A stretch of DNA of 61,667 bases, from contig JAFGIX010000080.1 in assembly GCA_016929395.1 (NCBI GenBank), positions 1-61,667 of the forward strand, read 5' to 3'. Positions 1 through 61,667 of this stretch are shown here, piece after piece. The DNA comes from Candidatus Zymogenus saltonus (GTDB taxonomy: Bacteria; Desulfobacterota; Zymogenia; Zymogenales; Zymogenaceae). The translations under genes and the position numbers were made by a program. Below the pieces are notes generated by a model. The model saw only the letters and a program-made list of their open reading frames with translations. It was not told the origin of the DNA and searched no databases. Position 1 is the first letter of the stretch, and each line of letters starts with the position of its first letter.

Positions 1-1
1 C

Positions 2-160
2 CCCCGTTTCACTGTCTACCATATTGGGTCCACTTCATACTACTGGAGAGGCCTTGCCTATGAAGGCTTGGGGAAAGAGGAAGAGGCCGCTGCTGACTTT
101 AAAAAAGCGTGTACTTATGGAGAAGAAAAAGCGTGCGATAAGTTGATTGCAAAAGAATAG
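2..160 (+). CDS. TPR/Sel1-like repeat protein, C-terminal fragment
   Basis: The window opens inside this gene: the frame starting at base 2 is open to the TAG at 158-160, giving the last 52 residues. They contain a tetratricopeptide-like helical pair (YYWRGLAYEGLGKEEEAAAD, then FKKACTYGEEKACDKL), with the small and aromatic residue spacing of TPR units and the Ala-Cys pattern of Sel1-like repeats. Such repeats normally act as protein-protein interaction scaffolds; the upstream part and true function lie outside the window. A hairpin terminator follows 27 bases after the stop. The repeat class is a reading by eye. Confidence 0.6.
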   Translation, partial: PRFTVYHIGSTSYYWRGLAYEGLGKEEEAAADFKKACTYGEEKACDKLIAKE

Positions 161-186
161 CTGATAAATACTTAAGTTAATTTATC

Positions 187-219
187 AAGGTGGGTATCTA
201 TTCCCACTTTTTTTATTTT
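187..219 (+). terminator. Rho-independent terminator after the TPR-like gene
   Basis: GTGGG (190-194) pairs with CCCAC (203-207) around an eight-base loop. Weaker A-U and G-U pairs extend the stem outward, and it is followed by TTTTTTTATTTT. It closes the transcript of the partial first gene. Confidence 0.65.
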
Positions 220-294
220 GTAAATCGCTACAAATGTTAATATTTTTTATATATCCTCCTATATTCTGAAATAATTGGATTAATAGTTAATGTC

Positions 295-319
295 TGGTTG
301 ATTTCTATTGAATCAACCA
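295..319 (+). repeat. 9-bp inverted repeat in the leader of the 350 gene
   Basis: TGGTTGATT (295-303) and AATCAACCA (311-319) are perfect inverted copies separated by seven bases. They sit 30 bases upstream of the ATG at 350. No T-run follows, so this is more likely an operator or mRNA hairpin than a terminator. Confidence 0.4.
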
Positions 320-349
320 AATTCCGTAAAATCCAAGGAGGATGTAAAA

Positions 350-715
350 ATGACTGAAATAGCTGAGTATGTACAGGTTCCAGGAGCTAGAGTCGTTCTT
401 CAATACGGTAAGCGCACACAGGTTTTAATCCCAAGTTCAGCATTAAAAGGGGGTGGAAGCTCAACAATTCCCGCCGCAATTATACTAATGATTGTTGAGT
501 GGATATGGGAATATCTTACTTCCACAGTCGATTTGAAGCAAGATCGAATTCTCGAGGGGATAGATATTCTGAAAACATACATGGAAAAAGCCCCAGGTTT
601 TGTGAAGAAAGAGGATATCAACAAAGAATGGGATACGGAAGTTAATTCCCGTATTAAGGATGCAGGGCTTCTAGCAATGGATACGTACATGCGTACTATG
701 GATTTGTACTATTAA
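350..715 (+). CDS. Hypothetical protein with a hydrophobic segment (upstream half)
   Basis: This is a 121-residue product beginning MTEIAEYVQVPGARVVLQYG. The ATG at 350 is preferred over the in-frame TTG at 308 because AAGGAGG lies nine bases upstream of it. After a Gly/Ser-rich turn comes a hydrophobic run (PAAIILMIVEWIWEYL) that could be one membrane-associated helix, followed by a charged helical tail with several Lys/Glu pairs. I do not recognise the family. The local sequence is AT-rich compared with the glyQ region downstream. It may be only the first half of a longer interrupted gene whose frame continues to 1495. Confidence 0.6.
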   Translation: MTEIAEYVQVPGARVVLQYGKRTQVLIPSSALKGGGSSTIPAAIILMIVEWIWEYLTSTVDLKQDRILEGIDILKTYMEKAPGFVKKEDINKEWDTEVNSRIKDAGLLAMDTYMRTMDLYY

Positions 716-973
716 AGTCAAGGTTTAAGAACCCCCGAAGATCCGCCTCTGACTATTTATAAGGATAGCAAGAAATCAGAAAAGGATGAATCAAAGGTTG
801 GTCATAAAGCTTCTGAAGAAGATCTTGAAGTAGAGGTAGTATCGCCCTTTAACGCAGAAACCCTTAAAAGGCTGGAGGACTTCAAAACAGATTTTCAGCC
901 GTCAACAGAGGTTCAAGATAAACAAGACGACATCAGTGCCATAAAGGAGGATATTGAAAAAATCAATGATACC

Positions 974-1495
974 TTGGAAGAGATGAAGGGTCTCATCGAG
1001 GAACTGAAACCAAAACAACCGGAGGAGGAGGGCAAGACTCCGGCGGATACGTCAAAGATCGAGGGAGAATTCCAGCCCGCATCCCTTCCCGCCGATGAGG
1101 TCAATATAATGGAGGAGATAAGGAACGGCTTCAACAACATCATGAGCGCCTTCGCTTCTCAAGCGGGCGAAGGGAAAATCCTCACCGTCTCCCTCACCGA
1201 TGAAAGCGCAAACAACATCTCGACCATGATTGTCAACAAGCAGAACGAGGAGAAAGGGGTGGAGCAGGCGGGAAAAGAGCAGCAGGCCGCCGTCACCAAC
1301 GAAGACCTCGGCATCGAGATCAGGGACTCGAAGCGCTCCGTTAAAAGCGACATTGCCGAGATCAAAAGCCTCCTCAACAAGCTTATCGACGTTATCGAGA
1401 AAAAGGCCATGACGTTCGACGATATATACAATAAACTCTGCTTAAGGATGATACGCGAGCACAGGAACAGCACCGGGCGGATGATAGGAAGATGA
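974..1495 (+). CDS. Hypothetical coiled-coil protein (downstream half)
   Basis: The most upstream usable start is TTG 974, with ATG 983 as the alternative; neither has a convincing ribosome site. The 173-residue product is highly charged. Heptad-like stretches occur near the start (LEEMKGLIEELK) and near the end (SDIAEIKSLLNKLIDVIEKK), with a Pro/Glu-rich linker between, as in structural or tethering proteins. The same frame is open back to the stop codon at 713, which suggests this is the C-terminal part of the gene that begins at 350. A strong terminator follows 40 bases downstream. No family recognised. Confidence 0.45.
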   Translation: MEEMKGLIEELKPKQPEEEGKTPADTSKIEGEFQPASLPADEVNIMEEIRNGFNNIMSAFASQAGEGKILTVSLTDESANNISTMIVNKQNEEKGVEQAGKEQQAAVTNEDLGIEIRDSKRSVKSDIAEIKSLLNKLIDVIEKKAMTFDDIYNKLCLRMIREHRNSTGRMIGR

Positions 1496-1535
1496 GAGCA
1501 AAGTGAAAAACCGACCAATAATAGTAGACTTTTAT

Positions 1536-1567
1536 AGAGCCGGCAGTAACAGACCGGCTCTTTTTTT
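1536..1567 (+). terminator. Strong Rho-independent terminator
   Basis: AGAGCCGG (1536-1543) pairs perfectly with CCGGCTCT (1554-1561) around a ten-base loop, followed by a run of Ts to 1567. It separates the coiled-coil gene from glyQ. Confidence 0.85.
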
Positions 1568-1596
1568 GGACTTTTTCCCACCCTCCCTAAATTTTC

Positions 1597-1625
1597 TTGA
1601 CATTATCTCCCATTGATGATAATTA
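1597..1625 (+). promoter_or_regulatory. Sigma70-like promoter for glyQ
   Basis: TTGACA at 1597-1602 and TAATTA at 1620-1625 are separated by 17 bases, placing transcription start about 65 bases before the glyQ start. The site lies just after the upstream terminator, as expected for the promoter of glyQ-glyS. Confidence 0.6.
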
Positions 1626-1696
1626 ATTAAATTTAACCTTACTTTGGGGGAGCTCGCGTTTTTGTCAAGGCGGGTTTTCCCGTGGAGAAGACATCA

Positions 1697-2602
<906 letters not shown>

Positions 2603-2697
2603 GGGAGGGGGGTTGAGGTCGACGGTATTTGTGATAAGGGAATGGGTGTTGATCCGGTAAGTACTTGAAATAAATAAGAAACATAAGGAACGACAAG

Positions 2698-4785
2698 TTG
2701 AGTGGCGAACTTCTAATAGAGATTGGAACCGAGGAGATACCGGCGGGATTCGTGCCGGTCGCCCTTGAGGCGATGGAGCGGATATTGACCGATCTCCTCT
2801 CCCAGTACAGAATCGGCATCTCGGGAAAGATAAGAACCATCGGGACTCCCAGGCGCCTTACCGTTACGGCTGTGGGACTCGATAAATCCCAGAGCCCCCG
2901 GAGGACGGAAAAGATCGGGCCGCCGGCTTCCAAGGCCTTTGACGAGAATGGTAAGCCGAACAAGATGGCGGAGGGATTCGCAAAGGGGCAGGGCGTCAAG
3001 GTCGAAGACCTTGTGAGGATAGAGACGGATAAGGGGGAGTATCTCGCGGCGGTAATCGAGGATGCTGGAAGGCCGACCGTGGAGCTTCTGCCCGAAATGA
3101 TAGAGAGGCTGATCGGTGAGATCCCCTTCAAGAAGAGCATGAGGTGGATGAACCTCGACGTCAGGTTCGGGAGGCCGGTCCACTGGATATTGGCCCTTTT
3201 CGACGGCGCGGTCGTCCCGGTATCCTTCGGAAACGTGAAGAGCGGCGACAAAACGAGGGGGCACCGGTTCATGGCGCCTGGGGAGATCGCCGTAAAGGAT
3301 TTCGTGGATTATCTCAAGAAGCTGGAAAAGGCGTTCGTAGTCTGCGACCCGGAGGAGAGGAAAAAGATCATCGAGGAAGGAGTTGGCGATGTCGCGAAGG
3401 CTTTCGGGGGGGCGCCACTTCCCAATCCGGAGCTGGTCGACGAGGTGGTTTACCTTACCGAGTTTCCGGTAGCCGTGGGGGGGTCGTTCCCGAAGGAGTA
3501 CCTGAAGCTGCCGGTGGATGTGCTGGTGACCTCGATGCGATCCCACCAGCGCTATTTCGGCGTGGTCGACAAAGGCGGAAAACTCCTCCCCCATTTCGTC
3601 ACGGTGAGCAACACAAAGGCGAAGGACAACGGGGTGGTCTCCAGGGGAAACGAGAGGGTCCTGGTGGCGAGGCTCGAGGACGCAAAGTTCTATTTCGAGG
3701 AGGATACGAAGGTCCCGTTAAAAAACAGGGTCGAGGACCTCAAGGGGGTGGTTTTTCACTCCAAGCTCGGCACCTCCTACGAGAAGGTGATGCGATTTCG
3801 GGAGCTCTCCGGCTGGCTCGCCGATAAAATCCTCCCCGAAAAAAAGGAGGCGGTGATGGAGGCGGCCTATCTGGCGAAGGCCGACCTCGACACAGGGATG
3901 GTCCAGGAGTTCCCGTCGCTTCAGGGGAAGATAGGGAGGGAGTACGCCCTGAGGGACGGGATAGCCCCGGAGATCGCCGAGGCTATTTACGAGCATTATA
4001 TGCCTGTGGGCGCGAGGGATGACATCCCGAAGGGCGAGATCGGGACAATCGTGTCGCTTTCCGACAAGATGGACACGATCTGCGGATTTTTCGGGGTGGG
4101 GATGACCCCCACCGGGACCGCCGATCCCTACGCCCTGAGGCGGAGCGTAATAGCGATTATTAATATCATTCTGGGAAAGGGGATCAGGCTCTCGCTTGTG
4201 GATTTCATAGACAGGTCGATTGAGATTCTCGAGGGGAAGGCGACGAGGGGCAGGGATGAGCTGAAGGCCGATGTTGCCGATTTCTTTCGGGGGAGGCTCG
4301 CCGTCCTCCTCGCCGACACAGGTTTCCCCCAGGACGTTGTCGACGCCGTATTGACGGTTTCTATCGACGACCTCGTTTTGGTAAAGAAAAGGGCGGAGGC
4401 GATAATGGTGTGGAAAAAACGCCCTGAATTCAGCGATTTGGCGACCTCAATAAAAAGGGTGGGGAATATCATAAAGGGAAAGGACGCGGAAGAGGGAGCC
4501 GGTGATGTGGACGAGAAGCTTCTCGCCGAGAGTGCGGAGCGGGAGCTCTTAAAGAGATTGGAGGAGGTGGAAAAGGGCGTCGGGGCGTTGATCGTGGAAG
4601 AGAAATACAATGAGGCGGTGGGGAAGCTTTTGGAGCTCAAGGGGCCGATAGACAAATTCTTCGACGATGTAATGGTGATGGACGAAAACCCTGATGTCCG
4701 CCAAAACCGCCTCTCGATTCTGGGCAGGATAAAATGGTTGTTTATGAATATCTGCGATTTTCAGAAGATCGAGCAGGAGAAGTGA
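2698..4785 (+). CDS. glyS: Glycyl-tRNA synthetase beta subunit
   Basis: The beta subunit completes the alpha2beta2 glycyl-tRNA synthetase and carries tRNA binding. The product (695 residues) begins SGELLIEIGTEEIPAGF, the usual GlyS N-terminus. The block around residues 435-480 (YMPVGARDDIP, then ADPYALRR) is typical of the family, and a DALR-like anticodon-binding region fills the last 110 residues. The start is TTG 2698 with AAGGA 10 bases upstream; no in-frame ATG fits the conserved N-terminus. ppdK follows after 131 bases, the gene order seen in several deltaproteobacteria. Long opposite-strand ORFs across this gene are frame shadows. Confidence 0.95.
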   Translation: MSGELLIEIGTEEIPAGFVPVALEAMERILTDLLSQYRIGISGKIRTIGTPRRLTVTAVGLDKSQSPRRTEKIGPPASKAFDENGKPNKMAEGFAKGQGVKVEDLVRIETDKGEYLAAVIEDAGRPTVELLPEMIERLIGEIPFKKSMRWMNLDVRFGRPVHWILALFDGAVVPVSFGNVKSGDKTRGHRFMAPGEIAVKDFVDYLKKLEKAFVVCDPEERKKIIEEGVGDVAKAFGGAPLPNPELVDEVVYLTEFPVAVGGSFPKEYLKLPVDVLVTSMRSHQRYFGVVDKGGKLLPHFVTVSNTKAKDNGVVSRGNERVLVARLEDAKFYFEEDTKVPLKNRVEDLKGVVFHSKLGTSYEKVMRFRELSGWLADKILPEKKEAVMEAAYLAKADLDTGMVQEFPSLQGKIGREYALRDGIAPEIAEAIYEHYMPVGARDDIPKGEIGTIVSLSDKMDTICGFFGVGMTPTGTADPYALRRSVIAIINIILGKGIRLSLVDFIDRSIEILEGKATRGRDELKADVADFFRGRLAVLLADTGFPQDVVDAVLTVSIDDLVLVKKRAEAIMVWKKRPEFSDLATSIKRVGNIIKGKDAEEGAGDVDEKLLAESAERELLKRLEEVEKGVGALIVEEKYNEAVGKLLELKGPIDKFFDDVMVMDENPDVRQNRLSILGRIKWLFMNICDFQKIEQEK

Positions 4786-4916
4786 TTGACGGCGCGTAAA
4801 AACGGTTTTCATGGCTTCAGGGGGAAATCTTGTAAAAGCAGCGGCTAGGACCGTAACAGGGATGAGACAGAAATGATTAATAAAGATTTAGAATATTTTG
4901 TCAAGGAGATATAGAT

Positions 4917-7601
4917 ATGGCTGACAAATACGTCTACTTCTTCGGCGAGGGGAAGGCGGAGGGGGATGCCTCGATGAAGATCCTCCTGGGGGGGAAGGGG
5001 GCCAACCTGGCCGAGATGACAAACATCAAGGTCCCGGTTCCCGCCGGGTTTACCATCTCTACGGAGGTCTGCAGCTACTACTACGAGAACGACCGCAAAT
5101 ACCCGGCGAAGCTCGAGAAGGAGGTAAAGGAGAACATCGCCAGGGTCGAGAAGGCGATGGGGGCGAAGTTCGGCGACCCGGAAAATCCCCTCCTCTTCTC
5201 GGTCAGGAGCGGCGCGCCCGCCTCCATGCCCGGTATGATGGACACCGTCCTCAACCTGGGGCTGAACGAGGAGACCCTGAAGGGCCTGATAAAGAAGAGC
5301 GGAAACGAGCGCTTCGCCTACGACTCCTACAGGCGCCTTGTCCAGATGTACGGCGACGTAGTGATGGGGCTAAAGCCGGAGAGCGAGGACGAGGAAGACC
5401 CCTTCGAGGTGATAATCGAGAAGAAGAAGAAGGAGCTGGGGATAGAGCTGGATCTCGACCTCACTGCGGAGGATCTTAAGGACCTGGCGGATCGCTTCGT
5501 CAGGGCCATAAAGGAGAGGCTGGGAGTCGATTTTCCCCAGGACCCGATGAATCAGCTCTGGGGGGCGATAGGAGCGGTCTTTGGATCGTGGAACAATCCC
5601 AGGGCCATAACATACCGTAATCTCAACAAGATCCCCGCCCACTGGGGAACGGCGGTCAACGTCCAGGCGATGGTCTTCGGAAACATGGGTGATGACTGCG
5701 CCACCGGAGTCGCCTTTACGAGGGACCCCTCGACGGGCGAGAACGTCTTCTACGGCGAGTACCTGAAGAACGCCCAGGGGGAGGACGTGGTGGCCGGAAT
5801 CAGGACGCCCCAGCCGATAAACAGGGCGAAGAAGAGGGAAGAGTCGATGACCTCCCTCGAGGAGGAGATGCCGAAGCAGTACGGCGAGCTGGTCGGGATA
5901 TACAAGAAGCTCGAAAAACACTACAAGGAGATGCAGGATATCGAGTTTACGATTCAGAACGAAAAGCTCTGGATGCTTCAGACGAGGACCGGAAAGAGGA
6001 CGGCCCAGGCGGCCGTGAGGATAGCCGTGGAGATGGTGAAAGAGGGGCTGATAGGAAAGGAGGAGGCGGTGCTTCGCCTCGACCCGGACCAGGTCGACCA
6101 GCTACTCCACCCGATGATAGACCCGAAGGCTGACAGGGATGTGATCGCCAAAGGGCTTCCCGCCTCCCCCGGAGCGGCGGTGGGAAAGGTCGTCTTTACC
6201 GCCAACGACGCCGAGAAGGAGGCGAAGGTCGGAGAGAAGGTGATCCTGGTGAGGATCGAGACCTCGCCAGAGGACATCCACGGCATGAACGCCGCCCAGG
6301 GAATCCTGACGGCCCGGGGGGGGATGACCTCCCACGCGGCGGTCGTGGCGAGAGGGATGGGAAAACCCTGCGTCGCAGGCGCCGGCGACATCAGGGTAAG
6401 CTACGAGAAGCAGACGCTCACCGTGGGAAACAGAACGATCAAGAGGGGGGACTTTATTACGCTTGACGGAAGCACCGGCGAGGTGATGGCGGGCGAGATG
6501 CCCCTGGTTAAGGCGGCGCTTTCCGGGGACTTCGGGACCCTCATGGGCTGGGTCGACGGGATAAGGAGGCTCAAGGTGCGCACCAACGCCGACACCCCCA
6601 ACGACTCCCAGGTGGCCGTCGACTTTGGGGCGGAAGGAATCGGTCTCTGCAGAACGGAGCACATGTTCTTCGAGGGGGACAGAATAGATGCGGTAAGGGA
6701 GATGATTCTGGCCGACGACGGTGAGGCGAGGAGAAAGGCGCTGAAGAAGATCGAACCGATGCAGCAGGGGGACTTCGAGGGGATATTCAGGGTCATGAAG
6801 GAGCGTCCGGTTACGATCAGGCTTCTCGACCCACCCCTCCACGAGTTTCTTCCCCACACAGACAACGAGATCAAAGAGCTTTCAAAGAAGATGGGGGTGA
6901 AGCCTGAGAGTATAAAGGAGAAGGTGGAGGAGCTCCACGAGTTCAACCCGATGCTCGGACACAGGGGATGCCGCCTCGGGGTAATTTATCCCGAGATATC
7001 GGAGATGCAGGCCACGGCGATCATAAGGGCGGCGTGCGTGGTGAAGAAGGAAGGCGTCGACGTACACCCGGAGATCATGATACCCCTTGTCGGGATCGTC
7101 AAGGAACTGGAGCTGCAGCGGGAGGTTGTCATTAAAGCCGCCGAGAAGGTCTTTGAGGAGGAGGGGATCAAGGTGGACTACCTCGTCGGGACGATGATCG
7201 AGCTTCCCAGGGCATGCCTGACCGCGGACGAGATCGCGAAAGTTGCACAGTTCTTCTCCTTCGGCACCAACGACCTCACGCAGACGACCTTCGGTCTCTC
7301 CCGGGACGACGCCGGCTCGTTCCTGCCGGAATACGTGAAGTTGGGAATCCTTGCCGTCGATCCCTTCGTCGCCCTCGACCAGAGGGGTGTTGGGGAGCTT
7401 GTCGAGATGGCGGTGGTAAAGGGAAGGTCCACCCGTAAAGACCTCAAGGTCGGCATCTGCGGCGAGCACGGGGGAGAGCCCACAAGCGTTATGTTCTGTC
7501 ACAAGGTCGGCCTCAATTACGTAAGTTGCTCCCCGTACAGGGTTCCCATAGCGAGGCTCGCCGCGGCCCAGGCGGTTATCAAGGAGAAGCGGAATAAATA
7601 G
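4917..7601 (+). CDS. ppdK: Pyruvate, phosphate dikinase
   Basis: PPDK interconverts pyruvate + ATP + phosphate and phosphoenolpyruvate + AMP + pyrophosphate, a reversible step linking glycolysis and gluconeogenesis that is common in anaerobes. All three modules are present in 894 residues. The ATP-grasp domain carries [10 protein letters not shown] near residue 26. The swivelling phosphohistidine domain has [13 protein letters not shown], with the phosphorylated His at residue 473. The C-terminal PEP/pyruvate barrel has [12 protein letters not shown] and GICGEHGG, with the active-site Cys at residue 848. ATG 4917 has AAGGAG nine bases upstream. The PEP made here could also feed the nonulosonate synthase encoded at 40921; that link is only inference. 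Confidence 0.97.
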
Positions 7602-7680
7602 ACATTCCATCCCTTAATAATGGGAAACAGGGAAAGTCCGTTTTAAACTGATATGATCTTGAATTTTGGTCAAAAAGTTG

Positions 7681-7689
7681 TGATATAAT
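7681..7689 (+). promoter_or_regulatory. Extended -10 element (TGATATAAT)
   Basis: TG at 7681-7682, one base, then TATAAT at 7684-7689 forms an extended -10 box about 125 bases before the membrane-protein gene. The best -35 candidate (TTGAAT, 19-base spacing) is poor, consistent with an extended -10 promoter. Confidence 0.45.
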
Positions 7690-7815
7690 ACAGTCCCTAT
7701 CGGTTAATGGAGCTAAAGGAGATCAGGGGGGTGGGGGGCCGAATGGGTAGAGATCGGCTCGGGAATTAATAAGGGCAGTTATACGTGCTCAATTTAGTAA
7801 TTGGAGGATTTTACC

Positions 7816-8931
7816 GTGGCAGTTTCAGATGAACTCACCAAGGCGGCTGTAAAGGAGGAGGGAAAAGAGGGGGAAGAGAAAAAGGGGGACGAAAAGAAGA
7901 CTAAGGCTAAGGACAAAACGGGGGAGCCTCAGGGCACGATGAAGTTTCGCGGCAGCGGATTTCAGATGTTCCTCTATTTTGTCCTCTTTCCCCTTACGGG
8001 CATACTCCTCTTCATTCCCGTCCCGTTTGTTACGGTTTCTCTGAGAAATTGGTTTTTCAAAAACCTCGGCATCGATGTTGAGGGTAAGAAGATAGACGTC
8101 TCTTTTGCGGGAAGCGGCCTGGCCCTCCTTAAATATTGGATACCGTCTCTTATACTTATAATTGTTGCGGTTGTATTCCTCTCTCTCGGTCTGTCGAGAT
8201 CGGTGTCCGGCGTGAAGGGATTCCTCGTCGGGTTCCTCCTGACAGATTTGGGTCTTTTGGTCCTTGCTCCAATCCCATGGCTTTGGGTCGGCAAGAGGAA
8301 GTACATAGCGAAGAACCTCAGCGTGAACCTCGGGGGGGTCGGGGAGGAAAACGTCGCAAGACTCTCTTTTAACGGCAGGGGACTTTCCCTCCTTGGATAC
8401 TCGGTTCTTGCCGTACTCTCTGCGCTCCTCCTTTTCATTCCGTTGCCGTGGATCATCGTGGCGGCGGTCAAGTGGTTTTCCAGATCGACAATCGTAACGG
8501 TCGGAAAGAAGGAGTATCGTCCCTCTTTTTCGGGCACCGGAGGATCTCTCTTCTGGTACATAATAGGTATGTTTATTGCTTCGGTCGTTTTGGTATTCCC
8601 ATTCGTCTTTAAGGGACTTATTGCCTGGTTTGCGAGGTATTTCAACATTATCGGCCTTGAAAAGAGCGTCGAGTTTGAATTTAAGGGGGGCGCGGGCAGG
8701 ATCTATATTTTGGCCGCGCTCGAGGCGTTTTTTATACTGACCGGCTCTATTTTGGGCAATTTGATCTATATTCTTGGGAAAAGCGGAATCATCAGCGCCT
8801 TATGGGCGATTTATGCCATTAAATCGTTCGGGGTGCTCCTAATGTTGCTGATAATCCTTGTTCCGCAACCATTCATCCTAACCTCTCTTTTGAAATGGCA
8901 GATCGACAGCACGGAAATCTATATAAAGTAA
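7816..8931 (+). CDS. Polytopic membrane protein with internal repeats, DUF898-like
   Basis: After a 45-residue Lys/Glu-rich cytosolic tail, the 371-residue product contains about nine hydrophobic segments arranged as three to four internal repeats. Each repeat begins with an F-x-G-x-G strand (FRGSGFQMF, FAGSGLALL, FNGRGLSLL, FSGTGGSLF) followed by a long hydrophobic hairpin. This resembles the DUF898/YjgN inner-membrane family in architecture, but the conserved TLGIY-type signature is not obvious, so the assignment is tentative and function unknown. The start is GTG 7816, because GGAGG at 7803-7807 is correctly spaced for it. The in-frame TTG at 7801 overlaps that ribosome site. Confidence 0.75.
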   Translation: MAVSDELTKAAVKEEGKEGEEKKGDEKKTKAKDKTGEPQGTMKFRGSGFQMFLYFVLFPLTGILLFIPVPFVTVSLRNWFFKNLGIDVEGKKIDVSFAGSGLALLKYWIPSLILIIVAVVFLSLGLSRSVSGVKGFLVGFLLTDLGLLVLAPIPWLWVGKRKYIAKNLSVNLGGVGEENVARLSFNGRGLSLLGYSVLAVLSALLLFIPLPWIIVAAVKWFSRSTIVTVGKKEYRPSFSGTGGSLFWYIIGMFIASVVLVFPFVFKGLIAWFARYFNIIGLEKSVEFEFKGGAGRIYILAALEAFFILTGSILGNLIYILGKSGIISALWAIYAIKSFGVLLMLLIILVPQPFILTSLLKWQIDSTEIYIK

Positions 8932-9039
8932 TGATATTATTATAGATTTCCCGTGCCCTTCCCGTGTCTCCCGAGCTGGATCACGCTATTTTTTAACCAT
9001 TTATTAAAACAAATCAATTAGGTTTTTTTAATTTTTTTC

Positions 9040-9068
9040 TTGACATCGCTTCCATTTTAATGGTAAAA
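9040..9068 (+). promoter_or_regulatory. Possible promoter of the outer-membrane protein genes
   Basis: TTGACA at 9040-9045 is followed 17 bases later by GTAAAA (9063-9068), a weak -10. It would give a leader of about 310 bases before the first barrel gene. The rest of the AT-rich gap from 8932 holds no gene that I can support. Confidence 0.35.
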
Positions 9069-9242
9069 AATGGATAATAAAAGATGCGCTTTGGCTTTCA
9101 GGAAAATAGCGGTTTTTCGCATTTATCAGGGATTTGATAAATTTTGTTTCTTATAGCTTGACTCATTACTTATTTTAGCTTTAGTGAGATATCCCGATTT
9201 TCTGATAGCCTAAGCATAATTAATTGTAGGTGTGTTAATTAG

Positions 9243-9304
9243 AAAGGAGGTGATATTAAGATTTTTAGAGGCGGTCAATCGTTCGTTACGTTCGATTGAC
9301 TTTT
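9243..9304 (+). promoter_or_regulatory. Leader with perfect Shine-Dalgarno lacking a normal start, plus hairpin
   Basis: AAAGGAGGTGAT (9243-9254) is a full-length complement of the 16S rRNA 3' tail. No ATG, GTG or TTG lies at a usable distance; only ATT 9255 does, opening 14 codons to TGA 9297-9299. GTCAATCG (9274-9281) and CGATTGAC (9293-9300) form a perfect 8-bp hairpin followed by TTTTGTTTGT, terminator-like. The hypothetical reading frame ends inside the right arm of the hairpin. A leader-peptide or attenuation device, or a ribosome-standby site, is possible for the outer-membrane genes downstream. Confidence 0.4.
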
Positions 9305-9387
9305 GTTTGTAGCTTTAACATTTTTTGTTAGAGTTTTTTTGTTCAACCGGAAGTAAATTTGGACAAAATTTCATTAGGAGGTAACTA

Positions 9388-11310
9388 ATGAAGAAATTTT
9401 TGGTTTTAATAGCCGCCACAGCTCTTGTGGTTGCTATTGCCTTACCCTCCTTTGCCGCAGAGACAACGTTTTCCGGTATTTACAGGGTTCGTTCAGTAAT
9501 GGACTATAACTGGGATAAGCAGATGAAAGATGGTGCTGGTTTAGGTCCAAGTCATGACGATGCCCTTTATACGGGATACTTCGACCAGCGCTTTCAGTTG
9601 AAGATTACCCACACCCGGAGCGAGTTTCTGAAGGCAGTGGTTGTGGCGAGTCTCGTCGACGACACCTGGGGTCAGCAGAGAAACCTCCGCTGGAATAACT
9701 CAACGGGTGTAGGAGACGGCTGGATCGACCAGGCCTGGATAGAGGCGATAACGCCTGTAGGCATGATCGTTGCCGGGGCGAGCGTCGGGAGAGGATTCGG
9801 CTATGGTCTCTGGTCAAGCGGCGATATGTTCGATCAGGACGGCACGAACAACTACGGACTTACCTATGCTATCCAATTGCCGGTGGGTGATGGTAATTTT
9901 ATAGGTACCCTGTCGTACATCAAGTATATCGACTTAGTTCAGCCTGTTATCCTGAACGCCCTTGGCGGTGTGGCACCTGCGGGAACCGCTATAAGGACAT
10001 GGCCGGGCAGGCCAACACTGGATGAAGTTGGCGGCGTGGGCAGTACCAATTACAATATCGACACGGATACCTTTGTCCTTACGGCCCATTACATCTCGGA
10101 AAATATCAAGGCGGGTATTCTCTTCCAGTGGGTCTTAGACCCCAGAGCAAATGGCGCCGCGCTTTTGGCCAAGGGTATTGCCAACCAGCCCATATTCCCC
10201 GACTCTACGTTTGCCGGTGAAGCCGGTATAGGTGGATACGCGGGACCAACAGCGACCTTTACCGATGGTGCCGGTCGTTTTTATGGAATGCCACTGCTTC
10301 CAATGCCTGCAACGGCATATCCGTTAGCGTTAAACCTTGGAGCTCCATTCCCGGATCCCTTCATCAACAATGTAGGCTACAACCTCGGTATCGGCGCGAT
10401 GGGGATGTACGGCGTCAACGTCTACATTCTCGGCACCTATGTCGATCTCAAGTTCTTCGATGGAAAGCTTGAGGTAAAGGGTGAGTTTGACAGGATCTTC
10501 GGCTCCGCCCACTTGAACAGTTACGGACACGGCTACAATGCCTTTCTGAATAGTATTTCGAACGGTACGGTTGTCTGTCCTGTGACACTACCGACATTAA
10601 CTCCAACATTTCTTGCTGCCACTACTCTGCTTCCGGGCCAGAGAATTCCCGAGAAAATAGGAGTAGATACGGTCAACGCATACGTGGATGTCTCCTATAA
10701 CACCGACCTGTTTACAATAGGGGCGGCCTTCCTTTACGGCTCTGGTGAGAAGTGGTGGCATCCCTTTACTCAGAGTCACCTTGGTTTGAACAACACCGGT
10801 ATCGACGAGTTCCGTTGGAGCAACATCATCGTCTCGGGCGGCAGGGAGTTCCTGAACGGCCCCGGCAATCCGCTAGGCCTTGGAAACACCGAAGAGAACG
10901 TCACCTCCGTTAAGCTCTACTGGTCGGTATGCCCCTTCGATAAGCTCGACGTTCACGGAGCCTTTATCTGGGCGAAGTACAGCGAGCCTGTAGGCAGATA
11001 CGCCACGGATACGAACGGAAATCTCGTTGACAACTGGAACGCCTTCTACGGGCACCCCATGAACTATGCAATGGGGAATTATTCAACCCCGACAGGTGGT
11101 GCAATTACCCCCGCCGGCGTCAGCGATGACCTCGGTTGGGAGATCGACTTCGGAGTTACCTGGACAATCATGGAAGGATTGACACTTAACTCAGAGTTCG
11201 GCGTCCTCTTCACCGGAGATGCATTTGACTACAGGAATACCGTTACCGGCGAGAGGGAAGAATGGGGCGAGATTTACCGCTGGGTAAATACGCTTACGTT
11301 TGAGTTCTAA
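9388..11310 (+). CDS. Outer-membrane beta-barrel (porin-like) protein, copy 1
   Basis: A 640-residue secreted protein. A signal peptide (MKKFLVLIAATALV...SFA, cleavage before AETTFSG) is followed by a Gly/Tyr/Trp-rich sequence with alternating polar and hydrophobic residues, as in barrel strands. It ends in ...TLTFEF; a terminal Phe is the usual BAM-complex recognition signal. AGGAGG lies seven bases before the ATG. It is paralogous to the next gene, sharing FDQRF, ITHTRSEFLKAV, DTWGQQRNL, DDLGWEIDFG and the terminal strand, but is about 130 residues longer through insertions in the middle. Probably a general or substrate-specific channel; the family name and substrate cannot be told. Confidence 0.8.
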   Translation: MKKFLVLIAATALVVAIALPSFAAETTFSGIYRVRSVMDYNWDKQMKDGAGLGPSHDDALYTGYFDQRFQLKITHTRSEFLKAVVVASLVDDTWGQQRNLRWNNSTGVGDGWIDQAWIEAITPVGMIVAGASVGRGFGYGLWSSGDMFDQDGTNNYGLTYAIQLPVGDGNFIGTLSYIKYIDLVQPVILNALGGVAPAGTAIRTWPGRPTLDEVGGVGSTNYNIDTDTFVLTAHYISENIKAGILFQWVLDPRANGAALLAKGIANQPIFPDSTFAGEAGIGGYAGPTATFTDGAGRFYGMPLLPMPATAYPLALNLGAPFPDPFINNVGYNLGIGAMGMYGVNVYILGTYVDLKFFDGKLEVKGEFDRIFGSAHLNSYGHGYNAFLNSISNGTVVCPVTLPTLTPTFLAATTLLPGQRIPEKIGVDTVNAYVDVSYNTDLFTIGAAFLYGSGEKWWHPFTQSHLGLNNTGIDEFRWSNIIVSGGREFLNGPGNPLGLGNTEENVTSVKLYWSVCPFDKLDVHGAFIWAKYSEPVGRYATDTNGNLVDNWNAFYGHPMNYAMGNYSTPTGGAITPAGVSDDLGWEIDFGVTWTIMEGLTLNSEFGVLFTGDAFDYRNTVTGEREEWGEIYRWVNTLTFEF

Positions 11311-11378
11311 AAAAACCTTAAGAAGTTTGAAGTTAATTTGTGACTTTACCTTTTTAGGTTAATTTTTGGAGGAAATAA

Positions 11379-12917
11379 ATGAAAAAGTTAATGACGCTGG
11401 CCCTCGTGATCGTCTTCGTTGCTACGGCCTTTTCGGCCTTTGCGACAGACACCACGTTTTCCGGTCAATACCGGGTAAGGGCTTGGAACGAGTGGAACTT
11501 CGACAAGAAGCTTGAGGATGTAACCGCTCTTCCTGGGCACGATAACGCCCAGTATGACGGTTGGTTCGACCAGAGGTTCCGCCTCACGATCACTCACACA
11601 AGAAGCGAGTTCTTGAAGGCTGTAATCAGGTTCGACATCGTCGAGGATACCTGGGGACAGCAGAGAAACCTGCTTATTAACAACAGCGGCGCAGGCAACT
11701 TCATCGATTGGGCCTACATCGAGTTCACGCTTCCCCAGATCGGGACGTTTACCGTTGGCAAGTTCCCCGAGACTTACGGCTACGGACTCGCCTTCAGCGA
11801 TGGCGGAACCGGAACCATCGGCCTCACAGGACTTCGCTGGGCTAACGCCTGGGGTCCTGTTGCGGCTTCTGTACTTTACGCCAAGGTGGCGGACAGGGTA
11901 ACCGCGGGCACCGCAAATGTCTGGTACAACTGGGATGCAAACCTTTACGCCATGAATCTTAAGATCACGCCCGCAGAAAGTCACGTGATCGAGCTTTTCG
12001 GCGGATACCTTCAGGACAATGACGCCACTGGCGTAAGCGGCGTTGGCGGCGCTTTGGCCAACTCATGGGCCGGTTCGTGGAATCTCGCCAATAGCCCCAT
12101 TGCCGTAGGTCCCGGCGATTATAGAGCTGACATTGGCTTTGCGGGTATTGCCTACACGGGAACCATAGCCGATATGATCGACATCAAGTTAGAGAACAGC
12201 TGGATATTTGGACACGCAACAAGGCACTTCGGCCCCGGTCTTGCACTCCCGGCTACCGTAGCTGTTGACAGCGCTTCTATATCCGGCTGGAACGTCTACG
12301 CGGATGTCTCCTACTACAACGACCTTCTCAGGGTCGGCGTGGCCTTCATAATGGGTAGCGGACAGCACCACTACTGGAACGACGCTGTTTACGACAACGT
12401 CAACATGAACTACATCAGCGCGGATGAATTTGGATTTAACAAGATTATTGTTGGTGAAGGCGGCACAAACTCTGTTTGGAGAGCTACCGCTGGCGGGACA
12501 ATATTAGGAGATCAATGCAGCATTGAGAACCTCACGGCTGTAAAGCTCTACTTTGAGATCTGCCCCGTGGAGAAGCTGACGCTTAACGCTTCAGTTACAT
12601 GGGCGAAGTGGACCGAGGATGTGGGCCAGAACTGGCTGGGAACCAGGGCGGCTATAGTTGGCGCCAAGGGCTCCGCATATCCGCATCCTGCGGCAAGATA
12701 CGGCAACTACACATACCAGTCATGGAATGCAGACGACGACCTCGGATGGGAAATTGACTTCGGTTTCTCCTACGAGATCATGGAAGGCCTGACCTATTCG
12801 TTAAGCGCGGGTGTGCTCTTCACGGGCGACTCGTGGGATTACGAGAAGGCTGACGGCACCCGTGGCGACTGGGGAGAGATCTGGTCCATCACCAATCAGC
12901 TGCTGTATGAGTTCTAA
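11379..12917 (+). CDS. Outer-membrane beta-barrel (porin-like) protein, copy 2
   Basis: A 512-residue paralogue of the preceding gene, 68 bases downstream in the same transcription unit. It has its own signal peptide (MKKLMTLALVIVFVATAFSA, mature part from about TDTTFSG) and ends ...TNQLLYEF, again a Phe-terminal barrel strand. Conserved blocks with copy 1 occur in the same order: FDQRFRLTITHTRSEFLKAV, DTWGQQRNL, then near the end DDLGWEIDFGFSYEIMEGL and GVLFTGD. GGAGG lies six bases upstream of the ATG. Tandem duplication followed by loop divergence is the simplest explanation. A strong terminator ends the unit 44 bases after the stop. Confidence 0.8.
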   Translation: MKKLMTLALVIVFVATAFSAFATDTTFSGQYRVRAWNEWNFDKKLEDVTALPGHDNAQYDGWFDQRFRLTITHTRSEFLKAVIRFDIVEDTWGQQRNLLINNSGAGNFIDWAYIEFTLPQIGTFTVGKFPETYGYGLAFSDGGTGTIGLTGLRWANAWGPVAASVLYAKVADRVTAGTANVWYNWDANLYAMNLKITPAESHVIELFGGYLQDNDATGVSGVGGALANSWAGSWNLANSPIAVGPGDYRADIGFAGIAYTGTIADMIDIKLENSWIFGHATRHFGPGLALPATVAVDSASISGWNVYADVSYYNDLLRVGVAFIMGSGQHHYWNDAVYDNVNMNYISADEFGFNKIIVGEGGTNSVWRATAGGTILGDQCSIENLTAVKLYFEICPVEKLTLNASVTWAKWTEDVGQNWLGTRAAIVGAKGSAYPHPAARYGNYTYQSWNADDDLGWEIDFGFSYEIMEGLTYSLSAGVLFTGDSWDYEKADGTRGDWGEIWSITNQLLYEF

Positions 12918-12960
12918 GGAATTCTTAAGGAATTCTGAGAACCACATCTAAGAGTAAAAA

Positions 12961-12992
12961 CCCTCGGCGGGTAACCGCCGGGGGTTTTTTTT
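12961..12992 (+). terminator. Strong Rho-independent terminator after the porin pair
   Basis: CCCTCGGCGG (12961-12970) pairs with CCGCCGGGGG (12975-12984) around GTAA, with one T-G wobble, followed by eight Ts and preceded by five As. Confidence 0.92.
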
Positions 12993-12994
12993 GA

Positions 12995-13155
12995 GTAATT
13001 ACTCGTCATTGCGAGTATGATAAAGTCGACCGAGGCAATAGGGCACTTAAGACAATGGGCTTAAGCCCATTGTCTCCTTAAGCCCATTGTCTATACATAA
13101 CAAAATTGCCTCGTAGCTTCGCTTCCTGTAAATGACATTAGCAGGTGTAATTACT
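12995..13155 (+). mobile_element. MITE/REP-like palindromic element
   Basis: A non-coding element built as nested inverted repeats. The outer arms are GTCATT (13005-13010) and AATGAC (13131-13136); inside these, GAGGCAAT on the left faces ATTGCCTC on the right. The centre is a perfect 26-bp palindrome around GGGCTTAAGCCC, followed by a second copy of its right half (CTTAAGCCCATTGTCT). GTAATTACT occurs at 12995-13003 and again at 13147-13155, like a 9-bp target duplication, although the right copy lies ten bases outside the arm. The CGTCATTGCGAG end is typical of dispersed REP/MITE families. It fills the gap between the porin terminator and the next promoter. Confidence 0.65.
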
Positions 13156-13176
13156 TAGTCTTTTTCTTAAATATCC

Positions 13177-13205
13177 TTGACTTTATCAAAAAATAGCTTT
13201 ATAAA
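13177..13205 (+). promoter_or_regulatory. Sigma70-like promoter for the zinc-ribbon gene
   Basis: TTGACT (13177-13182), 17 bases, TATAAA (13200-13205). The predicted start of transcription lies about 25 bases before the coding sequence. Confidence 0.6.
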
Positions 13206-13235
13206 AAGTATCATTATAGTATTATGGAGCATAAT

Positions 13236-13847
13236 ATGCTTGAAAAGTTTTTCTATGCCTGCCCCGAATGCGGTGAGTTTGACGCAATAATGACTGACGA
13301 TCAAGACGCTGTTTCATGTACAAAATGCGGAGCGAATTACTATTTTGACGATAAATACAACCTCGTGTCCGAAAAGGGCGGTAAAAAGAAGACAAGAACC
13401 TTGGCGGAATGGTACGAATCGATTAGGGGCAAAAAGTTAAAGGAGATAAAGGACGATTCATTCCCGAGGATTGAGGGAGAAAAGCTCTTTGCAAGGAGCA
13501 AGCGGGCGGAGCTTTTTCAGGAGGTGCCGGCGGGAATCTTTAAGGGATTTAAGGGAATCAGGGCGAAGCTGTATAAATTCAAGAAGATAGACGAAGGAAA
13601 CCTCTACCTCTCAAACAGAAGGCTTCTTTTTATAGGGCAAGGGGAACACTCCATAGGCCTTGATGAGCTCTCGTCGTGTACCATAGAGTCCCATATGGTA
13701 ATCGTGAATACCAAACGAGGGCATGCCTTCTCTTTCGAGTTCTTGGAGGAGAGCGGAAAGAAGTGGGAGGATATAATACGAGACAAGCTGGTGGAGTTTT
13801 ACGGAGTAAAGAAAATCAGGGAGTTTCAGCCGAAGATAGCTTTTTAG
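13236..13847 (+). CDS. Zinc-ribbon protein with a PH/GRAM-like C-terminal domain
   Basis: A 203-residue protein with two domains. Residues 1-40 hold two Cys-x-x-Cys pairs (YACPECGEF and VSCTKCGANY), a rubredoxin/zinc-ribbon knuckle. The C-terminal half (from about residue 95) reads as a small beta-sandwich: GNLYLSNRRLLFIGQGEHSI, then a strand cluster, then an amphipathic helix (KKWEDIIRDKLVEF), the pattern of PH- or GRAM-like domains. Zinc binding is likely; the role is unknown. I prefer ATG 13236 because GGAG sits seven bases before it; ATG 13224 would add four residues. The next gene follows 36 bases on and is probably cotranscribed. Confidence 0.7.
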   Translation: MLEKFFYACPECGEFDAIMTDDQDAVSCTKCGANYYFDDKYNLVSEKGGKKKTRTLAEWYESIRGKKLKEIKDDSFPRIEGEKLFARSKRAELFQEVPAGIFKGFKGIRAKLYKFKKIDEGNLYLSNRRLLFIGQGEHSIGLDELSSCTIESHMVIVNTKRGHAFSFEFLEESGKKWEDIIRDKLVEFYGVKKIREFQPKIAF

Positions 13848-13883
13848 GAATAGGAATTTATAAAAGATATTAGGGGGAACGCA

Positions 13884-14501
13884 GTGATACTCGATGTAAT
13901 ATACGCAATAATATTGTTGCTGGTAAAGGTGGGGCTGAAGTTAAAATATAGTGTTACGATTAAAGGGGCAGAGAACATCCCCAAAAATGGCCCAATTATT
14001 TTATTGTCTAATCACACTACCATAGTCGATTCCTTCCTTTTGGGGTGCAACGTGCCGAGGAAGATATATTACATGGGAAAGAGCACCGAGTTCGAGTCGC
14101 CCGCCAAGAGGATATTCTTCTATCTCTCCCGCTCGTTTCCGGTCAGGAGGTACGATATTGACCCCGGGGCGTTGAGGAACGCCTACAGGATTATCGAGTA
14201 TGGCGGGATGGTTGGAATCTACCCGGAGGGAGAAAGGACCTGGGACGGCAAGCTCCAGTCCTTGAGGAGGGGAACGATTCGCTTTGTCCTGTCGACGGGG
14301 GTCCCTGTAATAACCGCGGGGATAAAGAACGCCTACCAGCACCAGCCGAGGTGGGGAGGTAGGATAGGGAAGCCTCCCATAGTACTCAGCTTCGGAAAGC
14401 CGATAGAGGTAAAAAAGATCAAGGGGAAGGATCAGAAAAAAAGCGATATCGATGACCTGAATGATAAGATCGTTAAAGCAATATTGGAGCTGAGCGAGTA
14501 G
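13884..14501 (+). CDS. 1-acyl-sn-glycerol-3-phosphate acyltransferase family protein
   Basis: A PlsC-family acyltransferase, which transfers an acyl chain to lysophosphatidic acid or a related lysolipid at the inner membrane. An N-terminal hydrophobic helix (residues 1-20) precedes the catalytic NHTTIVD (the H-x4-D box). The acceptor-binding YPEGERTWDG follows near residue 113 (canonical form F-P-E-G-T-R), then a Val-Pro-Val-rich strand. The 205-residue length suits the family. GTG 13884 is preceded by AGGGGGA. It may form an operon with the zinc-ribbon gene upstream; a terminator follows 57 bases after the stop. Substrate specificity cannot be read from sequence. Confidence 0.85.
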   Translation: MILDVIYAIILLLVKVGLKLKYSVTIKGAENIPKNGPIILLSNHTTIVDSFLLGCNVPRKIYYMGKSTEFESPAKRIFFYLSRSFPVRRYDIDPGALRNAYRIIEYGGMVGIYPEGERTWDGKLQSLRRGTIRFVLSTGVPVITAGIKNAYQHQPRWGGRIGKPPIVLSFGKPIEVKKIKGKDQKKSDIDDLNDKIVKAILELSE

Positions 14502-14557
14502 GGCCGTGATGAGCGGGTCGGGGAGAGCCCAACGCTGATTTAAGGATTTGTTTTTTC

Positions 14558-14576
14558 AAGGCCGCACGGCCTTTTA
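14558..14576 (+). terminator. Rho-independent terminator after the acyltransferase
   Basis: AAGGCC (14558-14563) pairs with GGCCTT (14568-14573) around GCAC, followed by Ts and then an A-run, so it could also work in reverse. Confidence 0.65.
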
Positions 14577-14600
14577 AAAAATAGATATGTTAAATGAAAG

Positions 14601-14644
14601 ACCTGTTTCAACTAATTGACAGGTTTTTGTTTTTATTGTACAAT
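14601..14644 (+). promoter_or_regulatory. Sigma70-like promoter for uppP overlapping a terminator-like hairpin
   Basis: TTGACA (14616-14621), exactly 17 bases, TACAAT (14639-14644): one of the best promoters in the window. The -35 is also the right arm of a hairpin, ACCTGT (14601-14606) with ACAGGT (14619-14624), followed by TTTTTGTTTTT. Upstream transcripts may therefore end inside the promoter of uppP. Confidence 0.7.
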
Positions 14645-14667
14645 GTGTTTCAAAGTGAGGTTCGATA

Positions 14668-15561
14668 TTGTTAGGTTCCATGTTGTTGGCTTCGACTTCG
14701 ATCGAAGTGACAATTAATGAAATTATCGCGATTTTCAATATTACTAAGGCCGTGTTGCCCGCCTCGCCGGCCATACCATGCTATGTGGCCGTTATCCTCG
14801 GAATAGTCCAGGGCCTGACGGAGTTTCTGCCGGTAAGCTCGTCGGGACACCTTGTCGTGATGCAGCATTATCTCTCCGATTTCACGGGCCCTCCACTCCC
14901 CTTTGACGTCCTTCTCCACGGGGGAACCCTTGTTTCGCTGCTGATATACTTTTTTAAGGACATCAAGGCGATTATCGCCTCGTTTTTCGGTGGTGGGACG
15001 GAAGAAAAGAGGGAAAACAGAAAGCTCGGATGGATGATAATCCTGGGGAGCGTTCCCGCCGGCATCGTGGGAATTGCGTTTATGGACTTCTTCGAGGCGC
15101 TCTTTTCCAATATCAAGATGGTTTCATTTATGTTTTTGGTAACCGCGGCTCTGCTTCTGGTTGCGGAAAAGAGGAGCAAGGTAGAGGTCGAGGAGAGGAG
15201 GATCGGTGTTGTGGATGCGATTGTCATAGGTCTGGCCCAGGCCGTAGCTATAATCCCCGGAATTTCAAGGAGCGGCTCCACCATCGCCCTGGGGCTCATC
15301 CTGGGGCTGAAGAGGGAGACCGCCGCCCGCTTCTCGTTTCTCCTTTCGATACCGGCAGTTTTAGGGGCGTTTATCCTGAACCTGAAAAATCTCGATTCGA
15401 TCAATTTCCCGTATATAGTCGGGGTCTTGCTGGCGGCCGGTGTGGGTTTGTTGGCGATCAAGCTGACCATAAATGCCGTTGTCGTGAAGAAGCTTTGGAT
15501 ATTCTCTTTGTATCTCATGATCCTGGGAGTTACCCTCGTATTTCTCAATTTCTTGTTTTGA
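14668..15561 (+). CDS. uppP: Undecaprenyl-diphosphatase (UppP/BacA)
   Basis: An integral membrane phosphatase that removes the terminal phosphate of undecaprenyl pyrophosphate, recycling the lipid carrier used for peptidoglycan and surface glycans. The two family signatures are present: LTEFLPVSSSGHLV and PGISRSGSTIALGLILGLKR. Multiple transmembrane helices span the rest of the 297-residue ORF. Homologues usually begin only a few residues before AVILGIVQGLTEF; here about 40 extra residues precede it. TTG 14668 follows GAGG at 14657-14660; ATG 14680 is the alternative. A 14-bp perfect palindrome (14695-14708) lies within the extension. The extension's reality is uncertain, the enzyme identity is not. 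Confidence 0.92.
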   Translation: MLGSMLLASTSIEVTINEIIAIFNITKAVLPASPAIPCYVAVILGIVQGLTEFLPVSSSGHLVVMQHYLSDFTGPPLPFDVLLHGGTLVSLLIYFFKDIKAIIASFFGGGTEEKRENRKLGWMIILGSVPAGIVGIAFMDFFEALFSNIKMVSFMFLVTAALLLVAEKRSKVEVEERRIGVVDAIVIGLAQAVAIIPGISRSGSTIALGLILGLKRETAARFSFLLSIPAVLGAFILNLKNLDSINFPYIVGVLLAAGVGLLAIKLTINAVVVKKLWIFSLYLMILGVTLVFLNFLF

Positions 15562-15759
15562 GGGTGCTCTTGGTCTGCATAAATGGGTGATCCGCTGATT
15601 TTACAGGTTTCAGCGAATGCGGACGATTTTTAATACTATAAAAATAATGTCTTTGAAAAGGTTGTGGGAAGGCTTTTTTGCTAGCTTAAGAGTTTGGAAG
15701 AAATAAAATAATCAATGATATAGATTTAGCGAAGATATGTCAGGGGGAAGGAGATTTCT

Positions 15760-15933
15760 ATGGAGTTTAGGGGGAGATGGGAGTATCTCATAAGTGAAAA
15801 TTTGGAAATTGATATAAGGTCGAGAGGACTTTTTCAACTCGAAAATAGAATAATATTTAAGGTATGGGAATTCGCGGGAGCCGGGCTTTCCGGGCTGCTT
15901 AGAAATGGCTGGACCAAAAAAAAGGAAAAATAG
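15760..15933 (+). CDS. Small 57-residue protein overlapping the ftsK start
   Basis: A short ORF with an ideal ribosome site: AAGGAG at 15748-15753, six bases before ATG 15760. It encodes 57 residues, beginning MEFRGRWEYLISENLEID and ending in a Trp-Thr-Lys-rich tail, and stops at TAG 15931-15933, overlapping the ftsK start (ATG 15905) by 29 bases in another frame. ftsK itself lacks a clear ribosome site, so its translation may be coupled to this ORF. No family recognised; no signal peptide or clear membrane helix. The remaining 15562-15759 gap holds only weak inverted repeats (CGCTGA...TCAGCG near 15592-15615). A real small gene and a pure translational leader are both possible. Confidence 0.5.
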   Translation: MEFRGRWEYLISENLEIDIRSRGLFQLENRIIFKVWEFAGAGLSGLLRNGWTKKKEK

Positions 15934-18166
15934 GGGGGAAGACGGGGAGTCGTCTGGGTCTTACCTTATATCGAACAGGATGGTAAGGGAGATAAACGGT
16001 TTTGTTCTCCTTGCGGTCTCGATATTCCTCGCGATAAGCCTGATCTCCTACTATCACGGAGACCCGTCCTACAACAGGGTGGCCCCAGGGGTTTTGACCA
16101 CTAACTGGGGGGGGATCATAGGGGCATACGCTTCCGATTTTCTTCTGGTTTTCTTAGGGATAGGGGCATATTTATTGACCCTATATATATTTGTTCTCTC
16201 GCTCCACTTCCTGGTTAGCGACGGCATCAAGAATATCTTTCTAAGATCCCTTTACTCCCTTTTCATTTTCTTTTCGATAATGGTCCTTTTGGGAGCCGTC
16301 TTCGGCCAGAATAAGATCCTCTACGGCCGGACGGTCTACGCCGGGGGGATTTTGGGGATATATCTCGCGTCGTTTTTGTGGAAGTACATCAGCGTTGCGG
16401 GAACGGCGATCTTATCCCTACTTGTCCTTGTCCTCTCTTCCATTCTGATCTTAGGCAAGACCGTAAGGGAGGCCCTGGTTTTTGCATCGGTATTTTCGTC
16501 TCGACTTTTCAAGGGATTGAAAACGATATTTGCCCTCTTGGCCGATGGGGTGATTTGTATGTCGAGAATAAGGGGAAAGAAAAAGGGAAGTGTAAAGAGC
16601 CCGCCGAAATTGAAGGGGGAGGTGAGGGCCACCCTCCCGCCGGAGATCGTCGAGGTAAGGCCACTGGAGAGGGTAAGGCGGGATATTTCTCCTGAGAGGC
16701 AGCCCCGCTTCGATTTCGGCCGGGGATCGGGGGAGTATGTCTTTCCGCCCCTCGACCTCCTGAAGCTTCCCGAGAACGAGTCTTCCGTGGCCGACAAAAA
16801 GTCCCTCATCATGAAGGCGAGGATACTCGAAAAGAAGCTTCTTGACTTTTCCGTCAGGGGTAAGGTCACGGAGGTGAGGCCCGGCCCCGTGGTCACGATG
16901 TTTGAATTCGAGCCCGCCCCTGGAGAGCGGATAAACAAGATCGCCGGCCTTGCGGACGACATAGCTATGGCGATGTCGGCCCTCTCTGTGAGGATAATAG
17001 CTCCCATAGCGGGGAAATCCGTGGTCGGCTTCGAGATACCGAACCCGACCAGGGATACGGTCTCCTTGAGGGAGATAATAGGCTGCGATGATTTCGACGC
17101 TTCAAAGTCAAAACTGACCTTCGCCCTGGGCAAGGATATCTTCGGTGCGCCGGTAACAGCCGATCTTATGAAGATGCCGCACCTTCTGATCGCCGGCGCC
17201 ACCGGCTCCGGAAAGAGCGTCTGCATAAACTCGATTATTCTCAGCATCCTGTACAAGGCGTCGCCCGAGGATGTGAAGTTTCTGCTGATCGACCCGAAGA
17301 TGCTGGAGCTCTCCCTCTATCGGGGGATCGCCCACCTCCTCCTTCCCGTGATCACAGACTCGAAGGAGGCTTCCGTGGCCCTGAGGTGGGCCGTGGAAGA
17401 GATGGAGCAAAGATACAGGGTGATGGCGGAGCTGGGGGTAAAGAACATCACCGGGTATAACAGAAAGGTGGCCGAGATGAAGCCCGTATCGACGGATACT
17501 ATGGAAGGCGATCGAGAGCCCCATCGGAAGATACCCCTTATCGTCCTAATCATAGACGAGCTTGCGGATCTCATGATGACATCAACCCGGGAGGTGGAGG
17601 AGTCGATAACGAGGCTTGCCCATATGGCCCGGGCGTCGGGGATTCACCTGATCGTGGCCACCCAGCGCCCCTCGGTGAATGTGTTAACGGGGGTGATAAA
17701 GGCGAACTTCCCCGCGAGGATCTCGTTTCAGGTGTCATCGAGGGTCGATTCGAGGACGATTCTCGATGTATCGGGGGCGGAGCACCTTTTGGGGATGGGT
17801 GATATGCTGTTTCTTCCCCCGACAACGTCAAATCTAATAAGGGTGCACGGCGCAAACGTGTCGGAAGACGAGATAATCGGAGTGGTCGAGTTCATCAAGG
17901 AACAGGGAAGCCCGACCTACATGGAAGTGGATTTGAAGGCGAGAGACGAGACCCATCTCGAGCTTGATGACGGATATGACGAAAAGTACGACGACGCCGT
18001 GGCCCTGGTGGCCGAGACGAGAAAGGCCTCCATCTCCATGATACAGAGGCACTTGAGGATCGGTTACAATCGGGCCGCAAGGATCATAGAAAAGATGGAG
18101 GAGGATGGAATTATAGGACCTTCCGATGGAGTAAAACCCCGGGAGGTATTAATAAACAAGATTTGA
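15905..18166 (+). CDS. ftsK: DNA translocase FtsK/SpoIIIE
   Basis: A septum-located ATP-driven DNA pump that clears chromosome ends during division. The N-terminal about 200 residues hold four to five membrane helices (FtsK_4TM type), followed by a short charged linker, shorter than in E. coli. The motor domain contains Walker A GATGSGKS (residues 431-438) and Walker B in VLIIDELADLMM, plus the LIDPKMLELSLY block. The last about 65 residues form the winged-helix gamma domain (SMIQRHLRIGYNRAARIIEKM) that reads polarity sequences. Total 753 residues. ATG 15905 has no strong ribosome site and overlaps the small ORF upstream. lolA follows 17 bases after the stop. Confidence 0.95.
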   Translation: MAGPKKRKNRGEDGESSGSYLISNRMVREINGFVLLAVSIFLAISLISYYHGDPSYNRVAPGVLTTNWGGIIGAYASDFLLVFLGIGAYLLTLYIFVLSLHFLVSDGIKNIFLRSLYSLFIFFSIMVLLGAVFGQNKILYGRTVYAGGILGIYLASFLWKYISVAGTAILSLLVLVLSSILILGKTVREALVFASVFSSRLFKGLKTIFALLADGVICMSRIRGKKKGSVKSPPKLKGEVRATLPPEIVEVRPLERVRRDISPERQPRFDFGRGSGEYVFPPLDLLKLPENESSVADKKSLIMKARILEKKLLDFSVRGKVTEVRPGPVVTMFEFEPAPGERINKIAGLADDIAMAMSALSVRIIAPIAGKSVVGFEIPNPTRDTVSLREIIGCDDFDASKSKLTFALGKDIFGAPVTADLMKMPHLLIAGATGSGKSVCINSIILSILYKASPEDVKFLLIDPKMLELSLYRGIAHLLLPVITDSKEASVALRWAVEEMEQRYRVMAELGVKNITGYNRKVAEMKPVSTDTMEGDREPHRKIPLIVLIIDELADLMMTSTREVEESITRLAHMARASGIHLIVATQRPSVNVLTGVIKANFPARISFQVSSRVDSRTILDVSGAEHLLGMGDMLFLPPTTSNLIRVHGANVSEDEIIGVVEFIKEQGSPTYMEVDLKARDETHLELDDGYDEKYDDAVALVAETRKASISMIQRHLRIGYNRAARIIEKMEEDGIIGPSDGVKPREVLINKI

Positions 18167-18183
18167 AAAGGAGATAGAAAAAA

Positions 18184-18918
18184 GTGAAAAGGATAACGAC
18201 TTTAATGCTTGCGGCGGCCTTTCTTTTTTTGGCCGTTACAACGGTTACGGCGGAAGATAAACTGGAGACGATCGTAAACAAACTTCAAAAAAACTATGAT
18301 GATATCATTGACTTTTCGGCGAAGTTCAACCAAGTGACAGAGGCAAAATTTCTCGGAGCGCCGGCGATCCAAAATGGCGAGGTTTTTTTTAAAAAGCCGG
18401 GGAAATTCAGGAAGCATATCGGTTCTATAGCCGACGATACCTTTAGTGAAGATTTAATAACCAACGGAAAGACATTATGGTACTATAGGCCGAACGAGAA
18501 GCAAGTGATTATTTATGACAGTGGTGAAGCCTTGGAAAACGAGTTTTTTCTCCCGTTCCTCTTCGGAGAGGGTAAATTGACAGAAAATTTTGAGGTGGCC
18601 ATGAAGGAGTCGACAATGAAGGAGGCGAAGAACTCGTACCTCATGGCGCTGGTGCCGAAAGAGCCCGACACGGGCGTCGAGTGGATTCTCCTGGTGATTG
18701 ACAAGGATACGTTCTTGATCAAGCAGATGAACATATATTCCGTTACGAAAAGTGTCATCAGGATAGCCTTTGAGGATATTAAGATAAATCAGGGCCTTAG
18801 TGACTCATTTTTCAACTTCCAGGTTCCATCGGGAGTCGAGATAATCAGGAAAAAGATCGAATACTCAGGGCCTCCGGAGACGAAGGTAGACGTAAAAATA
18901 CTGGAAAACGACGATTGA
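18184..18918 (+). CDS. lolA: Outer-membrane lipoprotein carrier protein LolA
   Basis: A periplasmic chaperone that carries lipoproteins from the LolCDE complex to the outer membrane, so the cell is diderm. A signal peptide (MKRITTLMLAAAFLFLAVT, cleavage near TAE) is followed by the LolA fold: LQKNYDDIIDFSAKFNQ, GEVFFKKPGKFRKH, NGKTLWYYRPNEKQVIIYD. The 244-residue length is normal. GTG 18184 has AAAGGAGAT upstream. It follows ftsK by 17 bases, the same ftsK-lolA order seen in many proteobacteria, so the two are probably cotranscribed. Confidence 0.92.
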   Translation: MKRITTLMLAAAFLFLAVTTVTAEDKLETIVNKLQKNYDDIIDFSAKFNQVTEAKFLGAPAIQNGEVFFKKPGKFRKHIGSIADDTFSEDLITNGKTLWYYRPNEKQVIIYDSGEALENEFFLPFLFGEGKLTENFEVAMKESTMKEAKNSYLMALVPKEPDTGVEWILLVIDKDTFLIKQMNIYSVTKSVIRIAFEDIKINQGLSDSFFNFQVPSGVEIIRKKIEYSGPPETKVDVKILENDD

Positions 18919-19023
18919 GAACTTGGGACCCTCCTTGTTTTTGCGGATTGAATCCGAAGTGAATCGAGTCCGGGAGATAAATCCCGTTTCATCTCGCGTT
19001 GTTGTATAACTCTATTAATGCAA

Positions 19024-19045
19024 GGCCCCTTTTCCGGGGTCTTTT
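19024..19045 (+). terminator. Terminator-like hairpin before rimO
   Basis: GGCCCC (19024-19029) pairs with GGGGTC (19036-19041; one G-U), followed by TTTT. It ends the ftsK-lolA unit and falls between a formal upstream start (18999) and the real rimO start (19065). Confidence 0.5.
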
Positions 19046-19064
19046 CGCTTTGCGTGGGGGAATC

Positions 19065-20429
19065 TTGTCAAAGGGTTACTTTCTTATAGCCTTGGGGTGC
19101 GACAAGAACATCATCGATGCCGAGGTAATGGCCGGGCGCCTCAAGAGGGAGGGATATTGTCCCGTCGGTGATCCGGCCGAGGCCGATATAATGATCGTCC
19201 ACACCTGCACCTTCGTCGAAGGCGCCACCGAGGAGTCGATCGATACGATCCTTGAGCTGGGGAGCCAAAAGGGGTATGGGAAGGCCCTCGTCGTGTCGGG
19301 CTGTCTCGCCCAGAGGTATCCGAATGAGCTCGCAAAGGAGATTCCGGAGGTGGATCTGATCCTCGGGGTCGGCAAGCACACAGAGCTGCTCGAATGGCTG
19401 GGCAGGGAGAGGATCGTGGTCTCTTCCCCCGAGGATTGGGATATCAACATGATGGAAAGCAACACGATGGAGAGGATACCCTCAACCCCCCGTCATTACG
19501 CATTCCTGAAGGTCTCGGAAGGATGCAACAACCGCTGTTCATATTGCGTAATCCCCTTGGTTCGGGGCGGGCTAAGGAGCCGCCCGGTTGATGATATTGT
19601 CGCCGAGGCGGGATGCCTCAGGGAAGGGGGGATCTTTGAGCTCAACCTCGTTGCCCAGGACCTGGCCTCGTATGGATTGGACCTGCTTAACGGGAATGGT
19701 CTTTACGGGCTTCCGGGGCTTTTGAGGTCGCTCCTTGACGGGACGGATATCCCGTGGATCCGCCTCCTCTATCTCCACCCGAAAAATATTACAAGCGACC
19801 TTATAGACCTCGTTGCGAGAGAGGAGCGGATCGTAAGCTACATGGATGTCCCTGTTCAACACTGCTCCGATACCATACTGAAGTCGATGGGGAGAGGTAT
19901 AGAGAAAAAAGGTATCCTGACGCTCATCGATGAGATAAGAAGCCGCATAGAGAAGATCTATCTGAGGACAAGCCTTATCGTCGGGTATCCCGGGGAGGGG
20001 GAAGGGGAGTTCAAGGAACTTTACAATTTTGTAAGGGACGTGAAATTTCAGAATCTCGGAGTCTTCCGTTATTCAAGGGAGGAGGGAACCCGGGCCAACA
20101 ATATGATCGGCCACCTTCCCGAGGATGTCATCGAAGAGAGGTACAGGGCGATAATGGAGCTTCAGAGGGGGATTTCGCTTGCGGAAAACGAAAGGCTCGT
20201 GGGGGAGAGGGTCGTCGCTCTAATTGACGGGATTAGTGAAAAAGGGGAGGACGAAAGCGAAGACCCCGCCGTTTTCAGGGGCAGATTCTACGGGCAGGCC
20301 CCTGAGGTGGACGGCAATATAAAAATTCGAGGCGTTGGGCTGTCTTCCGGGGATGTGGTGGATGTTTTGATAACCGGTGCCGGTCATTACGACCTTTTCG
20401 GCGAAGTGGTCAAAAAAATAGTTGAATGA
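19065..20429 (+). CDS. rimO: Ribosomal protein S12 methylthiotransferase RimO
   Basis: A radical-SAM enzyme that methylthiolates an Asp of ribosomal protein S12. The N-terminal UPF0004 domain supplies Cys12 (LGCDKN), Cys48 (HTCTF) and Cys80 (SGCLAQ) for one 4Fe-4S cluster. The radical-SAM motif is Cys154-x3-Cys158-x2-Cys161 (GCNNRCSYC), followed by RGGLRSRP, the signature that separates RimO from MiaB. A TRAM-like RNA-binding domain occupies the last about 70 residues. The frame is open back to 18999, but the conserved domain begins just after TTG 19065 and a terminator-like hairpin lies in between, so I use 19065 (454 residues). Confidence 0.92.
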   Translation: MSKGYFLIALGCDKNIIDAEVMAGRLKREGYCPVGDPAEADIMIVHTCTFVEGATEESIDTILELGSQKGYGKALVVSGCLAQRYPNELAKEIPEVDLILGVGKHTELLEWLGRERIVVSSPEDWDINMMESNTMERIPSTPRHYAFLKVSEGCNNRCSYCVIPLVRGGLRSRPVDDIVAEAGCLREGGIFELNLVAQDLASYGLDLLNGNGLYGLPGLLRSLLDGTDIPWIRLLYLHPKNITSDLIDLVAREERIVSYMDVPVQHCSDTILKSMGRGIEKKGILTLIDEIRSRIEKIYLRTSLIVGYPGEGEGEFKELYNFVRDVKFQNLGVFRYSREEGTRANNMIGHLPEDVIEERYRAIMELQRGISLAENERLVGERVVALIDGISEKGEDESEDPAVFRGRFYGQAPEVDGNIKIRGVGLSSGDVVDVLITGAGHYDLFGEVVKKIVE

Positions 20430-20455
20430 ATCTCATTTTCTCCTTCTTTTTTGTC

Positions 20456-20483
20456 TTGACAAAGGTGGAAATAAGTATATATT
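20456..20483 (+). promoter_or_regulatory. Sigma70-like promoter for the DksA-type/apbE operon
   Basis: TTGACA (20456-20461), 16 bases, TATATT (20478-20483), about 75 bases before the DksA-type gene. Confidence 0.6.
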
Positions 20484-20556
20484 TTCCGATACTGTTTTTT
20501 TTAGCCTACGAAGTTTCATTTTTTTAACTTAAAGATGACGGCTTTTGGAGAGGAAG

Positions 20557-20982
20557 ATGACAGAGAGTCTAAAAGAGATTGAAGAAATCCTTAAAGAAAT
20601 GAGACATGAACTTCTGAAGGAAATCAAAGAAAAAATAAAATCGGAGAGCGATATCAAGACCAAGGGAGATGTGGGGGACATATACGATCTTGCCAGTGAT
20701 GAGCGGGACAGGGAGCTTAACATCATTATTTCGGATCGGGATATGGATAAGATCGAGGAAATCGATGAGGCACTGGAGAGGATCAAGGACGGCACCTACG
20801 GGATATGCATGGAATGTGAGGCAAAAATCCCGAAAGAGCGGCTGATGATTATGCCCTTCGCTCAATTGTGCGTGCACTGCAAATCGAAAATAGAAAAGTC
20901 GGGAATCAGCGAGAAAGGATTTAAAGAAGAGAGAGAATACAGGAAGCTTGCCTTTACATCCACTGATGAGGAAGAGAGTTGA
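20557..20982 (+). CDS. TraR/DksA-type C4 zinc-finger protein
   Basis: A 141-residue member of the DksA/TraR family, which bind in the secondary channel of RNA polymerase and tune promoters, often together with ppGpp. The N-terminal about 75 residues are a charged coiled coil. The C-terminal zinc finger uses Cys84/Cys87 (GICMEC) and Cys105/Cys108 (LCVHC). The coiled-coil tip contains DLASDERDREL, close to the acidic tip motif of DksA. ATG 20557 follows GGAGAGG at 20547-20553, which would overlap the alternative TTG 20545. apbE starts before this gene ends, implying coupled translation. Whether it is the main DksA or a paralogue is not decidable here. Confidence 0.88.
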   Translation: MTESLKEIEEILKEMRHELLKEIKEKIKSESDIKTKGDVGDIYDLASDERDRELNIIISDRDMDKIEEIDEALERIKDGTYGICMECEAKIPKERLMIMPFAQLCVHCKSKIEKSGISEKGFKEEREYRKLAFTSTDEEES

Positions 20983-22063
20983 TTCATTGAAGTTAAAATC
21001 CATCCTGAAATATATCCTTCCCTTTATCGTTGTTGCAGTCCTCTTCTCGGTATGGTATTTCAAAAGGAGGACCGTAACAGTCACCGATACCCGCCTTATG
21101 CTGGGGACCGTCGTTGAGATAACGGTGATGGGAGAGGCGGGAGAGAGGCGGGATATCCTCTATGAGGCCGTTGAGTCGGCCTTCCTGAAGATCGCAGAAA
21201 TTGAGACCATCGCCGACAGGCATACAGCCAAAAGCGAGATATCGAAGTTGAACCGCATGGCGAAAGAAGGGGAGCTGGGCCCAATTCCCGTCTCGGATGA
21301 GATAATCGAGATGCTTGACCTGTCGAGGATCGTTTCCGAGAGGTCGGACGGGGCCTTCGACATCACGGTGGCCCCCATCATCGATCTCTGGGATTTCAGC
21401 TCCGATGGGAAGGGAAGGGTTCCCGATGAAGATGAGATAAGAAAGAGGCTCAAGCTCGTTGACTACAGAAACGTGGCAGTCGAGAAGGGAACAAAAGAGG
21501 TTTCTTTTCGCAAGACCGGAACAAGGCTCGACCTTGGAGGTATAGCCAAGGGTTATGCCGTGGACGAGGCGGCGGAGGTTCTTCGGAAGCTGGGGATTAA
21601 GAGCGGTGTCGTCAACGCCGGCGGCGACATAGCGGTGATAGGATACAAAGGAGGAGGTAAAAAAGGGGGAGACCCCTGGAGGATCGGGATTCAAGACCCG
21701 AGGAATCCGAAAGGACTCATCGCCGTCTTGAGACTCAACGATGCCTCCGTAGTGACCTCCGGGGATTACGAGCGGTATTTCATCGAAAACGGAAAGAGGT
21801 ATCACCATATCATTGACCCGAAAACCGGGTACCCTTCCGACTCCTCGATATCCGTAACGGTGGTGGCCAAAAACACCGCCTTGGCAGACGCCCTGGCAAC
21901 GGCGATCTTCGTCCTCGGGCCCGAGAGGGGACTCAGACTCGTTAAGGATTTTGCCGAAAAGACTGGCGACGGGGAAAATTCCGTCGAGGCATTGATCGTA
22001 GGGCCTAAGGGAAAACTGTTTAAAACCGAGGGCCTTAGTAAAATCATGGAGTACTTGGATTAG
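20966..22063 (+). CDS. apbE: FAD:protein FMN transferase (ApbE family)
   Basis: ApbE covalently attaches FMN from FAD to a Thr of exported or membrane flavoproteins such as the NqrC/RnfG subunits. An N-terminal signal anchor (residues about 9-25) places it on the outer face of the inner membrane. Family motifs appear in order: DRHTAKSEIS, LDLGGIAKGYAVDEA, NAGGDIAVIG, and the FMN-transfer block VVTSGDYERYF...HIIDPKTGYP followed by ADALATAIFVLG. About 365 residues, usual size. ATG 20966 overlaps the DksA-type gene by 17 bases; TTG 20987 is an alternative start. The next gene begins three bases after the stop, so the set is an operon. Confidence 0.93.
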   Translation: MRKRVDSLKLKSILKYILPFIVVAVLFSVWYFKRRTVTVTDTRLMLGTVVEITVMGEAGERRDILYEAVESAFLKIAEIETIADRHTAKSEISKLNRMAKEGELGPIPVSDEIIEMLDLSRIVSERSDGAFDITVAPIIDLWDFSSDGKGRVPDEDEIRKRLKLVDYRNVAVEKGTKEVSFRKTGTRLDLGGIAKGYAVDEAAEVLRKLGIKSGVVNAGGDIAVIGYKGGGKKGGDPWRIGIQDPRNPKGLIAVLRLNDASVVTSGDYERYFIENGKRYHHIIDPKTGYPSDSSISVTVVAKNTALADALATAIFVLGPERGLRLVKDFAEKTGDGENSVEALIVGPKGKLFKTEGLSKIMEYLD

Positions 22064-22066
22064 GTT

Positions 22067-22447
22067 TTGTTCACCAGGGCGGACAAGATTCTCATCGTCG
22101 CCCTTATCGTCGTCTCTGCGTTAAGCTACCCGGCGATAAGGCACTTCTTTTCGGGGGGTACGTTCGTCTCGATAGAGGTCTCCGGCGAGGAGCGAAGGGT
22201 TGTGAGACTCGGCCTCGACAAGGAGATCACAGTTCCCGGCAAGATCGGAGATTCGGTTATAAGATTCGACGAGAAGGGGGTGAGGTTCGTGGACTCCCCC
22301 TGCGTGGACAAAAACTGCATCGAGGCGGGCCGCATAAAAAAAGAGGGGGAGGTTTTAAGATGTGAGGCAAATGACGTTACGGTTCGGATTATCGGCGCCA
22401 ACGGGAAGTCGGCCAAAGGGAGGGGAATAGACTTTATCACAAGGTAA
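22067..22447 (+). CDS. NusG domain II-containing protein (membrane-anchored)
   Basis: A 126-residue protein with an N-terminal membrane anchor (residues 8-25) and a small beta-barrel outside. The block VRFVDSPCVDKNCIEAG is the Cys-containing signature of the NusG domain-II-like (DUF1312) family, which has no known activity despite the NusG name. TTG 22067 starts three bases after apbE stops. Proteins of this type recur beside ApbE and Gx-type membrane proteins in anaerobes, often near Rnf-like complexes; that association is prior knowledge and no Rnf gene lies in this window. Role therefore inferred only as accessory to exported flavoprotein maturation. Confidence 0.8.
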   Translation: MFTRADKILIVALIVVSALSYPAIRHFFSGGTFVSIEVSGEERRVVRLGLDKEITVPGKIGDSVIRFDEKGVRFVDSPCVDKNCIEAGRIKKEGEVLRCEANDVTVRIIGANGKSAKGRGIDFITR

Positions 22448-22608
22448 ATAGTCTGATTCATCCGATTATTGAGAGCCCGGGCCGAGGGGTAGAATGTTTT
22501 TTTAATATATTCATGATTGAGGGAACGGGATTTCGAACTAGGTGGCGGGAGGGCCTTTGGCCAGGTAGCCTCAGTAATATAGGTCTTGATAAAATAGTCT
22601 CTTTAAAA

Positions 22609-22632
22609 ACTCGGAGGAGAACCGGGTTTTTT
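22609..22632 (+). terminator. Terminator-like hairpin after the NusG-II gene
   Basis: ACTCGG (22609-22614) pairs with CCGGGT (22622-22627; one T-G), followed by Ts to 22632. The surrounding 22448-22734 gap shows no coding sequence that I can support. Confidence 0.5.
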
Positions 22633-22734
22633 AATGTAGAAGCGATTCATCTCGCTGAAATACTCATATTAACTTTGCGTTAAATTCACTTTGAGTTCTT
22701 TAAATCAGTCGGAACTGAAAGGTCAGGGTAAAGG

Positions 22735-23274
22735 GTGGAGAGGGAGAGAAAAATAGTGACGATATCGCTCCTTGCGGGGCTTTCAGTTGTAATCTACGCC
22801 CTGGAGTCCTTCATCCCTTCGCCCGTCCCCTGGCTCCGGTACGGCTTTTCCCACATCATAATTCTCTTTGTCCTCCTTTTTTTTAGCTACAGAGAGGCAC
22901 TCCTGATTTTTCTTGTCAGGACCCTGATCGGCTCCCTCATCGTGGGAAGGCTCTTCTCCCCCACCTTCTTCTTTGGCCTATGCGGCGGATTTTCGGCCCT
23001 TGTCGTCATGGCGGGCCTCCTCTACGTGCTCAAGGGGAGGGGGCTGGGTATCGTGGGTATCAGCGTCTCCGGGGCGTGGGTAAACAGCCTCGTCCAGATG
23101 CTCATCGCGGCGGTGCTCTTTGCGAGACACCGGGAGATATTCCTGTTCCTCCCCGTTTCGTTGATCTTCGCCGTGGCGATGGGAATCGTAAACGGGATAG
23201 CGGTCTACTATCTGAACGGATACGGTCAAAAAGCGCTCGGGTTTAAGGGGAGGTATTTCCCTCTTGATTTGTGA
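22735..23274 (+). CDS. Gx transporter / heptaprenyl diphosphate synthase component I-like protein
   Basis: A 179-residue membrane protein with five to six hydrophobic helices and little else. The N-terminal LESFIPSPVPWLRYGFSHIIILFVL block is typical of the Gx family (Pfam Hpre_diP_synt_I), ECF-substrate-component-like proteins of unproven substrate often next to ApbE and NusG-II proteins, as here. GTG 22735 is used because homologues begin shortly before a hydrophobic helix; GTG 22756 with a better purine-rich upstream is possible. Its stop lies only four bases from the end of the opposing aminotransferase gene. Confidence 0.75.
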   Translation: MERERKIVTISLLAGLSVVIYALESFIPSPVPWLRYGFSHIIILFVLLFFSYREALLIFLVRTLIGSLIVGRLFSPTFFFGLCGGFSALVVMAGLLYVLKGRGLGIVGISVSGAWVNSLVQMLIAAVLFARHREIFLFLPVSLIFAVAMGIVNGIAVYYLNGYGQKALGFKGRYFPLDL

Positions 23275-23278
23275 AAGG

Positions 23279-24427
23279 TTATAGCCGATCGTAGCTCTTC
23301 AGGAACGACTCGATCCTGTCCATCGCCTCTCTGATATTTTCCATCGAGTTCGCGTAGCAGAACCTGATATATCCCTCGGCGTTTTTCCCGAAGTCTATCC
23401 CCGGGGTGACGCCGACGCCCGCTCCCTCCAGGATGGCGAAGGCGAGTTCGTAGGAGTTTTTGGTGAAGGACTTTGCGTTTGCCAGGACATAAAAGGCCCC
23501 TCCCGGGTCTACAGTGATTCCGAAGCCGAGCTCCTTGAGCCTCTTTACGATAAACTTTCGCCTCTCATTGTAAATGGAGCGCATCCTCTTGACCTCTTCC
23601 CCCCCCTTCTTAAGGGCGGCTATCCCGGCCCACTGGGCGAAGCTGTTGGCGGAGATGAAGAAGTTCTGCTGCATCTTCTGCATCGGGCGGACAAATTCCC
23701 TGGGCGATATGACGTAGCCGAGACGCCAGCCCGTCATGGCGTACCTCTTGGAGAAGCCGTTCATGACGAAGGCGCGGTCGGTGAATTCGAGGATTGAGTG
23801 CTCGGTCTCCTCGTAGACGAGGCCGTGGTAAATCTCGTCGGAGATTATGTAGGGGCCGAGCTCCGAAAGACTTTTCATCCTCTCGGGAGAGAGGAGGTTT
23901 CCGGTTGGATTTGACGGGGAGTTTATAAGAATCCCCTTGACCTTTTTCGTGATTTTTCCCTTTACCCTGTCTGGGTCGAACTGAAATCCCTCCTCCTGAT
24001 GGACATCGACCGGTTTTGGATGGCCGTCGACATACTCAAGGAAGTTTGGATAGCATGCGTAGCAAGGGTCGGACAGGATCACCTCGTCGGCTGGATTCAG
24101 TAGGGCGGAAAAGATGAGGAGCATGGCGGGGGAGGTGCCGTTAGTTATAATGACTTGATCCGGGGAGACATTAACACCGTAGCGCATTTTATAGTCTTCG
24201 GATACCGCCTCCCTAAGCTCGAAAAGCCCCATGCTGTGGGTGTACTGGGTCTTTCCCTCCCTAAGGGCATCAATGGCCGCCTCTTTTATCACTTCGGGGG
24301 TGTCGAAGTCCGGCTCCCCGACCTCCAGGTGGATGATGTCTCTCCCCTCCCTCTGAAGCTCTTGGGCCCTCTCCAGCACCTCCATCACTATAAAGGGAGT
24401 TATTCTATCCGATCTTCTTGATACCAT
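23279..24427 (-). CDS. Class I/II PLP-dependent aminotransferase
   Basis: A fold-type-I aminotransferase of the aspartate/aromatic type. The signatures are LEVGEPDFDTP near the N-terminus, NSPSNPTGN in the middle, the cofactor Asp/Tyr in IISDEIYHGLVY, and the Schiff-base Lys in NGFSKRYAMTGWRLGY (Lys227 with this start). An Arg in the C-terminal GYIRFCYANS binds the substrate carboxylate. It transfers amino groups between an amino acid and a 2-oxo acid; the preferred amino acid cannot be told. ATG 24427 has AAGGA unusually close upstream; an in-frame TTG at 24448 would add seven residues. Monocistronic, convergent with the Gx gene. Confidence 0.88.
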   Translation of the reverse strand: MVSRRSDRITPFIVMEVLERAQELQREGRDIIHLEVGEPDFDTPEVIKEAAIDALREGKTQYTHSMGLFELREAVSEDYKMRYGVNVSPDQVIITNGTSPAMLLIFSALLNPADEVILSDPCYACYPNFLEYVDGHPKPVDVHQEEGFQFDPDRVKGKITKKVKGILINSPSNPTGNLLSPERMKSLSELGPYIISDEIYHGLVYEETEHSILEFTDRAFVMNGFSKRYAMTGWRLGYVISPREFVRPMQKMQQNFFISANSFAQWAGIAALKKGGEEVKRMRSIYNERRKFIVKRLKELGFGITVDPGGAFYVLANAKSFTKNSYELAFAILEGAGVGVTPGIDFGKNAEGYIRFCYANSMENIREAMDRIESFLKSYDRL

Positions 24428-24459
24428 TTTCCTTGGTTCCCGTTTCAATCAGTGCTGAC

Positions 24460-24486
24460 AAAAAGGGGGCTAATGGCAACCCCTTT
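24460..24486 (-). terminator. Rho-independent terminator after the tRNA-linked gene
   Basis: On the minus strand AAAGGGG (24486-24480) pairs with CCCCTTT around an 11-base loop and runs into TTTTTG. It lies between the small CDS at 24720 and the aminotransferase. The rest of 24487-24719 holds no gene that I can support. Confidence 0.6.
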
Positions 24487-24719
24487 GATCACTCGACCTA
24501 AAACTTACAACGAAATGTCCCTATACGTTCCAATCTTATAGAAAATAACACATTTCGGCACGAATATCAACAGGAGCGTTCCCCTCGAAAGGGGTATCTT
24601 CAAAACTCGACTGTCTGGTATTGACCGGGATTTGTTTCAAGGCGGGGGAAATAGTCATGATATATATATGATGCTCCCTATTGCTGTTTCGAGCTCTTGA
24701 ATAGCTTAAAGCGATCTAA

Positions 24720-25010
24720 TCAGGATTCAATGACGATTTTCTTTTCATCCTCTTCGGAAAAGCCTTTCAGGTGTTTTAATGTTGCGATGAGGGTGTCTGT
24801 AACGATAACCTTTGCGAATCCATGAAACTCGACCTGTTTGTCGTCGACCTTTATGTCGATTTTTCGCCCCTTTACAACAAATTCTATAACCTTGGGATTA
24901 TCGACCCCTTTGAGAGGCCTTATGGCGGCCGCAAAGACCTCGGCGACATATTCTTCGATAAACGGATTCAGCTTTATCTCCTGATTGTTGGAAAATGCCT
25001 TTGCCTTCAT
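24720..25010 (-). CDS. Hypothetical protein cotranscribed with tRNA-Arg
   Basis: A 96-residue soluble protein starting MKAKAFSNNQEIKLNPFIEEYV. The open frame extends upstream to 25166, but that part is the tRNA gene translated (it even shows the familiar QGIEHSAPDAGAAGSSPAG string of translated tRNAs). ATG 25010, 27 bases after the tRNA 3' end, is therefore the start. The middle shows alternating charged and hydrophobic strands (VIEFVVKGRKIDIKVDDKQV) and the end is Lys/Glu-rich. Family not recognised. It must share the tRNA promoter unless a second one exists, so RNA processing would free its mRNA. Confidence 0.6.
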   Translation of the reverse strand: MKAKAFSNNQEIKLNPFIEEYVAEVFAAAIRPLKGVDNPKVIEFVVKGRKIDIKVDDKQVEFHGFAKVIVTDTLIATLKHLKGFSEEDEKKIVIES

Positions 25011-25036
25011 CCTGTTTCCCCGTGATAGAAAAGTTA

Positions 25037-25112
25037 TGGTGCGCCCGGCAGGACTTGAACCTGCGGCCCCAGCGTCCGGAGCGCTGTGCTCTATCCCCTG
25101 AGCTACGGGCGC
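25037..25112 (-). tRNA. tRNA-Arg (anticodon CCG)
   Basis: A full cloverleaf on the minus strand: acceptor stem GCGCCCG/CGGGCGC, D stem GCTC/GAGC, anticodon stem CAGCG/CGCTG with loop CTCCGGA (anticodon CCG, reading CGG), T stem GCAGG/CCTGC with TTCAAGT loop, discriminator A, and an encoded CCA. All stems are perfect. 76 bases. Confidence 0.97.
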
Positions 25113-25137
25113 AAAATCTTGGGTTGTCTTTCGGATA

Positions 25138-25166
25138 AATCTATCACAAAACCTCGCTGTAGTCAA
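25138..25166 (-). promoter_or_regulatory. Sigma70-like promoter of the tRNA-Arg unit
   Basis: On the minus strand TTGACT (25166-25161), 17 bases, TAGATT (25143-25138). Transcription would start about 20 bases before the tRNA 5' end. Confidence 0.65.
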
Positions 25167-25253
25167 ACCCCGTTTAATGATATATGAGATTAAGAGAAAT
25201 TTTTTCTATTTGTTCAAGGCGGATTGCATGAAATATTGGATCAACATAAACCC

Positions 25254-26477
25254 TTAATCTTGTTTGATTCTGCCTAGAATAGTATTGTATTGGTCGATAT
25301 AGAGGTCTGCTATATTGTCGAGGTTGAAGTCTTTCTCGATCCTTCTTCTCCCCCTTTTTGCCATATTGTCGCTGGATTTAACGTCCTTTATCGCCCTTAT
25401 GAGACCCCTCGTTAGAGATTTAGTGTCTCCCTCTGAGACGGCTATGCCGGATGAATATATTTTAACCGAATCCTCCTCATATATATATTTCGGCTCTTCC
25501 CCCTCCTTCGCGATCAGCCTCAGGTTTCCGGGGATGTCGGACACCACGGCCGTCAGCCCCATGCACATCGCCTCCAGGAGCGAGTTCGAGATACCCTCGT
25601 ACCTTGAGGGCAGCACGAAGATATCGGCAGCCGCGAGGTATTCATATACGTTGGAGACGCGGCCAGGCGTCAGGACACCCTTTATATTCCGGGCGGCTCG
25701 TTTTACGTATTCATATTCTGGACCGTCTCCGAGCATTATCAAAAGGGCGTCGTCTACTTGCGAGACCACTGCCTCCCACGACTCGATGAGGAGCCTGATG
25801 TTTTTCTGCTCGCTGAACGTGCCGGTAAAAACGACCACCCTCGAAGACGGCGCGATCTTAAGAGAACTTCGAATCTCGTCTCTCTTTCCCTTTACGACCG
25901 TGACGGGCATAATCCCGTTGGGTATCTCGACAATTTTGTCCAGGTCAAATCCATATTGCAAAAGTTCGTCCTTTATGTTTGGGTTGATGGCGACTATCCT
26001 GTCGGCCCGCTTGACTTGATTCAGAAATATATTTCCGAAGAGGGGAGTCTTCTCGAGCCCTGACAGGTCGGAGCCCCGGCCCGAATTGGCGACCTTAATC
26101 AGAAATCCCTTCTTCAGCAGGGCCGCCGCCAGCGCGCACAAGACGGCGTTGTGTCCCGCTATGTGGGCGTGGATGATGTCGTACTCTTCTCGATGAATAA
26201 TAAGAAAGAGAAGGAGGGTTAACATGTAGGTATACGACCCCAGGCGGTAATTGCCCCTCTTATCTCTTATCCCCCAGATACGGTTTTTGTGAATAACTGT
26301 GTCGCCTATACTGGTCTCCCTCTCCTCGTTCGGGTAGGCCCCCGCCACGATCATGACGGGGACCCCTTTTTTCACGAGGGCCTCCGACAGGCGAAGCATC
26401 TGCCTTTCCGCCCCGCCCTTGTTAGGGTGGAACTGGGAAATTACCATCAGGATTCGGGGTTGAGACAATCTATCCAT
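25254..26477 (-). CDS. Glycosyltransferase family 4 protein
   Basis: A GT-B-fold retaining glycosyltransferase. The N-terminal domain has the GGAER loop (about residue 21 from this start) that contacts the acceptor or diphosphate. The C-terminal nucleotide-sugar domain has VVFTGTFSEQKN, then LGDGPEY, and the E-x7-E motif in PSRYEGISNSLLEAMCMG. About 407 residues. It is the last gene of the large glycan cluster. ATG 26477 is chosen; the frame extends to TTG 26510, but a TATAAT box on this strand at 26521-26516 would place transcription start almost on that TTG. Donor sugar and linkage cannot be predicted. Confidence 0.88.
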   Translation of the reverse strand: MDRLSQPRILMVISQFHPNKGGAERQMLRLSEALVKKGVPVMIVAGAYPNEERETSIGDTVIHKNRIWGIRDKRGNYRLGSYTYMLTLLLFLIIHREEYDIIHAHIAGHNAVLCALAAALLKKGFLIKVANSGRGSDLSGLEKTPLFGNIFLNQVKRADRIVAINPNIKDELLQYGFDLDKIVEIPNGIMPVTVVKGKRDEIRSSLKIAPSSRVVVFTGTFSEQKNIRLLIESWEAVVSQVDDALLIMLGDGPEYEYVKRAARNIKGVLTPGRVSNVYEYLAAADIFVLPSRYEGISNSLLEAMCMGLTAVVSDIPGNLRLIAKEGEEPKYIYEEDSVKIYSSGIAVSEGDTKSLTRGLIRAIKDVKSSDNMAKRGRRRIEKDFNLDNIADLYIDQYNTILGRIKQD

Positions 26478-26688
26478 ACGAGTCTCTATTTCGGGGTCGA
26501 TAACCGCCAATCTCTATTATATCCATTCGATTTTCGGGAAAGCGGCTTTACCAAGCTTGTCTGAAGGCGTCAAGATCACCCTCTCCAATTTTATGTCCAA
26601 ACAGCAAGCGGAATCCAAATCATCAAAAGAGGGGCTTTAAAGAGACGAAAAAATTTACTTCTATCTTTGACTCGCAGCAAAATCAACT

Positions 26689-27897
26689 TTATTTCAAGTT
26701 GCTTTTCAGCGCTTCTTCGTAGATATTCTCCACTTCCCTTGCGTAGCGCTCTATGGTGAACTTCTCCTCCACCGTTCTGTATCCGTTCTCTACGATCCTC
26801 TTGCAAAGGTTCTTGTCGACAATGAGCCTTTCCATCGCTTCTGCCAGACCCTCTTCGTCGCCGTATTCCACCAGAAGGCCGTTATGCTCGTGTTTGACTA
26901 TCTCCGGAACACCTCCCGAATTTGTGGCCACTACTGGCGTTCCCATAAACATGGCTTCCACAATCACAATACCAAACGGCTCGTTCAGGGATGGGAGCAC
27001 AAAAATGTCGAGGGCGGAGATTATCTCTCTGGCCTTTGTTGAAAAACCGGTAAAAACGACTTCCCGGTCAATTCCAAGAGAGCCAACCAGATCCTCTAAA
27101 TACTTTCTCATAGGCCCGTCGCCCACAATAAGAAGGACCGCATCTTTTCGTGCTTTTGCAAGCAATGCGAAGGCCTTTATCAAGAGGTCCTGGCTTTTCC
27201 AATCTACCAGGCGACCCGCGGTTCCAATCGAAAACTTCACCTTTTTATCAATTCCAAAAGCCGAATATAAGTTCAATGGAGTTATCGGTTTTTCTATCTC
27301 TGTGGCGTTATAAACCACCCTGGTCTGCTCTTTATTAATCCCCTTTCTGAGCCAGTGGTTTCTTGTGTAGTCTGTGTTTGCAAAAAACAGGTTTACAACT
27401 CTGTTCGCATATTCAGCGCGGTAACCGTCAAAGCCGCCGCTCTGTATCGATTGTAAGCTGCATACACAGGCGATGTCCGTCTCCTCCGCCAAAAAAAGAC
27501 CGAACAGGTCACGATTGACCTGATCGTTTAGATGTATGAGATCAATACTATTCTCACGAACTATCTTCTTCAATGATCTAACCAGGCGCCTGTGAATAAT
27601 ACGGGCAAAAAATAGATAAAACGATGGAGCGTTTTTCTCGGAAAGGACCAAGATTTTATTCAGTATTCTCCTGACAAGACTCGGTACGGTTTGTGTGTAA
27701 AGCAGGTCATTCAAAAGGTGGACCGGAAAGCCCAATTCCTTTACTAGTTCTATATACATATTTTCATTGAGGAAAACTACGACTGGAATGAATCTTGTTT
27801 GATTGATAATCTTTAAATGCTGATAAAGAATTCTAAACGTTCCGCCTGCGCCGGCTCCGGACTCGACAATCAAAATATTCTTTTTATTATTTTCCAT
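26689..27897 (-). CDS. Glycosyltransferase family 4 protein
   Basis: A second GT4/GT-B enzyme of 402 residues. The N-terminus has a glycine-rich acceptor loop (GAGAGGTFR), the linker has IGTAGRLVDWKSQD, and the nucleotide-sugar site contains VGDGPMR and the E-x7-E motif in PSLNEPFGIVIVEAMFMG. It probably adds one sugar to the growing surface glycan at the cytoplasmic face. It follows the next upstream methyltransferase by 79 bases and is separated from the other GT4 by about 210 bases without an obvious terminator, so one transcript is likely. The two GT4 proteins are not close copies. Confidence 0.88.
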   Translation of the reverse strand: MENNKKNILIVESGAGAGGTFRILYQHLKIINQTRFIPVVVFLNENMYIELVKELGFPVHLLNDLLYTQTVPSLVRRILNKILVLSEKNAPSFYLFFARIIHRRLVRSLKKIVRENSIDLIHLNDQVNRDLFGLFLAEETDIACVCSLQSIQSGGFDGYRAEYANRVVNLFFANTDYTRNHWLRKGINKEQTRVVYNATEIEKPITPLNLYSAFGIDKKVKFSIGTAGRLVDWKSQDLLIKAFALLAKARKDAVLLIVGDGPMRKYLEDLVGSLGIDREVVFTGFSTKAREIISALDIFVLPSLNEPFGIVIVEAMFMGTPVVATNSGGVPEIVKHEHNGLLVEYGDEEGLAEAMERLIVDKNLCKRIVENGYRTVEEKFTIERYAREVENIYEEALKSNLK

Positions 27898-27976
27898 TTC
27901 AACTATTCTTTTTATTTAGTACCTTTGAAAAAGCGAGAGAACTAGAGATATTTGCAAGTTGCATTTGAAAAGCGAT

Positions 27977-28723
27977 TCAGTTATCTGCCCATATATTTGG
28001 CTTAAACAGGTTTTTCGACATTATCTCTTTTTTGATTTTTATTGCCCTATCGTATGAACTAGCATTGTTTGTACTTATATATGTGGGACCGGTCAAAAAG
28101 CAGTAGGGAATTTTGACGCCGATATAGCTTAAGGTACGTAGGGATCTTCTGTAGTTCATGTCGTCTATTTTTAAGTTGTACTTAAAATTAGTTTTTAGAA
28201 ATTTCTCAAATCCAATATCGGTAAAATTTCTTAGATGGGGATTTTCCCACTCCTCGCATTTATGCCAGTAAACAGTTTCAGACTTTCCGAGCATTATTTT
28301 CATCGTCCTAAAAAAACCATACTCATTGGGGACGTGGCTTAACAGGTAGCCTTCATTATTGAGTACGGACTTTATTAGATTCAACGTATTTATGGGGTAT
28401 AAAACATGTTCAAAAACATCCGAGCATATTGCGATATCGAATTTCCTGTTTACATCCAAATTTTCCGCACTGTTTAAATCTATGCAATGGAAATCGATCC
28501 CTTTCTCTTTATACATTTTCTCCAATTTATGGTTTGCGTCAATCCCGCAAACGTCTTTGGCAACCTTGGAGACCTCGAACAAGAAAGCGGGGTCCCCGCT
28601 GCCAAATTCTATAACGGAATCAACATTGAACGAGGAAATCAATTTTAGGTATAGTTTTCTCCATGTATTGATGCCCTTCAGGGTGTTATACTTAATATTT
28701 ATATCGATAATGTTGTCTGGCAT
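27977..28723 (-). CDS. Class I SAM-dependent methyltransferase
   Basis: A 248-residue Rossmann-like methyltransferase. Motif I reads VIEFGSGDPAFLFE, the acidic ribose-binding end of strand 2 is CGIDANHK, and motif IV is FDIAICSDVFEHV, as in the methyltransf-11/23 groups that modify small molecules or glycans. The C-terminal 90 residues are Asn/Tyr-rich, probably forming the acceptor lid. The codon use is markedly AT-rich compared with the core genes outside the cluster. Within a glycan cluster the likely job is O-methylation of a sugar, but the substrate is unknown. Confidence 0.8.
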   Translation of the reverse strand: MPDNIIDINIKYNTLKGINTWRKLYLKLISSFNVDSVIEFGSGDPAFLFEVSKVAKDVCGIDANHKLEKMYKEKGIDFHCIDLNSAENLDVNRKFDIAICSDVFEHVLYPINTLNLIKSVLNNEGYLLSHVPNEYGFFRTMKIMLGKSETVYWHKCEEWENPHLRNFTDIGFEKFLKTNFKYNLKIDDMNYRRSLRTLSYIGVKIPYCFLTGPTYISTNNASSYDRAIKIKKEIMSKNLFKPNIWADN

Positions 28724-28755
28724 GTTTTAATTTTATCCTATTTCTAATCTCACGA

Positions 28756-29793
28756 TTATTTTCTTTTCCCGGCGAGAAACAGACCTATTGACTGTTTCAA
28801 TTGGGATTTGAAATCACTCAATAAAAGCCTCCATTTTTTTTTGAGATGCAGAGCCGCGAAGTACCGCGAAACGTCGCCGAGCATTTTTTCGGGTACTATG
28901 TCATATTTTGAAGCGAGATATTCTTTAACAGAAGGCCTTTGCATTATAAACAATGAGTGATCCACATAACCATACGCAAGTGCTATAAATGAGGCCTTGA
29001 GCAGTATTTCTATTTCTTCCGATGTACCGTCCGGCATAATATCGGGATCTTTGAAGTACAGGACATCTCCGTGCATAAGCTGACCGCGAGAATAGGGAAA
29101 TTGTCCCTCAGACAATAGGGGGAGCTTGACCTTTGTGGTACGGCGCCAGTGATGCTGCTCCAAAAACATCATGGGAATGAAACCAAGATCTCTGAGAGAG
29201 CCGTCCAGGTCTTTGAATGTACACTGATTTATATAAAAAGGATAGAACATCACTTCAATTCTGACGACAAGAATCCTGTTTTTTAGTAACTGCTTCCCAT
29301 TATTGATAATATCCATCTCCGAGCCTTGTACATCGATTTTCATGTAGACGGCATCGGTCAAGTTGTACTTTTCTGCAACCTTGTCAAGCGATACAGTTTC
29401 TATTTCAACAGTCTTTTCGAGTTGATAATAGTCCCCCCTTGAAAACGATTCGGCTAATTCGACGTCCGCCTCAAGCAGTGAGCTGCAGCCCCTGTTGCTG
29501 TATATATTTAAGGATTGCTTTTTCTTGTTTTTACCCAGTGCAATCGGCAAATATTTTAGAGAGCGCCAGGGGATTTCCATTTCCGATGTCAGCTTATTCA
29601 TCTTGTCGCATTCGGCTTTATCCGCTTCAAAGCCGACGGCGTCAACGGCAAAAGCCATTGGCAGCAGATCCTCGACAAATCCCCCCCGGCTGCCGATATC
29701 AAGACATTTCATCGGATGATCGAGAAGTAGTTTTCTTAATTCCGATGACCCTAAACATTGATTTTTCATTTTATATATTATCTCAAAAAACAT
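28756..29793 (-). CDS. FkbM-family methyltransferase
   Basis: A 345-residue protein with the FkbM-type SAM fold. Motif I is CLDIGSRGGFVEDL, the strand-2 acid is AVGFEADKAEC, and the diagnostic VYMKIDVQGSEMDIINNG follows near residue 150. FkbM enzymes methylate hydroxyls on sugars or polyketides. A basic, Leu-rich C-terminal about 100 residues (KKKWRLLLSDFKSQLKQ) is extra to the minimal fold. ATG 29793 is used; TTG 29799 is two codons upstream. Flanked closely by genes on the same strand, so part of the cluster operon. Confidence 0.82.
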   Translation of the reverse strand: MFFEIIYKMKNQCLGSSELRKLLLDHPMKCLDIGSRGGFVEDLLPMAFAVDAVGFEADKAECDKMNKLTSEMEIPWRSLKYLPIALGKNKKKQSLNIYSNRGCSSLLEADVELAESFSRGDYYQLEKTVEIETVSLDKVAEKYNLTDAVYMKIDVQGSEMDIINNGKQLLKNRILVVRIEVMFYPFYINQCTFKDLDGSLRDLGFIPMMFLEQHHWRRTTKVKLPLLSEGQFPYSRGQLMHGDVLYFKDPDIMPDGTSEEIEILLKASFIALAYGYVDHSLFIMQRPSVKEYLASKYDIVPEKMLGDVSRYFAALHLKKKWRLLLSDFKSQLKQSIGLFLAGKRK

Positions 29794-29823
29794 TGCCAAA
29801 AGTATCTATTTCTTTACGAGCTA

Positions 29824-31335
29824 TTATTCAAGCAAATTGTCGCATAGCTTCCTAATAGTTTCCAGGTTTCGATGTATATTTTCTTTTTTTACTCTTGAAT
29901 ATGATTCAAAAATGATCTCGGCGGGCATCTCAAACGATTTTGACAGTATCGCGGCGATATAGTGAGTAAGCTTTTTATCGTCCACCGGCGGGCTTTCAAG
30001 GGCCTGTTTGATAGCTCCGGTCAATCTTGATAAATCCCCGCAGAGTATCGCGCCCTCTCCTATCGCCAAGATTGGAGAATCACCTATGATCAATATCGGT
30101 TTGCCCAGTATTATCGCCTCGAGAGCCGCTGTTCCTGTAATTACCGAGACTATATCCGCATTTTTTATCAGTTCGAAATTGTCCTCGAAGGGGGAAACCA
30201 AGAAAACACCGGGAATATTCTTAATACGTTTATAAAAGCCTTTAGGTCTAAGACCGAGCATCGGAATGTGCTCCTTTACAACCATGTTCATCCCTATAGG
30301 AAGGCTTTTTGCTATTGATTCAATTACCGCTATCTGATCCGTATGCATCGGTGCCAAGACCATTGTTGACGCCTCCGGTTCAACTTGAAGTGTATAATAA
30401 CAATAAGGGCGTTTAGGTAAATCCTTTTGTTTCAGTAATTTATCGTTCTTGTAAAGGTATCGTTTTTTTAAGCTCAATTTAAAATTTCTTTGTAAAACCT
30501 GCCATGCTGTTTGAGATTGTAGGGGGAATTCGTATTTTTTGAGAGATGTGTAGACGACTCCTTTTAAATCGGATAATAATTGCTTCGCAATTCTAAATAA
30601 AGAGAGCTTCTTTTGCGCTAAAGAAATTGATAACTCGGAATAATCGGGACTGGTCGGCTTGGAACGGAAACTCTCTATGTACTCACGGGCGGCCGAGATG
30701 TAATCCTCAAGGATATTAGGATCGGTAATGGAATCTCTGTAAATATTTTTAACTTTCTTCAACTCCAAGAAGGGGGAATTGTCACAGATATACAGGGATT
30801 TTATTCTTGTGGTGGTGAGCACTCTGAATTTAAGCCCTAAAAATTGACTGATCTCGTATATTGCCAATGAAAGAGACCCGGCCACTCCTTGAAGAAAAAC
30901 AAGATCCGGATTCATGTTCTTAAGCGTGTTGAAGATATAATCGATCAATCCGACCAAATATCGACGTATCATGTCGACATCCCGTGTTATTTTGACGAGC
31001 TCTACCCGGGGGGAAACGGCACCGCTCACCAAACCATAGCCCACATTACGATCGGCGATAATGAGCCTTCTGAGTACCTCGGTCCCCAGCATCTCTTCAT
31101 ACTTGAGTAACAGCTCTTCATCCAATGGGCCGGACAACCATTTGCGTTCCAAGGTGTCAAGGCGATCCAGCGGTGTTGCGACTAAATCGTTGCGTGAAGA
31201 CACCCTGTTAAATAAATCCCTGTTTGATGTTACTATACCACTTATTTTCGTATCGGGGTATCTGCTCTGCAATTCTTTACAAATCGCCAGCGGCCACTCA
31301 AGGAAGTTCGGTGTGAATATAGTAAACAATCTCAT
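29824..31335 (-). CDS. Capsule polysaccharide biosynthesis (KpsC/KpsS-like) protein
   Basis: A 503-residue protein whose C-terminal half matches the capsule-synthesis (Capsule_synth/KpsS-LipB) pattern. In order it shows YYTLQVEPEAS, a VVKEHIPMLGLRPKGFY block (canonical K-E-H-P...G-x-R), a VSPFEDNFELIKNAD segment and VITGTAALEAIILGKPILI. In characterised members this domain is a Kdo transferase building the lipid-linked terminus of ABC-exported capsules; others are CDP-polyol or glycan-processing enzymes. The N-terminal about 200 residues show no family that I recognise. Together with the ABC exporter in the same cluster it supports an ABC-dependent glycan route. Confidence 0.7.
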   Translation of the reverse strand: MRLFTIFTPNFLEWPLAICKELQSRYPDTKISGIVTSNRDLFNRVSSRNDLVATPLDRLDTLERKWLSGPLDEELLLKYEEMLGTEVLRRLIIADRNVGYGLVSGAVSPRVELVKITRDVDMIRRYLVGLIDYIFNTLKNMNPDLVFLQGVAGSLSLAIYEISQFLGLKFRVLTTTRIKSLYICDNSPFLELKKVKNIYRDSITDPNILEDYISAAREYIESFRSKPTSPDYSELSISLAQKKLSLFRIAKQLLSDLKGVVYTSLKKYEFPLQSQTAWQVLQRNFKLSLKKRYLYKNDKLLKQKDLPKRPYCYYTLQVEPEASTMVLAPMHTDQIAVIESIAKSLPIGMNMVVKEHIPMLGLRPKGFYKRIKNIPGVFLVSPFEDNFELIKNADIVSVITGTAALEAIILGKPILIIGDSPILAIGEGAILCGDLSRLTGAIKQALESPPVDDKKLTHYIAAILSKSFEMPAEIIFESYSRVKKENIHRNLETIRKLCDNLLE

Positions 31336-31370
31336 TTTTTAAAACCGATGGATCTAACCAAAGCTATGTG

Positions 31371-32036
31371 TTATTGCTCTTTCTTCTCGATCAAAAACAT
31401 GAATCGATACGGCTCGTTGTCCGTATATGCCGTTTTCCCGATGTATTGAAATTTCCAGCCCGTAGATCTCGATACGAGTTGACCTACCCAATTATTTATC
31501 GATTCAAAATCGTTATCGACGGCAAAGACCCTCTCTCCCTTGCAGTATTTTCTATTGATACTGCTCGGCTCAAAAAAGAGCCTGCCTTTACATATCTTCA
31601 AAAGGTCGTCGAATACCTCATATCCCTTTTCTATGCTGAATTTTGAGCATATCTCCTGAAAGATCGATAACAGGAAGATCACGTCGAATTTTGGAAATTT
31701 CTTGACGTTTTCCGGGGTTATTCCACCTTCGGAGAAGAAGACGTTGTTCAGGCCCTCTTTTCGTGCTGTTCCGACCGCATAGTCTATCGCATTTTCGAGC
31801 AGATCGAATCCCCATGCGAACCAGCCTTTTTTTGCGGCGTTTATTGTGAAAAATCCCTCATTACACCCGATGTCCAGCACTGTGCCAGGATTTTCTGGGA
31901 GATTTGCCCTAATAATCTCCCATTTCGACCGCGCCCTTTCCATATTCTTCCTTTGATGTGAAACCTTTAAAATCCTGGTATTATATTGACCTATGAGAAA
32001 TAGGGGGATCTTTCTGATTTTTTTCAGTATTTCCAT
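31371..32036 (-). CDS. Class I SAM-dependent methyltransferase
   Basis: A 221-residue methyltransferase with motif I VLDIGCNEGFFTINAAKKG, strand-2 acid WGFDLLENAI, and a motif-IV stretch FDVIFLLSIFQEI. The N-terminal KKIRKIPLFLIGQYNTRIL helix may bind acceptor or membrane. The fold fits small-molecule or glycan methylation; the ending YRFMFLIEKKEQ is a typical last strand. It lies 67 bases upstream (in map terms) of the two kinase-fold genes. A WbdD-like pairing of methyltransferase and kinase in glycan chain termination is possible, though this is inference. Confidence 0.8.
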   Translation of the reverse strand: MEILKKIRKIPLFLIGQYNTRILKVSHQRKNMERARSKWEIIRANLPENPGTVLDIGCNEGFFTINAAKKGWFAWGFDLLENAIDYAVGTARKEGLNNVFFSEGGITPENVKKFPKFDVIFLLSIFQEICSKFSIEKGYEVFDDLLKICKGRLFFEPSSINRKYCKGERVFAVDNDFESINNWVGQLVSRSTGWKFQYIGKTAYTDNEPYRFMFLIEKKEQ

Positions 32037-32103
32037 TTTTTAAAACGCGTGGCAGTTGTTGTCCTTCGAGATAAAACTCTTTAATCGTCACATTACATAT
32101 AGT

Positions 32104-32967
32104 CTAACACTTTTCCTTCAGTCTTCCAACGAGCTCCCTCGAATAGTCCAGCCTTCCCCTTAACTGGATTTTTAAAATAAATGGAAGACCGGAATAACTC
32201 TTGAGATAATATGCAGCAAGGCGAATCAGATTTCCGATAACGATGAATTGTTGGTGATCAAAGATGAATCGTGCTCCACCGGAATTAAGGTATGCATCCT
32301 TAAAAACGTCCCTGTCTATTACTTTGTAGATCGGACCACCCAAGAGAAACTCCCCTGTAACCCGGCCTTCTTGAAAAGAACCCATGTCGATCAGAAACAG
32401 TTTCTTTTCCTGTGTAAAAATATAATTTGAAGGCTTATTGATGTCGGCGTAGACCATACTGGTGCGAATTACATCCGGTTTTATCGAGAGATACTTCCCC
32501 CAGATTTCTTCTGCACTCTGATCGTCAATGGCATTTTGGCTTCTAAGAAAATCCAGGTTCCCTTTGATTTCGGCTAAATATTCCTCCGGTTTGTAACCAA
32601 CTTTTCTGTTGTGCAGATCCGCAAGTATCTCACCAAATGCCCGGGCAAAATCCGCTCCTGAAATATCCGGGGATCTCCCCTTAATAAATTCCAATAGAAT
32701 GACATCATCATTGGAAAAAATAATTTTTGGCACATAGTCCAGTTCGTTGAAGATGTCCATTTTTTTTTGAATACGGACAAGTTTTTTGTTTCCCTTCTCG
32801 GCCCGTAAAAGCTTATAGATCCTGTTATCCTTTGTTATAATCTTATACACCGAAGGCTGCCTTGCTTCCGGCCGCTTCAGGTTGTTTCTTATCCTCTTCC
32901 TCAGAGATATCAGGTGATATGATTTGAAATCACTGCCGATAATGTCGCAAAGCCCCTTTGTCTTCAT
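32104..32967 (-). CDS. Protein-kinase-like (aminoglycoside phosphotransferase-type) protein
   Basis: A 287-residue protein with a kinase-like fold. The N-lobe has RIYKLLRAEKGNKKLV with candidate ATP-binding Lys residues, a hinge with VILLEFIKGRSPD, a catalytic loop VYADINKPSNYIF that keeps the Asp and Asn of H-x-D-x5-N (His replaced by Tyr), and a metal-binding LFLIDMGSF. This arrangement occurs in small-molecule, LPS-core and glycan kinases (WaaP/APH-like). The likely reaction is ATP-dependent phosphorylation of a sugar. Its ATG overlaps the TGA of the adjacent kinase-fold gene by four bases (ATGA), so the pair is translationally coupled. Confidence 0.7.
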   Translation of the reverse strand: MKTKGLCDIIGSDFKSYHLISLRKRIRNNLKRPEARQPSVYKIITKDNRIYKLLRAEKGNKKLVRIQKKMDIFNELDYVPKIIFSNDDVILLEFIKGRSPDISGADFARAFGEILADLHNRKVGYKPEEYLAEIKGNLDFLRSQNAIDDQSAEEIWGKYLSIKPDVIRTSMVYADINKPSNYIFTQEKKLFLIDMGSFQEGRVTGEFLLGGPIYKVIDRDVFKDAYLNSGGARFIFDHQQFIVIGNLIRLAAYYLKSYSGLPFILKIQLRGRLDYSRELVGRLKEKC

Positions 32968-33632
32968 GTTCCCTTCTTTCTAATCATCCCAAGTTTTGAA
33001 AGCAAGTAGGTTTTTACCTTCCTGTAATGATACTTCTCGACATCGATCAACCGCCTTTTTGACAACTCGACGAATTCGTCAAGACAGCGCACATTGTTTA
33101 TTCTTTTCATTTTTGGATTTTGATAGATATTCTCAAGGAGTATCTGATGGAAGTACTCGTTGACAAAAGTGTACTCGAAATCCAACAGGAAAAGCTTATC
33201 CATTTCTACTTGATAAATTAGCTCTTTCGGCGATGTATACAGACAGTTTATGTTGTTCTTGTATAAAAACGAATCTATATGGATTATATGATCTATAATA
33301 CGGTTAAGATCATATTCGGAACAATTTTCAAGAATCTCACATATATCGATACCTTCTATCCTTTCCAATGTGATCGACTGTAAATCGATATCGTAGGCTA
33401 TGAGATTCGGGACGAATTCAGCACCGATTTTTTTAAACCTCTCGTAGGCTTCTAATTCACGGAGGAATTTCACCCTCTGAAGAGGGAAATTCCCGATATT
33501 TGTATGGTATGATTTTTTTACATAATCAGCGTGTATTTCTATCGAGACATCGGTAGAGGTTGTTCTTGTTTCCATAATTGAAGATGTACAGGGTTTTATA
33601 TAAAATTGCGGGGGAATTGTTTTCACCACCAT
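32964..33632 (-). CDS. Kinase-fold protein, apparently missing catalytic residues
   Basis: A 222-residue protein related in layout to its neighbour. It has an N-lobe with LQRVKFLRELEAYERFKK, a hinge with ITLERIEGIDICEIL, and a terminal LFLLDFEYTF that lines up with the metal-binding Asp strand. Where the neighbour has Y-A-D-I-N-K-P-S-N, this protein reads N-C-L-Y-T-S-P-K-E, so the catalytic Asp and the metal-binding Asn appear replaced (Leu and Glu). By eye it looks like a pseudokinase, perhaps a regulatory or scaffold partner of the active-looking protein coupled to it by the ATGA overlap. ATG 33632 lacks a clear ribosome site. Confidence 0.6.
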   Translation of the reverse strand: MVVKTIPPQFYIKPCTSSIMETRTTSTDVSIEIHADYVKKSYHTNIGNFPLQRVKFLRELEAYERFKKIGAEFVPNLIAYDIDLQSITLERIEGIDICEILENCSEYDLNRIIDHIIHIDSFLYKNNINCLYTSPKELIYQVEMDKLFLLDFEYTFVNEYFHQILLENIYQNPKMKRINNVRCLDEFVELSKRRLIDVEKYHYRKVKTYLLSKLGMIRKKGT

Positions 33633-33673
33633 TTAGTAAGCAGGCAATTTAACTCCCCATGACGTTTCAAATA

Positions 33674-34327
33674 TTATCCTGTATTAGATACTTTCCTTAA
33701 GCTACGTAATATACTATTCCTCAATAAAGTATGCAAATAGTATCTCATAGAATACGATCTCACAACATATTTCGGCGATGTTATATAGGTCAAATTATCC
33801 ACGTATCGCCCAGGGACTTCGATTTTATGTGGGCCCTCGATAATATGGGCGCAAGTATCGGAATACTTGCTGTAAAATTGGATTGTTTTCTCCGTAATGG
33901 TTCTTTGAGAAAAACAGTTCAGAACAAGGTCGAATTTGCCGTCCACTTCAAGATCCTTCCCCTCATAGGCCTGAACGAATTTTACCTCTTCAAAAAGCTT
34001 CTTTCCGATGGAGATAAATTCGGGGATGATCTCTACTCCGGTGACGTCAAATCCATACACCGCCATTATCCAGGAGCCTACGCCGAATGCGCATCCATGG
34101 TCCATTATTCTCTTCGCTCCGATCGACCTTGCGAGCTTCACAAAACGCTTATAATAGTACCAGACATCTCTGATGACGTGGATATTTGCATACGGATTCC
34201 AATGCTTGTAATAATTGAGCTGGCTGTCAAATCGGAACGTTAGATTATTGTCTATTTGTCTTTCACGAAGCCAGGAGATCCATTTGTTGTAATCCTTGAT
34301 CATTATTTGCAGTTCTTTTGGCGTCAT
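33674..34327 (-). CDS. Class I SAM-dependent methyltransferase
   Basis: A 217-residue methyltransferase with motif I RIMDHGCAFGVGSWIMAVYG (His in place of the usual acidic-Leu combination), a strand-2 acid in VTGVEIIPEFIS, and motif IV FDLVLNCFSQRTI. The N-terminal YNKWISWLRERQIDNNLTFR region is polar and helical. Small, AT-rich, no membrane segment. It sits between the ABC exporter and the kinase-fold pair, so a role in decorating or capping the glycan before export is plausible. Substrate unknown. Confidence 0.75.
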   Translation of the reverse strand: MTPKELQIMIKDYNKWISWLRERQIDNNLTFRFDSQLNYYKHWNPYANIHVIRDVWYYYKRFVKLARSIGAKRIMDHGCAFGVGSWIMAVYGFDVTGVEIIPEFISIGKKLFEEVKFVQAYEGKDLEVDGKFDLVLNCFSQRTITEKTIQFYSKYSDTCAHIIEGPHKIEVPGRYVDNLTYITSPKYVVRSYSMRYYLHTLLRNSILRSLRKVSNTG

Positions 34328-34443
34328 ACATGATAACCTTCTATTTTTTAAATGGCCGTATCGAATTTACAGCGTACCTTTTTTTCCGTTAATCGCATTC
34401 AAATAATTTTCTTGTTCGTAATGGGTCGTATTTCTAAAACCCG

Positions 34444-36183
34444 CTACAAGTACATTAAGCTGTTTAAGGTATTTCCTTCCAGCTTTATCCTGTTGATCTT
34501 GCCGTTTTTTACCTGATACAGGTAGTCCGCTATCTCAACCAATTCCGGCAGGTGTGAAATTGCGATAATGGTTGTTTTGGAGCGCAGTCTTTTAAGTGTA
34601 TTACACAACTCCATGGCCGTCTTGGGATCAAGGGATGAAGTAACTTCATCGAGGATTAGCAATGTAGGATTTCTGACTAAGGCCCTTGCGATCGCGATTC
34701 GCTGACGCTGTCCCCCGGAGAGCTTCCCACCCCTTTCTCCGACGACCGTCTCGACTCCTTTCGGCAGGGAAGACACAAAGTCCCAACATTCCGCGTCTTT
34801 CAAAGCTTCATTAACGTCACCGATTGATAGATAAGGATCCCCCAAAGTAACGTTGTTATATATAGTGTCGTGAAATAGGATCATCTCCTGGGGAACGTAC
34901 CCTATCATCTGCCGCCAGGATTTCATGTTGATTTTGGCCAAAGGGATTTTATCGATCCAGATATCACCCGATTGGGGCCTCAAGAGACCGGTGATGAGGT
35001 CTATAGTGGTTGTTTTGCCGGCGCCCGAAGGCCCAACCAATGTGTAAAAACGATTTTTTTCTATTTCTATATTAACGTTATCAAGAATGTTGTTCTGACC
35101 GTATGAAAAGCTGACATCAGCAAATCTAATGGATTCCTTTAGCTTGGGAGTTACACCGTCCTTATTCAATACAGTCTCTTTTTCTGCTTTTAGATTCTCT
35201 ATTATTCTGTTTAAAGACCAATACGCGCTCTCCGATCTTGCAAGGAATTGATAATTAGTCTGCAAAACCCCGATGTTTTTGATCATCCGCCAGAAGAGAA
35301 TCCCGAGTATCATAATGTTGTCGAATTGCATTTTCCACATGGTGACTAAAACGTAAATACCGCATACCAGCGCGAGCACGATGAATGGTTCGTGAAAGGA
35401 TGTCAAGGCATGATTGCTGATGATCCTTTTTTGGTGGGCCTTCATCAGTTTATTCACACCCGATTCGAGGATCGGCTCCAGGCGGTCTTCCATGGCCATC
35501 GTTTTTAAGGGCTTTATCCCCTGAATCATATCCGTTATGAATGATGTGATCGTTTTAAACGATTTAGTCTGTTCTCTCCCGGACTGGCGGGCCATCTCAA
35601 CCAGCCAGCCGAAAGAGAATAGAATAACAATCCCAAAGATAAAGGCGGCAATCGTAACCTTCCAGGATAAGAGGAGGGCCAAGACCGCATAGACAATGAT
35701 CTGAATGATGTCGGCCATAAATTTGCATATCATGACATAGGAGCTGCCCGCTTGTTCCGCCTCTGTGGTGATGGAGTTGATAAAAAACCCCGCAGGTTGG
35801 CTGACAAAATACTCCCATCTCGTCTTCAAGAGGGCCTGAAATAGAGAGATGCGGTGATCCTTGGATACTTGGGCGGCAGTGAATCCGACCTGCCTCATAG
35901 CGATGAAAGTCAGAAAACCCTTTAATGTAATCAGCAAAACAATTATTACTAAAAGGGATAAGAGATTTGGCTCAAAATTGAAAAAGGAAAAAAGTTTATC
36001 TATCCATAGTTTTAATGTGCTGTTGTTGTTTGGTTCAGTGCTGATTGTGAGCTGTATTACCGGAAGCAAGCCCACAATACCGATGCTTTCAGAGAGGGTG
36101 GCTACAAATAACAAAGCCACGATAACCGCGGTATACCTCGGGTATTTGGATGTTAGTTTGGTGATCAAGGAGATGGTTTTCAT
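34444..36183 (-). CDS. ABC transporter, fused permease and ATPase (MsbA/PglK-like)
   Basis: A 579-residue half-transporter with the permease and ATPase in one chain; a homodimer would move lipid-linked cargo across the inner membrane. About six membrane helices occupy residues 15-300. The ATPase has Walker A GPSGAGKT (Lys390), signature LSGGQRQR near residue 487, Walker B LLILDEVTSSLD, and the switch His in AISHLPE. This architecture is shared by MsbA and the glycan flippase PglK, and differs from the separate Wzm/Wzt pair of classical ABC O-antigen export. It is the only transport gene in the cluster, so it is the best candidate flippase for the glycan. Confidence 0.88.
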   Translation of the reverse strand: MKTISLITKLTSKYPRYTAVIVALLFVATLSESIGIVGLLPVIQLTISTEPNNNSTLKLWIDKLFSFFNFEPNLLSLLVIIVLLITLKGFLTFIAMRQVGFTAAQVSKDHRISLFQALLKTRWEYFVSQPAGFFINSITTEAEQAGSSYVMICKFMADIIQIIVYAVLALLLSWKVTIAAFIFGIVILFSFGWLVEMARQSGREQTKSFKTITSFITDMIQGIKPLKTMAMEDRLEPILESGVNKLMKAHQKRIISNHALTSFHEPFIVLALVCGIYVLVTMWKMQFDNIMILGILFWRMIKNIGVLQTNYQFLARSESAYWSLNRIIENLKAEKETVLNKDGVTPKLKESIRFADVSFSYGQNNILDNVNIEIEKNRFYTLVGPSGAGKTTTIDLITGLLRPQSGDIWIDKIPLAKINMKSWRQMIGYVPQEMILFHDTIYNNVTLGDPYLSIGDVNEALKDAECWDFVSSLPKGVETVVGERGGKLSGGQRQRIAIARALVRNPTLLILDEVTSSLDPKTAMELCNTLKRLRSKTTIIAISHLPELVEIADYLYQVKNGKINRIKLEGNTLNSLMYL

Positions 36184-36302
36184 GGTTTCTATCTATACTT
36201 TAATATGTTTATCGAACTAAAATTTAAAAATTTCTACGCAGAGAGACTATTTCGAAAAATAATCTAATGAAGTGATAGTTTTTTAAGCTGTCACAAATTG
36301 CC

Positions 36303-37031
36303 TTAAATTGTTTTTTGGATAATATGGCGATTTATCTCCAGCCAATCAGTCTTTTCCTTCAACAATTCTACAACATCAATCCAGTGAAAGGAGTCGTGAC
36401 CAAAGTGGTCATATATAAGTTTTACCAGCCTGAAATCTTCTTCTGTATCAACCGTCCATCTCATGAAAGAGAGGTCTTCACCGTTTGTAACATTTATTAT
36501 TTTAAACTCATTCTGGTTTTGATGAATATACGGGACTACGTGTTCCCGCCTCCTCGGATCACCGTCTTTTGCCCAGATCTCTGAAAGAACATCAAAACCA
36601 AATACTTCGACATCGAGACCTCGAGGAAATGTGCGGATGGGAAAAACATTTGATGCATAATCGGTTTTGGGTTGTCCCTTGACATAAGCGCCAATGATGC
36701 TGTCTATTATTTCGGGATCGATCATCGGACAGTCCGAGGTGATACGGACGATTATATCCGCCTTATAAGCCTTCGCCGATTGATAATATCTATCCAACAG
36801 GTCCTCTTGACTTCCCCTGAAGTAATGAAGACCCTCCTTCTCAAGTAAATTGACAATGAGGTCGTCTTCCGGATCTGTGGTTGTTGCTACAACTACTTCA
36901 TTTAAAAGTTCGGCCCTCTTGGTACGAGAAATGACCCTTTCAAGCATTGATTTGCCTGAAAGATCCATCAATATTTTCTTGGGAAGTCTCGTCGATCCCG
37001 TTCTGGCTTGTATTATTGCAACTGTTCTCAA
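36303..37031 (-). CDS. spsF: SpsF/PseF-like nonulosonate cytidylyltransferase
   Basis: A CTP-transferase-3 family enzyme of 242 residues; the N-terminal VAIIQARTGSTRLPKKIL is the nucleotide-binding loop of the SpsF/NeuA/KdsB group. VVVATTTDPEDD and IIVRITSDCPMIDP (the Asp pair that binds metal) follow. In this cluster it should activate the nonulosonic acid made by PseI to its CMP form, the step done by PseF in the pseudaminate pathway. The SpsF subgroup is shorter and more divergent than Campylobacter PseF, so substrate assignment rests on context. TTG 37031 is the start; no ATG fits. Confidence 0.8.
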   Translation of the reverse strand: MRTVAIIQARTGSTRLPKKILMDLSGKSMLERVISRTKRAELLNEVVVATTTDPEDDLIVNLLEKEGLHYFRGSQEDLLDRYYQSAKAYKADIIVRITSDCPMIDPEIIDSIIGAYVKGQPKTDYASNVFPIRTFPRGLDVEVFGFDVLSEIWAKDGDPRRREHVVPYIHQNQNEFKIINVTNGEDLSFMRWTVDTEEDFRLVKLIYDHFGHDSFHWIDVVELLKEKTDWLEINRHIIQKTI

Positions 37032-37211
37032 TTTGCTTTTTGTAATATTTGAATAGAAAATCTTTTTGTTTATCCGAGTGCTTAATAAAGTCTTCCATCA
37101 TTGCCGATCCTGCTGTGCATCTTCATCGATTTGTAATTACGGCGCCAAATCCCGAAACTTGATCAACGGGATCGTAATAAACTATAGGAATATGTTTATG
37201 GCTTAAGCTTA

Positions 37212-38069
37212 TTAAATAAATGTCCACTCAATAAGAGATAGAGGATTCAGCGGGTTTAATCCAATCACATTTTCTTTTTGGTCGACAATTCTGATTTTAT
37301 CTTCTCGACTTTTTAGTTCGAATAATAAATCCCTGTTGTAATCATTGATTTGGGTATAGCGACGACGCATCATGCCGAAAAGCGTTTCATCGTAGAACTC
37401 GTAAACAGGCTCGAAGTGATATACACGATCAATCCTATCTCTGTATTTCGAGAGCACAGTTAAAAAGTGTTTTGCAGATGGAAGCTGCTCCACGGCATGA
37501 AATGTAAAAATAACGGCGGGCTTTTCCAATGCCTCGAGGATTTCATAGACTTGATCGTAGAAGTTAAACCTCACTACATTTAAATTAGGGTCACTTTTAT
37601 AAAGATGATTCGCCAGGCTGACGGCGTTTTCGGAAAACTCCCCTCCGGTGTATTTTATATTAGGAGCGATTTTATGCAATCGCCATAAATTGTACCCATG
37701 CCCACAACCCAATTCAAATATGTGATCAACTCTTTTGGTGCACTTACTTAAAACATCGCGAAGAAAATTATATAACAGCTTGCGGGCACTGTTTAAATCG
37801 GTTTCAAACAGGTTCTCGCCCCTTGAAATACAGATTTTGGTATCCGGATACAGGTTGTAATAGGAATATTCATGTATTCTGACTTCTTCGGGGCTCAGCG
37901 GATGGTCTTTACTCATATAATATTCAAGAATCTCTGAATACTTTCCATCGTCGTATTCTTTCTTTACCTTATCTATAGTGCGTTTTGCGGCCTTCCACTC
38001 GGATAAGCCCAGTAGTCTATCCGGCCATTGGGTCCACTTGGGAAGGTCATTTAATTTAATCTTTTTCAT
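37212..38069 (-). CDS. Class I SAM-dependent methyltransferase-like protein
   Basis: A 285-residue protein with motif I HIFELGCGHGYNLWRL, a strand-2 acid replaced by TGGEFSENAVSLA, and VIFTFHAVEQLP in the motif IV position, giving a methyltransferase-type core. The N-terminal about 110 residues (EWKAAKRTIDKVKKEYDD, YSYYNLYPDTKICISRGE) are an additional acceptor or dimer region. Whether it is catalytically a methyltransferase is less certain than for its neighbours. The 180-base gap to the cytidylyltransferase gene downstream shows no terminator. Confidence 0.7.
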   Translation of the reverse strand: MKKIKLNDLPKWTQWPDRLLGLSEWKAAKRTIDKVKKEYDDGKYSEILEYYMSKDHPLSPEEVRIHEYSYYNLYPDTKICISRGENLFETDLNSARKLLYNFLRDVLSKCTKRVDHIFELGCGHGYNLWRLHKIAPNIKYTGGEFSENAVSLANHLYKSDPNLNVVRFNFYDQVYEILEALEKPAVIFTFHAVEQLPSAKHFLTVLSKYRDRIDRVYHFEPVYEFYDETLFGMMRRRYTQINDYNRDLLFELKSREDKIRIVDQKENVIGLNPLNPLSLIEWTFI

Positions 38070-38441
38070 GTTTACTATATAGAATTATCTTTCACTGAAA
38101 ATGGACCTCTATCTACACAGGTTCTCTAAAAAACCTTACAAATTCACAAAAAGCCGTTTACACTATCCCTTCCATAATAGGAAGCGCCCTTTTTTACCAA
38201 AACAGGCCACTGCGAAAATAACGGTGTTACATATATAAAATGAGACCCCCGGCCTCCTTCAAATTATATTTGTTATTAGTACAAAATTCAAGTTAAAAAT
38301 CAAGGCGGCCAATTTAATTTAGCTCTCTCTATTCAGGAAAACCATCCCGCTGTTCAACAAACTCATTTGACCATATCGGTGGTATCTTCAATATTAATTT
38401 CAGAAATACCTGTTCGGTTCAAGTGGGGGAAAGCATAGATG
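38070..38441 (-). other. 372-base AT-rich intergenic gap inside the glycan cluster
   Basis: No coding sequence, tRNA or clear hairpin terminator can be supported on either strand. It is the longest gap in the cluster and could hold an internal promoter for the distal genes, but I see no convincing -35/-10 pair. Confidence 0.4.
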
Positions 38442-39110
38442 TTACAAGTTAAAATATTTGAAAAAGGTTCTATATGCACTTTCTTCCGACGGCCTGATCT
38501 CCAAGTTTGGAGATCTCCCGGAAACAATACAATCGCCCTCAACGTCTTGATCGCATATATAAGTATCTGCCGAAACAAGTGTGTTTCCACCAATCGTTGA
38601 TTCCCCTATCACGGAAGACCTGGGAAATAAAAAGACTCTTCCCTCGAAAGCGGGATAAATGCCGTGATTGTTTCCTATTGTGCAGTTTTGAGCGATAATG
38701 AGATAATCGGCGTATTTTGCACGACCTATTACCGTTCCGACACAGTGAGTAAACATGAAGATATCGGGGAGCTCGACTTCATAATAGACATCTATGGCGT
38801 GCAGCGCCTTGTTGAGACAATACACCTTTTCCGAAAGATGGGGCGTCTCCTTCTGTTTATATAGAGAACTGCTCAACATGTATAGAAACATTGAATACTG
38901 ATCCGAGCAGAGGTGATTAAAAATGGTGTCCTTGCCGTCGAAAAAGTACTTTGAGTGGATATTCGAAAAACAGTATTCTATGCGCTCGAGTGTACTCTTT
39001 ATAGGCGAGGAGAGCTCCATCGGCTTCACTTCATTCCTGTCGGGGAAGAAATTGTTCAGCTGCCTTGCAAGATATTCGGTCAGCTCCTCTGTCGAAAGTG
39101 ACATACGCAT
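38442..39110 (-). CDS. Serine-acetyltransferase-like (left-handed beta-helix) acyltransferase
   Basis: A 222-residue protein with an alpha-helical N-terminal half and a C-terminal left-handed beta-helix. Hexapeptide-type repeats run from about residue 120: FTHCVGTVIGRAKYADYLIIAQ, then CTIGNNHGIYP, then SSVIGESTIGGNTLVSADTYI. The His of THCVGT and NNHGIYP are candidate catalytic residues; SAT-like enzymes use a His-Asp pair to move an acyl group from acyl-CoA. In this cluster it is a candidate for the missing N-acetylation step of the Pse pathway (usually done by the GNAT protein PseH) or for another acylation of the glycan. ATG 39104 is an alternative start. Confidence 0.75.
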   Translation of the reverse strand: MRMSLSTEELTEYLARQLNNFFPDRNEVKPMELSSPIKSTLERIEYCFSNIHSKYFFDGKDTIFNHLCSDQYSMFLYMLSSSLYKQKETPHLSEKVYCLNKALHAIDVYYEVELPDIFMFTHCVGTVIGRAKYADYLIIAQNCTIGNNHGIYPAFEGRVFLFPRSSVIGESTIGGNTLVSADTYICDQDVEGDCIVSGRSPNLEIRPSEESAYRTFFKYFNL

Positions 39111-39184
39111 GGTTATACCGCTTCTTATGTAATATATCTAGTCTCTAAAGTTTTAAAAGATAAGATGTCATTATTGAGATCGTA

Positions 39185-39865
39185 TCAACAGACTAATCTG
39201 ATTATTTCGAAGGCCTCCGCCGCTTCCAATCCCGCCGTGCTGCCCCACCGATTTGCGATTGACCTCAGGGCTTCCGGTGAGCGGGGGTGCGGGAATTGAC
39301 GGATTTCCGTGTCATAAGCTTTAATGGCCTCTATCTTTCTCTCAAGCGTGTTGGATACATCCACGAACATATTTGGGCGAAAATACGGCTCGAATTGATT
39401 AAAGGCCCATTCCGTGGAAGAGGGCACCTCGTAGGAGCAGATGCGAGAAATGACTTTTTTTGAGACAGGCCTCAGCGCCGTTAGTGTGGCGCGATGAACG
39501 ATAACGTGGTCTATATTGAGATCACCGCCGTGGTGTGTGAAGACGATATCGGGCTCTACTTTTCCCGCTAAATCTTCGATGATCTTTATGACCTCCAGGA
39601 GAGGGACCGTATCGAATCGATTGTCCGGCAGGTCGTAGAAAAAGACATCCTTTGCGTTGAGAATACCGGCCGCGTTTCGGCTGCAGTCCTGAATTCCGCG
39701 GAGGAGACTCTTATCGACCTTCTCTCGATCCTGATATCTCGACGTGATGCCCTCGCCGAGGATTGCAATGAATACATCATGTTTCTCATCGGCGAGCTTT
39801 GCGATTGTGGCGCCGCAACCCAAGACTTCGTCATCCGGGTGGGCGGCCAAGACGAGGATATTCAT
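39185..39865 (-). CDS. PIG-L/LmbE family deacetylase
   Basis: A 226-residue zinc-dependent N-deacetylase of the PIG-L family. The metal site AHPDDE lies at residues 8-13, the second His element is in FTHHGGDLNIDHVIVHRAT, and the length is normal. Members remove N-acetyl groups from amino sugars or related conjugates. In a nonulosonate cluster it could unmask an amine on the sugar so a different acyl group can be attached. ATG 39865 is chosen over TTG 39877 because GAGG sits directly in the space before it and would overlap the TTG. Substrate inferred from context only. Confidence 0.85.
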   Translation of the reverse strand: MNILVLAAHPDDEVLGCGATIAKLADEKHDVFIAILGEGITSRYQDREKVDKSLLRGIQDCSRNAAGILNAKDVFFYDLPDNRFDTVPLLEVIKIIEDLAGKVEPDIVFTHHGGDLNIDHVIVHRATLTALRPVSKKVISRICSYEVPSSTEWAFNQFEPYFRPNMFVDVSNTLERKIEAIKAYDTEIRQFPHPRSPEALRSIANRWGSTAGLEAAEAFEIIRLVC

Positions 39866-40105
39866 TTTATTCCTCAATTGGAGTTATAGTGACATCGGCG
39901 ACGATTCGACCATCGTAAAGATTTGCCCGGGAAAACTCGTATCGAAAACCCTTGTGGTTGATGAATGCACGGGGATATCCCTCGGCGTCAAGGATTCTCA
40001 TATAATTATCTTAGAGGCAAAATAATGACTCGTCAATCTATTGTTCTATATTTGCAGCACTTTTACTGACCCAACCAATCAAATACTGAAACATGGGGAT
40101 TTATA

Positions 40106-40924
40106 CTATGATCGCATATTTTTTGCTTCGATCATTATAACCCACTTTTCATTGATAAAACTTGGAAAATTCTTGAAATGCTCGTCCAATAGTTCTTCTA
40201 TTATTCGCTTCTTTTTGGGATCGTAAAAGGTGGAGTTCTTCCAGTATGTAATAAATTCGCCGGGTGCTTCCCAACGGACTTCATTAACGACCGTGCTTAT
40301 ATTTACGGTTTCAAAATGCTTTGAAAACCATGGTATGGCCTTACTGTGCATAAATTCCGAGCTTACATATTTCACACTGTCCGGTATTATTACTTCACCT
40401 TTTTCTAAAAAATCATAAACCTGGTTGTTATTTGGACCGAATGGGCCTATAACAACGAATTTTCCCGTCGGCTTTAACCAGGACTTCGCTTCTTTTAATA
40501 ATTCTTTTAAATTATTACTGTAATACAAACCATATGAACAAAATATCAAATCAAAATAGGGCGGAGAAATATGTTCATTCTTCAAAGCAATATGAAATAC
40601 ATCCATTTCCGATTCGATGATCGTTACACTTTTACGCAGCCCGGGCTCTATTTTTCCCGATAGTTTTTCCAGTGCTTCCCGGGAGACATCAAGGGCGAAT
40701 ATATGGCCGTTTACACCGGCCAGATTGGCTAAATGAAGTGTTTGAGTTCCGACACCGCAGCAGAATTCAAGTATATTAGAGCCCTCCATGATTTCTGTCT
40801 TGTCAAAAATCCATTCAACCAGATCGATTTTTTGGAAGTTAATATTTTTTGCCAAGCGTTCCTCAAGCATTTTTGCATTTCTTGCTTTTTTTAGAATCAT
40901 TTTATCATTCATGTTTCGTCTCAT
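40106..40924 (-). CDS. Class I SAM-dependent methyltransferase
   Basis: A 272-residue methyltransferase. Motif I is ILEFCCGVGTQTLHLA, the strand-2 acid lies in IFALDVSREALEKL, and motif IV is FDLIFCSYGLYYSN, followed by LLKEAKSWLKPTGKFVVIGP, the standard post-motif strand. Its ATG overlaps the stop of the pseI-like gene by four bases (ATGA), so it is translated with it. That coupling suggests it acts on the nonulosonate or its precursor, for example by O-methylation, but this is inference. AT-rich codon use. Confidence 0.8.
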   Translation of the reverse strand: MRRNMNDKMILKKARNAKMLEERLAKNINFQKIDLVEWIFDKTEIMEGSNILEFCCGVGTQTLHLANLAGVNGHIFALDVSREALEKLSGKIEPGLRKSVTIIESEMDVFHIALKNEHISPPYFDLIFCSYGLYYSNNLKELLKEAKSWLKPTGKFVVIGPFGPNNNQVYDFLEKGEVIIPDSVKYVSSEFMHSKAIPWFSKHFETVNISTVVNEVRWEAPGEFITYWKNSTFYDPKKKRIIEELLDEHFKNFPSFINEKWVIMIEAKNMRS

Positions 40925-41970
40925 CCTATAAGCTCCCAGGTTAGGGGGGTGCCCTTTTCGATATCCCTCGCCGCCCGGCGGCCTGTTATCACCTCGAGAT
41001 ATCTGGTATGTAGTCCGTGGCCGGGACGGATCGAGCGTACATTCTCGGAGGTGAAGAATTCTCCGGCCTTTATATCTTTGACTACGAATAACGAGCGCCT
41101 GAAGACTTGGTTTTCCTTTTCCTTATCGGTTAAATTGTAATCAACCGAGCCGATCGCATTTTCTATTGTCCTTATTCCTTCTACTGTCGATCTGAGCTCA
41201 TGGGGCTCCAGGGAGAAGGTGCTGTCCGGCCCTTGAAGATCCCTCGAAAGCGTGAAATGTTTTTCTATGATACATGCCCCCAACGCAACCGCCGCAATGG
41301 GAACGGATATTCCCAGGGTGTGGTCGGAAAGCCCCACCGGGACCCCGAAGGCCTCTCTCATGTGGGGGATCGTCCTCAGGTTCATCTCTTCCGGCGGGGC
41401 GGGATACGCGCTCACGCAGTGAAGAAGCGCCAGCTCCAAGCAGCCCGCCTCCCTTATCGTTTTCACGGCCTCGTCTATCTCCGACAGCGTCGCCATGCCC
41501 GTTGACATTATTACCGGTTTCCCTGTTTTACCTATTCTTTTTAGCAGCGGTATATCGACGACTTCAAAGGAGGCCACCTTATATGCCGGGACATCCATCT
41601 CTTCGAGGAATTCAACAGCTGAATCATCAAAGGGAGTAGAAAAGAGGGTTATCCCCAGATCATCGGCAATTTTTTTCAGCCTGGGCTGCCATTCCCATGG
41701 CATGTGTGCTTCACCGTACAGGTCGAAGAGATTGCGATCCTCCCAAATGGTCCCTTTGATTTTAAAATAATCCTTATCGCTACTGATTGTCAGTGTATCC
41801 GCCGTATACGTCTGCAGCTTGACCGCGTCCGCTCCGGCCTCCTTCGCTGCTTTTACTATTTTGACGGCCTGATCAAAATCCTGATTGTGATTTGCGGACA
41901 TCTCTGCGATGATATAAACGGGCAAGTCGAGACCGATCGATCTGTCGTTGATTTCAATCGCTTTTATCAT
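40921..41970 (-). CDS. pseI: Pseudaminic acid synthase (PseI/NeuB family)
   Basis: A 349-residue nonulosonate synthase that condenses phosphoenolpyruvate with a hexose derivative to form the nine-carbon acid. The barrel begins with YIIAEMSANHNQDFDQA, carries DAVKLQTYTADTLT, STPFDDSAVEFL and KVASFEVVDIPLL, and has ALLHCVSAYPAPPEEMNL and GLSDHTLGI near the active site. The C-terminal SAF/antifreeze-like domain (RRSLFVVKDIKAGEFFTSEN onward) is complete. With PseB, PseC and PseG in the same operon, PseI is the best subfamily call over sialic- or legionaminic-acid synthases. Confidence 0.92.
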   Translation of the reverse strand: MIKAIEINDRSIGLDLPVYIIAEMSANHNQDFDQAVKIVKAAKEAGADAVKLQTYTADTLTISSDKDYFKIKGTIWEDRNLFDLYGEAHMPWEWQPRLKKIADDLGITLFSTPFDDSAVEFLEEMDVPAYKVASFEVVDIPLLKRIGKTGKPVIMSTGMATLSEIDEAVKTIREAGCLELALLHCVSAYPAPPEEMNLRTIPHMREAFGVPVGLSDHTLGISVPIAAVALGACIIEKHFTLSRDLQGPDSTFSLEPHELRSTVEGIRTIENAIGSVDYNLTDKEKENQVFRRSLFVVKDIKAGEFFTSENVRSIRPGHGLHTRYLEVITGRRAARDIEKGTPLTWELIG

Positions 41971-42005
41971 ACTAAATTTGCCTCTTCAATGGTTTTTGAA
42001 CGAAA

Positions 42006-43013
42006 TCAGCGAGGAGACCATTCTTCGATAGGGGTAAATCCATCCCCGAAATCAATCAATTCGTGTAAAAAGCGGCAAAACTTGATCTTTTTATAGGGGA
42101 GATCGGGTTTTTTTGGTTCTATGCCCAAGGCCAGCTCCAGGGACCACTCCAGATCGATAAATCCGCAGGCGGCCCTTGCAGCTACAAGGCTTGAAAAGCG
42201 GGGATTGATTTCAAGAAGCCGGACTCCCTTCGAGCTCTTTCGCACCTGTATATTGGCGCTTCCTTTTAAGCCAGTCAAAGATGCTATTCTCAAGGCATAG
42301 TCGATTACGGACTTATCCGATGATGTTTCGGCGAACCATGAAGCACCTGAAGGCCCCAGATCACGTTCATAGGCTATGGCTGTGGTAAAACCGTCACAAA
42401 CGAAGACGCCTACAGAAAACTCGCCTTCGGAGTCGTCAATAAATGCCTGTGCAATCTTCGAATCTGCTTCTTTCTTTGCTAAAACAAGCTCTTTATCATC
42501 GTTTACTATTTTGAGAAAACGTGATCCGCTTGAACGACGCAGTTTGATAACGATCGGAAAGTCGGTCTCCTTTATTAGTTCATCCAATGATTGAGAATTG
42601 GAAACGTCTGCAAACGGTGCCAATTCGATCCTGCCCTTTAAGGCTTGCATACATGTGAGCTTATCTCCATATTTGTTTAACCATTCAGACTCCTGGCATA
42701 TAACAGGTATACGGCCATTCAGCATGGGAGGATCTCCTATTTCGCTGAGGGTGTACATCTCGATCTCCGTGCCTGGAATCACAGCATCAATTTTGTATGT
42801 ATCGCATAGGTTTTGCAGGGTATCAATATATGATGGATTATGAGCAGTGGGAACTACGTGAAAGCTGTCTACGAAAACGCTCCCCACGCCCTTGACATCG
42901 CAATCGCATCCATATATCTTGATCGGCTTTTTACTCAACCGTAACGCCTTTACGAGAGCCTGCCCGAAGTCTCCACCTACTCCTGTAATTAGAACATGAA
43001 TTGCCTCAGCCAT
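42006..43013 (-). CDS. ATP-grasp domain protein (carbamoyl-phosphate-synthase-like)
   Basis: A 335-residue ATP-grasp ligase. The N-terminal Rossmann-like part contains VLITGVGGDFGQALVKAL. The ATP-grasp part carries FPIVIKLRRSSGSRFLKIV (ATP-binding Lys), a GEFSVGVFVCDG strand, and RLLEINPRFSSLVAARAAC with the metal-binding Glu-Asn. Such proteins form amide or acyl-phosphate bonds with ATP, often joining an amino or carboxylic acid to an amine. A role attaching a side chain to the amino groups of the nonulosonate is plausible. It overlaps the phosphoesterase gene by eight bases, so it is coupled to it. Confidence 0.8.
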   Translation of the reverse strand: MAEAIHVLITGVGGDFGQALVKALRLSKKPIKIYGCDCDVKGVGSVFVDSFHVVPTAHNPSYIDTLQNLCDTYKIDAVIPGTEIEMYTLSEIGDPPMLNGRIPVICQESEWLNKYGDKLTCMQALKGRIELAPFADVSNSQSLDELIKETDFPIVIKLRRSSGSRFLKIVNDDKELVLAKKEADSKIAQAFIDDSEGEFSVGVFVCDGFTTAIAYERDLGPSGASWFAETSSDKSVIDYALRIASLTGLKGSANIQVRKSSKGVRLLEINPRFSSLVAARAACGFIDLEWSLELALGIEPKKPDLPYKKIKFCRFLHELIDFGDGFTPIEEWSPR

Positions 43014-43704
43014 TTCTTTTTAAAACCTCGACTAAATACGGGACATTCTCATCGTGCTTCATGGCGTCGTCAATAATGATTTCTGGGTCATAATGAACAC
43101 GTCTGTGCTTAACCTCTCCAGAATCAATATCAAATATCGCATAACTTGCAGCGCTTATACCATCTCTCGGTTGTCCAACCGAGCCCGGATTGATAATGAG
43201 CTTATCTTTGTATCGCTTGAAAAAAGGATAATGTGTATGCCCCAGCAGTATCACGTCTCCGGCCACTTCCTGAAAACGTTCCCAGTCCTTATAGTCCGGG
43301 TATATTCGGCCATTGAGAGGGTCCCAGGGTGTGCCGTGATACAAATTGAATGAGATCCCGTTTACTTCCTTTTTCAATGATAATGGAAACGATTTTAATA
43401 GTGATATTGACGATGGAGATAAATCTCTTAAGGCTCTTGTAAGACCCGTACCGTACTTTTTTTCGTATTCATAGCCCGGACCGATCCCGTTCTCTATACA
43501 TTCCAATAATATGATGTCATGATTTCCACAAATACTTGTTATGCGATTCCTTTCCCAAATGGAAATGCAATCTTCAACGAACGGATAATATCCGCATAAA
43601 TCGCCCAGAAAGAAAATATTGTCCGCTTCATTGAACAGCAGCGCCATCACCTTTTTAAATGCAAAGCTGTTTCCATGAATGTCCGATATAATGCCGATTC
43701 TCAT
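43006..43704 (-). CDS. Calcineurin-like metallophosphoesterase
   Basis: A 232-residue phosphoesterase of the YfcE/MJ0936-like group. Metal-binding residues occur in order: D-x-H in IISDIHGNSF, GDLCGY, GNHD, and H-x-H-like LGHTHYPF, with NPGSVGQPRDG closing the fold. It should hydrolyse a phosphomonoester or diester; in this cluster a sugar phosphate is likely. ATG 43704 overlaps the stop of the SDR gene as ATGA, so I prefer it to ATG 43722. The adjacent ATP-grasp gene starts before this one ends. Confidence 0.85.
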   Translation of the reverse strand: MRIGIISDIHGNSFAFKKVMALLFNEADNIFFLGDLCGYYPFVEDCISIWERNRITSICGNHDIILLECIENGIGPGYEYEKKYGTGLTRALRDLSPSSISLLKSFPLSLKKEVNGISFNLYHGTPWDPLNGRIYPDYKDWERFQEVAGDVILLGHTHYPFFKRYKDKLIINPGSVGQPRDGISAASYAIFDIDSGEVKHRRVHYDPEIIIDDAMKHDENVPYLVEVLKRNG

Positions 43705-44579
43705 TGAATATTCACTACCCATTCCGGCCTGTTTTCCCAGATCGTCATCAGCTCTTCCGAAAAGGGTTTTAAAAGGGGAACAAACTCCGGGCTCTGTTTA
43801 TAAATAACTTCGTCCGAGCCGCCGTCATCCTGCCATATCACCGACAGTTTGGACCCGGGCAAATGTTGTACCGCCTCAACGAAAAAACGTGTATCTATAA
43901 CGTCTCTTCCGGCCCCCAGGAAAAGCCCCGGAATACGGTTTTCCCCGAGATACAAAATACAGTTTGCGGCCTCCCGTGCAGATATATAGTTTCTCCTGCT
44001 TTTGAAGCGCTTTACGATAGGCTTCGATTCGGGCGGTACCTCACGAACGGCCGCCAGTAAAAGCCTGTTCCAGAACAATGTGGGGCTTTTTTGCCATCCC
44101 CAGATACCTGATAATCTCACGATAGCCCTTCGCTCCCACGATATCATGTTCCTCAATATATGCTCCGCCGTCAATTTGCCGATGCCGTAAAAAGTCGTCG
44201 GGTTGCACGGCGTGGCGATATCGGCATAGGGGATATCATCATATACGCTTACTGTACTGACGAATATTGAGAAACCAATGCCCGTATCCTTTGCCCATGA
44301 GGCAACATTAATTGCCATTAAAGTGTTATCGATTAAGCCGTCAGCCGAGTCCCATTCCACAACGGCCGCGGCGTGAATGAGTACGGCTTCTTTTGGCTCG
44401 GCAATATGAATCTTCTTCTCTAATGCCTCCTTTGCACCGGGCAAGGTCAAGTCAATTCCGCCCTGACGGGGTGAATATACGGGAATAATTCTTGAATCCG
44501 GAGACGACTCCGATAGAGCCTTAACGATATTCCGGCCCAAAAACCCGGACGCACCTGTAATCACGAAAGTTGACGTCAC
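43701..44579 (-). CDS. NAD-dependent epimerase/dehydratase family protein
   Basis: An extended short-chain dehydrogenase/reductase of 292 residues. The NAD(P)-binding Gly motif GASGFLG is at the N-terminus, the catalytic STVSVYD Ser and Tyr-x3-Lys pair YGIGK lie in the middle, and an R-L-S-G-I-W-G stretch completes the substrate lobe. These enzymes epimerise, dehydrate or reduce nucleotide sugars. GTG 44579 is the start and the stop overlaps the phosphoesterase start. It may supply an additional sugar or modify the nonulosonate precursor; the specific reaction cannot be deduced. Confidence 0.82.
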   Translation of the reverse strand: MTSTFVITGASGFLGRNIVKALSESSPDSRIIPVYSPRQGGIDLTLPGAKEALEKKIHIAEPKEAVLIHAAAVVEWDSADGLIDNTLMAINVASWAKDTGIGFSIFVSTVSVYDDIPYADIATPCNPTTFYGIGKLTAEHILRNMISWERRAIVRLSGIWGWQKSPTLFWNRLLLAAVREVPPESKPIVKRFKSRRNYISAREAANCILYLGENRIPGLFLGAGRDVIDTRFFVEAVQHLPGSKLSVIWQDDGGSDEVIYKQSPEFVPLLKPFSEELMTIWENRPEWVVNIQ

Positions 44580-44617
44580 CGATAAGTCCCTTTTACTGCC
44601 AAGTCCTTATTCCCGCT

Positions 44618-45544
44618 TCATTCCGAAATCTGTGCAAAAAAGGTAATATTACGGCCCAGTTCCGAGCTAACTATTTTCCTGTAGAAAGACCTTCGAAGAT
44701 CACCCGGAAGCGACATCTCGAAATCTTTCCTCTTTTTATGGCACATTTTCCCTAAACTTCTATCCTTGACGTAATTATAACCCAACAGGAGAAATAGTTC
44801 CATCGGAAAGTCCGCCAGTCTTTCGAGAACGACAAATCCCAATTTCTGCAGGAATGAATTAAGGGTGTCGATATTAAAATAGTTGACATGATCCGGAATG
44901 GCGACCCACCAGCGATCTTCATGGATGACTTTCGTCGCCAGCTCTTGAATAAGGGAGAAATCATTGGGGACCTTGATACAAACGATACCTTTTTTCGGTT
45001 TCAGTAAGGACTTTACCATGTTTAAAAATTCATCGGGATGGGGAACATGTTCGAGAACGTTCATAAGGAGTATTGCGTCAAAAATCCCTTTAAAGTTTCC
45101 ATGTTCTTTTACAAATTCATCGAAAAAGCAATTATATATGACCAGCTTCCCTTGTGTCCCGTAATGTTCGGTCGCCTCCGCGGACGGCTCAATCCCCATT
45201 GCATCCCAACCCTTATCGACCATGAAGCTCAACAGGTCCCCCGTACCGCATCCCACCTCCAAAATCCTCCTGGAGTCTTCTCCCGGCAAAAGGTCTCTCA
45301 GTATATGATCGATATCGCTGTAAAAGGTTTTTTGAAGCCATTCGACCTCGCTTTTTGTCTCATCGCTGCGTTCATGCAGGCGTTTTATCGATTCAGCACC
45401 CTCTCCTTTCTTTATGAGATCGTAATAGCTGCTTTTATAATAGTCGGCCAGATATTCCTTTGTGGGGACAGGGTCTATTCTCATATACCCGTATTCAGGA
45501 TCTTTAATAACGCTGTATTTGCCCTTCTCAAAATTGGAACTCAC
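44618..45544 (-). CDS. Class I SAM-dependent methyltransferase
   Basis: A 308-residue methyltransferase with motif I RRILEVGCGTGDLLSFM, strand-2 acid in AMGIEPSAEATEHY, motif IV FDAILLMNVLEHVPHPDEFL, and a VCIKVPNDFSLIQ strand after it. The N-terminal 70 residues (YMRIDPVPTKEYLADYYKSSYY) resemble the extra region of glycan-associated methyltransf-23 proteins. GTG 45544 is chosen because GGAG lies six bases upstream; TTG 45556 would overlap that site. It sits next to pseG, so an early glycan or precursor substrate is likely. Confidence 0.8.
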   Translation of the reverse strand: MSSNFEKGKYSVIKDPEYGYMRIDPVPTKEYLADYYKSSYYDLIKKGEGAESIKRLHERSDETKSEVEWLQKTFYSDIDHILRDLLPGEDSRRILEVGCGTGDLLSFMVDKGWDAMGIEPSAEATEHYGTQGKLVIYNCFFDEFVKEHGNFKGIFDAILLMNVLEHVPHPDEFLNMVKSLLKPKKGIVCIKVPNDFSLIQELATKVIHEDRWWVAIPDHVNYFNIDTLNSFLQKLGFVVLERLADFPMELFLLLGYNYVKDRSLGKMCHKKRKDFEMSLPGDLRRSFYRKIVSSELGRNITFFAQISE

Positions 45545-45610
45545 TTTTTTCTCCAATCAAGACTTACCGTGTACTTTCTGTTCTTATACATAGTGATATA
45601 ATTATACAAA

Positions 45611-46669
45611 TTATATAGGAGCTTTTTTTGATACAAGAGCGGATATTACCCTTTTTACTCCATCTCCATCGACAAGCTTGTTGCCGTTTTTTTTCATAGA
45701 CAAACGATCCTCGTAGCTATTTAATAAACTATATACTGATTCCGCGATTTCTTGAGGAACAACCCGACTGCAAAATCCCAAGCTTATTCCCGCGCCCTTT
45801 TCGGAAACTCCAAGTGCCGCCCCTCTCTGATTATCGACAAGCACAACGATAATGGCCGGGAGTCCCATGAACGCCAGCTCCCAGACCGTGCTTCCGCCGG
45901 CCGATATCGCCAAGTCCGCCCATGCCATAAGTTCCGGCATGTTGGTTACATTCCTCTCAAGCCTTATAGAGAAAGGGGCGCCGGTGACTCTTGACTTTAA
46001 GTCCTCATAGTGGGGATTCTCTCCCCCAATCACGACCATAGCTTCAATGTCCCTCAATTTCAGCAGCGACAGGGCTTCCAGTACCTTCATCGTACAGTTG
46101 TCGGGATCGCTTCCCCCCATGGTGATCAATATCTTTTTCGCAACCTCCGGGATCTCCCGCCCATATCCCCGCCGTTTAAGAAACTCCCTCCTCAGGAGAA
46201 CATAATCCGTGCCGAGGAGGAGCACCGTGTACGGCTCCCTTTTCTTATATAATTCCTCATGGGCCTGGATATTCTGATTCAATACGATGTCGGCATAATA
46301 GTGATCGGCGTGACCGTAGTCATCCAAAAAAAGGAGCCTTTGTCCCGTCTCCTTTATTATCCTCTGATAACGAGCGTCGAATCGATATCCGTCAACCACG
46401 ATCCAGTCGGCCCCGCTTGCCCTCGCGAAATCGGCCGTTTTGACCGCGTCTTTGTCTCCCCCCGGGTCGGCAGAGATAACCTCCACCTCCATTCCCTCCC
46501 CTCTCCACCTTTCTCTTACGCTCGCCGTCTCTTCCCCCAGGAGGAGGACGACCCTCCCGCCCCTGTCCTGCCATCCCTGGGCCAGGGCGAGGCAGCGCAT
46601 GACGTGTCCCGAGCCGATTCTGGTGTTGCCGTCAGCGCGGATAACAAGCGTTTGACCCGATAGATCCAT
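45611..46669 (-). CDS. pseG: UDP-2,4-diacetamido-2,4,6-trideoxy-altropyranose hydrolase (PseG)
   Basis: A 352-residue GT-B-like hydrolase that removes UDP from the bis-acetamido sugar in the pseudaminate pathway. Family marks include RADGNTRIGSGHVMRCLALA at the N-terminus, VVDGYRFD, GTDYVLLRREF, ITMGGSDPDNCTMKVLEAL, and the UDP-binding ISAGGSTVWELAFMGLPAI. Length agrees with known PseG/SpsG proteins. It lies 24 bases from pseC and shares its transcript. Its G+C content is closer to the core genes than the AT-rich methyltransferase genes of the same cluster. Confidence 0.9.
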   Translation of the reverse strand: MDLSGQTLVIRADGNTRIGSGHVMRCLALAQGWQDRGGRVVLLLGEETASVRERWRGEGMEVEVISADPGGDKDAVKTADFARASGADWIVVDGYRFDARYQRIIKETGQRLLFLDDYGHADHYYADIVLNQNIQAHEELYKKREPYTVLLLGTDYVLLRREFLKRRGYGREIPEVAKKILITMGGSDPDNCTMKVLEALSLLKLRDIEAMVVIGGENPHYEDLKSRVTGAPFSIRLERNVTNMPELMAWADLAISAGGSTVWELAFMGLPAIIVVLVDNQRGAALGVSEKGAGISLGFCSRVVPQEIAESVYSLLNSYEDRLSMKKNGNKLVDGDGVKRVISALVSKKAPI

Positions 46670-46693
46670 CGAAGATATTTCTAAAATTTACAA

Positions 46694-47836
46694 TCAAGCC
46701 GCGCCCTCTATTACCTCGGAGATCACCCTCTCCACGTCCCCGTCGCTCATGGAGGGGAAGATGGGAAGCGAGATGATCCGCTCGTAGGCGTCTTCACTAA
46801 CGGGGCAGAGTCCCTTCCCGGTTCCGAGATTATCCCTGTAATAGGGCTGAAGGTGAACGGGAATGTAGTGTACGTTGACGCCGATCCCCCTGGATCTGAG
46901 CCCGGTAAATATCTCCTCTCTTCCTTTTTTCAGTAGATCGAGGTTCAAAAGGATTACGTACAGGTGATATGAGTGGGAGACATCGGGTCTTACGGCTAGC
47001 GGTTTGAAATTGGACTGCTCACTAAAGGCCTCGTCGTATCTTTTGGCGATCTCCCGTCTCTTTTTTACCCAGCCGTCCAATTTTTTCAGCTGGCTTAGTC
47101 CAAGGGCGCACTGAAAATCCGTTATCCTGTAGTTGTATCCCAGGCCGACCATCTCGTATATCCAGGTGCCCTTCTCGGAGCGCTCTTTCTGGTCCGTGTC
47201 GATCCCGTGGTTTCTGAATATCCTCATCCTCTCGGCGAATTCAAGATTGTCCGTCGTTACCATGCCCCCCTCGCCGGTTGTGATATGTTTTACGGGATGA
47301 AAGCTGAACGCGGTCAGGTCCGCGATGCTCCCCACGCTGCGGTCCTTATATGAGGCCCCGAGGGCGTGGCAGGAATCCCCGACGAGTACAAGCCCGTGAC
47401 GATTCGTTATCTCTTGAACGGCGTCATAGTTACAGGGCTGCCCGGCATAATCGACGCAGACAACGGCCCTGGTCTTTGGAGTTATCTTTTCTTCGATTTG
47501 AGCGGGATCGATAAGGAGGGTATCCTTCTCGACGTCGGCGAAGACGGGCATTCCCTTTTGATATACAACCGTGTTGGCTGTTGCAAGAAAGGTCATCGGG
47601 GGCACGATCACCTCGTCGCCGGCCTCGATCCCTATTGCGTACATGGTGGCGTGGAGGGCCGCTGTTCCGCTGGAGAAGGCCACGGCGTGTCTTGCCCCGA
47701 CTTTTTTTGCAAATTCGTTCTCGAAGGTCCCGATCATCGGGCCGGTCGTCAGCCAATCGGAGCGGAGCACCTCCTCGACGGATTGGATATCGTCCTCGTC
47801 GATAGATTGCCTTCCATAAGGGATATACTTATTCAA
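46694..47836 (-). CDS. pseC: UDP-4-amino-4,6-dideoxy-N-acetyl-altrosamine transaminase (PseC)
   Basis: A DegT/DnrJ/EryC1-type PLP enzyme of 380 residues that transfers an amino group from glutamate to the 4-keto sugar made by PseB. The N-terminal IPYGRQSIDEDDIQSVEEVL, the AFSSGTAALHA block and LVGDSCHALGASY (PLP-binding Asp) are typical, and the Schiff-base Lys is residue 183 in SFHPVKHITTGEGG. GYNYRITDFQCALGLSQL is another family signature. Start TTG 47836 has GGAG upstream and overlaps the end of pseB by eight bases, so the first two pathway enzymes are translationally coupled. Confidence 0.93.
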   Translation of the reverse strand: MNKYIPYGRQSIDEDDIQSVEEVLRSDWLTTGPMIGTFENEFAKKVGARHAVAFSSGTAALHATMYAIGIEAGDEVIVPPMTFLATANTVVYQKGMPVFADVEKDTLLIDPAQIEEKITPKTRAVVCVDYAGQPCNYDAVQEITNRHGLVLVGDSCHALGASYKDRSVGSIADLTAFSFHPVKHITTGEGGMVTTDNLEFAERMRIFRNHGIDTDQKERSEKGTWIYEMVGLGYNYRITDFQCALGLSQLKKLDGWVKKRREIAKRYDEAFSEQSNFKPLAVRPDVSHSYHLYVILLNLDLLKKGREEIFTGLRSRGIGVNVHYIPVHLQPYYRDNLGTGKGLCPVSEDAYERIISLPIFPSMSDGDVERVISEVIEGAA

Positions 47837-48836
47837 TACCGTGCTCCAGGCAGTATTCTTTTACAAGTTCCTTGATATCCTCGATTGAAAGCCATTCCGT
47901 GTTCTTTCCGCTGGAATAGTAAAAACCTTCCGGACAGCGTTTTCCACCGGCCTTTTTTAATGCCTCTTTATTGGTCCACCAATCGAAATTTGGTTGAATT
48001 ATAAAGAAATCGTCATACTCCATGGTGTTTCGGGCGTCGTCCTTTGTAATCATGAGCTCGTGCAACTTTTCTCCTGGCCTGATCCCGACTATCGAGGTCC
48101 TTGCATCGGGGGCGATGGCCTTTACAATATCGATGATTCTATAGCTGGGGATCTTGGGAACGAATAATTCACCGCCGTACATTATATCAAGGCAATTGAG
48201 GACGAAGTCCACGCTCTCCTGCAGAGTAATTGAAAAGCGGGTCATCTTCTCATCGGTCACAGGTAAAACGCCGGTCTTCTTTCTCTCCAAGAAATATGGG
48301 ATTACCGAGCCGCGACTTCCCACTACGTTTCCATACCGTACGACGGAGAAGATGGTCCCCGAATCTCCGCTCATAGCGTTTCCCGCGACAAAGAGTTTAT
48401 CGGAGCATAATTTAGTGGCGCCATACAGATTTATGGGATTGGCAGCCTTATCGGTGGAGAGGGCGATAACCTTCTTGACCTTTTGATTTATGGCCGCCCG
48501 TATGACATTCTGCCCGCCGAGGACGTTTGTCTTCACCGCCTCAAAAGGATTGTATTCGGCGGTGGGAATCTGCTTTAGTGCGGCGGCATGAACAACATAG
48601 TCCACTCCGTGAAATGCCTCGTACAACCGCTCCTGATCCCTGACGTCCCCTATAAAAAAGCGTAGAAACTTATATTTACCGTTGTCAAGCTCGTGGCTCA
48701 TATCGAATTGCTTGAGCTCGTCTCTTGAGAAGATGATGAGCTTTTTGGGTTTGTATCTTTCAATTACGGTTTTGACGAACTTTTTGCCGAATGAGCCGGT
48801 GCCGCCGGTGATTAATACTGTTTTATCGTTAAACAT
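47829..48836 (-). CDS. pseB: UDP-N-acetylglucosamine 4,6-dehydratase, inverting (PseB)
   Basis: The first enzyme of pseudaminate synthesis: it dehydrates UDP-GlcNAc at C4-C6 and inverts C5. It is an extended SDR with GGTGSFG at the N-terminus, IIFSRDELKQFDMSHEL (the PseB signature), an IGDVRD strand, HAAALKQIPTAEYNP, the ALSTDKAANPINLYGATK active-site region, and GIRPGEKLHELMI near the end. ATG 48836 (335 residues) is preferred over the in-frame GTG 48854, because homologues begin at this point and the promoter at 48869-48897 predicts an RNA start near 48862. It is the promoter-proximal gene of the glycan operon. Confidence 0.93.
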   Translation of the reverse strand: MFNDKTVLITGGTGSFGKKFVKTVIERYKPKKLIIFSRDELKQFDMSHELDNGKYKFLRFFIGDVRDQERLYEAFHGVDYVVHAAALKQIPTAEYNPFEAVKTNVLGGQNVIRAAINQKVKKVIALSTDKAANPINLYGATKLCSDKLFVAGNAMSGDSGTIFSVVRYGNVVGSRGSVIPYFLERKKTGVLPVTDEKMTRFSITLQESVDFVLNCLDIMYGGELFVPKIPSYRIIDIVKAIAPDARTSIVGIRPGEKLHELMITKDDARNTMEYDDFFIIQPNFDWWTNKEALKKAGGKRCPEGFYYSSGKNTEWLSIEDIKELVKEYCLEHGIE

Positions 48837-48868
48837 AATCCCTTTTTTACTCACATTAAAGGAAACAA

Positions 48869-48897
48869 ATTATACATCGTCTTTTTTACTTAATCAA
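48869..48897 (-). promoter_or_regulatory. Sigma70-like promoter of the glycan operon
   Basis: On the minus strand TTGATT (48897-48892), exactly 17 bases, TATAAT (48874-48869). Transcription would begin about 25 bases before the pseB ATG. It is the only strong promoter that I can see for the 23.6-kb minus-strand cluster. Confidence 0.7.
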
Positions 48898-48988
48898 GCA
48901 CTTTGTAAATTTTATACTTGGGGTGCAGGTGGGGGTCTCCCATAATATATATTGTGCGGTTAAAAAATATGGGAATCTACACAAAGAC

Positions 48989-49016
48989 TTGACAACATCG
49001 TCCTTTTTGATATTGT
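48989..49016 (+). promoter_or_regulatory. Sigma70-like promoter of the divergent methyltransferase gene
   Basis: TTGACA (48989-48994), 16 bases, TATTGT (49011-49016), about 130 bases before the TTG start at 49155. It lies about 90 bases from the glycan-operon promoter, so shared regulation is possible. The rest of the 48837-49154 gap shows nothing else that I can name. Confidence 0.55.
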
Positions 49017-49154
49017 ATGAACCTGATAATGAGAAGATAGGGGGCGTCGTGTAAGATCAAGGTAAACTGCCCCTCCGTTTATAATGGATCGCTCATAACG
49101 AAATTCCCATGTAAGGGCCGGATTTTTCCCCTGACAGATAACAGGAGATGACAG

Positions 49155-49907
49155 TTGGCAAAAGATAATGATATAAGAGAGAAATATGAATTATTAAGAA
49201 GTAGTGTTTATCGACCTTACTCGTTAAAAGGCTATGACCACTTCAAATACAGGATAGATGAAGCTCTGAAGGATATCAGTCCCGTCGGGATGTCCATACT
49301 TGATGTAGGGTGCGGGATCGGTCACCTTACGACGTATCTGGCGCTGATGGGCGCCGACAAGATAGTCGGGTTGGAGCCGATGTTGTCGGGATCTGCAGAT
49401 AACAGCTTTTTGATCTTTAAACGTAGCATCGAGGAGCTGGAGCTTTCAAACTGCGTTGCAATAAACGGCACCTTTCAGGAATTCAATTCAAAACCTCACG
49501 AGTTTGACATCCTCATTTCCTACAATTCTATAAACCACCTGGACGATGATAGGTGCAGAAAGCTCCACTATGACAGTGAGTCTTGGGGGCATTATCTCGG
49601 GATGATGAAAAAGGCGTATACTATGCTCAATTCGAGGGGCGTTTTTGTGATTGCCGATTGCTCTCGTACTAATATCTATTCCAAACTCGGCAAGCTCGGC
49701 ATTAAAAATCCCTTTATGTCGGATATAAACTGGGAAATTCACCAGCATCCGAGAACGTGGAAGCTCCTTCTTAAAGAAGCTGGATTCACCCGCATACGAT
49801 ATTGGTGGAATACCCCATATCAATTAAGAGGGATTAAATTTCTACTTTCAAATCGGTTCTTTTCGTACCTTACTACCTCGAATTTCGTCATTCACGCCTT
49901 TGTGTGA
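49155..49907 (+). CDS. Class I SAM-dependent methyltransferase
   Basis: A 250-residue methyltransferase divergent from the glycan operon. Motif I is SILDVGCGIGHLTTYLA, the strand-2 acid is KIVGLEPMLSG, and motif IV FDILISYNSINHLDDDR is followed by a long helix and VFVIADCSRTNIYSK. TTG 49155 has AGGAGATGAC six to ten bases upstream. The composition resembles the methyltransferases of the glycan cluster, and its position at the cluster edge suggests it belongs to the same function. Substrate unknown. Confidence 0.8.
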   Translation: MAKDNDIREKYELLRSSVYRPYSLKGYDHFKYRIDEALKDISPVGMSILDVGCGIGHLTTYLALMGADKIVGLEPMLSGSADNSFLIFKRSIEELELSNCVAINGTFQEFNSKPHEFDILISYNSINHLDDDRCRKLHYDSESWGHYLGMMKKAYTMLNSRGVFVIADCSRTNIYSKLGKLGIKNPFMSDINWEIHQHPRTWKLLLKEAGFTRIRYWWNTPYQLRGIKFLLSNRFFSYLTTSNFVIHAFV

Positions 49908-50301
49908 CATGACATCTTTTCCCCTTTGCTTTTGAGCTCTTGAATTATCGCAAAATCTTGCTGTTAGATCGCAGCTTGGAATTGAGATTGATGATGCACT
50001 GTTTTTTAGTCTCTACCTTTATTGGGGGCCAGGCCGAGAAATCAACGTTAATACTAAGTGGCAATGAGGCGATAAGAGAATAAGATTTACTCTAATAGGT
50101 TAATGGAGAGCATTATAGGATTGACAAAAATGCGCTCTTCATCCCACAAAAACTCTTCTGCATTATAAGAGCGCTTAAAATTCAGGATCAAAAAAACATG
50201 TTAGGATAAAAGCGTCCGGCAGGCTGTGGGTTGTTCGATAGAGTCCCAAGTTCCAATAGTATGTTGGTGATGTTTCTAATATAAGTGATTGTACCGAATT
50301 C
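49908..50301 (+). other. 394-base intergenic region with an inverted repeat
   Basis: No gene is supported here. GCGCTCTT (50132-50139) and AAGAGCGC (50167-50174) form a perfect 8-bp inverted repeat, and a TTGACA (50121-50126) lies just before it without a good -10. The repeat lacks a T-run, so its role is unclear. Confidence 0.35.
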
Positions 50302-50994
50302 TCACGGGAGAAAGAAGAGGGGATTCCTCTGGGTACCGTCGTATAGTACCTCGAAGTGGCAGTGGGGGCCCGTGCACCTTCCCGTACATCCCACCTCGCC
50401 TATCACCTCCCCGACCTTTACCCTTTTTCCCTCCTCAACCATGGTCTTTCTCATGTGGGCGTAAACCGTAGTATAATGCTCGTCGTGTCTTATCTCGACG
50501 GTGATCCCGTAGCCTCCCCTCCTCCCTACAAAGACAACGTCTCCGGGTCCCGCCGCAACGATCGACGTCCCGCTGGGGGCGGAGATGTCTATTCCCCAGT
50601 GAAACCTGCCCCACCGGGGGCCGAAGAGGGAGAACACCATGCCGTTGACGGGCCATATGAAGAGGCCCCTCTTTACCTTTGCGGCAAGCTCATCCGGCGT
50701 CGGGGGCGGAATCTCCAGGACCTTTCTCGCCCCCGGGATAAAGATCTTATCCCCGCTCTCTATGTCGTCGGGATTATAGATCTGGTTGTATTCGGCAATT
50801 GTCTTTGGATCGACCTTGTAAACACTGCTTATTCTCCACAGATCTTCTCCGGGAGAAACGGTATGATAAACGCCCTTTTGCTGCGGTACGAGCGTCATCA
50901 GGGTTTCACATCCCGGAAGAAGAAGCAGCATGGAGATCAGTATGGCGCCGCTCTTCAGTAATAGAAGTCGATGAGACCTGTTAAATAAAATCAT
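50302..50994 (-). CDS. LysM-domain M23 metallopeptidase lipoprotein (NlpD/EnvC-like)
   Basis: A predicted lipoprotein of about 230 residues that binds and cuts, or regulates cutting of, peptidoglycan. A signal peptide with lipobox LLLLPGC is followed by a LysM module (YHTVSPGEDLWRISSVYKVD...IFIPG). The C-terminal M23/LytM domain shows FHWGIDISAPSG (H-x3-D) and GPHCHFEVL (H-x-H), so the zinc ligands look intact. ATG 50994 puts the signal peptide at the N-terminus; ATG 51024 would add ten residues and lies in a hairpin. Intact ligands favour a true endopeptidase over an NlpD-type activator. Confidence 0.85.
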   Translation of the reverse strand: MILFNRSHRLLLLKSGAILISMLLLLPGCETLMTLVPQQKGVYHTVSPGEDLWRISSVYKVDPKTIAEYNQIYNPDDIESGDKIFIPGARKVLEIPPPTPDELAAKVKRGLFIWPVNGMVFSLFGPRWGRFHWGIDISAPSGTSIVAAGPGDVVFVGRRGGYGITVEIRHDEHYTTVYAHMRKTMVEEGKRVKVGEVIGEVGCTGRCTGPHCHFEVLYDGTQRNPLFFLP

Positions 50995-51004
50995 AGCTAA
51001 ATCA

Positions 51005-51023
51005 ATAAGGGGGCCGACCCCCA
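51005..51023 (-). terminator. Weak terminator-like hairpin before the M23 gene
   Basis: GGGGG (51022-51018 on the minus strand) pairs with CCCCC (51013-51009) around four bases, followed by TTATT. The U-run is short; it may reduce readthrough from the oxidoreductase gene. Confidence 0.3.
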
Positions 51024-51114
51024 TCCCTTAGGGTATCGGAGATTTTTTCTCCTCCCACCCGTCGGTTTTCTTTGCAGTTAAAGAAGATAAAATAAAGTCT
51101 ATTGGTCAATCGGG

Positions 51115-52455
51115 CTAATCGAGCCTTGCCCCGTCCCTCTTCAAATCCGTTATCAACTCCTCGACGTCGATATCCCGTGTCCTTGCGCCCGATCTCAGTA
51201 TTATCCGGGTCGCCGCCCCCGCTGCCTGGCCGCACGCCATGCACACCCCCATTACTCTCGCCGATGCCAGCGCCCCGTGATCCATCGAGATTGCCCTGCC
51301 TGTGACCAAGAGGTTTACGATCCTCTTTGGGACAAGGGAGCGGTACGGTACGCCGTAATACAATCCCTCGTCAAGGAAAACAAGCTCCGGCTCCGTCATC
51401 CCCTCCTCCCACTTCTCCAGCGGCCAGGAGCTGAAGCATATCGAGTCGTCGAACTTCCTGCCGGAAAGCACATCGTCCTCGGTCAATATATACTCCCCGA
51501 CGATCCTCCTCGTCTCCCTTATGCCCAGCTGAACGGCGGTGTCCGCGAGAAAGGCGTTCTCGAACCCGGGAACCTCCTTTTTGAGAAACTCCACCGCGAC
51601 CTCCGCATCGGCCCTACCCTTGAGCTCCCCGTAGGTCAGGTCGGACACCAGGCTCCCGTCAAGCGCCCTGCCGTCTTTGGTAAGGGCCGAGATCTTCACA
51701 ATCGCCTCTCCGGGCCTGAAGGTTGGGATTATAAGGCCTTGGCTTACGGTCAGGGAGTATTTCCCGGTCGAAACCGCGTCCCTGATCCTGTCGTTCAAAA
51801 CGGCCATCCCCTCCTGCTGGTAGCGAACCAGATCCATCCCCTGGGCGAAAAACATCATGGTGGGCGTCATGACCGCCCCGCCTCCCTTGTCGTCCCCCTT
51901 CTTTATCTCTACGCCGGAGGCCAGGGCCAAAACGGCGTCCCCCGTTGCGTCGATGTAAATCTTTCCGCGTACCCCGAAGAGCCCTTCGGGGCTTGCCACC
52001 ACAAGCCCTTTTATCTCGTCACCGCTCACAATCACGTCCGCCGCGTATGAGTGAAGCATCAGTTTGATTTTCGGCTCGTCCCCTATAAGTTTGTCACAGA
52101 GGCGCTTCATGTGCCAGGGATTGTATATCAGGGCGGTAAAGCTCTCCCTTATAAAGGGGCCGAAGGCGCCCCCCATGGCGGTCAGCTTCTCCGCTATCTC
52201 CTTTGCCGTCCCCTCTATGATGAACTCGATCTTGTCCGGGTGATGGAGGTACATGCCGCAGATTGTTCCCACGGCCCCCGCCGTCGCCATCCCGCCCAGA
52301 AAGCCGTATCTTTCAATCAGTATAACGGAAAGGCCCCGACGCGCCGCAGCCAACGCCGCAGCGAAGCCGGAGGGTCCGCCGCCGGCAACGACCACGTCGG
52401 CCTCCATTGAAATGGGGATATCCCTTTCCGGAATTGACAGGCTCTTTTTAGACAT
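51115..52455 (-). CDS. FAD-dependent oxidoreductase
   Basis: A 446-residue flavoenzyme of the FAD-dependent oxidoreductase (PF12831-like) group. The dinucleotide fold begins DVVVAGGGPSGFAAALAAARRG, the acidic strand end is LIERYGFLGGMATAG, and the second FAD contact is IYIDATGDAVLALASG, with AISMDHGALASARVMGVCMACGQAAG closing the FAD site. Substrate is unknown; relatives oxidise or reduce small organic acids or amines. It lies 12 bases from the deacylase gene upstream in transcription, so they form an operon. ATG 52455 has an AAGGA ribosome site. Confidence 0.82.
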   Translation of the reverse strand: MSKKSLSIPERDIPISMEADVVVAGGGPSGFAAALAAARRGLSVILIERYGFLGGMATAGAVGTICGMYLHHPDKIEFIIEGTAKEIAEKLTAMGGAFGPFIRESFTALIYNPWHMKRLCDKLIGDEPKIKLMLHSYAADVIVSGDEIKGLVVASPEGLFGVRGKIYIDATGDAVLALASGVEIKKGDDKGGGAVMTPTMMFFAQGMDLVRYQQEGMAVLNDRIRDAVSTGKYSLTVSQGLIIPTFRPGEAIVKISALTKDGRALDGSLVSDLTYGELKGRADAEVAVEFLKKEVPGFENAFLADTAVQLGIRETRRIVGEYILTEDDVLSGRKFDDSICFSSWPLEKWEEGMTEPELVFLDEGLYYGVPYRSLVPKRIVNLLVTGRAISMDHGALASARVMGVCMACGQAAGAATRIILRSGARTRDIDVEELITDLKRDGARLD

Positions 52456-52467
52456 GTCGTCATCCTT

Positions 52468-53523
52468 TTAATTAAGCTCTTTCATCAGGGCGATGAGATA
52501 CTCGTTCTCCTTCGATTTTGAGTTCGGGAGCGCAGGTGATTCCACGAGGTGTTTTTTCATATCGTCTCTGTCAAAATCGATGACCATGGTGACCCTCGTG
52601 CCGGATCGAACTATCGGCTGATTCGTCAGTCCAGTGACGACCCCCGACAAGGGCGACGTGAGGTCGTGGTTCTCAAAGCTCGTGGGATCGATAATGTCCC
52701 CGATGTTTTCCCCTCTCTTGACAAATTGGCCGAGGTTTATGGCCGGCTTGAATATCCCACCGATGGGGCTTCTCACCCAGGGCCTGTTGGATGCCAGCAC
52801 GATCTGATGAGACGGTATCTCCGCCGTCCCTTCAAGCATCCCGAGGACGTACATGACGTTCTTTACGGCCGTTGTTCCAACGTCCACGTTGTTTCGGGTG
52901 ATCTTCCCGGCGGCCCCGATCTCGATCGTCGTGCAGGGCACGCCGATCCTGAACGCCTCCGTCTGGAGCATCCCCTTCAGCGTGGGGCCGTTCCAGACCG
53001 CGTTGATCCCCGTGGAAACAACAAGATCAAGATACTCCCTGGATGGATTTTCCACCCTCACCCTTATGTGGGGGATAAGCTCGTCAGGGAACTCGGCGGA
53101 GTGGAGATCGATGATGTAATTTGCCTCCTTTACGAAGATGTCAAAGAAGCTGTGGGCGATCCTCTCGGTCATCGTTCCGTCCGGATTCCCTGGGAATACC
53201 CTGTTCATATCTACGTTGTCGTACGGATCCCAACGAAGCCCGGAGTTAAAAGCCATTGGGTTGACTATGGGAACGGCAAGGACGTTTCCGCTCAGCTTCT
53301 TCGGGTCGATGTAGTCCACCATCTCCCTCAACACCTCTACGCCCACCACCTCGTTTCCGTGTACGGCGGCGTTTATAAGAAGCGTGGGGCCTTCCTTTGT
53401 CCCCCAGACCGCGAAATAGTTCAGGCGGATCTCCTGGCGGTCGGCGCTCTCGGCGATCGTCAGGTGCCCGGATACCTTCTTTCCCCTTTTCGCCTTGTCC
53501 TTCAGCTTCGATCCCTTTGACAC
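52468..53523 (-). CDS. Succinylglutamate desuccinylase/aspartoacylase family protein
   Basis: A zinc-dependent M14-like deacylase of 351 residues. His55 and Glu58 in VHGNEV are zinc ligands, VDMNRVFPGN follows, DLHS supplies the third zinc ligand, and the catalytic Glu is in TTIEIGAAG. A C-terminal beta-domain (HDLTSPLSGVVTGL) is typical of the AstE/aspartoacylase group. It should hydrolyse an N-acyl amino acid or related amide. GTG 53523 is the start. Coupling with an FAD oxidoreductase suggests a short catabolic pathway, but the substrate cannot be named. Confidence 0.85.
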   Translation of the reverse strand: MSKGSKLKDKAKRGKKVSGHLTIAESADRQEIRLNYFAVWGTKEGPTLLINAAVHGNEVVGVEVLREMVDYIDPKKLSGNVLAVPIVNPMAFNSGLRWDPYDNVDMNRVFPGNPDGTMTERIAHSFFDIFVKEANYIIDLHSAEFPDELIPHIRVRVENPSREYLDLVVSTGINAVWNGPTLKGMLQTEAFRIGVPCTTIEIGAAGKITRNNVDVGTTAVKNVMYVLGMLEGTAEIPSHQIVLASNRPWVRSPIGGIFKPAINLGQFVKRGENIGDIIDPTSFENHDLTSPLSGVVTGLTNQPIVRSGTRVTMVIDFDRDDMKKHLVESPALPNSKSKENEYLIALMKELN

Positions 53524-53699
53524 GGCCTTTTTACCCCCTTCTCTCCCAAAACTAAACCAAGAGAAAAATGTTAATACATTTACTGGCTAATTTCAAGTAA
53601 AATTAAAATAAACTTTTCTAATAAATATATCGGGCGAAATGATACAAAAACGGTTTTTATTGGAAAGTTTCAATTAGTCTCCATAACGACAATAAAGAC

Positions 53700-53729
53700 T
53701 TGACTTATATTAGAGATGATTTGTATGAT
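53700..53729 (+). promoter_or_regulatory. Sigma70-like promoter for the Gfo/Idh/MocA gene
   Basis: TTGACT (53700-53705), 18 bases, TATGAT (53724-53729), about 45 bases before the ATG at 53773. It lies in the divergent gap with the deacylase gene. Confidence 0.55.
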
Positions 53730-53772
53730 TACGCTTCAGGTATTTTATAAGCTTTTTTTAGGGTAAAAAACC

Positions 53773-54843
53773 ATGGCAGGAGAGAAAGACAAGTTGAGGT
53801 TTGCGATTGTGGGGTGCGGGAGGATCAGCGACCTGCACGCCCGCGCCTACGAAGGGAGCGACGACGCTGAGATCTTCGCCGTCTGCGACGTCAATGAGGA
53901 TGTCGCAAAAAGGAGAGGGGAAGAGTGGGGAGCGAAGAAGGTCTACACGGACTACGAAAAGCTGTTGAAGGACGACGAGATCGACGCGGTCGAGCTTTTG
54001 GTTCCCCACGGTCTTCACATGCCGATGACGGTGGCGGCGGCCCAGGCCAAAAAGAATATCAGCGTCCAGAAGCCTATGGCCACAAGCGTGGCCGATGCGA
54101 AGAAGATGGTTGAGGCCGCAAAAGAAGAGGGGGTCGTCTTAAAGGTGTTTGAGAACTTCGTTTTCTATCCTCCTTACGTGAAGGCCAGGGAGCTGGTGGA
54201 GTCGGGAGCGATCGGAAAGCTGATCACCGTCAGGATGAGCATGACGACCGGCAGGGGCGGCTGGGATATCCCGGGGGAGGCCTGGCTCTGGCGGTTGGAC
54301 AAGGTAAAGGGGGGCGGCGGGCTTCATGTATTCGACGACGGGTACCACAAGTTCTCCCAGGCCTACGACATCGGCGGCGAGGTGGAGAAGGTCTACGCGT
54401 GGATAGACTACACAAACAACATCGTAGACTCACCCTCTTTCATAATGTGGAAATACAAGGAAGGCGAGCGCGCCCGCTACGGCCAGTACGACCTGACCCA
54501 TGCATACGACATGCATATAAGGTCTGCTTACTACGGCACGGACGACAGGGTTGAGCTTGTGGGCAGCGAGGGGATTATATTTATAAATGGCTGCACCGGT
54601 GATATGCTGTGCGAGCCCCCGCTAGTCCTCTATAGGGACGGCGAGACCCGGGCCTTTCACAGCATAATATACGACTGGGGCCAGGCCTTCGTCGACAGCG
54701 GCAGGCACTTTTTCAAATGCCTGAAGGACGGCGGGGATCCGATCCTCTCCGGGGAGGTGGGGGTCAAGGTGACCCAGTTCACGCTCGCCGCCGAGCTCTC
54801 CCACGCCGAGGGAAGGGAGATAAAGCCTGAGGATGTGCCTTGA
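53773..54843 (+). CDS. Gfo/Idh/MocA family oxidoreductase
   Basis: A 356-residue NAD(P)-dependent oxidoreductase of the Gfo/Idh/MocA family, acting on sugars, inositols or related polyols. The cofactor loop is FAIVGCGRISDLHARAY, and the usual E-K-P triad is QKPMATS here, with Gln replacing Glu. The C-terminal half has GGGLHVFDDGYHKF in the substrate pocket and GTDDRVELVGSEGIIF in the sheet. The tail ends ...SGEVGVKVTQFTLAAELS, typical for the family. Substrate not predictable. Confidence 0.85.
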   Translation: MAGEKDKLRFAIVGCGRISDLHARAYEGSDDAEIFAVCDVNEDVAKRRGEEWGAKKVYTDYEKLLKDDEIDAVELLVPHGLHMPMTVAAAQAKKNISVQKPMATSVADAKKMVEAAKEEGVVLKVFENFVFYPPYVKARELVESGAIGKLITVRMSMTTGRGGWDIPGEAWLWRLDKVKGGGGLHVFDDGYHKFSQAYDIGGEVEKVYAWIDYTNNIVDSPSFIMWKYKEGERARYGQYDLTHAYDMHIRSAYYGTDDRVELVGSEGIIFINGCTGDMLCEPPLVLYRDGETRAFHSIIYDWGQAFVDSGRHFFKCLKDGGDPILSGEVGVKVTQFTLAAELSHAEGREIKPEDVP

Positions 54844-54920
54844 TGGAGCGATTCCAACAGTATCTGGAAGGGATCCGCATGAAAACGTAAATCTACAATC
54901 CCTTGGGCTGTAGAATTCCT

Positions 54921-54949
54921 TTGACACCGCCCCAAATCTGTTATATAGA
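54921..54949 (+). promoter_or_regulatory. Sigma70-like promoter for the DUF362 gene
   Basis: TTGACA (54921-54926), exactly 17 bases, TATAGA (54944-54949), about 40 bases before the ATG at 54992. Confidence 0.65.
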
Positions 54950-54991
54950 TAAGTAATCAAAATAATTGTATAAACGGGGGAGTTTTGCGTC

Positions 54992-56065
54992 ATGAGGGAA
55001 ATCGATATAGCCGTGGTCAAGATACCAAAGGAGAAAAAGGACAACGCGGACTTTTTTAAAGAGAAATTTGCAAAGCTGATCGATATCGCCGGCGGGATAG
55101 ACTTCGTAAATAAAGGGGACTCGGTCCTTGTCAAGGTATCCCTGAACTCCGACAGAAAGTATCCTGCCACGACAAGCCCCGACACTCTAAGTGCGCTGAT
55201 CGAGCTTTTGATAAAGAGATCGCCGTCGGCAATCTACGTAGGGGACAAGTCGGCGTTCTTCAGGAAGACTAAAAAGATATTCAAGAATACGGGATTTGAA
55301 GAGCTTATAGCCGCTTATGCAAAAAAAGTGGAAAAGGATACCGGCACGAAGGTCAGGCTCATCGACTTTGACGACTGTATCTACAGGGACCGCTACTTCC
55401 CCAAAGACATCAAGGACAAGTGGGAGCTCCAGCGCACAAGACACATGATCAGGGCGCCCAAGATGCTCTTTGAGGAGGACCCGTTTCTTAAGGGAAAGGG
55501 GCTTCCCGCAAAGGTCGACCACATCATCGTGCTGGGGACGGTCAAGACCCACTTCCTGGGGAGATTCACCCTGGGAATGAAGAGCTACGTCGGTTTCCTC
55601 GACAACGAGAGCCGTTGTCTTTTTCACAACATTCCCCACAAGAACTGCTACAGGCTTAAAAAAATCGCCCCCTTCGACAGGGTGAGTCTCCAGAACCGGG
55701 TTCCGGAGCTCCTTACCGTTATTCCCCTCCCGAAGCTCGTGATCCTCGACGGACGGGAGCTTATCATCAGGGGCGGGCCTGACTCCAACAACAGGATTCA
55801 GCCGCTCCCCTCCTTTGTCCCGAATCCCTACACCGGCGTGATGATGGCCGGAACTGATATTGTGGCGGTGGACGCCGCGGGCGTGGCGCTTTTGAAAACG
55901 CAGAAGAGAGTGGCAAAGGAGCTAAAACGGTTTTCCATCTGGGAGATGCCCACATTTGTCAGAGCCGAAGAGCTGAAATTGGGGGCAAACCGCGCCGACA
56001 AGATCGTGCTCCATACGGATTCAAAGGAGGAGAAATTCGAGCGGATAGCCTGGTTCCTCCAGTAA
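54992..56065 (+). CDS. DUF362 domain-containing protein
   Basis: A 357-residue protein of the DUF362 family, which includes proteins of uncharacterised function often tied to iron-sulfur or redox contexts. Recognisable parts are VNKGDSVLVKVSLNSDRKYP at the start, VDHIIVLGTVKTHFLGRFTLGMKSYVG in the middle (the T-H-x5-T-L-G-M-K-S core), and GVMMAGTDIVAVDAAGVALL toward the end. There is no CxxC ferredoxin cluster, so it is the domain alone. Cytosolic; no signal peptide. Function unknown. Confidence 0.75.
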   Translation: MREIDIAVVKIPKEKKDNADFFKEKFAKLIDIAGGIDFVNKGDSVLVKVSLNSDRKYPATTSPDTLSALIELLIKRSPSAIYVGDKSAFFRKTKKIFKNTGFEELIAAYAKKVEKDTGTKVRLIDFDDCIYRDRYFPKDIKDKWELQRTRHMIRAPKMLFEEDPFLKGKGLPAKVDHIIVLGTVKTHFLGRFTLGMKSYVGFLDNESRCLFHNIPHKNCYRLKKIAPFDRVSLQNRVPELLTVIPLPKLVILDGRELIIRGGPDSNNRIQPLPSFVPNPYTGVMMAGTDIVAVDAAGVALLKTQKRVAKELKRFSIWEMPTFVRAEELKLGANRADKIVLHTDSKEEKFERIAWFLQ

Positions 56066-56182
56066 GGTTGTCCGCCCGACGGTTGGAGCAAGAAGAATTT
56101 AAAGAAGAAGATTTGTTGAATAGTCTGTTGGTTTTCACTCCGGCTGAATTCTCTCAAATTCTACAATTAGGCTTTTTTCTGT

Positions 56183-56728
56183 ATGAACTACCTTGACATC
56201 GCGATCATAATTATCCTTGGGGCGAGCGTAATCTACAGCGTCATCAAGGGCTTCATAAGGGATGCCTTCTCGCTATTGGCGGTCATCTTGGGGATCGTGG
56301 CGTCCCTCCTCTTTTACCCCACCGGCGCCGAGATGCTCGCCGGATTGATAACCAATCCGCAGATTGCAAACATCGTGAGCTTTGCGGTAATCTTTCTCGC
56401 CGTTTCCATAGTCGTATCCCTTTTGGGCATGCTGGTCTCAAGGATGATCAAGACCGCCGACCTCTCCTTTTACGACAGGGTAGCGGGGGGGACCTTCGGC
56501 CTCGTGAAGGGTTATATCCTCGTTGCCGTTCTCGTGATAGTCGTGACAACCCTCTTTCCCGCATCGGCCAGAACTTCAAAGATAACTCCCTATGTCGTGA
56601 GATCGATAAGGGTTGTGACCGACATCCTCCCCGCCGACTACCAGAGAAAGATCGAGGAGCAGAAGAAAAATCTTGAGAATCTCAACGAACGGACTATCGA
56701 GAGGAATGACAGTAAAGTATCCCAGTAG
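56183..56728 (+). CDS. CvpA family membrane protein
   Basis: A 181-residue inner-membrane protein with four hydrophobic helices. The family core LSFYDRVAGGTFGLVKGYILV lies at about residues 93-113, and the N-terminal YLDIAIIIILGASVIYSVIKG is typical. CvpA proteins were first linked to colicin V production and are now tied to envelope homeostasis; the mechanism is unclear. A charged helix closes the protein (RKIEEQKKNLENLNERTIER). ATG 56183 has no strong ribosome site. The penicillin-acylase-family gene follows after 54 bases. Confidence 0.82.
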   Translation: MNYLDIAIIIILGASVIYSVIKGFIRDAFSLLAVILGIVASLLFYPTGAEMLAGLITNPQIANIVSFAVIFLAVSIVVSLLGMLVSRMIKTADLSFYDRVAGGTFGLVKGYILVAVLVIVVTTLFPASARTSKITPYVVRSIRVVTDILPADYQRKIEEQKKNLENLNERTIERNDSKVSQ

Positions 56729-56782
56729 CCTCAAGACAAAATCCATCCTTTAAAGCTTGGTACAAGCAAAAAGGAGTTAAAT

Positions 56783-59170
56783 ATGAAGATAGTAAAATAC
56801 GCCTTTATAGTCGCGGCGGTGTTGATTATTGCAACCGCCGTATTTTTTCAGGTATTTTTTCGCGTCTCGATCCCCAAATACTCAGGGACGCTCGATGTCG
56901 AGGGATTGACTGTGGACGTCGAGATAAGGACTGATGAATATGGGGTACCGCACATCTTTGCGGAAAACGAGAGGGACCTCTTCTTCGCCCAGGGGTACAT
57001 CACCGCGAGGGAGAGGATGTTCCAGATGGACATGACGAGGCTTGCGGGGAGGGGGGAGCTTTCGACCCTCTTCGGCAAGGCCACGGAAGAGATGGACAGG
57101 TTCCTCAAAACCGTTGGATTCTACAGGACGGCGAGGCTCGAATACGAGGAGCTGCCCCAGGAGTACAAGGAGGTGGTGATCGCGTACACGAACGGCGTCA
57201 ACGCATATCTCGACTCCGTAAAACGCCTGCCGAGGGAATACGCCATCTTGAGGGTCAAACCGGAAAAATGGGTTGTGGAAGACACCGTCGTCACCGGGCT
57301 CCTGATGGCCTACAGCCTCACCAGGTCGAAGAAGACCGACCTGATCCTCTACCGCATCGGCGAGGCGGCGGGAGAGGATATGCTCGATCTCATCACTCCC
57401 TCATTTCCCGACTTTGCCCCACGAGTCTCAAGCCTTGGCGGTCTGGACGGAGAAAACAGGGTCGCCCGATCTCACTTTACTCGATTTAACGGGGGGGAAG
57501 AGGGCGTCTCGAATGGAAACCTCCCCTTGATCCCGCCGGAGATTGCTGCCAGCAACTGGATGATCTTCTCCGGTTCAAAAACGACGACCGGCGCCCCGAT
57601 CTTTACCGGAAGCCCCGACCTGGAGCCGAAGATACCGTCCCTCTTTTACGTCGTGCACCTAAGCGGCGGCGACTATGACGTAATCGGCGGCTCCATCCCG
57701 GGGATGCCCGGGGTGAACGTCCTGGGGTTTAACGGGAACATAGCATGGAGCAACGTGAACGGCCGGGTGGACGAGCTGGACTACTTCATCGAAAAGGTAA
57801 ATCCGAAAAATAAAAATCAATACCTTACCGAAAAGGGTTACGTCGATTTCGGGATAGTAGAGGAGACGCTGAAGATAAAGAAGAAGGGAAAGATAGTTGA
57901 GGAGAAGATGAGGATCAAGATATCGAGGCACGGACCCATCATCTCAGATGTCATGAGCCTGGCCCCGGATAACTGCGCCATGATGTGGGTCGGCAACAAA
58001 CCCTGCGGCATTATTCAGGGCTGTCTCGAGATCTGTAAGGCGGGGGACTTCGACGAGTTCAGAAGGGCCATTAGCCTCATCACGACGCCGACCCTTAACG
58101 TCGGCTACGCGGACGCCGAGGGGAACATCGGCTACCAGTACATGGCGTCGCCCCCGATAAGGAAGAAGGGGAACGGGACGGTGCCCGTCCCCGGGTGGAC
58201 CGGCGAGTACGACTGGGTGGGCAACATCCCCTTCGAGAGACTCCCCTACGACCTGAACCCGAAGAAGGGGTATCTCGGGTCGTTCAACAACGAGCCGAAG
58301 AAGACCGACTACCACGTTACAAACTTCTACCTATTTGAGCGGGCGACGCGCTTTGAGGAGATGGCAAAGGGTATTGACAAGATGAGCTTAGATGACGCCC
58401 ACAAGATACAGCTGGACAGCGTGTCCGTCGTGGCGGAGAGGTGGGTGCCGATCGTTGTCGAGGCCTGCTCCGATAGCGAGGATCTGAAAGACGCCCTAGC
58501 CCTCTTTGACGGGTGGAACTTTGCCTCGAAGAAGGACAGCCCCGCAGCAAGCCTCTTCAACTCCTTCTACTACCACATGATGGGAAACACCCTCAGGGAC
58601 AACGTGGGGGAGGAGGTCTGGGAGGAGCACCTGTCCGGCTACTACATAGTCTACGTGCCGGACCTTTTGATGACAAAGATCGTGAATGACAATGATAATC
58701 TCCTTTATGACGACATAGGGACGGAGGGTGTAACGGAGACGAGGAACGACATGGTCGTTAAAAGCATGAAAGACGCCGTCACCGAGCTGACGGAAAGCCT
58801 CGGCGCAAATCCGGAAAAGTGGGCCTGGGAGAAGGTCCACAGGATGACCTTCAAGCACCCGATGGGGAGCGGCCTGTCGTTCTTTAACCTGAAGCCGATC
58901 CCGACGGACGGCGACGGCTACACCATAAACGCCGGCATGTGGGACAACAAGGACCGCTACGAGATGGTGTCGGGAGGAGTCATCCGTATGATAGTAGATT
59001 TCTCCGACGTCGAAAGGTCGACCATAATCTGTCCGCCGGGGCAGTCCGGGCACTTCAAGAGCCCCCACTACGACGACCTGGCGAAGATGTGGGCCGAGGG
59101 CGGCCAGATCCCGATGCATTATCTTACGGCCAAGGAGCTTCCGAACCTCCTGATCCTCAAGAAGAAATAG
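56783..59170 (+). CDS. Penicillin acylase (S45) family Ntn hydrolase
   Basis: A 795-residue exported hydrolase. An N-terminal hydrophobic helix (residues 5-27) serves as signal or anchor; the alpha-chain region includes FFAQGYITARERMFQMDMTRLAGRG. The self-cleavage site is in PPEIAASNWMIFSG, making Ser257 the N-terminal nucleophile of the beta chain. The next block reads TTTGAPIFTGSPDLEPKIPS, where the family usually has a N-D-P-H-L stretch, so the substrate pocket may differ. Members hydrolyse amides such as penicillins or acyl-homoserine lactones; the natural substrate is unknown. AAGGAG lies upstream of ATG 56783. Confidence 0.88.
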   Translation: MKIVKYAFIVAAVLIIATAVFFQVFFRVSIPKYSGTLDVEGLTVDVEIRTDEYGVPHIFAENERDLFFAQGYITARERMFQMDMTRLAGRGELSTLFGKATEEMDRFLKTVGFYRTARLEYEELPQEYKEVVIAYTNGVNAYLDSVKRLPREYAILRVKPEKWVVEDTVVTGLLMAYSLTRSKKTDLILYRIGEAAGEDMLDLITPSFPDFAPRVSSLGGLDGENRVARSHFTRFNGGEEGVSNGNLPLIPPEIAASNWMIFSGSKTTTGAPIFTGSPDLEPKIPSLFYVVHLSGGDYDVIGGSIPGMPGVNVLGFNGNIAWSNVNGRVDELDYFIEKVNPKNKNQYLTEKGYVDFGIVEETLKIKKKGKIVEEKMRIKISRHGPIISDVMSLAPDNCAMMWVGNKPCGIIQGCLEICKAGDFDEFRRAISLITTPTLNVGYADAEGNIGYQYMASPPIRKKGNGTVPVPGWTGEYDWVGNIPFERLPYDLNPKKGYLGSFNNEPKKTDYHVTNFYLFERATRFEEMAKGIDKMSLDDAHKIQLDSVSVVAERWVPIVVEACSDSEDLKDALALFDGWNFASKKDSPAASLFNSFYYHMMGNTLRDNVGEEVWEEHLSGYYIVYVPDLLMTKIVNDNDNLLYDDIGTEGVTETRNDMVVKSMKDAVTELTESLGANPEKWAWEKVHRMTFKHPMGSGLSFFNLKPIPTDGDGYTINAGMWDNKDRYEMVSGGVIRMIVDFSDVERSTIICPPGQSGHFKSPHYDDLAKMWAEGGQIPMHYLTAKELPNLLILKKK

Positions 59171-59326
59171 GGAGTGTCTGGAACTGATTTAGGTTTTTCG
59201 TGTCAACTTTATCGTGGTAACGTAAAAGTGCTCTTGGAGATTTTAGCGGATGGGAGAGGGGGGTCGAAGGAGATCGGGCGGGATAACAAATAGACAATTT
59301 TAGTGATTGAGGATTCAAGGAGCGAG

Positions 59327-60232
59327 ATGAAAGCGTGGTTAAACGGAGAGCTTGTAGGCTGGGACAAGACCAACGTATCCCCCCTGTCCCACAGCTTCAG
59401 CAGGGGGTCTGCAATATTCGAGGTCGTCGATATCGTAAAGACCGACAGGGGGCCGGCATTCTTCGGCCTCATGGAGCATATCGAGCGCTTCTTCAGGAGC
59501 GCCGACTACACCTTTATGGAGCTGCCGATTGAGAGGGAGGGCCTCATCGAGGCCGTCCTAAAGACGGCAAGGGTGAACAATGTAAAAAGGGGGGCTGCAA
59601 AGTTCTTCGCGTACTACTCCCCGATGGAGTTTTCCGTCATCCCGACGAATCCCACGGTCGACATCGTCATCTTCTGCATGGACTACGACCTGTTCAACGT
59701 CAAGCAGGAGGAGATCTCGGCGCCGGTGACGGCTGGGGTGTCCAAGCTCAGGAAGTTGAACCCATCAACCGTACCGGTTCACGCAAAGGCGACCGGCAAC
59801 TATCTCAATCCGTTTCTCGCGAAGATGGAGATGAAGAAAAAAGGATACGACGACGTGATAATGCTCGACGCCAACGGTTTTGTGGCGGAGGGGGCGACGT
59901 CGAACGTCTTCTTCGTCAAGGGGAGTGACGTCATGACATCGACCACGACAAACGCGCTGCCCGGCATCACCCGCACCTCCGTCATCGAGCTTTTGACGGA
60001 CATGGGATACAGGGTTCAGGAGCGAAACATTAAGCCTGAGGAGTTCCCCGGCGTGGACGAGGCGTTCTACACCGGAAGCGTAATAAAGGTCCAGCCGATT
60101 ATATCGATCGACGGCACCAAGCTTAATAAAGAGTGCCCCGGGCCGGTCACCACAGCTATCTCCTCGAAGATGAAGGAGGTCTTCACGGGCAGGCTGGAGA
60201 AGTACAACAAGTGGTTGACGGTGATAGGGTAG
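59327..60232 (+). CDS. Class IV PLP aminotransferase (BCAT/aminodeoxychorismate lyase-like)
   Basis: A 301-residue fold-type-IV PLP enzyme. The N-terminal LSHSFSRGSAIFEVV is the usual first motif, the Schiff-base Lys lies in VPVHAKATGNYLNPFLAK, and the PLP-phosphate site is VAEGATSNVFFVKG with ALPGITRTSVIELL later. Branched-chain aminotransferase, D-amino-acid aminotransferase and aminodeoxychorismate lyase share these features, and length alone does not decide between them. ATG 59327 is chosen because AAGGAG at 59317-59322 serves it; the in-frame start at 59303 would add eight residues. Confidence 0.85.
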   Translation: MKAWLNGELVGWDKTNVSPLSHSFSRGSAIFEVVDIVKTDRGPAFFGLMEHIERFFRSADYTFMELPIEREGLIEAVLKTARVNNVKRGAAKFFAYYSPMEFSVIPTNPTVDIVIFCMDYDLFNVKQEEISAPVTAGVSKLRKLNPSTVPVHAKATGNYLNPFLAKMEMKKKGYDDVIMLDANGFVAEGATSNVFFVKGSDVMTSTTTNALPGITRTSVIELLTDMGYRVQERNIKPEEFPGVDEAFYTGSVIKVQPIISIDGTKLNKECPGPVTTAISSKMKEVFTGRLEKYNKWLTVIG

Positions 60233-60296
60233 TGGGGGGGGTAATTGTTTTAAATTGTGAATTCTGGTTTTCCAAAATATTGTTTGGATAGGTTTA

Positions 60297-61232
60297 CTAT
60301 TTTACTTGTAGCTTTTTTATATATGGATCGAAAGACTTTTCCAAACGAATCATTGCATCAACTAAATTTTCATATATTTCGGGCCACTTATCCTCATTAT
60401 CTCTATAACCTCCAAGAAGGATCTTTTTCCTAATACGAGAGGCTTTTCGATCGTCTAATCGTTGCCATTCTAAAGAGCCATTAAACGATTCTTCAATATT
60501 TTCTTTTGATTCAAACAGTTTATCAAATATAGCTTTGTTTTCATTTGCTGAATCTTTACCTCTGTCAATATAGAGTTCTACTTGTGAATCATGTTTCGTT
60601 ATAACATAGTTATAAGATAACCCTCGAACACCAGCGCCTGTAGCTATCCAATTAGATTCACTCGGTGAAATGTTGGCATGAAGCTTGGTTTTTGTGTTAG
60701 CATAATCAAGGAGTCTTGTCCAGAAACGATGTCTAATCATGTATCTTTCAGCCATTTCTTTCTTTGTCTCGCCTACTTCTCTTCCCTCCTCACTTGGTCC
60801 CACAATCAATGTAAGAAGCGGTGCTGGAGAAGACTCATCAATACAAATTGTTTCAACCTTAAGAAGATAAAAAGATGCCACACTGGATTCGTTCAACCAG
60901 GATATGGCATTCACATGTTCAGGTCTTGGATCGGCAACTATCCAAATTGCCGTCTTTGCTCCGATTGCTGTAAGGTAGGTTATAACCTTTCCAAGATGGT
61001 CATGATCGCTCTTTTCAAGCTGGTTCTCAATGACAACTGGATTGCCCCTATCATCTTCTGCTACAAGATCGACGCTAAAAGATCCGGCTTCCTTTTCACG
61101 CTCAACACTCGTAAGATTAAGATCAAGGATTTCATTCAAAATATCAATATTATCTTCTAGCCATGATGTGAAATCTAATGCTTCATGTTTCCAAACGTCA
61201 CGTAAGGGTAAACGTTTGATACGACTTATCAT
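60297..61232 (-). CDS. DUF4268 domain protein with an N-terminal nuclease-like fold
   Basis: A 311-residue protein. The N-terminal half looks like a PD-(D/E)XK-type core: SVDLVAEDDRGNPVVIENQLEKSDHDHLGKVITYL shows the acidic strand Asp, then I-E-N-Q in place of the usual E-x-K, then a helix. The C-terminal half (MAERYMIRHRFWTRLLDYAN onward) matches the DUF4268 pattern. Such proteins often occur as accessory genes beside restriction or defence functions; the activity is untested. ATG 61232 has GAGGAGG upstream. AT-rich composition and neighbouring HicB and possible IS sequences suggest a mobile region. Confidence 0.75.
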   Translation of the reverse strand: MISRIKRLPLRDVWKHEALDFTSWLEDNIDILNEILDLNLTSVEREKEAGSFSVDLVAEDDRGNPVVIENQLEKSDHDHLGKVITYLTAIGAKTAIWIVADPRPEHVNAISWLNESSVASFYLLKVETICIDESSPAPLLTLIVGPSEEGREVGETKKEMAERYMIRHRFWTRLLDYANTKTKLHANISPSESNWIATGAGVRGLSYNYVITKHDSQVELYIDRGKDSANENKAIFDKLFESKENIEESFNGSLEWQRLDDRKASRIRKKILLGGYRDNEDKWPEIYENLVDAMIRLEKSFDPYIKKLQVK

Positions 61233-61293
61233 TTAGAAACCTCCTCTATATATTTATTCCCTCTTAATACTAATGAAATTTTGTTTTATTTCT

Positions 61294-61467
61294 TTATTCG
61301 TCCTCCACCTCAAGGCACAGCTCAACGGCCTCCCTGATATTGAACAACAGCTCGTCCATCGTCTTGCCCTGGGAATGACAGCCCTTGAGGGCGGGAACGA
61401 TCCCCACGTAATAGCCGCCTTTACCCCTTTCTATGACCACCTTGTAACTATCTATCCATTTCTCCAC
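61294..61467 (-). CDS. HicB-like antitoxin
   Basis: A short protein of about 57 residues with the HicB partial RNase-H-like fold: YKVVIERGKGGYYVGIVPALKGCHSQGKTMDELLFNIREAVELCLE. HicB proteins neutralise HicA mRNA interferases. The frame is open to 61536, but the conserved fold begins just after GTG 61467; GTG 61479 is another candidate, and the exact start is uncertain. No HicA-like gene is visible on either side, so it is an orphan antitoxin or a stand-alone HicB-like regulator. It is followed by the DUF4268 gene 61 bases downstream in map terms. Confidence 0.65.
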   Translation of the reverse strand: MEKWIDSYKVVIERGKGGYYVGIVPALKGCHSQGKTMDELLFNIREAVELCLEVEDE

Positions 61468-61587
61468 TTCCTGTGTCACTCCAATATCGATCGCTTTCGA
61501 GAATAATACCCCAAACCCTGACGCAGCGTTCAACAATAGTTAATAGTAGATATACGGCAACATTTTCACAAAAAGCAGCCGCTAGGA

Positions 61588-61667
61588 GCCTGTCGGAGAA
61601 ATATTTTTTTGACTCTTAAAGTATGATACTATCTGCTGTATGGAAAAGAAATACAAGGAATGCGATC
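61588..61667 (+). mobile_element. Possible left end of an insertion sequence with transposase start
   Basis: The window ends in GCCTGTCGGAGAAATA followed by a T-run, TTGACT and an ATG at 61640 (MEKKYKECD, open to the edge). This layout, a terminal-repeat-like end then a promoter and an immediate ORF, resembles the left end of an IS, but the opposite end lies outside the window. Assignment is tentative. Confidence 0.25.

Follow-up and report, generated by a model that had tools for sequence, protein, structure and literature searches.

What might a pair of overlapping kinase-like genes, one of which appears to have lost the residues of its catalytic loop, be doing within a glycan gene cluster? 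The question is raised by the genome of Candidatus Zymogenus saltonus (assembly GCA_016929395.1), from which we have analysed positions 1-61,667 of contig JAFGIX010000080.1; this whole stretch of 61,667 nucleotides is referred to below as the window. The two genes are designated P1 and P2 (Table 1).

The gene pair and its glycan cluster

Both open reading frames proved to lie where the original prediction had placed them, and they share the ATGA stop/start overlap that it had described. The 3' end of P2 reads ...GGA ACA TGA, and the ATG within it is the start codon of P1. P1 has a good Shine-Dalgarno sequence (AGAAGGGA-AC-ATG), and no good one was found near the start of P2 itself. Given the gene order on the minus strand, P2 (the degenerate gene) is transcribed first. 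The overlap implies that translation of the two genes is coupled, from which the formation of a P1-P2 complex does not follow. The G+C content of P2 (36%) was the lowest among the genes compared.

Table 1. Coordinates of the two kinase-like genes, their motifs and their main neighbors in the window.
Feature	Position	Strand	Description	Basis
P1	32104-32967	minus	287 aa, divergent kinase-like; catalytic Asp175, Asn181 and metal Asp194 intact	
P2	32964-33632	minus	222 aa, apparent pseudokinase of the Bud32/ArkI branch; kinase-like, with a degenerate catalytic loop	
ATGA	32964-32967	minus	stop/start overlap, P2 to P1	read from sequence
AGAAGGGA	32970-32977	minus	Shine-Dalgarno-like, for P1, within the last codons of P2	read from sequence
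P1 YADINKPSN	32425-32451	minus	catalytic loop, residues 173-181	alignment to STPK loops with one-residue insertion
P1 LFLIDMGS	32377-32400	minus	metal-binding segment, residues 190-197	motif alignment
P2 NCLYTSPKE	33222-33248	minus	catalytic-loop equivalent, residues 129-137	alignment
P2 LFLLDFEY	33171-33194	minus	metal-binding segment, residues 147-154; DFE as in ArkI	alignment
P2 Lys39-Lys40	33513-33518	minus	putative strand-3 nucleotide Lys	by position; start of Bud32 profile match
Class I methyltransferase gene	31371-32036	minus	downstream of P1	Pfam scan
Class I methyltransferase-like gene	33674-34327	minus	upstream of P2	Methyltransf_25, 22.7 bits, under gathering score
ABC half-transporter	34444-36183	minus	MsbA/PglK-like, not Wzm/Wzt	fused ABC_membrane+ABC_tran, Pfam scan
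PseI	40921-41970	minus	pseudaminic acid synthase	above curated cut-off
PseG, PseC, PseB	45611-48854	minus		all above curated cut-offs

The pair is located within a pseudaminic acid cluster (25254-49907), as indicated by PseB, PseC, PseG and PseI, and it is flanked on both sides by methyltransferase-like genes, so that this part of the original prediction was borne out. As many as eight methyltransferase-like genes (27977-28723; 28756-29799, FkbM; 31371-32036; 33674-34327; 37212-38069; 40106-40924; 44618-45556; and 49155-49907, the last named from its sequence only) suggest that the glycan of this cluster is heavily methylated. Two glycosyltransferase-like genes (outside the Pfam scan) and a capsule-synthesis-like protein were also found. 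Another gene (38442-39110) encodes a 222-aa protein that gave no Pfam match at E<=0.001. Its C-terminal part does match models of serine acetyltransferases (EpsC/CysE), and the N-terminal region ahead of it is of no recognised kind.

A genome of the same family (G013) carries PseB, PseC, a methyltransferase, an epimerase, a metallophosphoesterase, an ATP-grasp gene and PseI in identical order (window 40921-48854 compared with L054:12975-19839 and L055:3-1013). Downstream of this shared core its genes are different, with neither P1 nor P2 among them, and P1 and P2 therefore belong to the cluster's variable half, the usual place for strain-specific modifications of the glycan. The low-G+C glycan cluster lies immediately next to a tRNA-Arg(CCG) (25037-25112). 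The tRNA end is not repeated anywhere within the window, and the integration of an island at this point is not supported. Elsewhere in the genome that carries P1 and P2, a second NeuB-family synthase (G000:C28:36126-37100, in L052/L053) falls under the PseI cut-off and lies near another PIG-L-like deacetylase and an aminotransferase.

Relatives of P1 or P2 were found neither in three genomes from their class nor in about 390 genomes of the phylum, including those of the genus and family, nor in plasmids, phages and viral contigs. The Pse cluster regions (fetched in part) of 48 other genomes were equally devoid of them. Two exact-pattern scans, which covered about 85,000 species genomes, were negative as well, a result limited by the few motifs used. 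The alignments A1-A5, whose only role was to steer the choice of degenerate motifs, were synthetic: positions other than the kinase motifs had been substituted at random, so that these are no biological sequences. One of the phylum genomes (G293) carries in its Pse cluster region an APH-type kinase (L014:6567-7739, HGDFCYQNILL...IVDFED), and kinases therefore do occur in such clusters.

Kinase motifs and ranking tests

P1 was expected to keep the catalytic-loop Asp and Asn together with the metal Asp, and it does: Asp175 and Asn181 are located in YADINKPSN and Asp194 in LFLIDMGS, in the order typical of kinases. The distance from Asp175 to Asn181 is of six positions, one residue beyond the standard D-x-x-x-x-N, a feature absent from the original prediction.

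Single family matches of both proteins were all weak, with E-values between 1e-4 and about 1. In the case of P1 they always fell on catalytic or hinge segments, and included CotS (E=0.005), ABC1 (E=0.026-0.059, residues 165-201, Pfam) and the PD-T4-6 kinases (E=0.0028, residues 139-200, PADLOC). The catalytic segment also aligned to a rhoptry kinase and to an STPK locus carrying VVHNDVKPDNILF...LIDFG, which makes four independent searches (ABC1, PD-T4-6, rhoptry kinase and STPK locus) in which this segment was aligned to kinases. Identity of P1 with the PD-T4-6 defence system was rejected, the PADLOC match reflecting the kinase catalytic segment. Among the weak matches of P1, L004 is a true STPK; L003, L005, L009, L011 and L012 were inspected and judged to be non-kinases.

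P2 matched Bud32 models (best E=1.6e-4, residues 38-153) far below their curated cut-off (20.9 bits vs 199), with the HxD..N and DFG motifs lost. Neither the reversed P2 nor a composition decoy (218 residues typed by hand from the composition of P2, not an exact shuffle) gave any kinase match. A database search with P2 brought up the PDB entries 8yv4/8yv5 at E about 0.2 (8yv5, E=0.19), the similarity extending over residues 49-211. The Smith-Waterman comparison of P2 with 8yv5, which had been preselected by that search (E=0.19), gave z=9.6, a score reached by none of 500 shuffles.

Because these direct matches were weak, we have used ranking tests on the ORFs of the window and of the fetched loci (5,968) plus their reversed copies, 11,936 sequences altogether. 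A profile made of 8yv5 and TkArkI, without P2, ranked P2 first of the 11,936 (E=0.006; the next sequence had 0.6). An STPK profile built from eight HRD/DFG kinases, with neither P1 nor P2 included, put a genuine kinase at the head of the list (E=7.7e-16), followed by P2 (0.28) and then P1 (1.1), and retrieved nothing else under E=2. These scores are low, but it is very unlikely that the two proteins were ordered so high by chance. When P2 was added to 8yv5 and TkArkI (profile A9), the PDB matches were ArkI, Bud32, RIO2 and Ser/Thr kinases and the genome matches within the phylum were HRD/DFG kinases, although these matches are partly driven by the ArkI rows of the profile.

Structure prediction was uninformative. 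AlphaFold2 models from single sequences, with no alignment, had a pLDDT of about 32 (32.5) for P2 and 36 for P1, and a Foldseek search with the low-pLDDT single-sequence model of P1 gave no significant match. That no fold was obtained in this way, and that every single match is weak, would agree with one or both proteins not having a kinase fold at all and their motifs resembling those of kinases by chance. This we consider improbable, since profiles containing neither P1 nor P2 placed both at the head of a ranking of about 12,000 sequences, with the matches in fold order. Of the earlier description of two kinase-fold genes, the kinase similarity thus holds beyond chance by profile ranking, and the fold itself is a putative assignment made from sequence. 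Altogether there is good support for both genes being probably of kinase ancestry.

Comparison with WbdD and with the ArkI/Bud32 branch

One likeness to WbdD, the O9a chain terminator, is that a kinase and a methyltransferase function are found next to each other among glycan genes. WbdD acts with a Wzm/Wzt transporter bearing a carbohydrate-binding module. In WbdD, the methyltransferase and the kinase form part of one polypeptide with a C-terminal coiled coil (PMC3482155), whereas here they would be separate genes, with another type of exporter and no sequence match. P1 and P2 did not match any methyltransferase model in Pfam, and the sole transporter scanned in the cluster is a fused ABC_membrane+ABC_tran protein. 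The lack of a methyltransferase fusion and the MsbA/PglK-like exporter make the WbdD-type analogy of the original prediction fail. We have also considered a split version of the terminator, in which P1 would phosphorylate the glycan at its non-reducing end, the phosphate would be methylated by a neighboring methyltransferase and P2 would act as a scaffold. The methyltransferase-like genes directly flanking the pair speak for it, but their adjacency says little given that there are eight of them in the cluster; the exporter is again of the wrong type, there is no fusion, and PDB searches with P1 or P2 brought up no WbdD-like sequences, all of which makes the split terminator very improbable. 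Membership in the WaaP/Kdo kinase, WaaY or APH families was rejected, since neither P1 nor P2 matched these family models in Pfam at E<=5 and their core regions did not match them at E<=10. The comparison proposed earlier with WbdD, WaaP and APH therefore found no counterpart by sequence. Instead, the closest detectable relatives of P2 are, at the level of sequence, the Bud32/ArkI kinases.

A way to assess what P2 has lost is to compare it with these relatives residue by residue. The 8yv4/8yv5 protein is a relative of TkArkI (E=1.8e-7) and both it and ArkI (COG2112; PDB 7vnx) are similar to P2 in length. TkArkI is an RNA kinase that phosphorylates tRNA, in which HGQ replaces HRD, DFE replaces DFG and Lys137 occupies the position of the Asn (PMC9095486). 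The mutations H130A, Q132A and K137A impair it severely, and D149A leaves it without activity (PMC9095486). P2 shares with ArkI a non-HRD catalytic loop, an Asp before this loop (D120 in P2), the helix-C Glu (E65 in ArkI, E59 in P2) and the DFE with its essential Asp (D149, matched by D151-F152-E153). The HGQ loop and K137 are missing, N129-C130-L131 and E137 taking their places in the best alignment, and there is no equivalent within residues 157-168 of P2 to the subdomain IX N-x-T of ArkI (N160/T162, KPNNLTS). P1 has Asp and Asn where the ArkI loop differs. The genomic contexts differ too, ArkI adjoining a tRNA-maturation gene and P2 lying in a glycan cluster. Bud32 is the KEOPS kinase and its partner is Kae1. 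Structures of Bud32 and RIO2 were retrieved by the profile A9, which contains P2 itself; P2 has lost the HxD...N and DFG of Bud32, and no Kae1 partner was found nearby.

The original prediction had aligned P2 over LFLLDFE, with Leu and Glu in place of the catalytic Asp and Asn, and we arrived at the same residues. In the least gapped alignment N129-C130-L131 stands at H-x-D, with Leu131 at the Asp, and E137 at the loop Asn, although the partner of this Asn varies between E137 and K136 with gap placement. The metal Asp151 (in LFLLDFE) and the helix-C Glu59 are kept. A pseudokinase is defined by loss of the strand-3 Lys, the HRD Asp and/or the DFG Asp (PMC12599244), and with Leu131 at the HRD Asp, P2 fits this definition by its residues; Asp151 is retained and Lys39/40 is assigned by position. 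The suggestion of a pseudokinase stands as regards these lost positions. The loss of Asp and Asn alone is however no proof, because ArkI, with HGQ and without the HRD Asp, is active (PMC9095486).

This precedent gives some substance to P2 being active after all, as an atypical kinase similar to ArkI that would use other residues of its loop, P1 and P2 being then separate enzymes acting at different positions or on different substrates. TkArkI is active with HGQ, Lys137 and DFE (PMC9095486), P2 has the DFE, the ArkI-type D120 and the helix-C Glu, and its K136 could meet K137 of ArkI if the gap were shifted. On the other hand, P2 has Asn and Leu in place of the His130 and Gln132 whose replacement by alanine severely impairs ArkI, the Asn/Thr of subdomain IX are missing and MAFFT alignments placed Glu137, not Lys136, opposite K137. 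We see an active P2 as unlikely, if still worth bearing in mind. A protein that is placed in the ArkI branch and yet does not have the ArkI catalytic signature is probably impaired in catalysis, although the case of ArkI prevents taking this as proven.

The three loops have one more trait in common. A six-step loop with Pro at the fifth residue is seen in P1 (DINKPSN), P2 (LYTSPKE) and 8yv5 (EMNHPDR), in spite of P1 and P2 having no similarity to each other. A lengthened loop common to the three proteins is suggestive only.

A possible glycan kinase with a proposed partner

Taken together, we put forward tentatively, as plausible rather than probable, that P1 is an active kinase modifying the glycan and P2 its coupled, non-catalytic kinase-like partner. 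Translational coupling would have the two proteins made together and in step. P1 would most likely be an ATP-dependent kinase acting before export and on the cytoplasmic side, where it would phosphorylate a hydroxyl group on either a sugar or a lipid-linked glycan intermediate. P2, which appears to keep nucleotide- and metal-binding positions (Lys39/40, Glu59 and Asp151) without the residues of the catalytic loop, would most likely scaffold or allosterically activate P1, or tie it to a neighboring transferase. What the sequence itself shows is the coupling of the two genes, the gain and loss of motifs, the kinase-like ranking of both proteins and the glycan cluster; the activity of P1, the inactivity of P2, their complex and the substrate are inferred. 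Our confidence in P1 as kinase and P2 as partner is tempered by the weak E-values, the lack of detected relatives and the low pLDDT of the models.

Interplay between active and inactive kinases in the synthesis of the bacterial envelope has been documented or proposed for CapB2/CapB1 and PknB/MviN (PMC3795738). Similar interplay, or a pseudokinase scaffold, is likewise documented or proposed for PtkA/PtkB and EcpK in envelope polysaccharide synthesis. However, CapB, Ptk and EcpK belong to the P-loop tyrosine kinases, which have another fold, and MviN is a large membrane protein.

P2 might also be a decaying duplicate or a functionless kinase remnant, kept open by chance and by its coupling to P1. 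It has lost its catalytic residues, no relatives were found, its start is without a good Shine-Dalgarno sequence and its G+C is the lowest compared (36%). But in the absence of selection, 222 codons with a G+C of 36% would be improbable as an open frame (we estimate about 1e-7), the similarity to 8yv5 spans residues 49-211 and the metal Asp and the helix-C Glu have been kept. The lack of similarity between P1 and P2 (z=-0.5) led us to reject a recent duplication as the origin of the two genes. A remnant therefore seems rather unlikely. We give about the same low credence to a far-reaching version of the kinase and partner model, with P1 and P2 as the founding pair of a Bud32/ArkI/RIO-related glycan-phosphorylating system, an active kinase and its dead nucleotide-binding sister forming an obligate heterodimer, both with one additional residue in the loop.

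At present, P1 and P2 are an orphan pair, with a putative kinase ancestry that is well supported at the sequence level. To our knowledge, the known active/inactive pairs in bacterial glycan assembly are either P-loop tyrosine kinases or PknB/MviN. If the model of an active P1 with a non-catalytic P2 is true, it would add a kinase-pseudokinase partnership of the ePK/Bud32 type to bacterial glycan assembly and would suggest the phosphorylation of a glycan containing pseudaminic acid. The tolerance of the ArkI/Bud32 branch to the loss of the HRD residues would also find a natural test in this pair.
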